The notes under the pieces are model-generated. The model was given only the letters and a program-made list of their open reading frames with translations, was not told the DNA's origin and did not search any database. DNA of 64,000 bases, from positions 5,357,181 through 5,421,180 of the forward strand of contig JAJEKV010000059.1 in the NCBI GenBank assembly GCA_021234155.1. Reading direction: 5' to 3'. A program made the translations under genes and the position numbers. Positions 1 through 64,000 of the stretch are shown in pieces. How positions within the stretch are numbered: the stretch's first letter is position 1; each line of letters starts with the position of its first letter. This DNA comes from Isoetes taiwanensis. Its lineage: Eukaryota; Streptophyta; Lycopodiopsida; Isoetales; Isoetaceae.

Positions 1-1145
1 TAAAAAGGGAAGTGGAAAGAGAGAATGTGAAGGGCAAAAAGGCATGGGGAAAAGGGAAAGGGTAAAAGAAAAAGGAAAAAGGAAAAAAAAAAAAAGAAAA
101 GAAAAAGAAAAAGGGTGGGTGAAAGGAAAAAAAGGCATGGGGGAAAAGGAAAAGGGTAAAAGGCATGGGGAAAAGGAAAAAGGGAAAAGGGAAAAGGAAA
201 AGCTAAAAAGAAAAAAAAGGGGAAAAAGGAAAAGGGAAAAAGAAAAGGAAAAAAAAAAGGAAAAGGGAAGTGGAAAGAGAGAATGTGAAGGGCAAAAAGG
301 CATGGGGAAAAGGGAAAAGGGTAAAAGGAAAAGGGAAAAAAGAAAAAAGGGAAAGGAAAAGGGAAAAAAGGAAAAGAAAAGGGAAGTGGAAAGAGAGAAT
401 GTGAAGGGCAAAAAGGCATGGGGAAAAGGGAAAAGGGTGGGAAAAAGGGCATGGGAAAAGGGAAATAGAAAAGAAAAAAGAATGGAAAAGGGGGGAAAGA
501 GAGAGAGGCACGGGAAAAAGGAAATGAGGAAAATGGAAAAGGGGAAGAGACAAAGGGAACATGGAAAAGGGAAAGAGGGAAAGGGTGAGGAGATGGAAAA
601 AGGGAAGGTAAAAAGGGCATGAAAAACGGAAGGGAGAAAAGAAAAATGGAAGGGAAAAGGTTACACAAAAAAAAGAGGAAAAGAGTGGGAAAAGGAGGAA
701 AAGAGAAGGGAAAATAGGCGAGGAAAAGAGAAGGGAAAATAGGCATGGAAAAGGGCGAAAGAGAAAAAGGTTAAGAAAAAGGGAAGACATGGAAAAAGGT
801 GGGGAAAAGAGAAGGCATAAAAAAAGGAGAAAGGGGAAGGGAAAAGGGCAAAGAAAAAAGAGAAGAGGGAAAAGGTGGAGAAAGGAGCAAAAGGGGGAAG
901 AAAAAAAGATTATCCGGGGGAGTGGAAGGGGAAGGGGGAAGGAAAGGATGGGAAAACAAGGAAACATGTGAGAAAGACGGAAAAAAAAAAAAAAGAAAAG
1001 AAAAAAAAAAGTAGAGAAAATAAGAAAAACAGAAATGCGGGATAGAGAAAAAGGGAAAGGGAAAGGGATAGGGCTTTTCTCACTGCATCCCAAAGCATTT
1101 ACAGGCTCTCAACTTATGCCCAACAACGCTGGGCACCATTACTAG
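1..1145 (+). mobile_element. Helitron H1, 3' part, polypurine body
   Basis: The 3' part of a non-autonomous Helitron that enters from the left of the window. It ends with a palindrome at about 1118-1134 (GCCCAACAACGCTGGGC), a short spacer and CTAG at 1142-1145 followed by T, the classic Helitron 3' terminus. The body is almost pure A and G on the plus strand, built of imperfect units around 'gaagggcaaaaaggcatgggg' type words that recur near 25, 285 and 400. Long reading frames on either strand here (Lys/Glu/Gly or Phe/Pro/Ser rich) are composition artefacts. There is no Rep/helicase gene, so movement would need a helper element. Confidence 0.8.
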
Positions 1146-2691
1146 TATATTATAAAATTATAGCGTGTGTCTTCAATGGAGCCCTAAATCGGACGGTCGA
1201 GGATTTGATTGACCAATGGTGGAGATGATGTGTGCATGTCTTCAACTAAAATTTCACCTTGACTATGGCTTCAATATTAAAGGGAAAAAGAAAAAGGAAA
1301 AGGAAAAACGATGAAAGGGAAAAGGGAAAAGGAAAAGGGGAAGGGAAAAGGAAAAAAGATGAAAGGGAAAAGGGAAAAGGAAAAGGAAAAGGAAAATGGA
1401 AAAGGAAAAACGATGAAAGGGAAAAGGGAAAAGGGAAAAGGAAAAGGGGAAGGGAAAAGAAAAAAAAACGATGAAAGGGAAAAAGGAAAAGGGAAAAGAT
1501 AAAAGGAAAACGGGAAGGAAAAGAAAAAACGATGAAAGGAAAAAGAGAAAAAAAGGGAAAAGGAAAAGGGGGAAAAGGGAAAAAGGGAAAAGGAAAAAAG
1601 GAAAAGGGGAAAAGAAAAAACAATGAAAGGGAAAAGGGAAAAGGTTTAGGGTTTAGGGTTGCAAAGTCCATGGGAAAAAGAAAGTAAAAAGGAAAGGAGA
1701 GGGGGAAAAGGGCAAAAGAGAACTTGGGAAAAGGGAACGAGAAAAAGAGAAAAAAGGAAAGGGCGTGAAAAAAAGGGAAGAGAGAAAGGGTGAAGAAAGA
1801 GAAAAGGGAAGCAAAAAAGAGCATCGAGAAAAAGAAGAGGGAAAAGGATGGAAAATGGAGGAAAAGGGTGGGGGGAAAGTAGAATAGACAAAGGGTAGGG
1901 AGCAAGGAATAGGAAAAGAGGAAAAGAGGAAGGAGAAAAGGGCATGAGAAAAAAGGGAAGAGGAAAAGGGTGAGGAAATAGAAAAAGGAAAGGGAAAAAG
2001 AGTATGGGAAAGGGAAAAGAAAAAAGAAACAAGAAAGGAGAAAGTGGAAAGGGGAAAAGGGGGAAGAGGATGGGGAAAGAAGGAAAAAGGGTACATAAAA
2101 AAGGTTGAGAAAAGGGAATGAAAAGAGGCATATGAAAAGGGAAAGGGAACGGAAGCGGAAAGGGAAAGTGTAAAGGAAGGAAAAAAGAGAAAGGAAAGGG
2201 AAAAAGGAACAACAATAAAAGCAAAAAGGGTGGGGAAAGTATGAAAAGAGAATGGAAAGTTGAAAGGAAAAGAGAAGGGAAAAGGAGAAGGGGAAAACAA
2301 AAAAGAGCATGAGGAAAAGGGGGAGAGAAATGGGAAAAGAGATGGGGAAAAGGGCACATGATCAAGAGGAAGAGGGTGGGGAAAGGAAGAAAAGGGCACA
2401 TAAAAAGGTGAGCAAAAGAGAACGAAAAAAATGCATGAGAAACGGGAAAGAGAAAAGGAAAAGGAAGAGGAAGGGGAAAAGGAAAGGGAAAAAGAGTAGT
2501 CGAAAAATGGGAAGAGCGGGGAAAGATAAAAAGGAAGGGAAAAAGTTGATAAGAAAAAGAGAAAGAAAAAAGGGGAAGGGGAAAGGGAAGGCAAAGGGAG
2601 GGAGAAGGGGGTTTGAAAAAAAAAAGGAGATAAAAAGAAAGAAATTAAAGGTTCCTAATTTATGCCCAGCAAGGCTGGGTACCATTACTAG
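1146..2691 (+). mobile_element. Helitron H2, head-to-tail after H1
   Basis: Complete except for about 3 nt at its 5' end. It begins TATATTATAAAATTATAGC immediately after the CTAG of H1; the intact relative at 41762 begins TCTTATATTATAAAATTATA. A conserved unique leader follows (CTAAATCGGACGGTCGAGG at about 1183-1201). Then come tandem purine units that start ACGATGAAAGGGAAAAGGG, a less regular purine domain shared with the copies at 28738 and 41762, and the 3' end: hairpin GCCCAGCAAGGCTGGGT, then CTAG at 2688-2691 followed by T. No protein is encoded. Confidence 0.85.
1643..1660 (+). repeat. Plant telomere-type repeat in H2
   Basis: Two and a half copies of TTTAGGG sit exactly where H2 lacks a block of about 100-200 bp that the copies at 28738 and 41762 carry before their shared 'ggttgcaaa' segment. 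The repeat therefore marks a deletion junction. Confidence 0.6.
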
Positions 2692-3451
2692 TTATATATA
2701 TAAAATAATAGAGATATTGGAAGGGGTTGTCAAGTAAAAGTGTTTTGGGCAAGTAATAATATGATATGGGCTGCATTCTTTTACAAATAATGTAGTCGTA
2801 TGCAAAGGGTTTTTCATATGGAACTGTCGTATACAATGGGTTTTTTGGCAACCTAAGGAACGCACATGGTATATATACCTATAATAGAATAGAATAGAAT
2901 ACAATAGAATAGAATAGAATATATTTTTAGCGTCCACGGAGCCCGACTGGCCTATGGGACCCAAACAAAAAAGAGAGCAGCAAACGTATTACTGACAAGA
3001 TTAAAAAACCCCCCGCCCCGATGGGTTTTCGAGGGAAAAACCTTAGCAGTAATAAGTCTGCTGGCATGCTGTACAATTGTGTAGGACAGCTCAATGCCGT
3101 CCCGGAAGACACAACTGAGTCTGTGCATCCATAACCTCCTGGAGGTATAACCCCAACAACCCACTGACGCCGTATTCAACAACTCATGCAACGGTTGGCC
3201 AGGCACTAGTAATCGAACATACCGCTCTCTGATATGAGCAAACGCTGGGCAGATCTGGAGGGCATGACATTCATCCTCAATGGCGCCCTGGTGGCATACT
3301 CTCTGATAATAGAGGTGAATCCCCCGGGGTCACAAGCAGGTGGAGCCCTGAACCATAGAAAACAAAGAGTTAGCCATATAAAAATGTCTGCAATACACGC
3401 CGAACGCGTTTTGTCCATCATAAGTATTTTAGATATCGCGCCTAGCGTGAA
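2692..3451. other. Unassigned spacer with AATAG microsatellite
   Basis: No gene is recognised. The stretch at about 2881-2922 is an imperfect (AATAG)n microsatellite. The remainder is low-coding sequence between the Helitron end and the stop codon of the pseudogene on the minus strand; part of it may be that gene's 3' flank. Confidence 0.5.
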
Positions 3452-4670
3452 TTACATTTCATCATTAGAGCCTTTGTGGTTATCCCCAGCAATCGTAGCA
3501 TCTACTTCACTCCCCGGATGCTTACTGCCAGAAGCATCAACTCCATGGTTCAGTTCGGACACGTTCTCTTCTATGAAAGCTACCTCAGGGTTTTGATTCC
3601 GAACCTCAGTGGTTGAATCTGAGCTTGCACGATCATCCTGGCTTGTATCAGGAATTACCATAGTCGTACCCCCAAGTGTAACATTACCAATTGGAATATT
3701 ACCAAGCACATTCATTTTGATTCTGTTGTACTCCTTTTGATTCATCCGCTTTTCTCCTTTTGCAGTCCTGCTATCCGATACAAATAGAGAAATATTACGA
3801 GGGCCTATTGTTGTATCGGGTAGGAGACCTTTATAGCTAGTAGAGACCAGGTATTGGAGTGCAGGTAAGTCACCACCAGCATCTATCAGGATGGCAACCT
3901 TTCTTCTCAGCTCAGCCATCGCCGTATCTGATAGTTTTGTAGTATGCTGTTGGTTCTTTGATTTCCTGTTTTTCAGAAAGTCCTTGGACCAGAAGACGTA
4001 TTTCTTGATGTCATCAGCAGACACACCGTACTTGTCTAGCAGGCCGAGTTCAGACAATGTTACATCACCAGATAGCTTCTGAAGTTCTTGCCCAACTGCT
4101 ACCTTCATAACTCGCATGTCCTTATGAGTACAACAATCAACGAAGGACATTTTGTTCTTAACTGAAGAAGCCTTCTTGTACAAAACTTCCTTGTTTATGT
4201 ATTGATCTAACAACCAAATGACTTCATCATCCTAAAGGCCCTATACTTTTCTCATCTCGATGGTCCTCAAATCAAATATGGAAGTATCTTTAGGAGGCAC
4301 TCTTTCCATTGCATCTAATAGCTGTTTCTGAGCATAAGCATCCCAAAACTCATTCCACTTCGCCCAGACTTCGTCCTTAGCGAAGATGATCCTGTAGGCA
4401 TCTGTAGGTCCTCTGGAATATGCTTCAGAAGTCTCCCCAGCTTCCTTCCCACTTTTTTTCCTATCTTTTTGGGCCTTGGTTTCTTATCTTGGATGATAGT
4501 CTGGGCCAAGGTCTTTTCCAATGCCTTATACTCCTCAGACTTCGTGCCTCCCTGTTTTGTTTGCAGCGGTCTTCCATATTCTATCCATTGCTGGCGGGCA
4601 TGACGGAGTTGTTCCACGTAAGGGTTGCACGAATAAGAAAATCATATCAGCCAAAACACGCAGGGCAGAC
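3452..4670 (-). pseudogene. ParB/DGQHR-like gene, 3' part
   Basis: Downstream part of a broken gene whose upstream part lies at 20983-22137. Two open segments are visible. The first (about 4617-4315) is basic and contains PRPKKIGKKVGRKLGRLLKH, a nuclear-localisation-like patch. The second (4213-3452) is 253 residues with KYVFWSKDFLKNRKSKN and a hydrophilic tail ending NDEM-stop. The frame between them (about 4380-4214) has in-frame stops. The two parts are separated by a LINE at 4671. I do not recognise this C-terminal half. Joining it to the 20983-22137 exon is inference from strand, order and the LINE interrupting both. Confidence 0.5.
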
Positions 4671-5646
4671 AAAAATAAATAAATAAATATATTAAATCAC
4701 GCCCCCATGGGACCTTGAAGGTCATGGAGCGAAAAGGTTACATTTTCATTTAAACTTTGCATAGCAAGTTTCTGTGAAGTTCAACTTGCTTCATATATTT
4801 ACCAAGTAACATAGGCTCTGTATTCCACAATGAGATGAGATCAGTGGAATTTATGTCGAATTTTATCCTAATGTGCTCATACTCCCTATAAGTCAGAAAG
4901 ACATGTCTTTCATCTTCCACTTCTCCTAGATCACAGAGTGTACAGATCCTGTGTCCGCGAGGAACTTTGGCCCATCTTCCAGTCTCAATGTTCAGTCTAT
5001 GTGAGCCACATCTGTATCTGGAAATGGTATGTTTCAAGTACCTCAGGATGGAAGCCTTCAAATAGTTTTGTTCACCGTAGATTAGCATTGGGTGAACTTC
5101 TGTGATATAGAACTGCATTTTTGTCCCTGGAGTCTCCCATATTTTTTGCACTGCTTTGGCCTGCACCAGGTCTCGCGTTCCTAGTTCCGTGTCTGGCCAT
5201 ATAACATGACTGTCTGTACGAGAGTCTTAAAGAGTAACTTTTTTAGATTCCAATCTGTGAGTCCGGCCCTGTGACATCTACTCAGCATACCATATAGTGC
5301 CACTTTTCCCTTTTCCTAACAAATTCAGTCCATCCATTTATAATTTGAGCATATCTCTAATCCCAAAGTATTTGTAACTATCCACTATGTCAAGCTGGTT
5401 CCCTTAATACATGAAAACTGGTCGTGCCACTGTACCAAATACCATGATTTTTTACTTGTTTAGATTCACTGTCATACTCTTTGCTGCACAAAAATATGCA
5501 AGATTATCAAGATGCCCTTGGAGTCCTACTGGGGTGTCTGCAATTAGGACAACATCATCGGCATATAGTAGCAGCTGTACTAAGCAATCACCGAGTCTAG
5601 TCCCAGCAATCCGTCTGACTCTAAGCCAATTTTTCAGCTCGTCTAT
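4671..5646 (-). mobile_element. LINE-3, 3' part (reverse transcriptase end and tail)
   Basis: Reading on the minus strand, the sequence continues a LINE reverse transcriptase exactly from the point where the fragment at 20630-20790 stops. It opens DELKNWLRVRRIAGTRLGD, reaches the catalytic box LLLYADDVVLIAD (about 5585-5545), then has a stop in the palm (LNK-stop-KIMVFG). The C-terminal region (5166-4750) has CGSHRLNIETGRW and a CTLC...H zinc-finger-like motif as in other LINEs. The 3' tail is a short (TTTA)n run at about 4671-4690. It is a dead copy. Confidence 0.85.
5643..5646. repeat. Target-site duplication of TIR element A (left)
   Basis: CTAT here matches CTAT at 20630-20633 on the other side of the element. 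With one copy removed, the LINE reading frame is continuous (GIYI then DELKNW). Confidence 0.8.
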
Positions 5647-5671
5647 AAGCAGAGTTTCATTAAAGTTGGAA
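5647..5671 (+). repeat. TIR of element A, left end
   Basis: 25 bp starting AAGCAGAGTTTCATTAAAG and ending TTGGAA, perfect inverted match of 20605-20629. Similarity stops a few bases further in. Confidence 0.9.
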
Positions 5672-6899
5672 TTCTGAAGACAAGTTGGAATAATTTTTAT
5701 ATAGTATACCTTGGAGGGTTATGTATACCTCAATACTTATAGTACTAGTTACGGTGCCCAGCGTTGCTGGGCATAATTTGGGAACATGTAAATCTTTTGA
5801 ACCTCTTTGTTTCTCCAATCGAGCTAATTGTTCCATAATTGTCTCTAGTGCTTTTTGTCTCTAATCAAGCTTCATGTTTCATAGCTATCTCTAGTGCTTT
5901 TTGTCTCTGCGTGCTCTTCTCTCTATATTTAGCTCAAGCAGCAGCAAGCTGCCGTTCGTTTTTAGCACATCACCTTGCCATTTTGTAATGGGATACTCAA
6001 TAACGACACTATTATTGTTAGATGTTGTGTATTGGTTTTGCTCTATTGTTTTTTACTTAAGGAAGCCTTAATATACATCCATGTCAAAGGTTGTGCTATG
6101 AATTTTATTGTCCGGGTCTTTTTGTCAAAGGTCCATATTGCACAATCAACATTACATCATAATTTATGTATTGTAGTCATCAAAATGTGTGTTCTTACGT
6201 TGCATTTATGTAAAAACTACCGTGTCCAAAACCCAAGATTGAATTTTGAATTTCAAAGACCTTGGGGTTTCGTCCTCCCAAGGGACTTTCCTTCATTGAT
6301 TCTCTATTCGATTGGAGGAGTTTTATAATAAATTGTATAGCTACCAACGTAATCACAACAAAACATTCATGCGTTATGCGAACATTCATGCTTTTTAACA
6401 TACTTTGAACCATGAACCAAGTATGCTTTTGAGTGATCATTGGACTTCAGAGGTTTTATAATCTTGAATGCCAAGGCAAAACACGGTGATGTATTTTCTG
6501 AACTGAATCTGTTTTATTGTTCTCAATCAAATGAGATCTGTCCCACTTTGAAGAATTCATGTACATTTTGTTGCAAAAGCGTTTATCATTTGATGTTTCA
6601 ATTAAAACCAGCTCTTGCCAGACAAAGGAATAAGAGCTCAATTATTGTAACCATTGTAATCTTCTACATATCTGCATAGTGGCAAACTATTATCATATAA
6701 CATCGCACGAGATATTTGCTCCTTTATAAGCAAATGCAATGTTAATAAGCAAAAAATGAGTCCCCTTTCAGCTGTTCCCATACATTTTGACATGAAGATG
6801 ATTGTGGCTTTCTTGGCTTCTTTATGTCTTTTCCAACTTCTTTTGGAAGACTCTCGAGCTGCTTAACATCCGATTCGGACTCCACCAATGGAACCCATG

Positions 6900-7620
6900 T
6901 TGTATAACAACAATGTCATATCCGGGTTTTATCCTATTCTCTAAACTATAGCCAAAATCTTTTGTGGGAAGTACTTTAACTCCCATTTTTTTCTTATGTT
7001 CCCATCAACATTTAATCCCAAAATTTGATGGAATCGCCAAGCATTAAGATGACATCTTTATTATCAGAGCCCCCGATCAAGTAGAAATTCAACCGAGGGT
7101 TTGATGTTCTCTTCTATGCTTAGGCCAAAGATTTGAGGATATAGCAGCAATATGCTTCTTATATTAACCCAATGCTTTCAAAATAAGCAACCACTTTCTT
7201 CCATAACCAACAATATGAGGGAATTTAGTTAACACCGTCCAGAGCTTCTTCTTCGTTATTCACGATTCTAGAAGAAAATTGACATTATCACAAATTTTCT
7301 AGTCGCTATATGTGAGTATATGAGGAAACATCATCAGAATCTTTCTCCAAGAGTCCCTTTTGACACCTAAGCTTTCCAAATATCGACAGGTTATGAAGGT
7401 TGAAGTTCACACTACATCCAAAAACTGCGGGTCGCCTCAAAACTATATCCGGAATCTCTCGTGGATTGACTCCTAGATCCGGGCATAACTTAACATTTGG
7501 TTTCATAGTTGCATCTACATTGTAGCCTCAGAGATGAGGTACCCGGGTGACAATGGAATGCACTTGCTCGAAGTTTACCCTAATGCTTTCAAGATATATG
7601 AGAGAAGCTCCGGGAACAGT
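6900..7620 (-). pseudogene. mTERF-like pseudogene fragment in H6
   Basis: mTERF proteins are organellar nucleic-acid-binding proteins built of about 30-residue helical repeats, numerous in plants. Several such repeats can be read in shifting frames: VNFEQVHSIVTRVPHL, then MKPNVKLCPDLGVNPREIP, then DIVLRRPAVFGCSVNFNLH, and further on YPQIFGLSIEENIKPSVEFL. The alternating proline-capped helices, 'LGV...IP.IV...P..FG.S...N' spacing and order match the family. Stops and frameshifts separate the pieces, so no protein is made. Being wholly inside a Helitron, it is most simply a captured gene fragment. Confidence 0.75.
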
Positions 7621-8589
7621 TTTGACATCTCGAAAGCTTGAGGTTTTTGCAAAAGCCTTGAAAGGGTTTACAAAAGTTTCTCTGCAGCTTTTGAGGAAGT
7701 TTCAAAAACCGTAATATAATTAAGAGTGTTCTCTCCATGCTCACCGCAAGTCTTCAAGATAGGAAAGCAATGTTTCCACGAATCTCATGGGTTGATAGCT
7801 CTCTTCCTGCAAACATTTTGCATTAATGCTTTCAATGATCCAGAACATTGTAATCTTACACCTATATTAACACCTTGTCTACATCATGCTTTTTCTAAAA
7901 CTTCTCTTCTAACTTACAAAATATTATGTTTTTGGTGGACTATAAGGTGCAAATACTTTTTACAACATTGTCTCTATGGATTGTGGATAAATAGTGACAG
8001 AACTTACCACCACAGATACCGCGATTCGATGACGCGAATGCATGACATATACCAAGTTGCAAGTTCACCTATGTTGAGCATTACATCTCAATATTTATAA
8101 TAAACCTGAACATTTTAATGAGACTAACGCAAATTTGCATTGACTTGTAATTTAAAGAAATACCTGCTTTTAGGAAGCATTGCAATGTAAGCATCCTATG
8201 CGACTTTCAAAGTTGTCCTCATGCATCCCGACCGCTTTTACGTCGCCCAAAGATGACCAATATTTAGAAGTGGCTTACCAAAAACTATAAGCGTAAAGAA
8301 GCATGCACTTTAATCAAACATACTATTGTGTTTCATTTGGTAAGGCCTCTAAATTCATAGATCACAAAAATACTTGTTGTCAAGACTTAATAACACGCCT
8401 ACTTTATATAACCGATTAAATCCAACAAAAGCAACAGAATAAAAAGCAACGATGAATATAAAACACGCTTATAGAAGAAGAAGAGTCGCAAGTAGCTCAA
8501 AAAATAATCTTACCAAGAAAAAGAGTTGTTATATTTGCGGAATGGAAGCCTGTATTATGTGTACAAAGGATGCTTACCTAGTGCAAATG

Positions 8590-8960
8590 CGATCCATCCC
8601 GATCTTGTAATTTGCCTCCACTACTATCCAAACCCATAACCTCGAAAACCCGTGCCTCAGACACTGGACTTCTATCATAAACTCTCCGACAAACCCTCCA
8701 AAGGCTCATCTTTGTATGCGCTATCCGCTGCGTAGATTTGAGCGTTGCAGCTATCGGTCAAACAATACCAATCATCGGTTCTTACATGCCCGGGCCGCCA
8801 AAGCTAAAGCTTTCGCCATAGCTACGCTCAGAGCCATAAGTAGCGGTGACGATGCTAGAACCTCCACGGTAGGAGCTCGGAGGATAAACGCAAGACCGAA
8901 CTTGGAAATCATGCTGGCCGTTCTTGGTAAACCTATAGCATAATGCTATCATGCCTTGGT
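8590..8960 (-). other. Possible captured first exon / transit peptide
   Basis: On the minus strand an ATG at about 8912 opens a short frame, MISKFGLAFILRAPTVEVLA, rich in Ser/Ala/Leu with few acidic residues, ending after about 45 codons. It lies on the same strand as and upstream of the mTERF fragment in H6. That is what a captured organelle-targeting first exon would look like, but the evidence is compositional only. Confidence 0.25.
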
Positions 8961-9222
8961 CTTTTGATCCTCGCCGAGTAAGAAGGAATAGCGCTTAAAA
9001 CTCTTAGTGAACCTATAGCATAATGTTTGTCGGTTTCTATCATGCCTTGGTCTTTGATCCCGGGCCGAGAGTAAGAAGGAATAGCGGTAAAAGCGTGGTT
9101 GCGTTAACTCTCAACCCTAAGTTCGAAAAGATTGGCAAATCGTAACCCTAGGATAAAATGATTAAACCCTCAGCCGCTTCGGATCTAGGGCGTGATCCAT
9201 TACATAACATTATAATATAAGA

Positions 9223-9520
9223 TGGTTATGTGTATTACAAAAGGTTATGTATACCTTTGCATACTAGTATACCTCAATACATATAGTATGGTTATGTGTA
9301 TTACAAAAGGTTATGTATACCTGATAACAATAAGATTACAATAAGATAACAATAAGAGTACAACCAGATTACAATAAGATAACAAGTACTATTATTTTAC
9401 TATTACTTATATTACGGTTATGTGTATTACAAAAGGTTATGTGTACCTGTTGTATACTAAACACAACAGATTACAATAAGATAACAAAGTAATATTATTC
9501 TTCTACTATTACTCTCGAAT
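9223..9520 (+). repeat. Direct repeats flanking H6
   Basis: The unit 'ggttatgtgtattacaaaagg' followed by 'ttatgtatacct' occurs three times (about 9223, 9291 and 9417), with interspersed 'agattacaataagataac' repeats. The first two copies provide the empty site for H6. No gene is seen. Confidence 0.8.
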
Positions 9521-9940
9521 GATCAGAACTAGCGTATAGCGCCCGTAGATCCTTTTCGATCATGAACATTTGATACTCCCTATTCCTGGGGAGATAGATG
9601 ATAACATCGACGGCGGGAGGATAATGGCGAGGATTGAGAGCAACAAATGGTGAGCCAGGTCTTCAAGCGGTATATCTCGCCGCGGCACCGCTTGAAGTCC
9701 TCATGATTCATCTTGCAAGTGATAGAATCACGTTCAAGACCGCACGTCATAGCTAGGCGAGGAGGCCAATGTTCCGCACTCGACAATTTGATGTATATTT
9801 ATACCCACCAAAATTATTGATGGTATATACCCACCAAAATTATTGATGGTATATACTCACCAAAATTATTGATAGTATATACATAGAAATTATTGGATCA
9901 TATACATGTATGGTACTTTCGTGATAAAGGCAATGAACAC
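9521..9940. repeat. Spacer with 29-bp tandem repeat
   Basis: About 9789-9897 holds three to four tandem copies of a unit reading 'ccaccaaaattattgatggt' plus 'atata'. The rest has no supported gene; a 68-codon frame on the minus strand (9786-9580) has no recognisable domain. Confidence 0.6.
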
Positions 9941-10646
9941 CAATAATTCACATCAATAATCTTACTTCACTATAAAAGACTCCATCCGGTGGTAGAGCTC
10001 ATTCATCTCCCATGGCTTCCTTGCCCGATCGTCCGCAGAACATCCGATCCTTCAGGTGCTACCTTAGCTATAATGATCTGTAGGTGAATGCTACGAAATG
10101 GTATCAAACTTGATCCATGGGCAAATCAAAGCAGATGGTCTGCGAGTGCTTGCAAGAAGCTCACTCGTGTTAAGGTCCACCTTTATTGGCTTACGATCGA
10201 GATCTATGAAATTTGAATAGCATCACGTGCTTTGATGTTGATGATGAGTGAATCAGATTCCGCTAAGGATATAATAATGACATGAGTACCTAACTATGCA
10301 AGCCGCCTTTAATTTCAATCACACCTATATTAGTCAAGCAAAGAATGACGAAAGTGAATCATCGATGATATGTATACATTAAGGATATAATAATATAAGC
10401 ACTTATGATTTGTGTATCCGTTAAGGATATATATAATATAAGCATAGTGAATATTAGTTGATGTATAGAATCGAGTACATGATAGAATCGACCATGACAG
10501 TACATGATACTTGTATACTCAGACGAGTACATAATACTTGTATACGCCAATGATGGCTTCTGATCCACCCCAATAATTCACATCAATAATTTTACTTCAC
10601 TATAAAAACAGCTCCATTCGGGGCTAGAGGTCATTCATCTCCCATG
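9941..10646 (+). promoter_or_regulatory. Duplicated TATA-box/leader/ATG module
   Basis: A segment of about 75 bp occurs twice, at 9941-10014 and 10571-10646. Each copy has the same AT-rich lead, a TATAAAA box (9971 and 10601), a leader of about 35 nt and an ATG in CCCATGG context (10012 and 10644). The following frames are short and differ: MASLPDRPQNIRSFRC and MDYLPSSIHYIEAIKC. This looks like a duplicated promoter plus first-exon start from a captured gene, with no complete gene attached. Between and after the copies (to about 11050) I see no other gene. Confidence 0.45.
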
Positions 10647-11051
10647 GATTATTTGCCTTCTTCTATTCACTATATCGAGGCGATCAAGTGCTCAATGAGC
10701 CACTCGATCTTGTTGGTTGCCTAGATGTGCATCTTCTTCTTGATCCCTACCGCGAAGAAAAGCTTTGGGCGGCCGAGATTCATTGCCTCGTCAATTCGAT
10801 GTTATGATCCATCTGATTTGGCTCCTCGCGCGCATGAGCTATGAGATATCGGGGGATCACTACTACTGATCCTCAAGATGAATGAATCACCTGTTCAACA
10901 TATAAGCACTTCTGACCATCTTATCTATGAATCATGTATGCATTTATATATTAAAGATGTAAGCAGTTATATATGATCACAAATATAGTAATGTACAAGA
11001 TCTTATGTATTAAGATGAAAGATATGTATTACAAGTACAAGATCTCATGTA

Positions 11052-13760
11052 TTAAGATGAACAATGTGCTATGTCTTTCCACATGTCTACAATATATTTC
11101 GAATTTGACCTGCAGGCCTCTTGCCATTGGCATCGGGCATAATGAATAGCATCTAAATTTTCATACCTTGAAGGATCGGAAGGATTAGGCCGCCAACGCT
11201 TAGTCAATCTTTGCCTTTGTAGTCCCCTCCAAGAGGGCTTCCACCACGATACAAAAATATGGCCAAAATATGTAGATTCTGGATCAAGAACAGCATTCTC
11301 CTCTGCATATCCTAACCAAGTGGCAGTGTTATCATCTCCAGGTCTGACTAGAACAAACATACCCTTTGTCACATGTACGTGAGGATCAAACTCTTCAAGA
11401 GGCAACACTGGACGGCCATCTGATGGGCCACAATAAGATGGTAAAGGTCGTGTGACCAAAGGCAGACATCGCCGACCTGGAACAAATGCTGTTTGTTCTA
11501 GAGGAGCTTGTCTTGTTTGTGGCCAAAATGCATCATTTTGAGGACGTCCTGAAGCAACATCCTCCAAAGAGATAAGAAGCTGGCTCCAATACTCAACACT
11601 TGCCGTGTATTGCCTTGCAAACAAGCTACTTTCTTGATTCTTACATATGTCCTTCCATATGTGATGTATTTGTTGATGCTATCCTTCAACCTGGAAGATC
11701 TTTTCAATGTTGGTCTAGGAGGAATATTTTGTGGCACACCACTTGGTATCATTGGCTGACCATGTTCATCCTCTTTCCACATTCTAACTCCTAGAGAATC
11801 TTTGGAAGCACTCTTTATGTGTAGGACGATTTTGTATTGCATAACAGCCAATCTCCGCCATCTTAAATTTGAAGAGCAATGGTTCAGTATGCCCAACCGG
11901 GCGTTGGCCCTTATCGGGGATGAATTCTTCACAAAATCCTTCCAATTTGGAACTTCATCAATAAAGTATGGAATTGGGGATTTTGCATTGCATTTGCTAA
12001 ACAAGTAAAGTAGCTCGGTAGTGTCAAAGCATCCGAATTTAACTCATCAAGGTTGAAAAATTTCCAAATAAAGCATCAATATCATCATGGGTGTGGCCGA
12101 CCATCATAAAGCCCACTTGGATCTCATCAAAGACCTTAAGCCAAGTCAAATAAGATAAGTATGAAAAGACATACCTATTTTTTTTTTTGCCCCTTTGCAT
12201 TATCAAGTTGCAAATAGAGATTTCGGGAAGAGGGTTGAACACCTCAGATTCGATTTGTAGTTGAAGTATTTGGCAATACTTCTCCCATGGAAGCAAGTTT
12301 GTTCTTCAAAGGATTGATGTCCTTGACTCGCTTGCATCCATTTGCAATCTAGTGGAGCTTACTTCCACATAAGTCACCTATCTTGTCCTCTTGCACCAAT
12401 TCCAAGTTATGCAATATTCTAGAAAGTGAACCAATGTGGAAGTTTGAATCATCTTTCCATAAATCAAGTGAAAAATGACCATAGGCACGACCACCATGCC
12501 CATGAGTCAAAGCTCTGGCCAAACCGCTCTTCAAGCGATCACCTCTCCATACGATTTTGCTAGATGATGACTTCTAGGCACTAAAGTCTTAACCCGATCC
12601 ATCTTATCATGTATTATACATAGATGATTTCGTGAGAGACATTGTGACAATGCTCTCCAATGCCAATATTGACTCTCTCGCAAGAGCGTTGTTCTAGCAT
12701 ATGAGCCCGACGTTGAATTGCAAGATTTCGCCGTCTCTCTTGTATCTTTTGTTTTTCCAGCTTTTTGCTTAATTACCACGCAGATGTTGCATTTAGAGAA
12801 GGCTGTATTTTTGCAATGCTAACATCCGGAAATTCCCTTTTCCATATACTATAAAAAGAGTTCAAGGCTCTGATTGTTCTGTAAGCTCTTCAACGACCGC
12901 TCCAACTTCTTTATGTATAAGCTTCTTATTAAGAATGGAAGGAAGCTTTATACATTTTCTCTTACATCATCTCTACCTCTTTTGCTCTATGGGGAATACT
13001 TTTTCAAACATTCTCCGAATGAATCATCTAGCAGCACACATTCGGTGGCGTTGTAGTGGATCCGGGCTTCTTAGAGCCAAGATTACCATGTTCAGCTACC
13101 TTTGCACCTGCTTCATATCTCTTTTTCTCCAATTGTAAATGTTGTTGGACCGATACCTAAAGCCATCGCCACCCACCAGGGCACCAATTCCATCCCCTTG
13201 AGCACTATCCTCGTCCTCTCCTTCTCTGTGTAAGTCACACTTTCAAAGACGTCAAAAAATACGTAACCCTTGCATTGTATGGTTGAGATAAAAATTCTTT
13301 TCTTAATTCACATACTTGATGCTTGGTAAGTTTCTTGTTGCAAGTATTTTTGCAGAGTTTGTCTTCATGAACTTATTGATTGAAGTTGTGGAGCATAGCC
13401 TTTCCTCTTGCTCTTTCCCTTGGGTTGTCTTGGAATCCTATGTGTGTAAGTATACTTCCTTTTCGTTTTGAATTGAGCCTGAATGTTGTCCTCAAATGAT
13501 TCTATTTCCATATCCTCATTTTCTTTAGCTTCTCGAGCTGCGAGACATGTTGTGAGACGGTCCTTCCATCCCGCAAAGATCACATCGCTATTTTCCCATT
13601 GTACAAGTGCATTTTTCTCGGCGGCCTTTACGCACAAGCATGACATTTGAGATCCTCTGTAATTAGTGCAGGAAGGATCTTTTCCCCACAGAGCCCCACC
13701 TTTGAGTCTCCTAAAATCCATCGTCATCAAAGCATCACGGGGATCATCAAGACAATTATG
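11052..13760 (-). pseudogene. Decayed GHTHDDID-motif gene, candidate transposase
   Basis: Conserved blocks follow in order on the minus strand, in shifting frames. About 13730: RRLKGGALWGKDPSC. About 13365-13450: a lysine-rich region. About 12800: YSIWKREFPDVSIAKIQ. About 12740: an arginine-rich 'KKIQERRRNLAIQRRAH' stretch. About 12620: LCIIHDKMDRVKTLVPR. About 12480: GHFSLDLWKDDSNFHIGS. About 12240: YLQLDNAKGQ, frameshifted in an A-run into NRYVFSYLSYLTWLKVFDEI. About 12085: VGFMMVGHTHDDIDALFG. Then a long C-terminal part (12004-11052) rich in Trp and Arg. From memory, the QLDN...NKNRYVF...GHTHxDID signature marks a widespread eukaryotic family (DUF7869-type). The HDKMD, QLDN and GHTHDDID acids suggest an RNase H-like fold, which is inference. 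It lies inside TIR element A. Confidence 0.6.
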
Positions 13761-14689
13761 GCCTCGTGATATTTACGCCCGGTCACATGCATGAAGAATG
13801 TGGCAATGCTTATCCAAGAGATCAGTTCTTGAGAAACTAGGTGGTGGTTCATCATCATCCGATGCTATCCTCGCGAGGAAAAGCGTGTACCTAGATCCCT
13901 TTGAGGATCAATTTCTTCATCGCATCCGATTAATCTCTCATGATTCTACATTCGAGGTCGGTGATGGAGTAGCTAAATCAATGGCATGATATCTTATATC
14001 CCGCCGAGGCTATTCGATAAAAACGTGTCCGCGGCCTCTTCAATGTTGCCGGCGCCATCACATGGAATCGGAAGGATGTGGGTAGGCACCACGGCCTCGA
14101 TAACACCTTTGCCCCTACGTTGAGTGCGTCAACATTCTTCCCATGGATGCAAGTTCTATTCACCAAGACACCCTTACCAACCCGTGATGTTATTATCGAC
14201 AAAGGTTCACCATATTCTGTCTGGCTTTGTTTGAAGGAGCGGGCGGTCGAAGTCGATGATGTTGTGGAGGGACTACTAGGCAAGTTGGGGGTTTCTGATC
14301 GAGGGCGTTTCATGACATAGATTCGCGGCTCCTTCCACGATTACTTCACTTAATTTCGAGGCCATTGATAAATGTCCCCACGGCCCGACAATGTTATCTC
14401 TGCTCCCTCACCGCGGAATGGGAAGCACATGGGTGGGCACTATGGCCCCGGTGACCTCCACGACCACATTGCACCATGGAATGTTCACCATGCGAGATGG
14501 CCTCTATGCAATTCATGTCCCCCAGCAACTACCACATCCCCATCGACAAAGGTTACGCAGGGCCTTTTTCTGTGAGAATCAATACACATATATATATACT
14601 TGTTAGAGACATGCAACCCTCGATGACATATACTTAGTAAAAAAATAGCGAAAATGTGAAAGAAATTATCTACATGAGACAAATGGCAC
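13761..14689. other. Coding-like, unidentified; internal duplication
   Basis: Fairly GC-rich sequence with frames on both strands but no domain I recognise. The segment around 14065-14215 resembles the one around 14408-14560 ('atgtgggtaggcaccacgg' versus 'acatgggtgggcactatgg', and both later contain 'atcgacaaaggtt'), so a unit of roughly 340 bp is duplicated. This may be the remains of a captured gene. Confidence 0.35.
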
Positions 14690-14945
14690 CGCCTCCATTT
14701 ACATTTAAATGAAATGCCGCCATTTACCTTTTTAAATGGCGCAGTTGCCATTTACTGTCAAAGGCCATTTCCCTTTAAATGGAATAGCGCCATTTTCCTT
14801 GAATGGAGCAGGCTTATTTCCTTTTAAATGGCAGCGGTACATATTTAAAGGGAAATACAAATGGCCCATTTCAAGGAAAATGGCGCTTACCGCTCCATTT
14901 AAAGGGAAATGGCCCATTGATGTAAATGGCATCTTTATTCTAAAT
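14690..14945. repeat. Palindromic AAATGGC / GCCATTT cluster 1
   Basis: More than ten short words of the form AAATGGC, GCCATTT, TTTAAATGG and CCATTTAAA alternate on both strands, giving many overlapping hairpins. The same vocabulary recurs at 16180-16690, 18310-18480 and 20110-20470 in this element and at 39060-39260 in the second copy. Confidence 0.7.
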
Positions 14946-15149
14946 GCTATATCTAATAGCTAGAGTTATGGATTCCTATTACTACAAGATTCAAAGAAGA
15001 CATCAATTGTTGAGAACTTATCTAATTGAACAAGATAGAGAAGATCTACCCTTAAACATATTAAAATATTTAACATCCTACATCCTACATTAAAATATAC
15101 TAAAACATTTTACTAGAACTGGAATAGCCTCTAACCCGGAGGTCATTGG

Positions 15150-15900
15150 CGATTCGGGATTCCGCCATATCGAGAGAATGCGCTGAAAAGAATTTGGTCA
15201 AAGCTCGAATAATGGACAAGTCCGGATAAGCGCTTGGAATCGGACAAGCGCTCGAAAAATGAAGACGGCGCCACTAGAATGAAGCCAAGCGCTGAAGAAT
15301 GAAGCCGAGCGCCTAAGAACGAAGGCTAGCGGCTCAAGAATGAATGAACAAGGGCTAAGCGGTACCAAAGAAAGACAAGCGCCAAAGGCGGGTTCTTTGC
15401 GCTATCGATTAGGAACCAACGTCTAAGATGGAATAGGCTTCTGAGAAAATACTGCACAATCGACCAAGAGATCTGGCCTTGAAATACCTACGAATATTGA
15501 AACGAGGGCGAGGTGCATAAAACCGCGGAGTGAGGTGTCGAAAGTATAAGCGCCTTCTAATGACCATATGCGCACTCCCGACAGCAGACAGCGAAAGCGC
15601 CCATTATGAAGTGGGCCGGCGGGCAAATTCAAAGTTCAAAATGCAGGCGGGCAAATTCAAATTTCAAATTTGGCGGGCCCGAGGCGGGACAGTGCGGTAG
15701 GAATGACTTAAACTACCTAAAATTTTATAATGGCGAGCGGGCGGGAGAAACGGATTTGGGGAAAATTCAAAATTTTAAAATTTGTAGAGGCGGATTGGCC
15801 AAGGGAAAAATGAAATTTTCAAAATTTCGAAGGGCGGACGGCCCGGCAAGAATTTGAAAGAGGCAGGCGGGTAAAATTGGTTTTCTTTTCTTTCCCCGAC
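15150..15900. repeat. Short-period repeats, no gene
   Basis: About 15225-15400 has repeated 'aagcgctgaagaatgaagc'-like words; 15600-15880 alternates 'ggcgggcaaattcaaa' with AT-rich palindromic 'aaattcaaatttcaaattt' pieces. No coding sequence is supported. Confidence 0.5.
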
Positions 15901-16179
15901 TTTTCTTTTTCTTTTCTTCAGTCAATTTTCATTTTCAATTTCATTGTTCTTTTCTCCCGCCTCCGCCTTCCGACTCGGGCCTGGGACCGCTTCAGCGCCC
16001 TAGACATTTCTCTCTCCTATTCAACCATCTTCTCTCTCTAGCGCTGTTGATCCGGGGCTTCGGAAAAAAAGTGGAGTAGGATTTATATGGTCTATTACTT
16101 TTATACTTTTATACAATGGCGCAATCTTGATCAAACCAGGAGCCGTGCTCGGGTTAGTATCATTGTTTCTATTATCGAT

Positions 16180-16690
16180 TTGTAGTGTCTAGGATGGCGG
16201 AAATGGCGGGCCAGCCATTTCATTAGGAGAGGGTGGGCTTGTAGCAGCCTTTTCCTCCTATAGTTTGTGAAATGGCGCAGGTGCGCCATTTCCATAATGT
16301 CTGTTAATATTCTTGTAGAAGCGGACCCATAGAAGAGCAAATAAATTAGTCGCCATTTAAACAAAATTGCCAGGCTAGCCATTTAGTCCTCAATAAACAC
16401 TGCATCATTTGCTCTATTATCGTCCCAAAACCAAATGACGCGAATCGCCATTGGAATAAAATGGCACCAAGCCATTTTGCTCTATTGCTCTATTATATAA
16501 AAAGCTAAATGGCTTAGTGTATATTTAGACTAAATAAGCCTTTTTGCGCCATTTGCTCTAATATCGGTCCCTTCAAAAAAAACCAAATGGCGCGGATCAT
16601 ATTTAGACTAAATTTGCGCCATTTGCTCTATTATATAAAAGCTAAATGGCGCAACTGCGCCATTTAGTCTAAATGTCGTTTGCCTGTTTT
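16180..16690. repeat. AAATGGCGC / GCGCCATTT cluster 2
   Basis: Repeated inverted pairs of AAATGGCGC and GCGCCATTT with 'ttgctctattat' spacers; for example one pair at about 16642-16665 forms a near-perfect hairpin. Confidence 0.7.
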
Positions 16691-17950
16691 AACTTTCTAG
16701 CACATGCCATTTCTCTCACCATGCTTAACTTCGCCCGGCTAGTCTTGTAGAAGAAATGGAACGTGGTGACTTGAGGAGCATAGTCCTCATTGGAAGGTCT
16801 TGGTGTATGGAGATCGTTAGAGCCATACCCTTGACTGAAGGCGTAGAGCCCAACCAAGGGAGACAAGAGGCGAGAACTTTGCCTCCTTGTCCAAATCAGT
16901 CACAGTGAAGAAGGAGCCTCAAGAGTGGCCCGGATGGGCATCATTGTCAACATGAGGGAAGTCAAGAAACAAGGAAGACTTGACTTTCTTGGTTGCCTGA
17001 TGGAAGATCCGGTCCTTTGCGGCAAAGATTGATCTCTATTGCATGGATTGGCGGTGCTACGAGCCACGCAATGATGGAGTCCAAAGATGAAGGACCAAGC
17101 ACCGTCGGCCAAGAAAAAGGTTGGCATTTGCCATCTTATGAGTCCGTGAGAGCAAGCGGATATCAAAGGCACCGGTAGAGATCCTCAAAGGATTGATATT
17201 CTCGGCGGCGGCAATCTCCGTGTCCCACATTGTAAGAGCGAAGATCTCGGGCAACATGCCGCTAAATAATGGATAGCGGATGGTTCTTTGGAGAGATGCA
17301 GAGAAAAGGTGTAAAACTAAAAATGCCACCAAAGCCGGCAAAGGAACAAAAACAGTGGAGGTGGTGATGTACCGGGAGACGTAACAAGAAGAAGGGCGAG
17401 AAGTTGAGAAGGGGAGGAGCATAGGGATGAGAAGAGGGATGAGACCCGATGCTCACAAACATGATTCTCCCGTGAAGTCCAATCGAGAAGCCTGGCCGAT
17501 GAGAAGCTCTTGATAGTGACCGCACTATTAGTGACAATAAGGAGGCTACAAAGCACATAAGAAATGTAGCATCCACGGCCAGATAGCACTCCAAAGAAAG
17601 AGAAAGCCGTAAACCAAAGTACAGGATAAGGGCGGAAATTACAAAGATTGCAGATCTTGAAGTGCCTGAGGAACTAAAGATGGACCGTAAGAAGAAGAAA
17701 TGGCGGAGGAAACACTAAAGAAAATACAAAAAGCACGGCCACATGTTCCCCTTGAGTCACATACACCAGAAGAATATCTATGCGGGATCTAGAAGAGGCC
17801 CCACCTAATATGACCGCCAGGGGGTTATTAACCCAGAAGCATGTTAGGAGGCTCTGCAAATCATTTCTTGAGGATCCACACCGGTATTCCTCCAAGTTAG
17901 GATGTAGTGCCCTTTGATCCGGATACAAAGGAGTTCTTTGGTCAGTCGCA
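16690..17950 (-). pseudogene. Unidentified coding remnant, membrane-like
   Basis: Several minus-strand frames end to end look like a broken gene. They include YPDQRALHPNLEEYRCG followed by NPLAVILGGASSRSRIDILL (17928-17674), a hydrophobic stretch MECYLAVDATFLMCFVASLL (17594 on) and IRYPLFSGMLPEIFAL (about 17290). Hydrophobic runs suggest a membrane protein. I cannot assign a family. It sits inside TIR element A and could be captured host sequence. Confidence 0.3.
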
Positions 17951-18050
17951 GGAATCTGACTTGATCGAGGAAAAAGATTTTATATTATCAATGGTAATCA
18001 TTCGATTATTTTTGCTTTCATTTCGTGTGCGATAAGTTGGGGGACAGAGG

Positions 18051-19680
18051 ATGCTAGAGTCTGAGCTCAAGATCTATGTCTATAGAATATGCAGAGTTCT
18101 TTCTGGAGAGATCAGTGACCTGGACCTTCTTCAGCTCAGTGTGGATGTGAATGATATAGTAGCAAAGACTGTCTTCAAGGAACCATATGTGGATCAGATC
18201 CACCATCTTGCAAGCGATTACGAGAATGCGGAAGACCAGCCCCTTTGGTAAAGAACCCGATCCAAGAAGTGGCGAGTACAAGGTATGTTTCGTCTCCTTA
18301 CCCATACATTTATCGAAATGGCCTTGCTGGGCGCTATTTGAGTTGAAATAAGCGCGATGCGCGCTTATTTGAGTTGAAATGGCGCATTTGCGCCATTTGA
18401 TAAATAAGCAGCATTTGCGCGCCATTTGATGTACATAGCGCAGCTGCGCCATTAGATGTAAATAGCAACATTTGAAATTCTAAAATCGCCAGCTCTCTTG
18501 CAGCACTACCTTGAAATGGCGGACAAGATTGCGAGGGGCAAACACACGAAGGATGTCAATCCGGTTTGTCTTCATGCGGATGATGTCTATGCACTCTTCC
18601 GCGGATGTGGAACAAATGGAGGAAGGAGAACTTAAGGACAACGGGGTCAAGCTATAGTAATCAATTTTGCTAAAGACAAAGATTATCAGTGATAACTACA
18701 TTAGATGCATGAGGGGCTTGGACTATGATGATTGTAGAAAGGTCCTCGAAGAAGCTTTAGCGAGGATATATCGTCAAAGTCACCTCAGTTACAAAGGCGA
18801 TAATTTCTTCAAGGCGAGGGGCGTGAACTTAAGAGTACTTGCTTACATGAAGAAGGAGATCTGCACTTCATTGCAGATCAAATTGGCACTAAGTACAAGA
18901 CCGAGGAGGACCTACGGAAAGCTACGAGACCACTTCTCGGATAAAGCACTTACGGTTTGGGGGTATGCCACCATAAGTGGGTCTGGGAAGGAATACTCAA
19001 AGAGGGAGTTCATGGTAACATGCCATTCTCCTTGGCCAGGTCCATTGAAAAATCCTTGACTGAAGCGAGAAAAGGACGCCAAGATGGTTTGTGGAGCATG
19101 TCATCCTTGCTGGGATTCCGAACGAACATCTGATTCTACACTGCAAAGCATGATATGTTTTAGATGCAAAGGCGGCTTACTCCGGTTTGGAAAAGTGAGA
19201 TCTGTAATCGGCGTTCTTGATAAAGTCTCACGAGATGGCGGATGTAGAGACATCTTGGATTCTATGTTTCGTCGGGGCGGAACATAACTTACTATTTGCG
19301 GCGCTTTGAAAGACTAGAATCGAGGTCAAGAGTGTTTGTAGGAATCTATGAAGAGGAGAGGCTGGAGCTGGTGGTTCGGGAATCAAAGAGCCACAAGCTC
19401 TTCTATTTGCTCTGAGGATTTCGCACACGAGACGGGAGAGCCCGACAAGACGGACCTTAGGCTATTTGGCGACCATCCTAGAAAGCTCCCATAAATTCCT
19501 CCTATTCCTAAGGAAGCCATCGGAAGTGAGGGCGATGTTATGGCTAAAAACTCATGCAAGACAGGTTTAAGTGGAGTTTGGTATGGAGGGAGAATATCGG
19601 TGCATAAACAGATTGGTCCTGCAGAATAGCGTTCTACCTTGTTGATAAGCTCTGCGCCCTCAAGGTAACATCGCATTACT
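18051..19680 (+). pseudogene. Unidentified coding remnant, plus strand
   Basis: Frames at 18051-18251 (MLESELKIYVYRICRVLSGE) and 18667-19059 are open and of ordinary composition, but no domain is recognised and the frames do not join. An alternative frame around 18860-18960 reads DLHFIADQIGTKYKTEEDL and may be the true one. A cluster of AAATGGCGC repeats (18310-18480) lies between them. Confidence 0.3.
18310..18480. repeat. AAATGGCGC / GCGCCATTT cluster 3
   Basis: Inverted pairs of the same 9-mer words as elsewhere in the element, including 'aaatggcgcatttgcgccat'. Confidence 0.7.
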
Positions 19681-20109
19681 AGATTTCTTCTCTGGTGGAG
19701 CCTTCTCTAGGGCATCCCTTCATGTAGGGAAGAATCCGAGTGTGACATCTGAGCATGAGTTAGGAAAGATGAAATGCGAGCGGGCATTCTCAGGTAGGGT
19801 CGAGAGCGTCATGTACCCCGGCTTGACCTAAAGGCCATTGACCAACGCCAACGGGAAGTCTTGACTTTGCAAGATGGTGAATCTCGGAAGAGGGCAGATT
19901 TAAGAAGCTTCTCACTGAGAGAAAGGTGAGACGTCGTGCCAAAGTGGAGCAGAGCGAGGATCAAATTGACCGCAGTGAAAATTAACCGGATGATTATGAA
20001 AGTCTCGATGAACACTTCGCCAATGACTATTAAAAAATTACGTGTTTTGAAAAATTGTATCTTATATAATATTTCTATTAATATATATATCTACATGGTC
20101 TTTCGAAAA

Positions 20110-20604
20110 TATGTGTTATCTATAGCAAAATGGCGCGAGAGCACTATTTGCTTGTCTTCACGTTCACGCAAATAAGCTACCAAGACTATTTGCTAAGCTC
20201 TTAAATAAGCGGCGCTGCACTATTTGCTTGCTTTCACGTTCAAGCAAATAAGCGGCTACCGCACCATTGCTTCCTTTCACGTTAAAGCAAATATCGGCGT
20301 TTCGCTATTTGCTTTGTGGTTATTTCTAAGCTAAAGGAAGCGGCGCCATTTTGTTTGCTATTTGAAACTTTTGGCAATTTAATATCTGCTTTTTGTGGTT
20401 CTCGGGCGCTTTTCCTCATACTTTCCAAGTAAATGGCGCCATACTTCTCTTTCGACAACTAAAACCGCTATTTGTTTTATATTAAATGTAGCGGTTTTTG
20501 CATGATAACTGGTTTCTTTTTAAGCAAATAGTGCCATATCTAGCCATAAATGTGTGATAAAACAGGGAAGAAACTGATTTCACGAGAAATTGGAATCACG
20601 AAAT
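20110..20604. repeat. Subterminal repeats of element A, right end
   Basis: The last 500 bp inside the right TIR is dense in 'ctatttgctt', 'caaataagcgg', AAATGGCGC and related inverted words. The first 340 bp inside the third terminus (38948-39280) has the same words. Confidence 0.65.
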
Positions 20605-20629
20605 TTCCAACTTTAATGAAACTCTGCTT
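20605..20629 (-). repeat. TIR of element A, right end
   Basis: Perfect 25-bp inverted copy of 5647-5671. Further in, the sequence 'ATTTCGTGATTCCA' (minus strand) resembles the same place in the copy at 38923, so 38923 corresponds to this end. Confidence 0.9.
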
Positions 20630-20790
20630 CTATGTATATACCAAACAAGGTCGGTGACAGAGGGCATCCTTGTCTTACTCCGATTGTGCTACTGACCTCC
20701 CTTATATCTGCTGCAACTTTGGTTATAACTTCCTCATATAGCCTTGCAACTACGCCTCTAAGATACCGCTTTTAGATCAAGCCAACAGGA
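20630..20790 (-). mobile_element. LINE-3, 5' part (RT motif B region)
   Basis: On the minus strand: RGVVARLYEEVITKVAADIR, then GVRQGCPLSPTLFGIYI ending exactly at the target duplication of element A. The next residues, DELKNW, are at 5646 downward. Upstream similarity to a LINE fades near 20790, so the copy is 5'-truncated. The fragment also carries the CTAT at 20630-20633. Confidence 0.85.
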
Positions 20791-20982
20791 TAATCAAAAA
20801 AAGGACAAAGCCGGGCGTGCCCAATTCGCTTCTGGCGTGTATTCAGCTGGCAATTCGCGCCGGGTGTGTACTCATGCTAACAATTCGTGCCTAGCGCGAA
20901 CTGACAGCATGAATACATGCCTGACCTAGTCTATTGCTGTTATTCGTACTTAATATATCTAAATGCCACCTAATATACTAAC

Positions 20983-22137
20983 CTTTTATAAAGAAAGACT
21001 TTGCCCATTTTGTTTAATGTTGCACTAATTTCTGCGAGGTCCTCTGCAAGCCTATGGGGGCTTAGAAACCGACACCTCCTGTGGTTGTAATCAAGTAGAT
21101 ACATGGTTTGTCCTGTTTGCTTAGCCTTGTTGGAGAGGGATCGTTGTGCTTCAATAGAATGCTGTCCGTCAATAATAAGAAAGCATACATTTGGGTTCTC
21201 CACTGTAAGCTCCTCTAGCGTTGTCTACTGGAGTGGAGCATCCTTTTTCCTATCCCAAGAAAGCACGTCTGATGGCATGAAGACTTGGCCTGGATTCCTC
21301 ACCATCGCCCGCAAGATTTCTCTTGCATGCTCAAGGTCATACCTCCTGCTAACAAATGTTGACTTATGTGATCTCGCCAAACGGTCAACATGGATGGGAT
21401 GTGTAAAAAATTGGCCAAGTGGGTACTTGTCTGTATACTTGACTAACCTACTCATTGCCTTTAGCCGCAATTTTTTTCGGACTCATTTTCTGCCAGCATG
21501 CCATCAATTGTTGCAGCTAGGATGTCCTTTCTTAAGTCCAGCAATCTTTGTACATCCCTGATATCATTTTGATGCTTCAAGTCTTCCAGGTAGTAACTTG
21601 GAGAAGGTCCCCAGAAAGCTCTCCTCACTGCAGACACCTCTTCACTTATAAACACTGGAGTGAGAGCAGTCACATCACAAATGACTCAACACTCACATCC
21701 TTCTTCATCAGACCATCTTTGAACGCTGTTGCCCTGGCACGTGTAAATTTGACGAGATCTTTCTTGTGGTTCTTCACAACCTCCACTAGGAGTTAACAAT
21801 ATATGTCATCCTGCTCCTCACAATTGATAAGAATACCTTGTTTCTTCATGAGATCGATCTCTTTCTTCCTATAGTGTAACACAAGATCCACCTTATCATT
21901 CGTTTTGCCTACGTCAAGATACCACACTGCACTGCCATCCATCTTCTCTTTGGGGAATCGAGGATCTGTGTCTGCTCTGATAACGGATCGGCTATCATCC
22001 ATCGACAATGCATAGGGTACTGCATCCTCGTTAGGCTTTCCCTTCTTCTGTGAGCTTGAGGTCGCAGGAGTATCTACTGAGACTCTTGCTTTCTTAGAAG
22101 GAGGTGTAGCAATTACCAATCGGTTTTGCCTCTTCTT
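20983..22137 (-). pseudogene. ParB/DGQHR-like gene, large upstream exon
   Basis: After a likely 3' splice site (tttgcag at 22141-22138), the exon reads KKRQNRLVIATPPSKKARVS (basic, nuclear-signal-like), then RFPKEKMDGSAVWYLDVGKT, KTHFISEEVSAVRRAFWG-type sequence, STFVSRRYDLEHAREILRAM, and NPNVCFLIIDGQHSIEAQRS. It ends ...GKVFLYKR before GTTAGT, a good splice donor at 20982. The DGQH motif with the preceding 'SRR(Y)' segment resembles ParB/DGQHR-type nucleases and DndB-like proteins; function is unknown. At least two stops (near 21793 and 21222) and two frame changes make it a pseudogene. A possible first exon lies at 22585-22650. Confidence 0.55.
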
Positions 22138-22858
22138 CACTGCAAACGAGGGTGCAATACACGTTTAGCACGATTTCGAGTGGTCTACCATTTCAGCCAG
22201 ACTAAATTATAAAGAATGACATACAACACCAATTACAGACAGACTAATACAGGTAGGACCAAAAAGGAAAGGCTGAACAATCACTTACAGGCAGGCCAAT
22301 TAAACACGGGCAGAATAAAATACTCACTTCTAGACAAATTATAGACATAACAGTTAATCACGGGCAGGACAATTAAACACAGGAAGGACAATTATGCAAA
22401 GGCAGATTTAACTCGCTGCCAAAGAAATGATAGACATAATATGAGCAGTCGGGCAGAAGATTTATTGACAGAAAATAAAGAACAAACACTGTACAATAAA
22501 CAAACCAATGAACAGAACCCTAAACACTAAACAAAGAATCGAACAATGAACGAATGGCACACATAATAATGAAGAATATTGACCTTAGGCGACTTCTCTC
22601 GTGGCTTGGTCAGAGTTCAGAGCAGCACGACCTTTAAGCGGCATGTTCGCGACGATCTTGAGTGCCTCGACGATCTTGAGTCCTTGAGCGCCTCGGAGCA
22701 AGTCTGCAATAAAAAAGCAAGAAATAAAATTCAAAAAAACTTATATAGATTTTCATAAGCATTTGACGATCGGGTTTGGTTAGCCGATTCGACTTTGGAT
22801 CGACGGGTTTCATTGGGATCGACTTTAGATTGACAGTTCGATAGATGCGAGCAGTTAT
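22138..22858. other. Intron-like and spacer sequence
   Basis: AT-rich with loose repeats of 'ggacaattaaacac' type words (22200-22450). On the minus strand an ATG at 22645 opens MPLKGRAALNSDQATREVA followed by a stop next to a possible splice donor; it could be a first exon of the ParB-like gene but is weak. The stretch 22740-22858 is the edge of the gypsy fragment. Confidence 0.3.
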
Positions 22859-22929
22859 TTAGATTTTCATCGGCTTGAAATCGACGGTAAAAAAACTTAC
22901 AATTGCACCTAATAGATAGCACGAGATTG

Positions 22930-23215
22930 GACCGGACCTTTTGACATCATGATGAAGTGTAGGCCAATAGTATCCAGAATAGTGTCCACCACAGCAGAGG
23001 TCATGAGCATGTCTTAGAGCTTGTACCTGTTCTTCTTCAGCCAAGCACCTCAACAAAATCTGTGAAGGCATCTTCCTACATAAAATGTCCTCAACCAGCA
23101 CATATGTTAGACATCTTTTCCTAAACTTAACTTTCTCGGATGGTGAAAATGTGGCAGGGACCTCTTGATGTTTTAGATAATTGACAATGGGTTGCATCAA
23201 GACTGGCTTCTCCAA
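22930..23215 (-). pseudogene. G1 integrase, zinc-binding N-terminus only
   Basis: Reads CLTYVLVEDILCRKMPSQ, then HAHDLCCGGHYSGYYWPTLH, the HHCC-type region of retroviral-like integrases. The catalytic DDE core that should follow is absent: downstream frames are unrelated. The element is therefore truncated here. Confidence 0.75.
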
Positions 23216-24008
23216 CTAAATGACATACCTCTTCCTCTGTTTGATCCTCTTCAGAGGTCAAATCATATTTGTAGAAGGCATAGGGTATGAAACTACTCGG
23301 ATCCTTTTCTGTTTTGACAAGGTGGACTTCAATGGCAAAGTCTTGAAGCATGGCAGCCCACTTATAGAACTTGGTCTTCAGGGCTTGTTTACCATACAAC
23401 ATTGGAAGAGGATTGACCTTCATATAGACTTGAATCTTTGGAGCTTGCATCAGAAGATGGGGGAATTTAGTGGTCAAAAATATTAGGGCAGGCCGGACTT
23501 CTCTAGGATTTGGGTAATTCACCTCACGTAATGCGACCCCTTTGCTCTGCATAGTTTAGTACCCTTTGTTCTGAAATAAGGCTAATCCTACAGCAAATGA
23601 TGTAACTGTTATATAAACTTGGAAATCTTCACTTGGTTTAGGGGCAAGAAGGGTTACCTTCTTGTTGAGCTCTTCTTTGATCAATTCAAATGCCCTTTGG
23701 CAATCTTCATTCCACTCAACTGGAACCTTTTGACTTGTATTTTTGGATACATACCCTACTTTGGTGAGCTTGGTGATAGGTCTCAAAATGTGAGAGAAGT
23801 TGGGGATGTAGATCCTCAAGCCTTGAAGTGTACCAACAAAACCTTTGATCTGCTTCAATGTTTTAGGTACTGGGAGGTCGAGAACTATTGTCAGCTTGTC
23901 TGCAGCAATCTGAACTCCTTCTTTCGATATCGATGGCCTAACAAAGACACCTTTGTCGGTCAAAAACAAACACTTCTTTGGATTTAAGTTCACACCTTGG
24001 ATCTGCAC
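23127..24008 (-). pseudogene. G1 RT thumb, connection and RNase H
   Basis: Residues LNPKKCLFLTDKGVFV and KLTIVLDLPVPKTLKQIKGF, then FVGTLQGLRIYIPNFSHILR and VPVEWNEDCQRAFELIKEEL, are the standard Ty3/gypsy thumb and connection. The RNase H part follows in another frame (EVNYPNPREVRPALIFLTTK...). The break at about 23553 is a frameshift or nonsense, so the polyprotein is dead. Confidence 0.8.
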
Positions 24009-24020
24009 AAAGAAAACATA

Positions 24021-24707
24021 TTAGAGATTGTTTTGAGATGATCTCCCAAAGAGGTGGCGAGTCAAATCATCCGGAAAAGCCACGAAATTTTGGGGAGATA
24101 ATGACTCAAAAATATTGTTCATTGCCCTCCCGAAAAGGTTGCGGGGGGCATTTTTCAAGCCAAATGGCATTCTTAGCATCATATAAGTTCCCCAAGGTGT
24201 AATGAAGGCGGTTTTTGGCTGTGATAAAGGATCAACTTCTATTTGGTTGAAACCAGAGAAGCCATCCATAAGAGAATAGACTTCTTTTCCACTCATGGTA
24301 TGCAAAACTTCTTCTAGAAACGGTAGGGGGTAGCAATCTTTGATTGTAACCTTATTGATATCTCTATAATCAATACAAATTCTAAGTTGGCCACTCCTCT
24401 TCTTGACTGGCACAATGCAAGACAACCACTCAGGTTCCAATGTCTCACATATCAGCTTAGAACTCTCCATTAATTCTTCATAGATAAGTGGCAGCAAGGC
24501 AGAATTTATCCTCCTTAATTTCTGCTGAACAGGATCAGAGCCCTCTTTTACTTTTATTTCAAATTTTGCTTTAGAGGGAGGAATTCCTTTTAGTTCAGAG
24601 TAATCCCAAGCAAAGACATCTGAGAATTCTTGACACAGCATAGGAAATGAGTTGAAGCAAGGCTCAGGAGCTTTTGGACCAACTTTGGGGGGTTTTGGTT
24701 TGGCCAT
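24021..24707 (-). pseudogene. G1 reverse transcriptase
   Basis: Clear Ty3/gypsy RT fingers and palm: SGQLRICIDYRDINKVTIKD, LMDGFSGFNQIEVD (motif A), TAFITPWGTYMMLRMPFGLK (motif B region), then the catalytic box, here FPDD rather than YVDD/YIDD (about 24065). The changed box plus following frame disruption indicates loss of function. Confidence 0.9.
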
Positions 24708-24759
24708 TCTTTTGGATACAAATGACTTGCTCTCTGCTTGCTTCCTCTATCCCTATAGT

Positions 24760-25185
24760 TAGAATTGGGCAAGTCTGTGAGAGGTTCAGTTCTTCTTCCT
24801 GAAAGGCTCCTTCAGCTAAAAAATCCAATATGGTACCTTTAGCTAGCCTGTCTACTTCACTATTCAAATGCCTAGGGATATGCTCTATAGTCCAGGCCTC
24901 AAATTTGTCTAACAGTCCCAAAACCTCTTCTTTAAGTTGTACTAACCTTGAATGCTTGGTTTGGTATACCTCTTGGACTTGATTGCACAGTGAGAGTCCC
25001 CTTTATATTCAGCTTCTTGATTCCCATCATGTAAGCTTCTTGGAGACCTGCAATCAAAGCTTGATACTCGCCTCATTAGAGGTTATATTTTTGTGAATTC
25101 TTGTTGTTTTAGTACTTTGCCAAAGCCTACGGGCTTTTAATGATGGCAAGAAGACAAAGCTAGGTTCAACTTCCTGCTACAAGCG
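24760..25185 (-). pseudogene. G1 extra RNase H-like domain before RT
   Basis: Reading on the minus strand through small frameshifts: VLFDGACSRK, then NEAxYQALIAGLQEAYMMGI, KKLNIKGDS, then LLDKFEAWTIEHIPRHLNSE followed by VDRLAKGT. These are the FDGA, NEA-Y, GDS and DRLAK signatures of the 'archaeal-like' RNase H found in some plant gypsy elements. Here the domain lies between protease and RT. It is a second RNase H in the element, distinct from the one after RT. Confidence 0.65.
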
Positions 25186-25455
25186 CCATCAAAAGAACAA
25201 TGTATGAGTATGCTCATCAAGTTTTTGCTCTTCTTCTTCCAAAAGTGGATCTACATAGATGTTGTACACACCTACATCTTTATAAATTAGTGCATCATCA
25301 ATTGAAAAGGCAAATTCTTCTTGGAGTTTACCTTCCTGGTTGTAGAGTGTGACTTCTTGCTTACCATCTGTTATTGTGCATTTACCTCCTCCCCAATCTG
25401 GCTTTGCAGAAACCACCCTGAGCCATTTCCTGCCTAAAAAAGAAGGTCATAGCTG

Positions 25456-25854
25456 CTAATCTGAGAAGGCGTACACAACAAAGTCCAGGGTCATCTTGAT
25501 GCCCCCTACATCTGTCAAGACATCATTAACGACTCCTTTTGGTTGTACACTCTCATTAGCAAAAGATTTTAGAATAATTGGGGCTGCAGAAGTGATTTTT
25601 AACTCTAAAGAGTCCATAATATGTAAAGGCATGATATTTATACCTGAGCCTCCATCCAAGATGACTTTAGAGAGTGTTTTACCTTCGACTTGAGCTTCAC
25701 ATGAGAATATACCAGGGTCTTTCCCAACTCTAGAAATGTTGTGGACAATAGGTTCTGAATTCTCCTCTATAAGTGTTTTGACACGCTCTCTATAGGAAGG
25801 TGCTATTCTTAACAAGGTCAAAACATCTAGGGTGACTCTAGTAGACTTCAACAC
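25456..25854 (-). pseudogene. G1 aspartic protease
   Basis: GKTLSKVILDGGSGINIMPL matches the retropepsin active-site context of plant gypsy elements, with DGGSG in place of the usual D(S/T)G(A/S). The following LELKITSAAPIILKSFANES and the hydrophobic LTDVGGIKMTLDFVVY complete a protease-like domain. The segment 25416-25189 between this and the RNase H is the linker. Confidence 0.8.
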
Positions 25855-26552
25855 GGGTCAACTTCACCTAACACAAACAGCTGTCATTTTGAGGTGAAAC
25901 GGCTCTGTAATCACAGAGGGCGGAGGAGCTATGCTATTTCTAGGCATGTTGGCTTGCTGGAGGTCTGGATCTTAGGCTATAGGGAGTACCGGCTGACCAA
26001 GACCTCTTCTTCTCTTCGAAGTTCATCACCTCCTTCTCATGTCGAGAAACAAGCATGAGAAGAGGATGCATCTGATCTTACCTTTATCTTTCAACATATA
26101 CTCTTTGATCCACTTTTGTCTTCATAATGGCCTGTTTCTTTACAATATGAACACACAGGGCACTCCTTACAGTGTGGCCCTTTCTATCACATCTAGGGCA
26201 AGGCTTGGACCAAGAACTACTTTTCGAATGGCTGATTTCTTCTGATGGGTACAATGTTTTCTACTTTGTGTAGAATCTGAAGACTTGAAATCGGATGCCT
26301 CATCTCCGGGGTCTTTGGAGCCTTCTTGAGCTCGAGAGAGTTGCTTGGTAACCTCCATAAGTGTCTCTGCAGTCGGCATGTTGGGTTGCAATTTTAAGGT
26401 TAGTAGCTTGCAACTTAGAAATCTCTTCTCTCATATCTTCTTCAAAAAGATTTTTTTTCTTCTTCTTTGTACACACAAAGTTCATAGTTAGTCTCTAAAT
26501 CATTGAAATAATCAAGATCAACGTGCTCAAAAGTAGAAAATGCCAGTCAAAA

Positions 26553-27595
26553 ATGGCTGAAAAAGTCAAGGTCTTGGTCAAGCCTATTGAAAGAACAGGG
26601 GAAAAAAGGGAAAGACTTGGTCCAAGAAGGTAATCTTTATATCACTCCCCTTATCCATCGATCGGGGAGTAATACTTTTGACCATTGCTGAATCTACACA
26701 TCCCCGTGTAAATCCCTACCCGGACTCTTCTCGATTGGACGGACAGCCAGTGGAACTCTGCTTTTCAAAGGAGACTGTTCTAAAGGAACTAATTTGGATT
26801 TTTCCCCATAGATGCAAGTAGCGGGGTCCGCAGAATAATGAAGAATTACATGATGTGCTAATCCAACTCATGGAAAGGCAAGAAGACATGGAAAAGGAGG
26901 TGGTGCCGAATACTCCCATGGAAAAAGGGCAGATGGAAGAAATAGATGGCAAATATAAATTCTTCACCACATCCCCCATGGAGTATAAGAACAGTACAGA
27001 GGATTTCCTGGACAATGGCAATATGGAGACTCTGGAGGATCCTATGGATAATGGCACTGAAGAGATCACTTTTTCTTCAGAGGACAGGAAAGAATCTATA
27101 GACCCTATAAGTCCTAAGGGCCAGGGAATAGATTACATAAGCCAACAAGGAAATCCCTTATCTAATGGCCTGGTAATTGAAACTGATGTCAATAGGCTAT
27201 TAAGCCCATTAGATAACAATATAGAAGAAGACAAAGAAGAGACATTCTTCACTCCTGCAAAAAAGAGCAGCATGACACCCACAGGGGGCCTGGGAACTCA
27301 TGGTAATAGACCAATAAGTCCGACTGGTAAATCCTTACCAGAAGGCCTGGGAATTAATGTGAGTAGACTAGTAAGCCCTCCTGACAAGGCCATGTTAGCT
27401 GGCCAAGAAGCTAGACAGATTTTGGGTGAAATAATTGGAGCAGAGAAGACTATTGCCAAAGAATTGAGTGCTGATGGGGAAAAATTCTACACTCCTCATA
27501 CTAGGAAGAAGGGCACTAAGATTGTGCATTTCTCAGAAAATAGTCCTGCCTTGAACCTGAGAAGCCAAGGCAAAAAGAATCTCCTTGTCCAATGA
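26553..27595 (+). pseudogene. LINE-1 ORF1 (truncated or degraded)
   Basis: An ATG at 26553 starts MAEKVKVLVKPIERTGEKRE but stops soon after; the main open part (about 26855-27595) is acidic and repetitive, with several 'PISPTGK', 'PLDN', 'PMDNG' turns and no recognisable DUF4283 or zinc knuckle. It ends in an ATGA overlap: stop TGA at 27593-27595 overlaps the ORF2 ATG at 27592, which would suit reinitiation. The RNA-binding part of ORF1 appears missing, so the copy may be internally deleted. Confidence 0.6.
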
Positions 27596-28372
27596 GAATC
27601 ATAACTTGAAACCTGAGAGGCATAAAAGGGCCTCTCAAGAGAAAAAGGGCACTGATAGCCTTAAGAGATATGAAAGCAGAGATATTTATGCTACAAGAGC
27701 ATAGGCTGCCTGAATTTGAGTCCTCAAATTTAGGAAAATGGATCATGCCAAATGGTGACTCCATATGGACTGCAGCTGATGGTACTAAAGGAGGGATTTG
27801 CATGGCATGGAAAGACTTCACCTGTATTGAAAAATATAAGCATGGTAGTGGCAGGTGGACTGTGGCAGTGTTAAAAAAAGGGGAAAATGTTCTCGGGGTT
27901 ATCAATGTATATGCATCTACTGACCCAGCAGAAAGAGAAACCCAATGGAGGCAAATGGATACATGGATACAAAATCATCCAACTAAAAATTGGCTCATGG
28001 CTGGAGACTTCAATAACACACCTGTGTGGGACCAGAAACTGGGGAAACAAATGAATATGTCCAGGGGAGAGCGAGTTGCATGGGATAGACTGATGGATAA
28101 CTTTATTTATGTTCCTCCATCTTCCTCACAACAATTTTCTTGGAGCAATAAAAGGAAAGGGGATCAAAGAACCTATTGTCTCCTAGATAGATTCTATCTA
28201 TGCAATTCTGATCTGAAGAATTGGGACAATCTTACTATCTCCAGTGATATTGGGAATTCCATTTCAGACCACTATCCTCAGTTTTTGGGAGATATGACAC
28301 CTCCTCAGAAAGGTGGTATAAAAACTTCATTTAAATTCAACACGGGGAATGTTACAAAATAAGCAATTTTGT
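27592..28372 (+). pseudogene. LINE-1 endonuclease (APE domain)
   Basis: ORF2 begins MRIIT-stop-NLRGIKGPLKR: the conserved Trp of 'TWNLRG' is TGA. The rest is intact APE-like sequence: IFMLQEHRLPEF (catalytic Glu), GVINVYASTDPAER, WLMAGDFNNTPVWD, and SDIGNSISDHYPQF (catalytic His). This domain nicks target DNA to prime reverse transcription. Confidence 0.9.
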
Positions 28373-28737
28373 GAAGAGTTCAAAAGTTTTTTATCAACAG
28401 ATGCCTAAGGTACCACTTTTCGGAATCCATGAAGCACTTTGTTTGTAAATTGAGGGACATCAAATCATGGATCAAAGAATGGGGAAAGGTATGGAATCAG
28501 AAGAAGAAAAAAGAGAAACAAGAAGTGTATGAAGACATGAAGGTGATTAGAGGATATTTGTTCAAGGACAAGGATAATAAATCTTTGGCGGGAAAAAGAA
28601 GTAACTGGAAATCAAGGTCAAAAAAATAGAAGAAGCAGAGGCAAAAAGTCTAGCTATAAGAAGTAAGTGCAAATATATCAATCAAATGGATGATGCTGGT
28701 TCTTCCTTTTTCTTCAGGACTGCTAAGAGCAGAATTA
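28373..28737 (+). pseudogene. LINE-1 ORF2 linker before the Helitron
   Basis: Frames here read KHFVCKLRDIKSWIKEWGKV and end FFRTAKSRII exactly at the Helitron insertion point (after A28737). The next codons, NNGIVLVKDGGE, begin at 32246. Several stops are present. Confidence 0.75.
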
Positions 28738-31700
28738 TCTTATATTATAATGTTGTGTAATGGACCGCACCCTAAATCGGACGGTCGAGGATTTGATTGA
28801 CCAATGGTGGAGATGATGTGTGCGTGTCTTCAACTAAAATTTCATCTTGACTACGGCTTCAATATGAAAGGGAAAAGGAAAAAGGAAAAGGAAAAGGAAA
28901 AGGAAAAAGGGAAAAGGGAAAAGGGGAAGGGGAAGGGAAAAGGAAAAATGATGAAAGGGGAAAAGGGAAATGTAAAAGGGGAAGGAAAAGGAAAACGATG
29001 AAAGGGAAAAGGGAAAACTATGAAAGGGAAAATGGAAAAGGAAAAGGGGAAGAGAAAAGGAAAAAAGATGAAAGGGAAAACGGAAAACGGAAAAGGGAAA
29101 ATGGAAAACTAAAAGGAAAAAGGTAAAAGGGAAAAGGAAAAGGGGACGGGAAAAGGAAAACGATGAAAGGGAAAAGGGAAAAGGGAAACGGAAAAGGGGA
29201 AGGGAAAAGGAAAAATGATGAAAGGAAAAAGGGAAAAGGGAAAAGGGAAAAGGGGAAAGGAAAAGGAAAAACGATGAAAGGGAAAAGGGAAAAGGGAAAA
29301 AAGATGAAAGGGAAAGGGAAAACGGAAAAGGGAAAAGGAAAACGGAAAAGGGAAAAGGGAAAAGGGAAAAGGAAAAGGGGACGGAAAAGGAAAAACGATG
29401 AAAGGGAAAAGGGAAAAGGGAAACGGAAAAGGGAAAGGGAAAAGGAAAAATGATGAAAGGGAAAAGGGAAAAGGGAAAGGAAAAAAGGGGAAAGGAAAAG
29501 GAAAAACGATGAAAGGGAAAAGGGAAAAGGGAAAAGGAAAAGGAAAAAGGAAAAGGAAAAACGATGAAAGGGAAAAGGGAAAAGGGAAGAGGAAGAGGGA
29601 AGGGAAAAGGAAAAAAACGATGAAAGGGAAAAAGGAATAGGGGAAGGGAAAAGGAAAAACGATGAAAGGGAAAAAGGGAAAAGGAAAAAGGAAGAGGAGA
29701 AGGGAAAAAGGAAAAACGATGAAAGGGAAAAGGGAAAAGGGAAAAATGAAAAGGAATAAAGGGAAAGGTAAAGAGGAAAAAGGAAAGAGAAGGAGAAAAG
29801 GAAAATGGAAAGATAAAAGAAAATAGAAAAAGGAATAGAATAGGCGAGGGGGAAAGGGAACGGAAAAAGAGCAATCATGAGAAGGGTAAGAAGTAAAGGT
29901 GAGAAAAGGAGAAAAAAAAAGGTAAGGGAAAATAAGAAAAGGTTGCAAAAAAGTCTATGGGAAAAAAGAAAAGTAAAAAAAGGAAAGAGAGGGGGGAAAG
30001 GGAAAAAGAGAACTTGGGAAAAGGGAACGAGAAAAAAGAGAAAAATGAAAGGGCGTGAAAAAAGGGAAAAGAGAAAGGGTGAAGAAAGAGAAAAGGAAAG
30101 CAAAAAGAGCATCGAGAAAAGGAAGAGAGGGAAAGGATGGAAAAATGAGGAAAAGGTGGGGGAATTAGAATAGACAAAGGGTAGGGAGCAAGGAATAGGA
30201 AAAGAGGAAGGAGAAAAGGGCACGAGAAAAAAGGGAAGAGGGAAAGGTGAGGAAATAGAAGAAAGAAAGGGAAAAAAAGAGTATGGGAAAGGGAAAAAAA
30301 AAAGAAACAAGAAAGGAGAAAGTGGAAAGGGGAAAAGGGGGAAGAAGATGGGGAAAGAAGGGAAAAAGGGTACATAAAAAAAGGTTGAGAAAAGGGAATG
30401 GAAAGAGGCATATGAAAAGCGAAAGGAAACGGAAAGGGAAAATGCAAAAGGAAGGGGAAAGAGAAAGGAAAGGGAAAAAAGGGAACATCGAAAGCAAAAG
30501 GGGTGGGGAAAGTATGAAAAGGGAATGGAAAGTTGAAAGGAAAAGGGAAGCGGAAAAAGGAGAAGGGAAAGCAAAAAGAGCATGAGGAAAAGAGGAGAGA
30601 GAAATGGGAAAAGAGATGGGGAAAAGGGCAACGGATCAAGAGGAAGAGGGTGGGGAAAGGAAGAAAAGGGCACACATGAAAAGGTAAGCAAAAGAGAAAA
30701 AAAAAATGCATGAGAAAGCGGGAAAGAGAAAAGGAAAAGGAAAAGGAAGAGGAAGGGGAAAAGGAAAGGAAAGAGAATAGTGGAAAAATGGGAAGAGCGG
30801 GAAAGATAAAAAAGGAAGGGAAAAAGGCGATAAGAAAAAAAGAAAAAAAAAGGGAAAGGGGAAAGGGAAGGCAAAGGGAGGGAGAACGGGGTTAGAAAAA
30901 AAAAAGGGAGAATAAAAAAAGAAAGAAATTAAAGGTTCCTACAATACAAATGCCAGGACACCAACATTACCAGTTCCAACAAACCTTATTATTTCTAGGT
31001 CTCCAACATTGCCAGTTCCAACCTGTGCCCAGCAACGCTGGGCACCTTAACTAGTGGTATAAGAAAAACCTGATAAATTTAAGATCTAGCCCAATTGTTA
31101 ACCCTCTTAGATGCTATGGCTACTTAAAGGGGTATGAAAATGTTGGGGAGTTGAAGGGCCTTCCACCACTAAGGCTCATGTTGTTCTGCATTTTTGTTTC
31201 CAATAAATGTTGATGTACTTTATGCAATCAAGATAACAAATTTTGCCCATGTGATCTGTACTGGCTGCAAGTGATGACTACGTTTAGCCTTACATGAAGA
31301 GACCACCTCAAGAAAGTTGGGATTTATAATGCTTAAGTTTATATCCTAGATTGTGTGAACCATGAACGATGCTTGCAAAAATTGGTAGACTATGAGTGAC
31401 TATTGTGTGAGATTTGTGTTAATGTATAAGGGGTTGCCCCTTACATAAACACAACTAGGCTTGGTTTTTTAAAATTGTTGAATAGGACAACAAGATTGTT
31501 GAATAGGACAACAACGCACACCTCATGAAACATAGTTGGAATCATAATTGTACAAGGGCAAAATTGGCATTCATTTCACATTTGACATTTTGATGAGACC
31601 ATTGCATTCGATATAAGATTTATAGAGATTTCTATTGTCTTAGGTCATTATGATAATACAATTAATGCTAGCATAAGTGCAAATGTTAAGTCATAATGTC

Positions 31701-32245
31701 AATATGTTTCAACCCTCAATATGTCTCAACCAGGTCCACATTATGCTAACACAATTAATGCTAGCATAAGTGAAAATGTTAAGTCGTAATGTCAATATGT
31801 TTCAACCCTCAATATGTCTCAAAACATAACATTGTGCTAAGTCAATAAGTGGGAGATGGGTGTGGCATTACGTAATAAAACGTTGGCCTCTTACAACGTG
31901 GAGGAGCTAACAACAAGTTCATTGACATTAGTATAGAGCGTAATGCCGGTTGCAAAATAGTGGGACCATTAACAGGTGTCTGTCATTAATCGGTTTTCAA
32001 TTTTGCCTAGGTAAACAAGGGTAGAAAAACCTCAAACCTCAAACCTCAAAAAGATCATGAAATGCAATATTATCTAACATGAAGGAGCTAGGGTTTCATT
32101 TAAAATGTTGTTAAAGCTTTAAAAGTTTTTGTTATAATAAGAAGTTACAAAAGTTAGACTATTCTTGCACATTTTGTTTTTTATTGCTGACCAAAACATT
32201 TTAAAGTTGAACTTATGCCCAAAGAATTTGGCAACAGATTACTAG
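28738..32245 (+). mobile_element. Helitron H3 with two 3' ends
   Basis: 5' end TCTTATATTATAATGTTGTG at 28738 after A; outer 3' end CTAG at 32242-32245 before T, preceded by an imperfect hairpin (GCCCAAAGAATTTGGCA, about 32217-32233). Deleting 28738-32245 restores the L1 frame as FFRTAKSRIINNGIVLVKD, so these are the true borders. A strong internal 3' end (hairpin 31028-31044, CTAG 31052-31055) lies 1190 bp before the outer one. The body up to 30940 is the family's polypurine block; 31056-32245 is unrelated AT-rich sequence. No Rep/helicase is encoded. Confidence 0.85.
31056..32245 (+). other. Extra segment between the two H3 terminators
   Basis: AT-rich, no supported gene. It contains a 93-bp tandem duplication (about 31653-31838) and a 21-bp duplication ('ttgttgaataggacaacaa', about 31477-31517). 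It ends in a second Helitron-type 3' terminus. Read-through of the internal terminator with capture of downstream DNA is the simplest explanation. Confidence 0.6.
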
Positions 32246-33420
32246 TAAACAATGGTATTGTGCTTGTAAAAGATGGAGGGGAACACTTTAGCCTCTCAAG
32301 AGGGGATACAAGACTATTTCCATAAAGAATACCAAAAAGCATTCGAACAAGTATGAAGTTGATACCAAAGACATGGAGGATTTCTTTAATCAAATTCCCA
32401 AGGGTCCTGAGATCAATGATGAGGACTTACTGAAGACACCTGATGAAAGGGAGATCAAAGAAATTCTACAATCCATGGCGCATGGCAAAAGTCCTGGCCC
32501 TGATGGGATTCAACCTGAATTCTATTTAGGTTTTTGGGAACTGGTAAAGGATGACCTCATAACGTTCATTAAGGGAGCTTGGCAAGCAAGATATTTGCAT
32601 CCAGCAATAAATGCAGGGCTTATTACCCTCATACCAAAAGTTAGCAGCCCAACAAACATTGGTGAGTGGAGACCGATCTCACTCACCAATACTACATATA
32701 AGATGCTAGCCAGGATCCTTGCAAATAGACTGAAGCCGAATCTAATGAAGGCCATAAACCCTTGCCAGTCAGCCTTCCTTCCCCAAAGGAATATTCTGGA
32801 TAACTATATTGGAGCTGCTGAAGGTATGCATTGGAACAAGCTTTCCAAGCAGAAATGTATGCTTCTTAAGTTGGATTTTAGGAGGGCTTATGACACAATC
32901 AGTTGGCAATTTCTGGAGAAAGCCATGGAGCACATAGGACTCCCAAAAAAGGTCTATCAGAAGGTGTATGGATTCAACATGACTGCCTCTTCATCTCTGA
33001 TTATCAATGGTTCTCCTACTGAGCAGTTCCCTTGTAGAAGAGGGGTGAGGCAAGGCTGCCCTCTTGCCCCCTACCTATTCTTGATAGTGGCTGAAGTTCT
33101 TACAAAAGCTGGTGATGCATATGCAGTCCAAAGGTGATATTCAATGCACGCAACTACCGGGGAAGGAGGTATCTTTTCTATCATGCGATTATCTTGTGAT
33201 ACTTTTGTTTTTTGAGAGATGATGGAATAAGTCTTTCCAATTTCTTAAATACAATGGAGAAATTTGGTAGCATATCGGGGTTTTTTTTGAATAAGAGCAA
33301 ATGTGCCATAATTATGGACTCGGGGAAGATGCTTTGCGGGGAATCAAGGTACTAAATAAGGATTACGCTCTTGTGATATTAGGTATCCCTTTGGCCACGA
33401 ATTCTACACTAAAAGGATTG
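32246..33420 (+). pseudogene. LINE-1 reverse transcriptase
   Basis: Plant L1 RT palm: HGKSPGPDGIQPEFYLGFWE, INAGLITLIPKVSSPTNIGE, WRPISLTNTTYKMLARILAN, CMLLKLDFRRAYDTISWQFL (motif A Asp), and GVRQGCPLAPYLF (motif B). The frame breaks after QR (33137), and the expected YADD box near 33190 is not intact ('SCDYLVILLF' in the best frame). This enzyme would synthesise cDNA at the nicked target. Confidence 0.9.
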
Positions 33421-35427
33421 TGGGAGCCAATTGTAACCGAGAATTAAGAAAAACTTGGGACATATACATCTTGCCGTCCATTTGGAAGAATCTGATTGCA
33501 AATGTTTATAGGGAGTACTCATGTTTATTTCTCTTCACCATCATTGGGGACAAAGCTTCATATGCCAAAATAGAGAGGCGGCTATCAGGAAGTTTATTTG
33601 GCAGGGCTCACATAAGGTAGCATGGGATGAATTGACCAAATCAAAGAAGGATGGGGACTTGGTGCAAGGACCTATTTGTTCGGGCACAATCTCTTGCGAC
33701 TAAAATGGTGTGGAGAGCTATTCATAATAACTCTCCTCCCAGCTCAAAAGCGATTAGGTATTGGGTGCAAGAATCCTATCTGTAGGCGCCACACTCTGAA
33801 ACATCGGTTACCGGACTCTGCATACTTCAATTTAATCCACTGTCAAACACCTCAACTATCACGAGGAGAATGTTTGAGGCACGGAACTTAGCCTCTCTGT
33901 GTTACAGACCACCAGTGATTGATTGTAATTCTAAAGAGATGAAATTCTTCTGGCATCCAGGTATTGCAGAGAGTGACACTAACTGTTTGGCATGTATTCA
34001 TCCACAGAAATACATGCAATGGCATAAAAGCGGTATCGAATGATTGGGGACACAGTATGATGATAATTCAGGTTGGAAATCATGGGATGAAATAGCTAAT
34101 TTGACTAAAGGTTCAAATCTTGACAAGGAGATATACTCTGCAGTAATGGACAAAGTAAAGAATATTGATGAACTGGTAGACGGATATAGTCAGTGGAACT
34201 TTAAAGGCAAGGAAATATACTTGGTGAAGGAAATATACAAAGCTTTGATCCAACACAAACCCTCTAGAGCAGCCTCTCTCTGGAATTGCAGGCAAAAGGT
34301 TCTAGGAAAGGTATGTAAAAAAGGTTGGAAGAACTATACAGCAAATAAAGTGAAGACCTTTACCTGGCTTATACCGCATCAAGGGCCGATGACTAATCAA
34401 AAGAGAGCCAAATTTGACTCATCTATTTCGGGAGATGTCTAATGGGATGTGGAGAGGAGGAATCTTCTAACCATGTCTTCCAATGTGAGATCATTGATGA
34501 ATGCAGAACTGGGTATCGGATAAATAAAGGCAAGATTGGAGGGTGGACTCCTAGATTTCGAATCTGAGGGGGACAGGGGTTTTGAGCACAACAAGAGCAC
34601 TTTCTGGCTGGGCGGTATGGAAACACTGTAAAAGCGAGTAACAATGGAACACAAAAATCAAATATTATTTGGCTCAAGCAAATCTTCCTAGCCGAGCTTG
34701 TGAACTCGGCAATTGCACATAGATCCTTAAAGGGGATGAACTATGATAAAGGCTGGAATGACCTTTGGTAGATTCAAAAGGTGTCTATGATTTTTTTGTG
34801 CTTAATCTAACCTCGATGATGTTAATTTGCACGGATGCAATGAGGAGGCTTAATAGATATGGAGCCAAAGATCGAGGCATGGGGGTGGTGAGGACTCGAC
34901 GACGAGGAGTCTAATCTTCAGGGATTGAAGAAGAGGAAATCTTCATACAATTTGAAACAAGAGATGACTCATGCAAAAGCATTGAAGAAGATTCTGAAGA
35001 GAGCGAAACACGGAGACATAACAATCTCAGGCCTTTTTTCATGAACTTATTCCATAAGTGGATGAGGATGAGGGAGGCCCATGTTCTCCTTCTCCCGGAT
35101 TTCACAAACTATCCGGTTGCCAAATTGGACACGTACCTAAACATACTTGGCGGCCCGAAGAGTCTGAGGATCTTACCATACAAGATCTGATTGATGCACA
35201 ATAGGAAGCATCCAAAAACTTATGAACATTAAAGTTTGATTATCCGATAAATTATTGTATGTAATAGGTAGCGGACACTAGTCGCTATGACGTTAGTCAC
35301 GGTTTTCTTAACACAATTCAAACTTTTGGAATGTGTAATTTTAACATTATGCCCACCGGTATACCTCCGATGGTATACAATATCACTATGTAATTTAAAG
35401 TATGAATACAAAACACACCTTACCTCC
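33421..35427 (+). pseudogene. LINE-1 C-terminal region and 3' UTR
   Basis: RELRKTWDIYILPSIWKNLI and IWQGSHKVAWDELTKSKKDG belong to the plant L1 region after RT; 34044-34442 (NKVKTFTWLIPHQGPMTNQK) is the zf-RVT-like zinc-binding domain. Frames are scattered. The 3' UTR runs to the poly(A) at 35428. Confidence 0.75.
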
Positions 35428-35453
35428 AAAAAAAAAAAAAAAAAAAAAAAAAA
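35428..35453 (+). repeat. Poly(A) tail of LINE-1
   Basis: A run of 26 A residues immediately before the right target duplication AGAAAATGC. Confidence 0.85.
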
Positions 35454-35461
35454 GAAAATGC

Positions 35462-36153
35462 AGACCCTTAGCTTCTTGATCTCAATTGCTTTGGAAAATA
35501 CCCTTGGTAATGTCTCAAAGCGTTGTTGTTGATGTAGTTTCATTAACTTCTTGTAAGCGGGGAGGTGCGAACTTCAAACCATGCAAGAAAGCGTTGATCA
35601 AATGCAAAGGAGGATTATCTACACCTTTTTGACTCACACTTTATCACATGATCTCCAAATCTATCAACATAAGCTTCTATGCTTTCATCACTTCTAATAG
35701 AAAGAGAATTCTTTGAAGCAAAGTTCGTGAGTCACTGATTCGCCAAACCTATCAATGAATCTGCTCCTCATCTCTTCAAATGTGTGAACACCATAAATCT
35801 TTCTTTGAGTGTTAAACCATTTAGTAGCAAGATCATCAGATAAAGAAAGCTTGAACAATTCCAACTTAGTCATACCTCTAGGAGCATGATTCCTAAAATA
35901 ATCATCAAATGAGTTTAGAAATACCTCCGGGGTTTCTTTTCATCATAAAGAAATTTTGTGAAGGAGGCGTCTCCAACCTGAAGATAGGGTCAGCATAGTT
36001 GCCTAGAGGTGCTGCTGCTGCTGGCGCTGCTGCTGCTGCCAACCCAGGCTCCAGAGGCATATCTTCAGCATGGCTAGGCTCTCCATCACCATCCATATCT
36101 ACGTACCGGTCTTCCTTGGGTGCCTCACCATGAGGGCTCTCAAGTTTTTGCAA
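35462..36153 (-). pseudogene. G1 gag, N-terminal part
   Basis: On the minus strand from 36153: MQKLESPHGEAPKEDRYVDM, an Ala-rich linker, then FKLSLSDDLATKWFNTQRKI and HTFEEMRSRFIDRFGESVTH, the retrotransposon gag core of plant Ty3/gypsy elements. A frameshift follows, then ESIEAYVDRFGDHVIKCESK and LHQQQRFETLPRVFSKAIEI. It continues past the L1 at 26534. Gag forms the particle in which reverse transcription occurs; this copy cannot make it. Confidence 0.8.
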
Positions 36154-38100
36154 GAGTTTTTTAGAGAATCCGGTGGGACCTCCAAAAGATGTTGCCTTTC
36201 ACGAGAATCCTTGCAAAAACGTGATGCACAAATCTCTAAATTGTGGGATTTCCTAAAAGATACTTGCCAAAATCACGTGTTTAGGGGAGGAGAGAGGCAA
36301 AGGTGTGGTGGGGGTGTGAAAAAGATGAGAAAAGGGGGTGCAAATGTGAGGGAAATAAGGTGATATGTGAATGCGAGGTGTATGGCTGGGATGTTTTTTA
36401 CAGTAACAAAGTGGTGAAAATGATTGAAAAAAAAACTTTGGGATCTTGATCAAACTTCCTTTGAATGCAAATGAAATATTTGAGCAAATTCGGCCGCGGA
36501 ATAGCTATTTGTTTAGCTAAATCTAGATAATATCGGATAACTTGAATTGATTTCAACTCATTTGTTGATCAAGATTGGTGGGAAATTTGGCAAAGTTAAG
36601 CGAAGTGGGTGGCACATAAAAATGGGAAAACCTAATTTTTTTTGAAAAAAAAAATCGATTGAAGAAAGGGGAAACACCATGGATTGCTCAAGAAAACTTT
36701 TCTCAGTTATCTTAGGAACATAATACTTTGTCGGGTAATCCATTTGATCACTCACGAAATAGAATTTGTATCGAGAACTTCAAAAATCTTGGCTTTCAAG
36801 AACAAGGGCGGGTTTCTAATAAAAAATCTCCTCTCTGTTGTGGAATACGGCCGGATCATCTTTATAGACCTGTGTCCGGGGTAGTTAGAGCTCCAATTTG
36901 TCTGCATATGGCCACGAACTCTTCTTTCCCAAAAATAGGCAATATTCTGTTCTTGGCATGATCTCCATTAATTCGGCATCCTCTTCATGATTCGATTGGT
37001 TCCAGAGGTCGATTATGATCCGGCCGCTGCTGCATCACTCAAAGTGCTGGAAGCCGAAGAATCATAGAACCCTAATGGATCTTGGCGGATTTTCTTGATG
37101 GATATATCCACGAGGCCTAAATCAAAAAAAAGTCATTTCCGGTATATATAGCTCGATCCGCATAAACTCTTAAATTGGCGTGTCTTGCCCACGTGGGATT
37201 CGGTACCTCCACCCCCCACAGGTGAGCCACGTGGGGGTGATTGGCTGAAAAGGAATCTAGGTCAGGGGGGGTGGTAGAATAGGACAATTTTTTTACATTT
37301 TCTCAAAGGGCACGATTCCCAAGAATTGGAATTCAAGGGTCTATATAAGGTCTTTTTTGGAAATTTTTTGTGCCAGGTGGCATATTTTCATTGGGGCAAC
37401 ATGGTGAGGTGGTCAAATTTTGGAAAATGGCACTTTGATTTTTTGGCTAAAAAAGGTGAATCAATGGTGACTGGACATGATGAAATGATGACTTGGCATA
37501 ATGAAGGATGATGTGGCAAGGTCAAACATGGCTTTTGCCTAAGTGGATTTTCGAAATTTTAAATGCCCCTTGATATTTTTGATGAGGTGGCATGATTTTG
37601 ACCCAAGTGGCAAAGATATAACCAAAGTTGGATGACAAAGCAATTTTGTGAGCAAGGTGGCCATCCTAGGTGGCATTTTGACTCTTGATGACGTGGCAAG
37701 GGTATTTTTTGGAAAGTGTGCCTTTTGACTTTCTATTTTGACTTTCACTTGACTTTTTGACATCTTTGGCACTTTTGGATGATGACTAGGATGCCACTTG
37801 GCAAAGGTATAGATTTTTTGGCATTTTGGGATTTTTAGGCATCTTTAGAAGCATATTTGGCTAGCGATAGGGGAAATTCAAGGAGAAATGGGAGATAGGC
37901 TCAAAAAATTTGGGAAAAATCAAGGATGGCTAATTTTGGCTAAAGGATTTGGCAGGGGGTACTCACACGGCCTAGATTCTCTTTCAGCCTGATACCTTTC
38001 CTTAATAGCTCCTCCAATACTTAGAATTTTCTTCATATCTTCATTTCTTCTTCATGTTGCCACTTCAAGGGGCAACAATATCACTTTCACCTCCACTTTC
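36154..38100 (-). other. Probable G1 5' UTR/LTR region, unproved
   Basis: No gene is recognised. The 37140-37950 stretch has repeated 'gatgacttggca', 'aggtggcattttgac' and 'cacgtggg' words. The position (upstream of gag) fits the 5' leader and LTR of the gypsy element, but with the 3' LTR lost there is no second copy to compare, and I found no clear primer-binding site. Confidence 0.35.
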
Positions 38101-38107
38101 TTTTGCA

Positions 38108-38180
38108 CACTCTCGATGGGACTCGAACCCACAATCTCTTGATTAAAAGTCAAATGCCTTATCCATTAGGCCACGAGAGC
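38108..38180 (-). tRNA. tRNA-Arg-like gene with UUU (Lys) anticodon
   Basis: 73 nt, folds as a normal cloverleaf: acceptor GCTCTCG/CGAGAGT, D-arm, anticodon loop CTTTTAA, T-arm with TTCGAGT. It is nearly identical to the tRNA-Arg(UCU) at 38646-38718 except that the middle anticodon base is changed (UCU to UUU, at 38145-38147). Either a pseudogene carrying a C-to-T change or a tRNA-Arg body with a lysine anticodon. Confidence 0.75.
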
Positions 38181-38515
38181 CTTGCAATTTTGATTTGATA
38201 ATCAACAATATAATCACAGAACCAAGCCTTATAAGTATGCATCTTCCTTTTAATATTACCTAACCAATTGAGATATAAGCCAAAAGTTGCTACTAGTAGT
38301 CAAAGCCACGTCTTATGGGCAAGAAAATATTCACGATAGATGCCACTTAAACGAAAAAAAATTAATAGTGAAGAACACATCGTAATGCATGTTGCCAAAT
38401 ATCAAGAGAAGCATTATTGGGTAAAACAACCAAGTACAAGTCACTTCTTCCTAGCATATCAATAAAGAGATTTGATGCGTTTAGAAATGAAACTCCTTGC
38501 AGGCCATTATCACTT

Positions 38516-38589
38516 TGCTTTCATTGAGAGTCGAACTCAAGACCTCCCACTTACTAAACGGGTGCTCTAACCAACAGAGCTACAAAAGC
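38516..38589 (-). tRNA. tRNA-Thr(AGU)
   Basis: 74 nt: acceptor GCTTTTG/TGAAAGC (two G-U pairs), D-arm AGCTCTGTTGGTTAGAGC, anticodon loop TTAGTAA giving AGU, T-arm TTGAG/CTCAA with loop TTCGACT. The cloverleaf is complete apart from weak pairs. Confidence 0.85.
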
Positions 38590-38645
38590 TTCAATACCTC
38601 TGTTTAAAAAAAGTATATCACTTACACCTCCTCTTTCTTTTTGCA

Positions 38646-38718
38646 CACTCTCGATGGGACTCGAACCCACAATCTCTTGATTAGAAGTCAAATGCCTTAT
38701 CCATTAGGCCACGAGAGC
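38646..38718 (-). tRNA. tRNA-Arg(UCU)
   Basis: 73 nt cloverleaf with acceptor GCTCTCG/CGAGAGT, D-arm GGCCTAATGGATAAGGC, anticodon loop CTTCTAA giving UCU and T-loop TTCGAGT. The conserved body matches eukaryotic arginine tRNAs. Confidence 0.88.
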
Positions 38719-38798
38719 CTTCCAACTTTGATTTAATAATCAACATTATAATCACAAGACCTATCCATAGAGTACTGGCTTCATTTAAATATGCTTTA

Positions 38799-38869
38799 CC
38801 ATTTGAGAGTCGAACTTGAGACCTCCTGCTTATTAAACAGGTGCTCTACACAACTGAGCTACCAAATCT
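38799..38869 (-). pseudogene. tRNA-Thr-derived pseudogene, AAU anticodon
   Basis: Clearly a copy of the tRNA-Thr family at 38516 (D-arm GGTAGCTCAGTTGTGTAGAG, loop TTCGACT). The acceptor halves no longer pair, the T-stem has mismatches, and the anticodon loop TTAATAA gives AAU. Not expected to be functional. Confidence 0.7.
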
Positions 38870-38922
38870 TCAACACCTCAGATTATAACAACATATATCA
38901 CTTTCACCTCCACTTTCTTTTG

Positions 38923-39280
38923 AAGCAGAGTTTCATTAAAGTTGGAAATTTAAGTGATTCCATTTTAAATTTCGAAATGAAATTGTTAGTTGTTGTTTTT
39001 CACACATTCAAACAATCAAATCAAAGCTATTTACTTAAAATGCACAAGGATTAGCCTGAAAACCGTGCTATTTGACGAAATGGGGAAATCGGTGGTAAAA
39101 CAACCTTGGTTGCGCCATTTGAATAAAATTGTGGAATAAAAGCAATAAAGTCATTTGCATTTGAAGTGAATCATAAGGACAATACACGGGGAAAAAGCAA
39201 ACAAATAAGCAGCACAGCGGTTTGTTACAATATATTCATATTGCAAATGGCGCTTTGCTATTTGCTTTTACAAATAAGAT
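38923..39280 (+). mobile_element. TIR element B, one end
   Basis: The 25-bp terminus AAGCAGAGTTTCATTAAAG...GGAA is identical to both TIRs of element A and continues like A's right end (ATTT..GTGATTCCA). It begins precisely within a tRNA repeat unit, after 'cttttg'; the expected unit continuation 'cacactctcgatggg' is missing. The subterminal region has the same AAATGGCGC and 'ctatttgctttt' words as element A. I find no opposite end in the rest of the window, so the element is either longer than 25 kb, truncated, or its end is deleted. Confidence 0.7.
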
Positions 39281-39720
39281 ATACAAAAGGGGCAAAAACA
39301 TTAAGATCATTATGTGTCATCGATTATTCAAAAGATTAATCAGTATAGTAACCATCAATACCACAGGTAAATCTTATATACAAGTATGATATGCAAATCA
39401 TTTTTCAATATTCTTCACCAAAAATCTTATCATCCGCTTTATCAATATCATCAGGGTTAATCTTACGCCCGGTCAATCTGCGAATCCGTGTCTTGTCCAA
39501 CTTGTTCCCGGATCTGTGGCATCTCACGCACCAGCGCGCTGTGACCCCTCTCCTCCACCACCATGTGATGACTCTCACGGGTAGGTCGGTCCGGTGCCAA
39601 AACCTTACGAGGCCATGGCTCTTTGGATCAAGCAAAGGGATTAATGGCGTTGTCAATTCTTCCAAGAATCCCTAGCATACATTGGATCTTTTTTCCATCA
39701 TATAGGCCACACTACTCCTT
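39281..39720. other. Unidentified; weak minus-strand coding signal
   Basis: An 86-codon minus-strand frame (39665-39405) and an overlapping one containing PRKVLAPDRPTRESHH are open but not recognisable. It could be the tail of the gypsy element G2, whose integrase is cut at 57469, but I cannot show that. Confidence 0.25.
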
Positions 39721-40149
39721 TTTAACTGCAATGATGCCCTAGTAAAAGCCCCACCAGAAAAAAAGTCCAGAACAAAGTTACCTGGAGGGCAGAGCTTATC
39801 GACAAGTTATCTTTGTTGTAGCAGGACCAAACGCTTGTGAACCAAGTATTCCCCTTCCATACCTTGCCAATTTGTATTTGAACTGTCCCTCGGGGCTTGT
39901 TAGCGATTCTTCGGCTCGGCACCTTGCATCTTTATGGGTCTTAGGAACTTCAGGTGCTTTCCGGGGATGTTCACCATAAAACCTGAGATCCAGGTGTTCA
40001 TCAGGCTGTGCTTGGGCTGAGATCCTGGTGGCTAGAACCACAGCTGTTGGCTCTTTTATGCCACCACCTGGTGCCAATGACAGAGATTGGGTCTAGAATA
40101 CCTTTGGTTATGTTCAGGAAATGGACAATACTCTGTATAGCTTATCACT

Positions 40150-41238
40150 GTGAAACAGGGCCACACTGAAACGGATTGTTGCAGTTTGAAAAATAGCATC
40201 TTTAGATCCTTCATGGACGAAATGCTGGCTAAAGTGAAAAACCTGATAATCAAATGGGATGGACTGAGGGAAAGTTCTAATGCAAGCATCAGGCTAATCA
40301 AGAGATGGGAGGAGGCGGAAGATAATGTTATAGAGAGGCACAGGAAAACTTTCAGACAAGGGCTTACCTTGGATCAGCCCCTTGAAGGAGTTTCAACATC
40401 CCTGGAGGTCTACCAGCTCAGAAGAAAAAAATTGGCCAAAGCCTGTAAGATCAAGGACTCCAATGGGTTCTTTAACCCGGCGGAGGTGAGCTCCTGTGAC
40501 TGTGAAAATTGTGAGGAGGTCAAATTAGCAGCTCTGAACATCACTAAAACGAAGGTGGGAGAAAACAAGATCACAAACACTATCCCAGTTGTGGGCAAGA
40601 ATGACAAGGTTAAAGGTTTGGATTCTTCCCCTTCCTATAAAAATATTTTAATGAAAGATGTTCCTTCTGTTTCAACTAACACTGTCAGTCAGGATTCCGG
40701 TAAGGGTTTCATTGATTTATTTGGCGTACCAGACAATTCTGCTGCTTACATATTCTCCAAGAAAGCTATTTTAGTCCATTTCCCACGGAAGTGCCCTTCT
40801 CAGGAGGAAGTGAAGACATGGATTACTAAATCTCAACATATCCCTATCCTCTCGATCCTTAAGCTTGACAATAAAACCTTCCAAATTGTTTGCAGGGATG
40901 AGGTGTGTGTTGGCTATATTCTTAGAAGGAAGCTAGATATGATAGCCAATGCCCCCTTCTATTTGATGAGATGGAATTCCGATTTCATCCCGGGAATGGA
41001 TAAGGATATCAAGACGACCACTTGGATTTCCTTCTCTAATCTGCCCCCTATTTTTTGGACCAAATCTCATCTGCTGGCTCTCTTCGAACCCCTGGGGGAT
41101 GTGATTGAGATCAATATCCCTCAAACCAACTATCGACCCGGGTTGTGTCAAAAAGAATTAACTTTCATTTGGAGCAAGAGTATAAAAAACAAGAGTCAAG
41201 GAGAATTAGTATTTGGATATCATGATATCTTATTCTAA
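40150..41238 (+). pseudogene. LINE-2 ORF1, DUF4283-like
   Basis: A 362-codon open frame. The N-terminal half is a charged, possibly coiled segment (DEMLAKVKNLIIKWDGLRES, LIKRWEEAEDNVIERHRKTF). The second half is the DUF4283-like domain typical of plant L1 ORF1: ILVHFPRKCPSQEEVKTWIT, FYLMRWNSDFIPGMDKDIKT, WISFSNLPPIFWTKSHLLAL and FEPLGDVIEI. ORF1 proteins bind the element RNA. The zinc knuckle that normally follows is not seen; later frames are broken. The frame is longer than other coding pieces here, so this is a relatively young insertion. Confidence 0.8.
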
Positions 41239-41496
41239 ATGGCGGTCCTAACTACTCTGACTAAGGAGAACAATCTTCACAAGAATACCAAGCAATCTGG
41301 GTCCCTAAAGCTAGAATTAGTGAGGACAGGCCCTAAAGCAGGAATCTGAGCCTAAGATTATTGATCAGAACCATAATATGAATCAATTTACTCTCTCCAG
41401 AATTAAGGACCATGGGTACAATCAGGAGCTTCCTAAGATCGAGCTCAATAACAATATGGTCTTTTTGTTTAAAAATGCTAATTTGCCGATTGAAGA

Positions 41497-41761
41497 TTGA
41501 TACAGGAACCAGTGTTCACCTTGCAAGAAGAAGACCCTAGTCCCTGCTTTTGTAATAAGGATGAGGAAGAGGTTCAGCATACACTTGAAGAAGTCACGGA
41601 TCTAGAGGACAATTGCTGGAAGTTGGTTGACAAAAGAAGGGGCAGGGGTAAGAAAAAGTTTTATATGGGACCCCGTAGGTGCAAGCCAAGTGAAACAATC
41701 CATGCAAGCCCGAGAGGTAGAGGTAGGTACAAAAATCTAATGGAGAGGGACATAAGCTGTA
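41497..41761 (+). pseudogene. LINE-2 ORF1 tail and ORF2 start
   Basis: Acidic then basic tail: EEEVQHTLEEVTDLEDNCWK, DKRRGRGKKKFYMGPRRCKP. ATG at 41740 opens MERDISC, which is cut by the Helitron after A41761. The other side (43591 on) continues IT-stop-NLQGLN, so ORF2 starts here and its conserved Trp is a TAG stop. Confidence 0.7.
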
Positions 41762-43590
41762 TCTTATATTATAAAATTATAGCGTGTGTCTTCAATGGAG
41801 CCCTAAATCGGACGGTCGAGGATTTGATTGACCAATGGTGGAGATGATGTGTGCGTGTCTTCAACTAAAATTTCATCTTGACTATGGCTTCAATATGAAA
41901 GGGAAAAGGGAAAAGGAAAAGGGAAAGGGAAAGGGAAAGGGAAAGGGAAAGGGAAAAGGAAAAGGAAAAACGATGAAAGGGAAAAGGGAAAAGGGAAAAG
42001 GAAAAGGGAAGGGAAAAGGAAAAACGATGAAAGGGAAAAGGGAAAAGGGAAAATGAAAAAGGAAAAGGAAAAACGATGAAAGGGAAAAGGGCAGAGGAAA
42101 AAGGGAAGGGAAAAGGAAAAGGAAAAACGATGAAAGGGAAAAGGGAAAAGGGAAAAGGAAAAAGGAAAAAAAGGAAAAAGGAAGGGAAAAGGAAAAATGA
42201 TGAAAGGGAAATGGGAAAAGGAAAAAGGAAAAGGGGAAGGGAAAAGGAAAAGGAAAGACGATGAAAGGGAAAAGGGAAAAGGAAAAGGGGAAGGGAAAAG
42301 GAAAAATGATGAAAGGGAAAAGGGAAAAGGAAAGGGGGAAGGGAAAAGGAAAAACGATGAAAGGGAAAAGGGAAAAGGGAAAAGGAAAAACGATGAAAGG
42401 GAAAAGGAAAAAGGGAAAAGGGAAAAGGAATAAAAGAAAGGTAAGAGGAAAAAGAAAAGAGAAGGAGAAAAGGAAAAAGAGAAAGATAAAAGGAAATAGA
42501 AAAATGAATAGAATAGGCGACGGGAAAAGGGAAAGGAAAAAGGGCACCGCGAGAAGGGTAAGAGGTAAGGGTGAGAAAAGGAGAAAAAGGTAAGGGAAAA
42601 TAAGAAAAGGTTGCAAAGTCCATGGGGGGCAAAAGAGAACTTGGGAAAAGGGAACGAGAAAAAGCGAAAAAAGGAAAGGGCGTGAAAAAAAGGGAAGAGA
42701 GAAAGGGTGAAGAAAGAGAAAAACGGAAGCAAAAAGAGCATCGAGAAAAGGGAAGAGGGAAAGGATGGAAAAAGGAGGAAAAGGGTGGGGGGGAAGTAGA
42801 ATAGACAAACGGTAGGGAGCAAGGAATAGGAAAAGAGGAAAAGAGGAAGGAGAAAAGGGCACGAGAAAAAAGGGAAGAGGGAAAGGGTGAGGAAATAGAA
42901 AAAAGAAAGGGAAAAAGAGTATGGGAAAGGGAAAAGAAAAAAGAAACAAGAAAGGAGAAAATGGAAAGGGGAAAAGGGGGAAGAGGATGGGGAAAGAAGG
43001 AAAAAGGGTACATAAAAAAAGTTGAGAAAAGGGAATGGAAAGAGGCATATGAAAAGGGAAAGGGAAAATGTAAAGGAAGGGGAAAGAGAAAGGAAAGGGA
43101 AGAAGGGAACAGCGCAAAGCAAAAGGGTGGGGAAAGTATGCAAAGGGAATGGAAAGTTGAAAGGAAAAGGGAAGCGGAAAAAGGAGAAGGGAAAGCAAAA
43201 AGAACATGAGGAAAAGGGGAGAGAGAAATGGGAAAAGAGATGGGGAAAAAGGCACGTGATCAAGAGGAAGAGGGTGGGGAAAGGAAGAAAAGGGCACATG
43301 AAAAGGTAAGCAAAAGAGAACGAAAAAAATGCATGAGAAACGGGAAAGAGAAAAGGAAAAGGAAAAGGAAGAGTAAGGGGAAAAGGAAAGGGAAAAAGAG
43401 TAGTGGAAAAATGGGAAGAGCGAGGAAAGATAAAAAGGAAGGGAAAAAGCTGATAAGAAAAAGAGAAAGAAAAAAAGGGGAAGGGCAAAGGGAGGGAGAA
43501 GGGGGTTAGGAAAAAAAAAAGGGAGAATAAAAAAAGAAAGAAATTAAAGGTTCCTAATTTATGCCCAGCAAGGCTGGGTACCATTACTAG
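41762..43590 (+). mobile_element. Helitron H4, polypurine body
   Basis: A complete 1829-bp copy, useful as family reference. 5' end TCTTATATTATAAAATTATA after A; leader with CTAAATCGGACGGTCGAGG; tandem purine units beginning ACGATGAAAGGGAAAAGGG; a conserved irregular purine domain from 'ggttgcaaagtccatggg' (about 42607); 3' hairpin GCCCAGCAAGGCTGGGT and CTAG at 43587-43590 before T. Deleting it restores the L1 frame across the ORF2 start (DISC-IT(W)NLQGLN). No genes. Confidence 0.92.
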
Positions 43591-44231
43591 TTACCTAGAA
43601 TCTCCAGGGGTTGAATAGCATCATCAAAAGGGAAAGGCTCAAGGTATGTATCCATTCCCTCAAACCGGATATTTTGTTCATACAGGAGCATAAGATTCAT
43701 GACCTCAACCATAGAGATATTATCAGTAGAACTCTTCCTCCTAATTTCAGTTTATGGTCAATTCCAGCCAATGACTCCTCAGCTAGGATTGCTATTGCTT
43801 GGAACAATTACTTGAATCTGTCCAACACTTATATGATCAATGGGAGAAATGGCAGATGGCAGATTCTTTTATGTACTTTATTTAAAATTAGAGTAGCTTT
43901 GGTTAACATTTATGCATATAATGATCCTGGGGAAAGAGTGGAAATTTGGAACAGGATTAAGAATAGCCTAGACAATTTAGAGTTTGATGAATGTATTTTA
44001 GGTGGTGATATTAATATGGTTACTAATAGTTTTATGAAAAATAAGAATTACAGGCCTTTAGGTAAGAAGGAAAAAGAGGCTTGGTCGAACCTGATTGAGG
44101 GAAATAATCTTACTCTTGCTAGAACCAAGGCAGATTCCTACAGCTGGATGGATAAAAGGGTGATCCTACTCTATGTTTACATGACAGATTTTACCTTTCT
44201 GAGAACTTATGGAATCACAGTAATAGGGTGA
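43591..44231 (+). pseudogene. LINE-2 endonuclease (APE domain)
   Basis: Continues the frame from 41761: NLQGLNSIIKRERLKVCIHS, LKPDILFIQEHKIHDLNHRD (catalytic Glu), ARIAIAWNNYLNLSN, ALVNIYAYNDPGERVEIWNR, DECILGGDINMVTNS. The frame is lost near 44165-44231, before the C-terminal SDH motif. Confidence 0.85.
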
Positions 44232-45266
44232 ACAACCTTGAGGGGCTACCCCTGTCGACCACTTTCCCGCCTCAGCTTTCGGGATCACGACTAAGGATTC
44301 CATTAAAAGAAGGAAGACATATTTTAAACTCAATACTAGTCTTCTGGATCATCAGGCTGGCTAAGTATCCGAGACCCTCGGGAAGTACTGGCTGGATGTA
44401 CTGGTGGGTTAAGGTGGCCAAGGCTACCAAAAATTGGCTTAAGGTCTGGGGTAAAGCGGTGCACCTAGAGAAAACTCTTCATCTTCAGAACCTAAGAGAG
44501 AGTCTTATAAATGCCTCAGGAAGATGACAAGGAAGAAATTAGATGCTTTGAGAAATAGAGAAGGAAGAGATTAGGATTGAAGAGGGTTGGAGACTTAAGG
44601 CAAAGGTTAGGGAAATTAAAGAAGGATGAAAGAGGTAGCACCAAATTTTTCTTTGCCAAAGCCAAGGGCAGAGTGAAAAGAAACCACATTTTCGAAATTA
44701 GGGCTGGAGAGGAAGACATCACTGATGAGAATCATTAAAATTGCAGCCAAGGATCATTTCAAGAGTATCATGGGAACCAACAAAGATTGTCACCGAGGTT
44801 ATGGAGGGCTTTATTAATTTGCAAAGGAAGGTAAACCTGGGAGGAGAACTTGAGTATTGAGAAACCTTTCTCCAAATGAAGAACTCTACTCTTTTGCAAA
44901 GGAAATGGAAAAGGCAAAAGAGGGGCCTCGATGGGCTTCTTGTGGAATTTTTTTATCAAGGTATGGCCTTTGATTGGGGGGATATTACATGCACGGCTAA
45001 TGAATTGTGGTCTCTAAATGCCCGGATGCAAGAATAAACACTAGTCTTATCACCCTCATTCCTAAAATAGATGTACCGCCACCTTTTTCCGGGACTCTGA
45101 GCCTATCTCTTTGTCAAATGTGATTTACAAGCTAATATTAGGTACAATGGCGGGGAGATCAAGATAATCCCGGAAAGGATAATTAGTACCTCCTCCCAAG
45201 CAACATACCTAAAGGATAGATTTATTTTGGATAATGTAGTCACCCTATATTGGGTCTTCATTGGTT
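44232..45266 (+). pseudogene. LINE-2 ORF2 linker and RT start
   Basis: Badly decayed. Recognisable pieces are GLDGLLVEFFYQGM (the 'GPDG..vEFF' region, about 44925), NTSLITLIPKIDVPPPFSGT (about 45035) and YLKDRFILDNVV...HWLK (about 45210-45266), all in L1 RT order. Interrupted at 45271 by a solo LTR. Confidence 0.75.
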
Positions 45267-45271
45267 AAAGA

Positions 45272-46938
45272 TGTGGCGTTCGGACAAAAGATACGCCCCG
45301 GGGCGTATATCCCTATGGCCAATCCACTTGCATTACACGCCACATCGACCGACTGGTACGGGGCGTGCTAACTAGGCTAATAGCCCTAGGGGGCAACGTG
45401 CAAAGGAGTGTGGATTTCACAAAGGTGCACATTAAACAATGTGCACATTCATTTAGATGCACATTTTCCCATATGGCCACTTCATGCCAAGTGGGCCACA
45501 CCCATAGGTGCAATTAATGTGCACATTCTCCAATGTAGGCATTCATTAATGTGCACACATTTCCATGTGGACACATTTGGCTAGTCCTAGCCCTTTTAAA
45601 AGTGGGCCCATTTCCAATTATCCCACATGCCAAGGGGATAATTGGAAACCCTAGCCAACCCCTTGTTTCATATAGGGTAGGAAACCCTAACTTGCCCAAT
45701 TTCGATTCTAGGGTTTTAGAACTACCCATTTTGGCTGCCTCAACAGCCAAAACCGCCTCAGAACTTCTGCACGAGAAAGGATTGCAACGTTAGTTTCCCT
45801 TGATTCAAAAGCGTTTGACAAGATGGTCGAGCTCGGGTCATGAGGAGGAACTCAAGGATCAGGTATTTGGCCAATTAGATAGTCTAAACCCTATTTGGTC
45901 ATAGAATCGGTAGGTTTAGACTATTAAATTGCCCATAGCGACCTTCTAGATCTCTAGATGCCGACCTCTAACTAAAGAACCTAACTCTATGATGTAGATT
46001 AGATATAGTTCTTTAGTTACTTGGCATGATGTATATGGATGATGTATCTCTATGAACTCTCCTTGTATTGGGAAGGGGGGTAGAGACCTAAAGCTTGGTA
46101 GTAGATGCTCCTAGAGTAGCCTCTCTAGCACACACTATAGATTGCACTGTGTACAAGAACCACACACAGTTGTGGGTGAAGGGGCCAACTGGCTAGAAGA
46201 GGTTCATGTCGACTCTTGAGCGATCCCCCGGTGTGTAAAGCCTACCGATGGGGATCATTGTGATTAGGTGCGATGGCTTTGCCACTTGCGTGTGGGCAAG
46301 GCATGGGCGACACCCGTGAAGTGGTGTTCACTTTCCATGGGTTCGATTCGAATAAGGGCGGTGGCCCTCTAGTCACCCTGAGTCTAGCATGTAGATCTCA
46401 CGAGGGGAGGGATAACCGCCCCCCCCCCGGGAGGATGAACCTAAGGGGAATAGCCCTTTTGGCTATGCATTACCGGGGCTACGGGGTCCCAACACTTTTC
46501 ACCCTACTCGCAAAGTATTAAGGAGGGGGGCGGATGGAGTGGACAACCCTAAGCCATGTTCATATGCCACCAAATCCATTGCCATGAATTCATGCGCGAA
46601 CTCTGGAGACCAAAGTGGTCATCCCCTTGAGTCAGGAGCCTTGGGTAGGACTCCCCGTATGTATTGTGCTCACCTTGTTTATCTCACGGATGTGATGAGC
46701 CACCCCTTCGAGGTGGATATGTATTTATGTTATATACTGACATGTATGTTTACGCTTCCGCATCTAGGTAGGCCCTGAGGGAGACGGGGTAAAATGACCC
46801 CTTCACTCTTCCCACTGGAACCCGTCATGGTTGCAGTGTCATGTGGAGGGCCCTGTATCGGCATGGAGCTGGTATGGGGGATGAACTCCTGTTTGTATCG
46901 ATGATGGGGCAATAGGTATCACAGTGGGGGGCGTCACA
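45272..46938. mobile_element. Solo LTR, 1667 bp
   Basis: Starts TGTGGCG and ends CGTCACA (TG...CA with a short terminal inverted repeat) and is flanked by AAAGA on both sides (45267-45271 and 46939-46943). It splits LINE-2 between '...HWLK' and 'DVALIKLDIHQGID'. It has no coding capacity and no second LTR, which fits recombination between the LTRs of a full element. About 45430-45565 has five or more TGTGCACAT palindromic words. Strand cannot be assigned. Confidence 0.8.
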
Positions 46939-46943
46939 AAAGA

Positions 46944-47600
46944 ATCTAACGGGATGTTGCCCTCATCAAATTGGATATCCACCAAGGCATTGACTCGGTA
47001 ATTTTGGAATTTTCTTTTTAAATGTTGCTATGCCTTAGGCTTCTCAAACGAGGTAATCCTTCTCTTCAAAGCTATTCTGTCTAATTCCAGGTCCTCGGTT
47101 TTGATTAATGGGAAGTGTGGCCCATTCTTTCCCCTTGAAAGGGGGGTAAAGCAAGGGTGCCCTCTGGCCCCCTTTCTTTTTCTTATCATCATGGAAAGCC
47201 TCTATAGTAAGTTGGAGGAGGCCAAGACAACTAACTTTGATTCAAGGGCTAACCCACACTTGCGGCGGCAATTGGATCAGGATTCGAATGGGCATTTTGT
47301 AAGCGACCGTTCCGGGGTATCATGGATAATGATCTCTAATCAACACTCAAGCAATCACGAGGAGTTTGGGGAAGCCGACCAAGTGCAAGATAAACCCTAT
47401 GAAGTCAGAAAATTGCTTGTAGCCAAGGATCGGGTAAAAAAGGGAACAAGTTCCGTTTTGCTCTTATGGGTACGTAAGTATATTCTACCTACCAATTCAT
47501 CTAAAATCTTGTGTATTCCTATGGTCATGAAGGGTAGTCCCCTCGGAGGGGAATGATATAGTTGAGAAGTTTGGAGAGGAAAGTGGATAGTCTTAATTCT
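46944..47600 (+). pseudogene. LINE-2 reverse transcriptase core
   Basis: DVALIKLDIHQGIDS (motif A, about 46960-47005), then INGKCGPFFPLERGVKQGCP followed by LAPFLFLIIMESLYSKLEEA (motif B, 47101 on). The YADD box is not intact. Decayed. Confidence 0.85.
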
Positions 47601-48359
47601 AAGTATATTTCCAAGCGAGGCGAGCAATTATAGCCAACTTTGTGATCTCCTCATCTCATGTTTACAGGTCCTCATTATCTTAGCACCAAAAAAGTCTCCT
47701 CTAAGCTTCAAAGTATTATAGGCAGTTTTCTCTCCTACGGCCAAAAACAAGAGATGTTGGATCCTTGTGGCCATGAAGGAATCTTTGCAACACCAAGAAA
47801 AAATGGGGGCTAGGTATTGATCAATATAGAAAAGCGGGCATAGCACTTGCGGCTAAATATTTTACAAGGCGACCTACAACCAAATTAACCACCCGGTTTC
47901 TACTATAATCGGGCATTATGCGGATAAATGCACCTCTTATGGGTGGAGGAACCTAAGGATTAATCTACCCCATTCTATCTATTTCCCTTTTAGGTTCCCA
48001 ATTCCACCCCGGAGCTGCTTAAGAAATGGATCAAAGCACGGAATCGGGGTAAAGGGATATATATATATGTGGAAAGAAGGGGCACGTCATGAATCAATCT
48101 ATATTTTGGAATCTGCTCTTCTAACTAACAATTCTTCTTTATGTCTTGCTTGCCATTTCACGAGCGGGCAGGGATTTGAATATCAAAGGCATATGTATGA
48201 TTAGAGACATGCTCAATGATCAAGGAATTATCCCCCTCTGGGGACTCGGTGCTATGTCGGGGAGAAAGACTGAAATCTTTGTACAACAATATACGCTCAC
48301 GGCCTTTTTAGTCATGATAACCGAATAAACGATGTCGGTAATGGGCTATGGGCGGTAAT
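47601..48359 (+). pseudogene. LINE-2 post-RT region
   Basis: Short frames in L1 order, including STKKVSSKLQSIIGSFLSYG (about 47680) and a later Trp-rich stretch, with many stops. It ends where the repeat array begins. Confidence 0.6.
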
Positions 48360-51300
48360 ATGATTCTTGTCTAAAAGCCCTCTGGTCTAGGATGCCCAAA
48401 AAGTCATACGTGGAGGACACTATGACTTTAAAGTTGGCAGCTAGGTTGGCCGATACCCCTAGAGTTGCCCCTAGGAACCAACACCCAAAACTTCCAGCGG
48501 TGGGATTTAATCACCAGTGCCTACAAAGTGTGCATGTATGGCCAAAGTTTTTGCCCAACGGATGTGTGGTGAGTTGGTATAGGCCTAGTATCATACCTGC
48601 ATTATGACTTTTGGGCATCCTAGGACCCGAGGGGGCTTTTTAGGCGGTAACGTAAACCAGCCCTAAGATGTCGTAGACCAACTTTCTTTGGTCTAGACTA
48701 GTCTTTTTATTGAGACTAGCTAGTTTTGTCCCACTTAGCGACCAAAGTGGAGGACATGTATAGGCTTTTAAGTTCTACCGCGTGGGGATCATGGTAATTA
48801 TAACCCGGTAACCAACACCCAAAGCTAAACATACAGCGGCGCGGGGTTTGAACCCACGACCAAGTGCACATTCATTTTGGCATTACTAGGCCTATACCAA
48901 CTCACCACACATCCGTTGGGCAAAACTTTGGCCATACATACCTGCACACTTTGTAGCGCGGGATTAAATCGCCTTGAGGAAGTTTTCCGGATCCTAGGGG
49001 CAACTCTAGGGGCATCGGCCCGAACCTAAGCGTCACGGCCCTAGTGATGCACGCCCGCATTATGACTTTTGGGCATCCTAGGACGAGGAGGGGCTTTTAG
49101 ATAGTAACGATAAACCAGCCCGCGATGTAATGCGTAGACCAACTTTTTTGGTCTAGACTAGTCTTTTGCCGGACTAGCTAGTTTTTGTCCCCGCCAGCGG
49201 CGACCAAAGTGGAGGACATGTATAGGCTTTTAAGTTCTACCGCGTCGGGGATCATGGCATTATAACTTGATAACCAACACCCAAAGCTAAACATACAGCT
49301 GGCGGGGTTTGAACCCCGACCAAGTGCATTCATTTGGCATTACTAGGCCTATACCAACTCACCACCACATCAGTTGGGCAAAACTTTGGCCATACATACC
49401 ACTTTGTGGCGAGGATTAAATCCAGCCTTGAGGGAATTTTTTAGGATCCTAGGGGCAACTCTAGGGGCATCGGTTGAACCTAAGCGTCACCGACCTAGTG
49501 CCGCTGCCCGCATTATGACTTTTTGGGCATCCTAGGACCCGAGGGGCTTTTTTAGATAGTAACGATAAACCAACCCGCGATGTCGTAGACCAACTTTTCT
49601 TGGTCTAGACTGAGTCTTTTGACGGACTAGCTAGTTTTTGTCCCCCAGCGCCAGCGAGCAGCCAAAGTGGAGGACATGTATAGGCTTTTAAGTTCTACCC
49701 GCGTCGGGGATCATGGCCGTATAACCCGATAACCAACTTTTAAGCTAAACATACACTGGCGGCGGGGTTTGAACCCACGACCAAGTGCACATTCATTTTG
49801 GCATTACTAGGCCTATACCAACTCACCACATCCGTTGGGCAAAACTTTGGCCATACATGCACACTTGTACTGGCGGGATTAAATCGCCTTGAGGAAGTTT
49901 CCGGATTCTAGGGGCAACTCTAGGGGCATGGCTGAACCTAAGCGTCACCAGCCTAGTGCCGCTGCCACGTATGACTTTTGGGCATCCCTAGGACCAGGAG
50001 GGCTTTTAGGCGGTAACCGATAAACCAGCCCGTAATGTCACGTAGACCAACTTTTACTGGTCTAGACTAGTCTTTTGTGAGACTAGCTAGTTTTTGTCCC
50101 CACTTGCCAGCGGCGCCAAAGTGGAGGACATGTATAGGCTTTTAAGTTCTACCATTCGGGGGATCATGGTAGATTATAACCCGGTAACCAACACCCAAAG
50201 CTAAACATACCGCGGCGGGGTTTGAACCCACGACCAAGTGCACATTCATTTTGGCATTACTAGGCCTATACTAACTCACCACACATCCGTTGGGCAAAAC
50301 TTTGGCCATACATGCACACTTTGTAGGCGGGATTAAATCCCGCCTTGAGGAAGTTTTACCGGATCTAGGGGGCAACTCTAGGGGCATGTTTGAACCTAAG
50401 CGTCACCGGCCCTAGTGCACGCCGCGTTATGACTTTTGGGCATCCTAGGACCGAGGGGCTTTTAGGCGGTAACGATAAACCGCCCGCGATAATCTGGCCA
50501 GACCAACTTTTCGGGTCTAGACTAGTCTTTTGACCAGGGTAGCTAGTTTTGTCCCCCGCCAGCGAGCGACCAAAGTGGAGGACATGTATAGGCTTTTAAG
50601 TTCTACCGCGTCGGGGATCATGGCCGTATAACCCGGTAACCAACACCCAAAGCTAAACATACAGCGGCGGGGTTTGAACCCACGACCAAGTGCATTCATT
50701 TTGGCATTACTAGGCCTATACCAACTCACCACACATCCGTTGGGCAAAACTTTGGCCATACATGCACACTTTGTAGGCGGATTAAATCCGCTTAGAGGAG
50801 TTTTACCGGATCTAGGGGGCAACTCTAGGGGGCATGCTGAACCCTGGCGTCACCGGCCCTAGTGCCGCGCCCGCGTGTTATGACTTTTGGGCATCCCTAG
50901 GACCCGAGGGGCTTTTTAGGCGGTAACGATAAACCAGCCCCGCGATGTCGTAGACCCTTTTCTTGGTCTAGACTAGTCTTTTTGGACTAGCTGGTTTTTT
51001 TGTCCCCGCCAGCGGCAGCCAAAGTGGAGGACATGTATAGGCTTTTAAGTTCTACCGTCGGGGATCATGGCATTATAACCCGGTAACCAACACCCAAAAG
51101 CTAAACATACAGCGGCGGGGTTTGAACCCACGACCAAGTGCACATTCATTTTGGCATTACTAGGCCTATACCAACTCACCACATCGGTTGGGCAAAACTT
51201 TGGCCATACATGCACACTTTGTGGCCGAGGATTAAATCCGCCCAGGAAGTTTTCAAGGGGCAACTAGGGGCCCTCGAACGGAAAGATAGCTATGGGCCAC

Positions 51301-54300
51301 GTATGATTTGAGATCATATGCGCTTTTTTAGGAGTTCAAACCGACCCGGGTATGTTAACTTTGGGAGGGTTGGATTCGCGGGGTTATCGGCCATGATCCC
51401 GGCGTGGTAGAACATGTGCCTATATGTGTCCTCCACTTTCAATAATGATAACCAACGCCACTATGGCGGCGGGGATAAACTCCACAATAATTGTGTGAGT
51501 ATGCACCCCGGTGGGCAAAAAATTGGCTTCCATGTACAGGGGCTGGTTAGCTGGTTGTTGCCTAAAAATTCCCCGGAGCTTCACTCTAGGGATTCTATCC
51601 CCCTACAAAGTGTATTGCATGTATGGCTAAAGTTTTGCCCATCCCGGATGTGTGGTGAGTTGGTATAAAGGCCTGGTAATGTCAAAATAAATGTGCGCGC
51701 AGCCGGGGAGTTCAAACCACGCCAGCCGACCATATCTTTAGTTGTATGGGGTTATCTACCCCATGATCGGTTTGGCGATCTGCACCCTTTGTGAACTTGC
51801 AAAATCACGTGTCCTCCACTTTATAGGGGCACCATATGGCGCGGGATACGTCCACAATTGTGTGACTTTATGCACCTAGGATAAAATTGGCTTCCATGTA
51901 ACCGTAAAGCCAACCCGCGGTAAGCTAAATTTCTTGGTCTAGAAAATTCCCGAAGCTTCACTAGCTAGGGATTCTATCTGCCTACCAAAGTGTGCATGTA
52001 TGGCTAAAGTTTTGCCCAACGGATGTGGTGAGTTGGTATAGGCCTAGTAATGTCAAAATAAATGTGCATTGGTCGAGGGAGTTCAAACCACGACCAAGTG
52101 TATGTTTAGCTTTAGGAGTTGGATTCTTGAATTTATCGGCCATTGATCAAAGGCGTGGTAGAACTTGTTTGCCGTAATCCTCACTTTTTGCGGATAATGG
52201 CGGCGGGGAAAAAACTCCACAATAATTGTGTGAGTATGCACCGATGTAAAATTGGCTCCCATGTACCTTTGGGGGCTGGTTAGGCTGGTTGTTGTTACCG
52301 GTAATGTCTGTAGACCAACTTTTCTTTGGTCTAGACTAGTCTTTTGACGGACTAGCTAGTTTTTGTCCCAGTTTGCCAGCAGCCAAAGTGGAGGACATGT
52401 ATAGGCTTTTAAGTTCTACCCGCGTGGGGGATCATGGCGGTATAACCCGGTAACCAACAAAGCTAAACATACGCGGCGGGGTTTGAACCCCACGACCAAG
52501 TGCACATTCATTTTGGCATTACTAGGCCTATACTAACTCACCACACATCAAGTTGGGCAAAACTTTGGCCATACATGCACACTGGCGGGGATTAAATCCA
52601 GCCTTGAGGAAGTTTTCCGGATCCTAGGGGCAACTCTAGGGGCATCGGCGAACCCTAAGCGTCACCCGGCCTAGTGCCGCTGCCCGCATTATGACTTTTG
52701 GGCATCCCCTAGGACGGAGGGCTTTTTTAGGCGGTAACGATTAAACCCGACCCGCGATGTCGTAGACCAACTTTTCTTGGTCTAGACTAATCTTTTTTGG
52801 AGGACTAGCTAGTTTTGTCCCAACGCCTTGGCAGCCAAAGTGGAGGACATGTATAGGCTTTTAAGTTCTACCACGTCGGGGATCATGGCGTATAACCCTT
52901 AACCAACACCCAAAGCTAAACATACAGCGGCGGGGTTTGAACCCACGACCAAGTGCACATTCATTTTGGCATTACTAGGCCTATACCAACTCACCCACAT
53001 CGTTGGGCAAAACTTTGGCCATACATGCACACTTTGTGGCGGGGATTAAATCCGCCTTGAGGAAGTTTTAGGATCCTAGGGGCAACTCTAGGGGCATCGG
53101 TGAACCCTAAGCGTCACCCGACCTAGTCTTGCACGCCCGCATTATGACTTTTGGGCATCCTAGGACCAGAGGGCTTTTAGGCGGTAACGATTAAAACCAG
53201 CCCGATGTCGTAGACCAACTTTTCTTGGTCTAGACTAGTCTTTTGGCGGACTAGCTAGTTTTTGTCCCATAGCGGCGACCAAAGTGGAGGACATGTATAG
53301 GCTTTTAAGTTCTACCTGCGTCGGGGATCATGGCATTATAACCCCCGGTAACCAACACCCAAAGCTAAACATACAGCGGCGGTTTGAACCCACGACCAAG
53401 TGCACATTCATTTGGCATTACTAGGCCTATACCAACTCACCACATCCGGTTGGGCAAAACTTTGGCCATACATGCACACTTTGTGGCGAGGATTAAATCC
53501 CAGCCTTGAGGAAGTTTACCGGATCCTAGGGGGCAACTCTGGGGCCCCTACGGAAGATAGCTATGGTGTAATATTTGAGATCATATGCACTTGGTAGGGG
53601 AGTTCAAACCACGGCGGTGTATGTTTAGCTTTTGGGAGTTTTTGCGGGGTTGCTCGGCCATGATCCCCAAGGGTAATCTTATATTGTCCTCCAAATCCAG
53701 CCATATGGCCAACAGCGGATAAACTCCAAATAATTGTGTGGTATGCACCGGTAAAATTGGCTTCCATGTACTTTGGGGCTGGTTAGCTGGTTTTTCCTAA
53801 AATTCCCCGAAGGGAGGACTACAAAGTGTGCATGTATGGCTAAAGTTTTGCCATGGATGTGTGGTGAGTTGGTATAGGCCTGCCATTGCTTGGTGGGGAG
53901 TTCAAACACGGCGGTGTATGTTGCTTTGGGGATTGGGCGGGGTTTGAACGACCATATGGTGCACATGCTATCGTGTCCTCCACTTTGGCATTACTATGGC
54001 GGATAAACTCCACAATAATTGTGTGAGTATGCACCCGGTAAAAATTGGCTTCCATGTACTTTGGGGCTGGTTTCGGTTGTTGCCTAAAATTCCCGACTTC
54101 TGAGGGATTCTATCTGCCTACAAAGTGTGCATGTATGGCTAAAGTTTTGCCCCCGGAGTGTGTGGTGAGTTGGTATAGGCCTAGTAATGCCAAAATAAAT
54201 GTGCGCTTGGTGGGAGTTCAAACCACGGCGGTGTATGTTAGCTTTAAGGGGAGTTGGTTTTTGGGGTTACTCGACCATGATCCGGCGTGGTAGAACTTGT

Positions 54301-56375
54301 GCCTATATCGTGTCCTCCACTTTAATACGCCATATGGCGGGATAAGCTCCACAATAATTGTGTGGTATGCACCAGTAAAAATTGGCTTCCATGTACACTA
54401 GGGCTGGTTAGCGGTTTGTTGCCTAAAATTCCCGACTTCACGGGGATTCTATCCGCCTACAAAGTGTGCATGTATGGCTAAAGTTTTGCCCAGCGGATGT
54501 GTGGTGAGTTGGTATAGGCCTAGTAATGCCAAAATAAATGTGCGCTTGGTCAGGAGTTCAAATACGGCGGTGTATGTTTGCTTTGGGAGTTTATTCTGAG
54601 GGGTTATCTGACCCATGATCCCCGACGTGGTAGAACTTGCCTGCCTATCGTGTCCTCCACTTTAATACGCCATATGTAAAGCGCCAGGATAAGCTCCACA
54701 ATAATTGTGTGAGTATGCACGGTAAAAATTGGCTTCCATGTACCTTGGGGGCTGGTTAGCTGGTTGTTGCCTAAAAATTCCCGAGCTTCACGGTGAGGGT
54801 TCTATCTGCCTACAAAGTGTGCATGTATGGCTAAAGTTTTGCCCAGCGGATGTGTGGTGAGTTGGTATAGGCCTAGTAATGCCAAAATAAATGTGCGCGG
54901 TGGAGTTGCAATGTATGTTTAGCTTTGGGAGTTGGCTTGGGGTTATCGGCCATGATCCCGGCGTGGTAGAACGTGCCTATCACGTGTCCTCCACTTTAAT
55001 ACGCCATATGGCGGCGGGATAAGCTCCACAATAATTGTGTGGTATGCACCGGTAAAAATTGGCTTCCATGTACCGGGGGCTGGTTAGCTGGTTGTTGCCT
55101 AAAATTCCCCAGAGCTTCACGGCGGGATTCTATCTACCTACAAAGTGTGCATGTATGGCTAAGTTTTTTGCCCAGCGGATGTGTGGTGAGTTGGTATAGG
55201 CCTAGTAATGCCAAAATAAATGTGCACTTGGTGGGAGTTCAAACCACGGCGGTGTATGTTTAGCTTTGGGAGTTGGTTCTTGGGGTTATCGGCCATGATC
55301 TGACGTGTGGTAGAACTTGTGCTATCGTGTCCTCCACTTTAATGCGCCATATGGCGGCGGGGATAAACTCCACAATAATTGTGTGGTATGCACCGGTAAA
55401 ATTGGCTTCCATGTGGTATCTTTGGTTAGCTGGTTGTTGCCTAAAATTCCCGACTTCGAGGGGGATTCTATCCACCTACAAAGTGTGCATGTATGGCTGC
55501 GTTTTGCCCAGCGGATGTGTGGTGAGTTGGTATAGGCCTAGTAATGCCAAAATAAATGTGCGCTTGGTCGGGAGTTCAAACCACGGCGGTGTATGTTTTA
55601 GCTTTGGGGGTTGGTTCTTGGGGTTATGGCCATGATCCCGGCGTGGTAGAACTTGTGCCTATCGTGTCCTCCACTTTAATACGCCATATGGCGGCGGGAT
55701 AAGCTCCACAATAATTGTGTGGTATGCACCGGTAAAATTGGCTTCCATGTACTTTGGGGCTGGATTAGCTGGTTATTTGCGAGCCACGGTAATAGACCAA
55801 CTTTTCTTGGTCTAGAACTAGTCTTTTGGCGGACTAGCTAGTTTTGTTTATCCCGCCAGCGGCCAAAGTGGAGGACATGTATAGGCTTTTTAAGTTCTAC
55901 CGTCGGGGATCATGGCATTATAACCCGGTAACCAACACCCAAAGCTAAACATGCTGGCGGGGTTTGAACCCACGACCAAGTGCACATTCATTTGGCATTA
56001 CTAGGCCTATACCAACTCACCACACATCCGTTGGGCAAAACTTTGGCCATACATGCACCTTGTAGGCGGGATTAAATCCTTGAGGAAGTTTAGGATCCTA
56101 GGGGGACGCTCTAGGGGGCATGGCTGAACTAAGCGTCACCCGCCCCTAGTGCCTTTTGCCCGTATATGACTTTTGGGCATCCTAGGACCCGGAAGGGCTT
56201 TTAGGCGGTAACGATAAACCAACCCCGCGATGTCTGTAGACCAACTTTCTTTGGTGGGCTGAATCTTTTGACGGACTAGCTAGTTTTTTGTCCCAACCCT
56301 TAGCGAGCAGCCAAAGTGGAGGACATGTATAGGCTTTTAAGTTCTACCCGCGTCGGGGATCATGGCGTATAACTT
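48360..56375. repeat. 8-kb array of a tRNA-related repeat, two orientations
   Basis: Tandem array built from one repeat family in two forms. Form A, about 455 bp, lies in antisense orientation (48590-51265, 52310-53540, 55795-56375): the word 'aggacatgtataggctttt' recurs at 48751, 49213, 49671, 50124, 50579, 51028, then 52392, 52844, 53288, 55872 and 56320. Form B, about 335 bp, lies in sense orientation (51325-52270, 53595-55757): 'gtggtgagttggtataggcc' recurs near 53863, 54163, 54503, 54853, 55186 and 55520. Both share a core of about 290 bp. Read in the sense direction the core has an A-box-like TGGTGAGTTGG and a B-box matching GWTCRANNC (GTTCAAACC) about 45 nt apart, as in tRNA-derived SINEs. 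A sense fragment opens the array (48360-48590). Confidence 0.85.
54501..54565 (+). promoter_or_regulatory. Representative Pol III-like A and B boxes in form B
   Basis: TGGTGAGTTGG at about 54502-54512 aligns with the tRNA D-arm consensus with one base missing; GAGTTCAAAT at about 54554-54563 aligns with the T-arm B box. The pair recurs in every monomer. Activity is not shown by sequence alone. Confidence 0.45.
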
Positions 56376-57452
56376 GATAACTTCGGGGTCATGGGCGGAT
56401 GAGGCTAATAAGCACCACCACAAGGGGAAAGCTGAATTCAAAGTTAAAATGCATACAGATTTACGATGAAGGATCAGTCCATGACCATGCACAACAAATG
56501 GGAAATTGGGAAGGAAAAGGTGTTCTAAGAATCTTAATTTTTTACGGTCAGCCCTATCCCTCCCAAGATTAAATCATTCATGTGGCGGTTGTGGCACAAG
56601 GCCCTAACTACAAATAGCAAAGATATAGGATCTGATGGATAATGGACTCGGATGTTTGTCCTAGATGTTTGTCTCCTGAGGAAGATGAGGACCATCTATT
56701 TAGGACTTATGCGTGGTGAGAATGGGTTTTGGAGCTTGCCCGAATATTTATTAGCCTTGACCTTATTTCCCTAAGTTCTCTGATTTCTTTATGCCCGATC
56801 AACCTACAGATTTTGGAGGGGTTTATATCATCTAATGGAGAATATGGAAATGAAGGAATGAATTCATCTTCAAAAGATGACATCGTTATAAAGCAGATCA
56901 AAATCGACATTAGATGGATAATGCTGCGGGGTTAACTCTTCATATAATGATCCTTATTAAGTTTTGGTGTTACCGGGGATTTATATTCATGTTGTTGTAA
57001 GCTCAAATGGAAAAGAATGGGCGAGCAAGCGAACAATGAATGGGTGAAAGTTTTTGGGCCCCGAACAGGAAGAGCCGCGATATGCCACTATACGTAGTTG
57101 TTGTTTGCGATCAAAACTATGATGCTCGCGAGAGGCATGATCACGTGAAGCAAAAGATAACAAAGGCGTTTTAACATGGCGATGGCGGAATCCTGCATCT
57201 ACATATTACGTACTCTCTCAATGATGGTTAGAAGAGTAAAAAAAAAGAAATTGAACCTTAAATCCCATTTCTAGTTTCATATTATCTCACCTGCGGGCCG
57301 GTTTCCTATAAGGTGTTGTGAACTTATGCATGTATTTGTCGGGCTCTTTTCTCACGATTTTCTTCTTAAGCCAAAAACTATATGGGTTATACTTCCTATA
57401 AAAAGTAGTTTTGTAATTATACTTCTATAAATATACTTATAAGCCTTCAATT
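56376..57452 (+). pseudogene. LINE-2 zf-RVT-like region and 3' UTR
   Basis: LINE coding resumes after the array: PPKIKSFMWRLWHKALTTNS, then CPRCLSPEEDEDHLFRTYAW (zinc-binding CxxC...H) around 56560-56720, as at the end of plant L1 ORF2. A 68-codon frame follows. The 3' UTR runs to the poly(A) at 57453. Confidence 0.8.
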
Positions 57453-57468
57453 AAAAAAAAAAAAAAAA
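57453..57468 (+). repeat. Poly(A) tail of LINE-2
   Basis: Sixteen A residues, immediately followed by minus-strand gypsy integrase sequence. Confidence 0.75.
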
Positions 57469-58140
57469 CCAAGTGATCCTGAGGTCCTCTAGGATTTCTT
57501 CCAAACATAGCCACAAGCGGGCTAGTTTTGATGCTCTGTTGGAACCCATTATTGTAAGCAAACTCCACAATTTGCAAATAGTCCTCCCATCACGGATTCT
57601 TTGAGGTGGCCACATAAGATCTCGGCATATCCTCGGGAATCGATTCACTCTTTCGGTTGCCCATCCATTTTGGGATGATCTCCACTAAAAAGCTGAAGAG
57701 TGCATTTCAATCTTGAGAACAATTAGCCCGAGAAATTCCTAGTGAATTTCACATCGCGATAAAACAATAGCTTTGGGTAATCCAAAAATAGGAAATACAT
57801 CTTTGCCAAATAAGCCTTGGTACCGCCAAGCCATTAGCATTCTTTCCCGGAGGTATAGCGTGCATACTTGGTGAACCTATCCACAATGACAATTATCGGC
57901 TATAGTGATGCAGATGCGGGGGCAACTTCACAATGAAATCCATAGAGATTTCCTCCATCATCCTGCAGCGCGGTAGGAGGTTGCAATAACCAGAGTCTTG
58001 TCGGGCTTCGCTTTAACTGTGACAAGTCTCAGGACTTTTACATATTCCTGCACATCCTCTTTCAAGCTAGGCCAATAAAACATTCTCTTGGCGATTCATC
58101 ACGTTTTCCACTCACCTCCATGCCCGGCGCCAAGGTGCAT
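57469..58140 (-). pseudogene. G2 integrase
   Basis: HLGAGHGG and RMFYWPSLKEDVQEYVK form the zinc-binding lead; EEISMDFIVKLPP (first catalytic Asp), IVIVDRFTKYARYTS follow; then HPKMDGQ (third catalytic region) and a C-terminal stretch IKTSPLVAMFGRNPRGPQDH seen through frameshifts up to the LINE insertion at 57469. It would insert the element's cDNA. Confidence 0.8.
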
Positions 58141-58399
58141 CATGAAATTCGGCTCAATAATTGCTTTCTCAAAGTGTCCTGGCCCGGGAACATAAATCGT
58201 CCTTATGATACGAGTCCATTACGGATATCCCAAACATCCGGGTAACGGATAGATCTTTGCATACACCCAAAATATGGGCATCAAGTCATATGCTTGCTTA
58301 ATCTGTGACACCAAAGCAATTTCACATTGAACCATCACATTTACTTCCGAACCCTAGAAGAGCATCAGCAACATGATTCTTTTTCGAGGAAGATGTTCA

Positions 58400-58760
58400 A
58401 CATGAAAATGGGAAATTGAGAAAGAAAGTCCAACCATCTAGCTTGCCTTGGACTTACCTCGGCTGGCTTTTCTGCGGGATTTCAAAGGCTTATGATCCGT
58501 GTAGACCACAAACTCACACTTATTGCGGAGATAATGTTTCGGACTTTGAAGCGGATGAACCATTGCCAATAACTCCGCTCATAAGTGGAATAGTTCTTCG
58601 GCTGGCATTGAGTTGGCAACTTTCATCGCCACCACCTACCATCGCATGAGCGGCACCAATGGCATAACCACATGCATCCGGTGTGTAAACCTCATAAAGG
58701 TTTACTCATATGCGGAATCAACGAATATGGCCCAGGAGTTAGCAACCTCTTTAAGCATAT
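58400..58760 (-). pseudogene. G2 RNase H
   Basis: FVVYTDHKPLKS at about 58505-58470, then HFHVEHLPRKRIMLLMLF, the degenerate end of the RNase H/tether region. Frame breaks are present. Confidence 0.75.
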
Positions 58761-59099
58761 CCATTGCTGCTGTTTGCTTCACCATCCATTGCCCTTGGAC
58801 ATTAGTTTTTAACAACATAGTCAAAGCGGTTTGCAATCTTGGCAAACTTCGGACAAATCAGTGATAATAAGCGGCCAATCCCAAGAAACTTCACTTATTT
58901 GAGACACATTCTTTTGGCACATGCAAAGGACTGAATTACCTCAGATCTTCTTGGGATCTGGCTACCTTATTGAGATACAATGTGGCCCAAATATTCCATT
59001 TGTGCTTTCAAAAATTCACATTTTGACATCTTTGCATACAACTTATCTTTGTCGGAGCAGAGTTAGCCGAGGCATAAATGATTCAAATGTTCATCAAGG

Positions 59100-59660
59100 T
59101 TTCACTATAAACTAGGATATCATCGGAAATACTTCAACAAAAGTATCAGACATCTGCAAAAACCTCATTCATCATTACGGAAAAAGTAGCGGGGGCATTC
59201 GTTAGTCAAAGGCATCACCAAAAACTCAAAATGACCAAAGGTGGTTACGAAGGCGATCTTATGAACATCCGACTCCTTCACCCTTATCACGGTGATAACC
59301 AACTGCGCCAAATCCAATTTAGAAAAGTATTTAGTTCTGTTAATCTATCCATGATCTACCGTCAATTCTAGGCAAGGGGGTACCTATTCTTGGCCAAGTG
59401 ATCTTATTCAAGGCCGCGATAATCAATGCACATCCGCATTGATCGGTCCTTCTTCTTGACTAGAATGGCAGGAGCACCATAAGGGATTTGCTAGGTCTCA
59501 CAAACCCTTTGGCTAACAGCTCATGAAACACCTTCTTTACCTCCTCTTGTTCTAATATGGACAATCTATAAAGGACTCTGAACTTTACGGGTTTTGGATT
59601 CGGGCTCTAAATCAATCTCATGTTCAATCTCTCTCTACTAGGTGGAAGACCTTGGCGGTT
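59100..59660 (-). pseudogene. G2 reverse transcriptase
   Basis: REIEHEIDLEPESKPVKFRV, LAKGFVRPSKS, DRSMRMCIDYRGLNKIT, KLDLAQLVITVIRVKESDVH, FVTTFGHFEFLVMPLTN. The catalytic YxDD box lies in decayed sequence and was not recovered. Order and spacing are standard. Confidence 0.8.
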
Positions 59661-59797
59661 CCTCGGGGAACCGTCGTCTGAAATTCAATCAACGAGATCA
59701 CCGCAACTCTTTTACGGCCTTTTGAATTCTCGACCTCACTGCTCGGCACTCCTTATGACGGCCTCAACAGCGAGGAGGAATAACATTCATCAATAAA

Positions 59798-61276
59798 CTA
59801 AGTAATGGTGCCCGGCGTTGTTGGTAAGTTGAAAGCCTGTAAATATTTTGGGCTACAATAAGGAAAGTCGTATCTCTTTTCCTTTCTGTTTTGCTCTATC
59901 CCGCATTTCACTTTTTCCATTTTCTCTACGATTTCCCTTTTTGTTTTTTCTTTTTCTTCTTACATTTTTTTGCATATATGTTTTCTTTTTTCTCCTCCCC
60001 TTCCCTTTCCTTTGCTTTCCCTCTTCAAGGGGGATTCACTCATGTATAAGGGGGATATGCCATCTGCGTGCATGGGGTGGCAAAAAAACCCCCTATATAC
60101 GGATCTTGAAAAGCAAAATTTGACCCCTTTCGAATAAAAACTACCTAGGATAATGCAAAAATACGAGGAAAAAGGACCCCTACCGAAGCCAGGTATATGT
60201 ACGAAAATGGGTCCAAAAAACCCCCTCCCCGTGCATGCACATGGTTTATACGCCCAAAACTGTGAACCCCCCTTGTCCCTCTTCCCTTTTTCCGTTTTCC
60301 CTCTTACTGATGGTTTTTTCCCCTTCCCTTTTCCTTTTTTCTCCATGCTTTCCCTCTTGCCTTTTCTCCATGACCTTTTTCCCTTTCTCCCCTTTCCCTT
60401 TCTCTTTTCTTTTTCCTACGCCTTCCCTTTTCCCATCCTTTTGCTCTTCCCGCCCTTTTTTTTTTTTTGCCTATTTTTCCCTTCTATTTTCCTCCCTTTT
60501 CATACCCTTTCCCTCTTACTTTTCGCACCTTTTTCATCTTTTTTTTCACGTTGCTGGGCTATAAAGAGATTTATCCAGTTTCCTCTCCCTTTTCTTCCCC
60601 TTTTTCCTTTTTGCCTTTTTCATTTCCCCTTTCCTTTTTTTTTTTTTCCCTACCTTTTTTTTCCTTTTGTTTCTCTACCTTTCCCCCTTTTTTTTTCTTT
60701 CTTCTTCCTTTTTTTTTTTATATATTTTCCCTTCTTTCCTTTTCCCTTTTCCTTTTTTTTTTTTTTCCATTTTAGTTATATTTTTTTTCCCTTTGCTTTT
60801 TTCCCTTTTTGTCTTTCGTTTTTTTCTTTACCCTTTTCCTTTTCCTTCTTCCCCTTCCCTTCCTTTTTTTCCTTCCATATGGGACTTTCCCTTTTTTACT
60901 TTCCGTTTTCCTTTTTTCTATATTTTTCTATTATTTGGCCCTTGTTTTCTCTTTGCTTCCTTTTCTTTTCCCCCTTTTCACCTTTCTCCACTTTTCCCTT
61001 TTTACTTTCAGATTTTCCCTTTTCTATATTTTCTATTCTATCTTTTTTCCTTTTCTTTTTTGCCCTTTTTCACCTTTCCTGCCCTTTTCTAATTTTCCTC
61101 AGTTCCCCTTTTTCCTTTCCCTTTTCACCCCTTTGGGCGATCAAGTATGAATTATTGGGGCTAAATGAATTCTTGCTAGACACGCACATATCATCTTCAC
61201 CATTGAATCGACCAAATTCTCATTGGTCAGATCTAGGGCAAGATTTGAACGCCGCGGTATAACATTATAATATAGA
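59798..61276 (-). mobile_element. Helitron H5, polypyrimidine on plus strand
   Basis: Minus-strand copy, 1479 bp. 5' end TCTATATTATAATGTTATAC (61276 downward, after A); leader resembling the family's (gaccaatgagaatttggtcg...gtgaagatgatatgtgcgtg); polypurine body (61130-59860, seen as C/T on the plus strand); 3' hairpin CCAACAACGCCGGG and end CTTAG at 59802-59798 before T, one base longer than the usual CTAG. It interrupts gypsy element G2 between protease and RT. The 369-codon Phe/Pro-rich frame here is not a gene. Confidence 0.85.
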
Positions 61277-62880
61277 TAGAAGAAACATTGATTGGAAGAT
61301 TTCACGTACGGTTCTTGGCACGAAGCGGCGACACAATCTTGGAAGCTCAGATCAAAGGACTCCCTTTGATAGATCTCCCGTCCATCATGCTTCAAGCACG
61401 AGTAGTGTTTCCAATCTATTGCGATGAAGCTTAACCGGCGCAACCATGTTATCCCACACCATCATAGGCCAGCATCAAGAGGGTCAAAATCCAGAGCTTT
61501 TCACAGTGACAGCAGATACACAAAGGGGCACCCCAATAGCTTCCCAGATCCTCCACGAGGAAATCATTCACAAAGGCCCATCTACCTTACAGCCACTTGT
61601 AGATGCTTTACACACAAGGTAAGGTCGCGGTTCTTCCACCAACTTAGAAGGTATTACAAACGTAGCCGAGGAAGAGCCACAATCCCAGCCAGCACAACAA
61701 GCGTTTTGGCCCAAAGATTCTGCCCAAGAATCTAGCAACCCGTCCAGCAAACATGCCCAGCGACCTTCCTTGCTTGCTTATCAGCATCGGCAGCACATCT
61801 CTTCCATGGCAATGTTTGAAGCCGTCTTAGATTCAATACTTCTTCAGCCTTTTAGGTCCGCGTTTGCTTTCTTGTTACTCCGAAAAACTTTCTTGTTACG
61901 TGGTGAGCATTCGCGACTAATATTGCCGGGCTCCCCCACCTATAGCCGAGAATATCCTCTTCACAGGACCACGAACTTAGAAGTCCACCTACTCGCTTCT
62001 TGGACTCCCCCCTGCGGTTAGTCTTAGGCTGCTCCGGACTTTTAGGATTTTTCTTCTTGAAAAAACTGTTTTTCCTCTTTTGAGAACTTCGGGCGTCTTC
62101 TTAAAAGACTCATCCTCTTCCCTAAGCTGGCGAGCCAACGCCGTTTGCTCTCTCAAAATCTCGGGGCTTCAACCCGCTGCCAAAACAACCTTTGGATAGG
62201 CCACCTAGAAAGAAATCAACTTCTTAGGAGGCCTCGGACAGTCTCTCAACCCTGTGGATATAACCCGTGCCTTATTGATATAAGCGAGAGGGGAACACAT
62301 GCGCTTCGATTGCCGCGAACTTCTCAAAGCATCCGCGAGGCATCATCTTTGAGGTGCATACTCCCCAATAAAAAGTATTTCACAATCGGACGGGTATTTC
62401 ACCTCCTTTTTCATGGTAGGACCATTCCACCAACTATAGAGCGTCCACGTTTTAGCCGCATCTCGCATAACCGCGCCTTATCACCTTTATTGAAGTAGCC
62501 TCAAAGAAGGTCTCAAGCTTGTGGCCAATCCAAACCATGGCCTCCTCGGTGATTGCCCTTCCCATCCAATCTAGGGATCTTAGGTGTACTTTCGGAGGCT
62601 GGCGGGATGCCTCCGCTTGCTCAGCCGAGGAACTCGCCGGTGGCTGCTCCACGGCGCTTTAGCACAGTACATAGGGCCACCACCACAAGCTAGAGACTTC
62701 CCTTTCTCTACTTGAGAATTCCCTGACATGTCAGGTACGGCAAAGGATCTCAGCTCTGAGTTCTCATAGCCGGTCACGAGGTGTCCTATCTTGCCTTGAG
62801 GCTCTGCTGCCCCCACCAGCCAAGTCCCACACTCCCACCCCGCCGTGCGCATGGTCTCCAGGTTCTTACGCGCGGGTTTC
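61277..62880 (-). pseudogene. G2 gag and protease remnants
   Basis: From 62852 downward: SGNSQVEKGKSLACGGGPMY, then VHLRSLDWMGRAITEEAMVW and GHKLETFFEATSIKV, a gag-like region with the usual 'W...A..W' spacing; further gag pieces decay through 61800. At 61480-61290, GITWLRRLSFIAIDWKHYSC and DGREIYQRES match the segment between protease and RT in chromovirus-like elements ('ldWL..lgpi.w..k'). The protease active site itself is not legible. Confidence 0.55.
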
Positions 62881-64000
62881 TTATGCAGCGGCGGCTAAGC
62901 GAGTAGGTACATCAGGTTCCTCCCCTCCCGCAGAATTACGCTTTGTCACTTTCACGATTATTGTGCGCGCACTGAGTAGATCATGCTCCATCACCATTTC
63001 TCCAAGGTCCAGCGCAGCAGGCTACGATACCCTTTACATTGCGAACCAAATTTTAGTACCAAAAATTTGATTTGTATTCATCAAAACCATGAGTACTCTG
63101 AGAACAAAATATTGCCTCTACGAGGCTATATATACAAAAGCAGCATTATCTGAGGATAACGGTAGACAACATAAGATAACTAAATGCACCGCGTCACGCT
63201 GCGCCCATTCTATCAAAGCGGCGTGCACCAAAGCTGCGATATTTAATAACAGCCACGCAAAAGTTATCCAGTAGCCAACCACGAAGCAATAGCCCGGCAA
63301 TTTACCAAGAACACATATAGAACGTCACCCACCACATAGCACTTAAGCGGGGACACCCCCACCATATCTAGGCGGTCATTAGGTCTAGAACCCCAGCCCG
63401 GGTGGATCCCGATTATAGCGGGCTGCAGCCATTGCGGGAGACCAGGGCTGCTATTTGGTGGTTCCCACATACCCTTTGGCCATCCCATACCAGCGACAAG
63501 AAGCTTCACCTCACAAGTCCCTCTGCGTACTTATTTAAGACAAGCCACGCTTATCTAATATCATGCCACATAAAACTCCCTACCAGCCAACATCCTCGAT
63601 GTTCGTTCCTATTAGCATTGGCGGTGCTCCAATATAACACTAGAGTTGTCCCTTGATGGACCATAAATGGTTCATTTATGCAGTTCTCACTTTAAAATTC
63701 ATATATAAAATCCAGCAGCGCCAAAATTAGGTTCAGCACCTACATATTGTATATAAGCATTTGATCATATTTGCAGGGAAAATAGTTAAAATATATATCA
63801 CGCTAAAAAGTTGAGAGTTATATTTAGGTACTGAATCAAGAGGTCAAATCCTGGATTTGCTTCATTTACATAATGTAAAACTGTCTCAATAAAAGGATTT
63901 TTTGATTTTTCATTATAATGGTATTTTATCTGAGATAAGGATGAATACACAAAACCTTTGTTCCAATCTGAAGTCGAGGAGATATATTCGGTCAAACGCT
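62881..64000. other. Unassigned, possibly G2 leader/LTR
   Basis: No gene, tRNA or known repeat is recognised. The place upstream of gag would hold the leader and 5' LTR of G2, but there is no second LTR copy in the window for comparison. Confidence 0.3.

Follow-up and report, generated by a model that had tools for sequence, protein, structure and literature searches.

Borders of the element and its insertion site

A LINE reverse transcriptase gene in the genome of Isoetes taiwanensis is interrupted by some 15 kb of DNA bounded by short inverted repeats, which raises the question of what this element is and what moves it. The element lies in a 64,000-nucleotide stretch of one contig, hereafter the window; its features are collected in Table 1. 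The original prediction had described perfect 25-bp inverted termini, the tetranucleotide CTAT on both sides and a LINE frame that resumes across the insertion, and all three were borne out. When the flanks are rejoined with a single CTAT, an uninterrupted LINE reverse transcriptase frame is restored (GVRQGCPLSPTLFGIYIDELKNWLRVRRIAG). A genome search with the rejoined 300-bp site gave 151 candidates, of which 40 were scored and listed; 18 LINE copies, 85-97% identical, aligned over the unsplit site as a single piece, and the window LINE copy was recovered as two pieces. The termini of the element are AAGC...GCTT (ends AAGCAGAG), and the conserved left end of the family extends over 98 bp, through position 5744, including the 25-bp repeat.

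Table 1. Coordinates of the features identified in the window
Feature	Position	Strand	Remarks
Left copy of the 4-bp target site duplication CTAT	5643..5646		Site unoccupied in 18 LINE copies
Left 25-bp terminal inverted repeat	5647..5671	+	Identical to right repeat
Nested Helitron, 3,478 bp, foreign to the native element	5745..9222	-	5'-TC and, after a hairpin, CTAG-3'; flanked by A and T
Transposase gene remnant (DUF7869 protein), frameshifted in window copy	11052..14330	-	Best DUF7869 match ~11847-12188
Most ATGGCGC / GCGCCAT motifs of window copy	14735..18455		Four more near 20129-20440, one near 14051
Second gene (gene B) remnant, frameshifted in window copy	17548..20031	+
GT-AG intron of gene B	18283..18503	+	Position shared with loci L012, L020 and L028
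Right 25-bp terminal inverted repeat	20605..20629	-	Identical to left repeat
Right copy of the 4-bp target site duplication CTAT	20630..20633		Adjoins right repeat
Second, diverged family member: right end with 3' portion of gene B	38923..40092	-	Third 25-mer copy at 38923

Copies across the genome

Exact 23-bp termini were found 269 times (141 + 128) in the 1.66-Gb genome, and a reversed control gave no match (0 + 0). A right end stood opposite 43 of the 100 listed left ends, at a spacing of 10.8-11.9 kb in 26 of these 43 cases. Twenty of the 21 facing pairs noticed among the first 100 places were fetched (a 34-kb pair on C457 was left out); together with the window copy, all 21 end pairs checked carried an exact 4-bp duplication. 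Three other copies measured 10,989, 11,066 and 11,160 bp from end to end. The window element is thus one copy of a cut-and-paste DNA transposon of ~11 kb, which is present in many copies in the I. taiwanensis genome. This confirms the proposed DNA transposon with exact borders, and the terminus search, pairing, 4-bp duplications and empty sites that had been put forward as its check all gave a positive answer. The paired ends, the duplications and the control without matches rule out a dispersed short motif.

The copies are mosaics, in which the transposase half is 84-95% alike and the other half 51-71%, and many are internally decayed but retain perfect ends. A further copy of the 25-mer, absent from the original prediction, was seen elsewhere in the window and marks the diverged member listed last in Table 1, whose left end was not found within the window.

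A nested Helitron and the native length

Insertion of a Helitron accounts for the unusual length of the window copy. The nested segment has TC...CTRR ends, a 3' hairpin and an A/T insertion point, and lacks a duplication, in agreement with the published definition of Helitrons (TC...CTRR termini with a hairpin lying 10-12 nt before the 3' end, inserted between A and T without a duplication; PMC10741241). It is missing from 19 of the 20 family loci read; at L028, an insertion of ~4 kb occupies the same position, and its first 55 bp are 85% like the Helitron. Subtraction of the Helitron leaves a core of about 11.5 kb. Of the 15-kb TIR element originally proposed, the exact borders therefore stand and the length does not: a single native 15-kb unit is ruled out, since the Helitron makes up the excess over the size of the other copies. 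The idea that the element had itself captured an mTERF gene is likewise ruled out, because the mTERF-like pieces fall within the Helitron.

The DUF7869 gene

The product of the minus-strand gene was assigned to Pfam PF25273 (DUF7869), a family listed there as of unknown function and here linked to a mobile element whose ends are defined. The 5' limit of the remnant is approximate, being set by eye from resemblance to the N-terminus of a relative, P0006. DUF7869 was present in 18 of the 20 family loci, and none was seen in the part read of the other two. In alignments of DUF7869 relatives, the D is conserved in each of three blocks, HDKMD, LDN and HTHxDID, and we infer that these are the catalytic residues. 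The protein has a predicted RNase H-like fold, and the best structure matches of its catalytic model, which was compared by the second-look aligner only, were mariner transposases and retroviral integrases; Tn5 and Hermes (hAT) stood further down the list, and the lack of a Sola row in it carries no weight for or against Sola. Because the three acidic blocks are kept on a predicted RNase H-like fold, the DUF7869 domain is very probably a DDD transposase.

Foldseek alone, applied to the full-length model, gave nothing informative, and a profile of 60 DUF7869 relatives had no match among the sequences of solved structures at E up to 10. In the element's DUF7869 protein and in six relatives, every other Pfam transposase family stayed below its cut-off. 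Below cut-off, Transposase_23 (TNP1/En/Spm) matched residues 19-70 of P0006 (E 6.6e-4) and HTH_Tnp_1 matched the element's protein (E 0.075). The domain is abundant in this genome: there were 9,902 first-look candidates, and 150 of the 150 scored passed the cut-off, compared with 0 of 14 control genomes. Among the matches listed, the sole organism-labelled relatives were three Physcomitrium proteins. Two loci of other DUF7869 clades were inspected for ends. At L073 there was no inverted repeat of at least 10 bp flanked by a direct repeat, and at L074 an 11-bp inverted repeat with a 3-bp direct repeat was not accepted as real ends.

Gene B and the repeated palindromes

Gene B is conserved between two deep lineages, and a diverged gene B group with 51-58% identity is present in the genome. 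A search of 5.8 billion proteins with a joined query, scored over residues 185-680, revealed no relatives outside this genome at E 0.001 among 6,597 candidates, and nothing credible was obtained against Pfam and NCBIfam or against solved structures. To the eye alone, the region around NMTARVVNPEHV ... FYIINGNHSVSAAQ has a ParB-like look. The assignment of gene B as a ParB-like protein was dropped, as none of these searches supported it. The core of the window copy contains 18 occurrences of AATGGCGC, versus 0.39 in resampled sequence.

Proposed mechanism and placement of the family

We consider it highly probable that the observed ends, duplications, empty sites, gene content, conservation and predicted fold are those of a two-gene, ~11-kb cut-and-paste family with a DUF7869 DDD transposase and gene B as its partner. 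The DUF7869 protein would cut at the 25-bp inverted ends, which are followed by a conserved subterminal stretch, and thus catalyze transposition; the element would then be joined to the target at 4-bp staggered sites, whose repair would yield the 4-bp duplication. The conserved gene B would assist as a partner, perhaps by binding the repeated palindromes. Since interiors are decayed and ends perfect, decayed copies probably move in trans, mobilized by the transposase of other copies. The window copy is decayed, has taken up the Helitron and lies within the LINE reverse transcriptase.

The same decayed interiors and intact ends, together with the two loci where no DUF7869 was seen in the part read, could also be expected if DUF7869 and gene B were passengers and the ends were moved by an unrelated transposase from elsewhere. 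We regard this as very unlikely, given the predicted fold and conserved acidic blocks of DUF7869, its presence in the remaining 18 loci, and a window element in which no other transposase domain was found. Duplication length separates the family from several known groups, as had been argued from the window copy: the exact 4 bp found in 21 of 21 pairs differ from the TA of Tc1/Mariner, the 7-12 bp of Mutator, the 8 bp of hAT and the TTAA target of piggyBac and Kolobok, which none of the 21 duplications matched. Mariner/Tc1 elements and retroviral integrases share the predicted catalytic fold, but the element lacks a TA target, both it and its protein are much larger, and there is no sequence match among solved structures. 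CACTA (En/Spm) elements resemble it in large size (often >10 kb), short TIRs and the sub-threshold Transposase_23 match at the P0006 N-terminus; they have a 3-bp duplication and CACTA/CACTG ends, whereas the element has 4 bp, its own terminal sequence and a DUF7869 transposase. Maize Spm has a two-product organization and subterminal repeats. Ginger is described as having 5'-TG...CA-3' termini, TIRs of 40-270 bp and a 4-6-bp duplication (PMC10741241), in disagreement with the termini and the 25-bp TIR found here. Membership in Academ is extremely unlikely. The 4-bp duplication agrees with the 3 or 4 bp given for AcademX (PMC10045372), but a Pfam scan of the six frames of the decayed window copy, the only copy scanned in full save ~530 bp at the right end in one plus frame, revealed neither a nuclease (AcademX) nor a helicase (AcademH) domain at E up to 1 or 10.

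Of the two 4-bp groups originally suggested, Academ thus finds no domain support and Sola is the first candidate superfamily, likened by description only; the fit follows from the 4-bp duplication plus the DDD blocks. In the excerpts available, Sola elements are described as DDD transposons with 4-bp duplications, TIRs between 11 and 1124 bp in length and a total size that is mostly 2-9 kb but exceeds 15 kb in some cases, and they occur in the moss Physcomitrella (PMC10741241, PMC9033089); Sola2 duplications are AT-rich (PMC3627910). The 25-bp TIR and ~11-kb length fall within this range, which is broad and hence a weak test, and the Physcomitrium proteins among the DUF7869 relatives match the occurrence of Sola, namely Sola1, in moss. 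We therefore lean towards a new family within Sola, probably Sola1, with DUF7869 being the Pfam name for the Sola-type catalytic domain. Against this, the element is double the mean of 5,445 bp of curated bivalve Sola1 (PMC10294476), the Sola descriptions in these excerpts include no second conserved gene, and, as a weak point, the mariner and integrase structure matches contrast with a classification that groups Sola with RNases H1, outside the mariner and integrase clades (PMC3985635). It is also possible, although we think it rather doubtful, that DUF7869 marks a eukaryotic DDD transposon superfamily so far absent from the catalogues. Such a superfamily would have 4-bp duplications, a partner gene that is obligate, conserved across deep divergence and equipped with palindromic binding sites of its own, halves swapped between lineages, and thousands of candidate relatives within a single genome. 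All other Pfam transposase families staying below cut-off and the failure to match any solved structure by sequence would agree with this, as would the fact that neither the name DUF7869 nor three forms of its motif were found in the open-access papers searched; their silence, however, says little about Repbase, where superfamilies are delimited by iterated profile searches (PMC4455052). The sub-cut-off Transposase_23 and HTH_Tnp_1 matches, and the agreement with Sola in the features compared, speak against it. Sola membership is compatible with the two-gene cut-and-paste family proposed above and decides only where it is filed.

A DDD transposase is a testable function for a Pfam domain that is listed without one and is abundant in this genome. 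The precise ends, 4-bp duplication and empty sites supplied here allow DUF7869 genes in other places to be studied as genes of transposons instead of being taken for host genes. Both the role of accessory transposon proteins and the movement of decayed copies become open to direct test through the conserved gene B and the halves exchanged among lineages.

Ends, target sites and genomic copies

In the window, the 25-bp inverted termini, the CTAT duplication and the LINE frame resuming across the insertion were all found as the original prediction had them. When the joined flanks were searched against the genome (best 40 of 151 candidates scored, yielding 40 rows), the expected empty site was recovered: 18 other LINE copies span the joined site unsplit at 85-97% identity, and the window copy aligns as two halves.

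Across the 1.658-Gb genome, the 23-bp terminus is matched exactly at 269 places, and a reversed control at none. Nineteen of the 20 left-end loci read, out of 22 places listed in the genome search, start with the exact 25-mer, each after a different flank, and the remaining locus, L028, has two mismatches. Left ends number 138 in all; pairing was performed with 100 listed left ends and with 73 of the 98 right ends, i.e., those on the same contig range. A facing right end was present within 35 kb for 43 of these 100 left ends, with spans of 10.8-11.9 kb in 26 cases and 13.7-34 kb in the remainder, while two left-right combinations within 35 kb had the other orientation. The 4-bp duplication, proposed from the window copy, proved exact in 21 of 21 insertions (20 pairs and the window copy). 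Of the 21 target sites, 14 have C at the third base before the duplication and 9 have G at the third base after it, a partly symmetric preference such as a symmetric pair of transposase subunits would be expected to show.

Element length and nested Helitron

End-to-end reading of three copies gave lengths of 11,066, 10,989 and 11,160 bp. The borders of the predicted 15-kb TIR element stood, but its length did not, for the extra bases in the window copy are an insertion that starts with 5' TC, ends with 3' CTAG, lies between A and T, and has a GCCCAGC-AAC-GCTGGGC hairpin 11 bases upstream of its 3' end; we therefore identify it as a Helitron. It contains mTERF-like coding pieces. On contig C908 (10.26-10.43 Mb), four of five loci match its low-coordinate 1.7 kb at ~95%, and the fifth matches over 355 bp. 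L028 is the only one of 20 loci with an insertion at the same position (~4 kb, about 299-4330); the first 55 bp are 85% like the window Helitron end, and the insertion was either shared or repeated.

Purine-rich repeats elsewhere in the window, ~85% alike, may represent another Helitron family, judging by the short Helitron-end matches close by.

Features of the window
Feature	Position	Strand	Remarks
Nested Helitron	5745-9222	-	3,478 bp; non-autonomous
Purine-rich repeat, three copies	1146-2694; 28770-30941; 41765-43593		
Short Helitron-end matches	~1091-1147; ~2645-2698; ~31018-31063; ~43544-43591		
Second, diverged family copy	38923-40092		right terminus plus remnants of the 3' part of gene B; no left end seen within the window; another long reading frame starts just past it
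Tandem array	48371-56381		long; unit ~450 bp; some pieces inverted

Element genes and repeated motif

Gene B, the second conserved gene, lies on the plus strand in the right half of the element, and its GT-AG intron has an identical position in loci L012, L020, L028 and the window copy. Between two deep lineages, eight comparisons gave pS of 0.78-0.90 and pN of 0.11-0.30; for L028 versus L012, the values were 0.84 and 0.11 in exon 1 (238 codons), and 0.89 and 0.18 in exon 2 (182 codons). Synonymous sites have reached saturation but protein changes have not, which means that purifying selection has acted for a long time. Inside lineages, dN/dS was 0.24-0.69, as expected of decaying copies.

A protein database search found no gene B relatives outside the Isoetes taiwanensis genome, and Pfam, NCBIfam and PDB gave no credible match. 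By eye the product resembled ParB; profile tests gave this no support. Within the genome there are 4,845 candidates; the best 150, which were scored, are 51-100% identical. Many of them fall at 51-58% and have long open frames, reaching 605 codons; these form a further gene B group. For DUF7869, there were 9,902 first-look candidates, and all 150 scored were above the cut-off. The two of these loci that were read, L073 and L074, have GHTHDQIDQMF and frames of 987 and 857 codons, and apparently belong to another clade.

Each of four copies contains 17-24 occurrences of the motif AATGGCGC or its complement (0.30-0.45 expected from first-order resampled sequence); they lie between the two genes, within the intron of gene B and close to the right end. 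We infer that it is a putative binding site for an element protein.

Superfamily placement

We lean slightly toward membership in the Sola superfamily, with which the element was compared through published descriptions. Reviews describe Sola as having a 4-bp duplication and a DDD transposase, and the element has a 4-bp duplication and a predicted DDD transposase. PMC10741241 and PMC9033089 give these features and place Sola1 in moss; Sola2 is described in PMC3627910. Against this placement, curated bivalve Sola1 elements average 5,445 bp (PMC10294476), and one classification groups Sola with RNases H1 and separates it from the clades of mariner and the integrases (PMC3985635).

A new superfamily is a possible but rather doubtful reading; separate superfamilies in Repbase are those for which iterated protein searches do not converge (PMC4455052). 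The name DUF7869 was not found in the open-access papers searched. Academ is less likely, since no nuclease or helicase domain was found in the six frames of the window copy, which is decayed. The duplication or ends exclude hAT, CACTA, Mutator, Mariner, piggyBac and Ginger.

Mosaic copies and mobility

Another copy, C158, is 84-95% like the window copy over the first 4.5 kb, the transposase half, and 51-71% over the remainder; L012, L014 and L025 show the identical switch relative to C158. One recent transposase half is thus common to two gene B lineages.

Eighteen of 21 copies agree at every one of left-end bases 24-98; the remaining three have a common 1-bp deletion, and one of these has two substitutions as well. 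The interiors of three full copies of one lineage differ by 7-10%, with 233-289 gaps per pair, mostly of 1 bp, some of which may be assembly errors, and selection of pairs by exact 23-bp ends favors young insertions. With this reserve, the combination of intact ends, perfect duplications and defective genes suggests that old, decayed copies are still moved by transposase supplied elsewhere.
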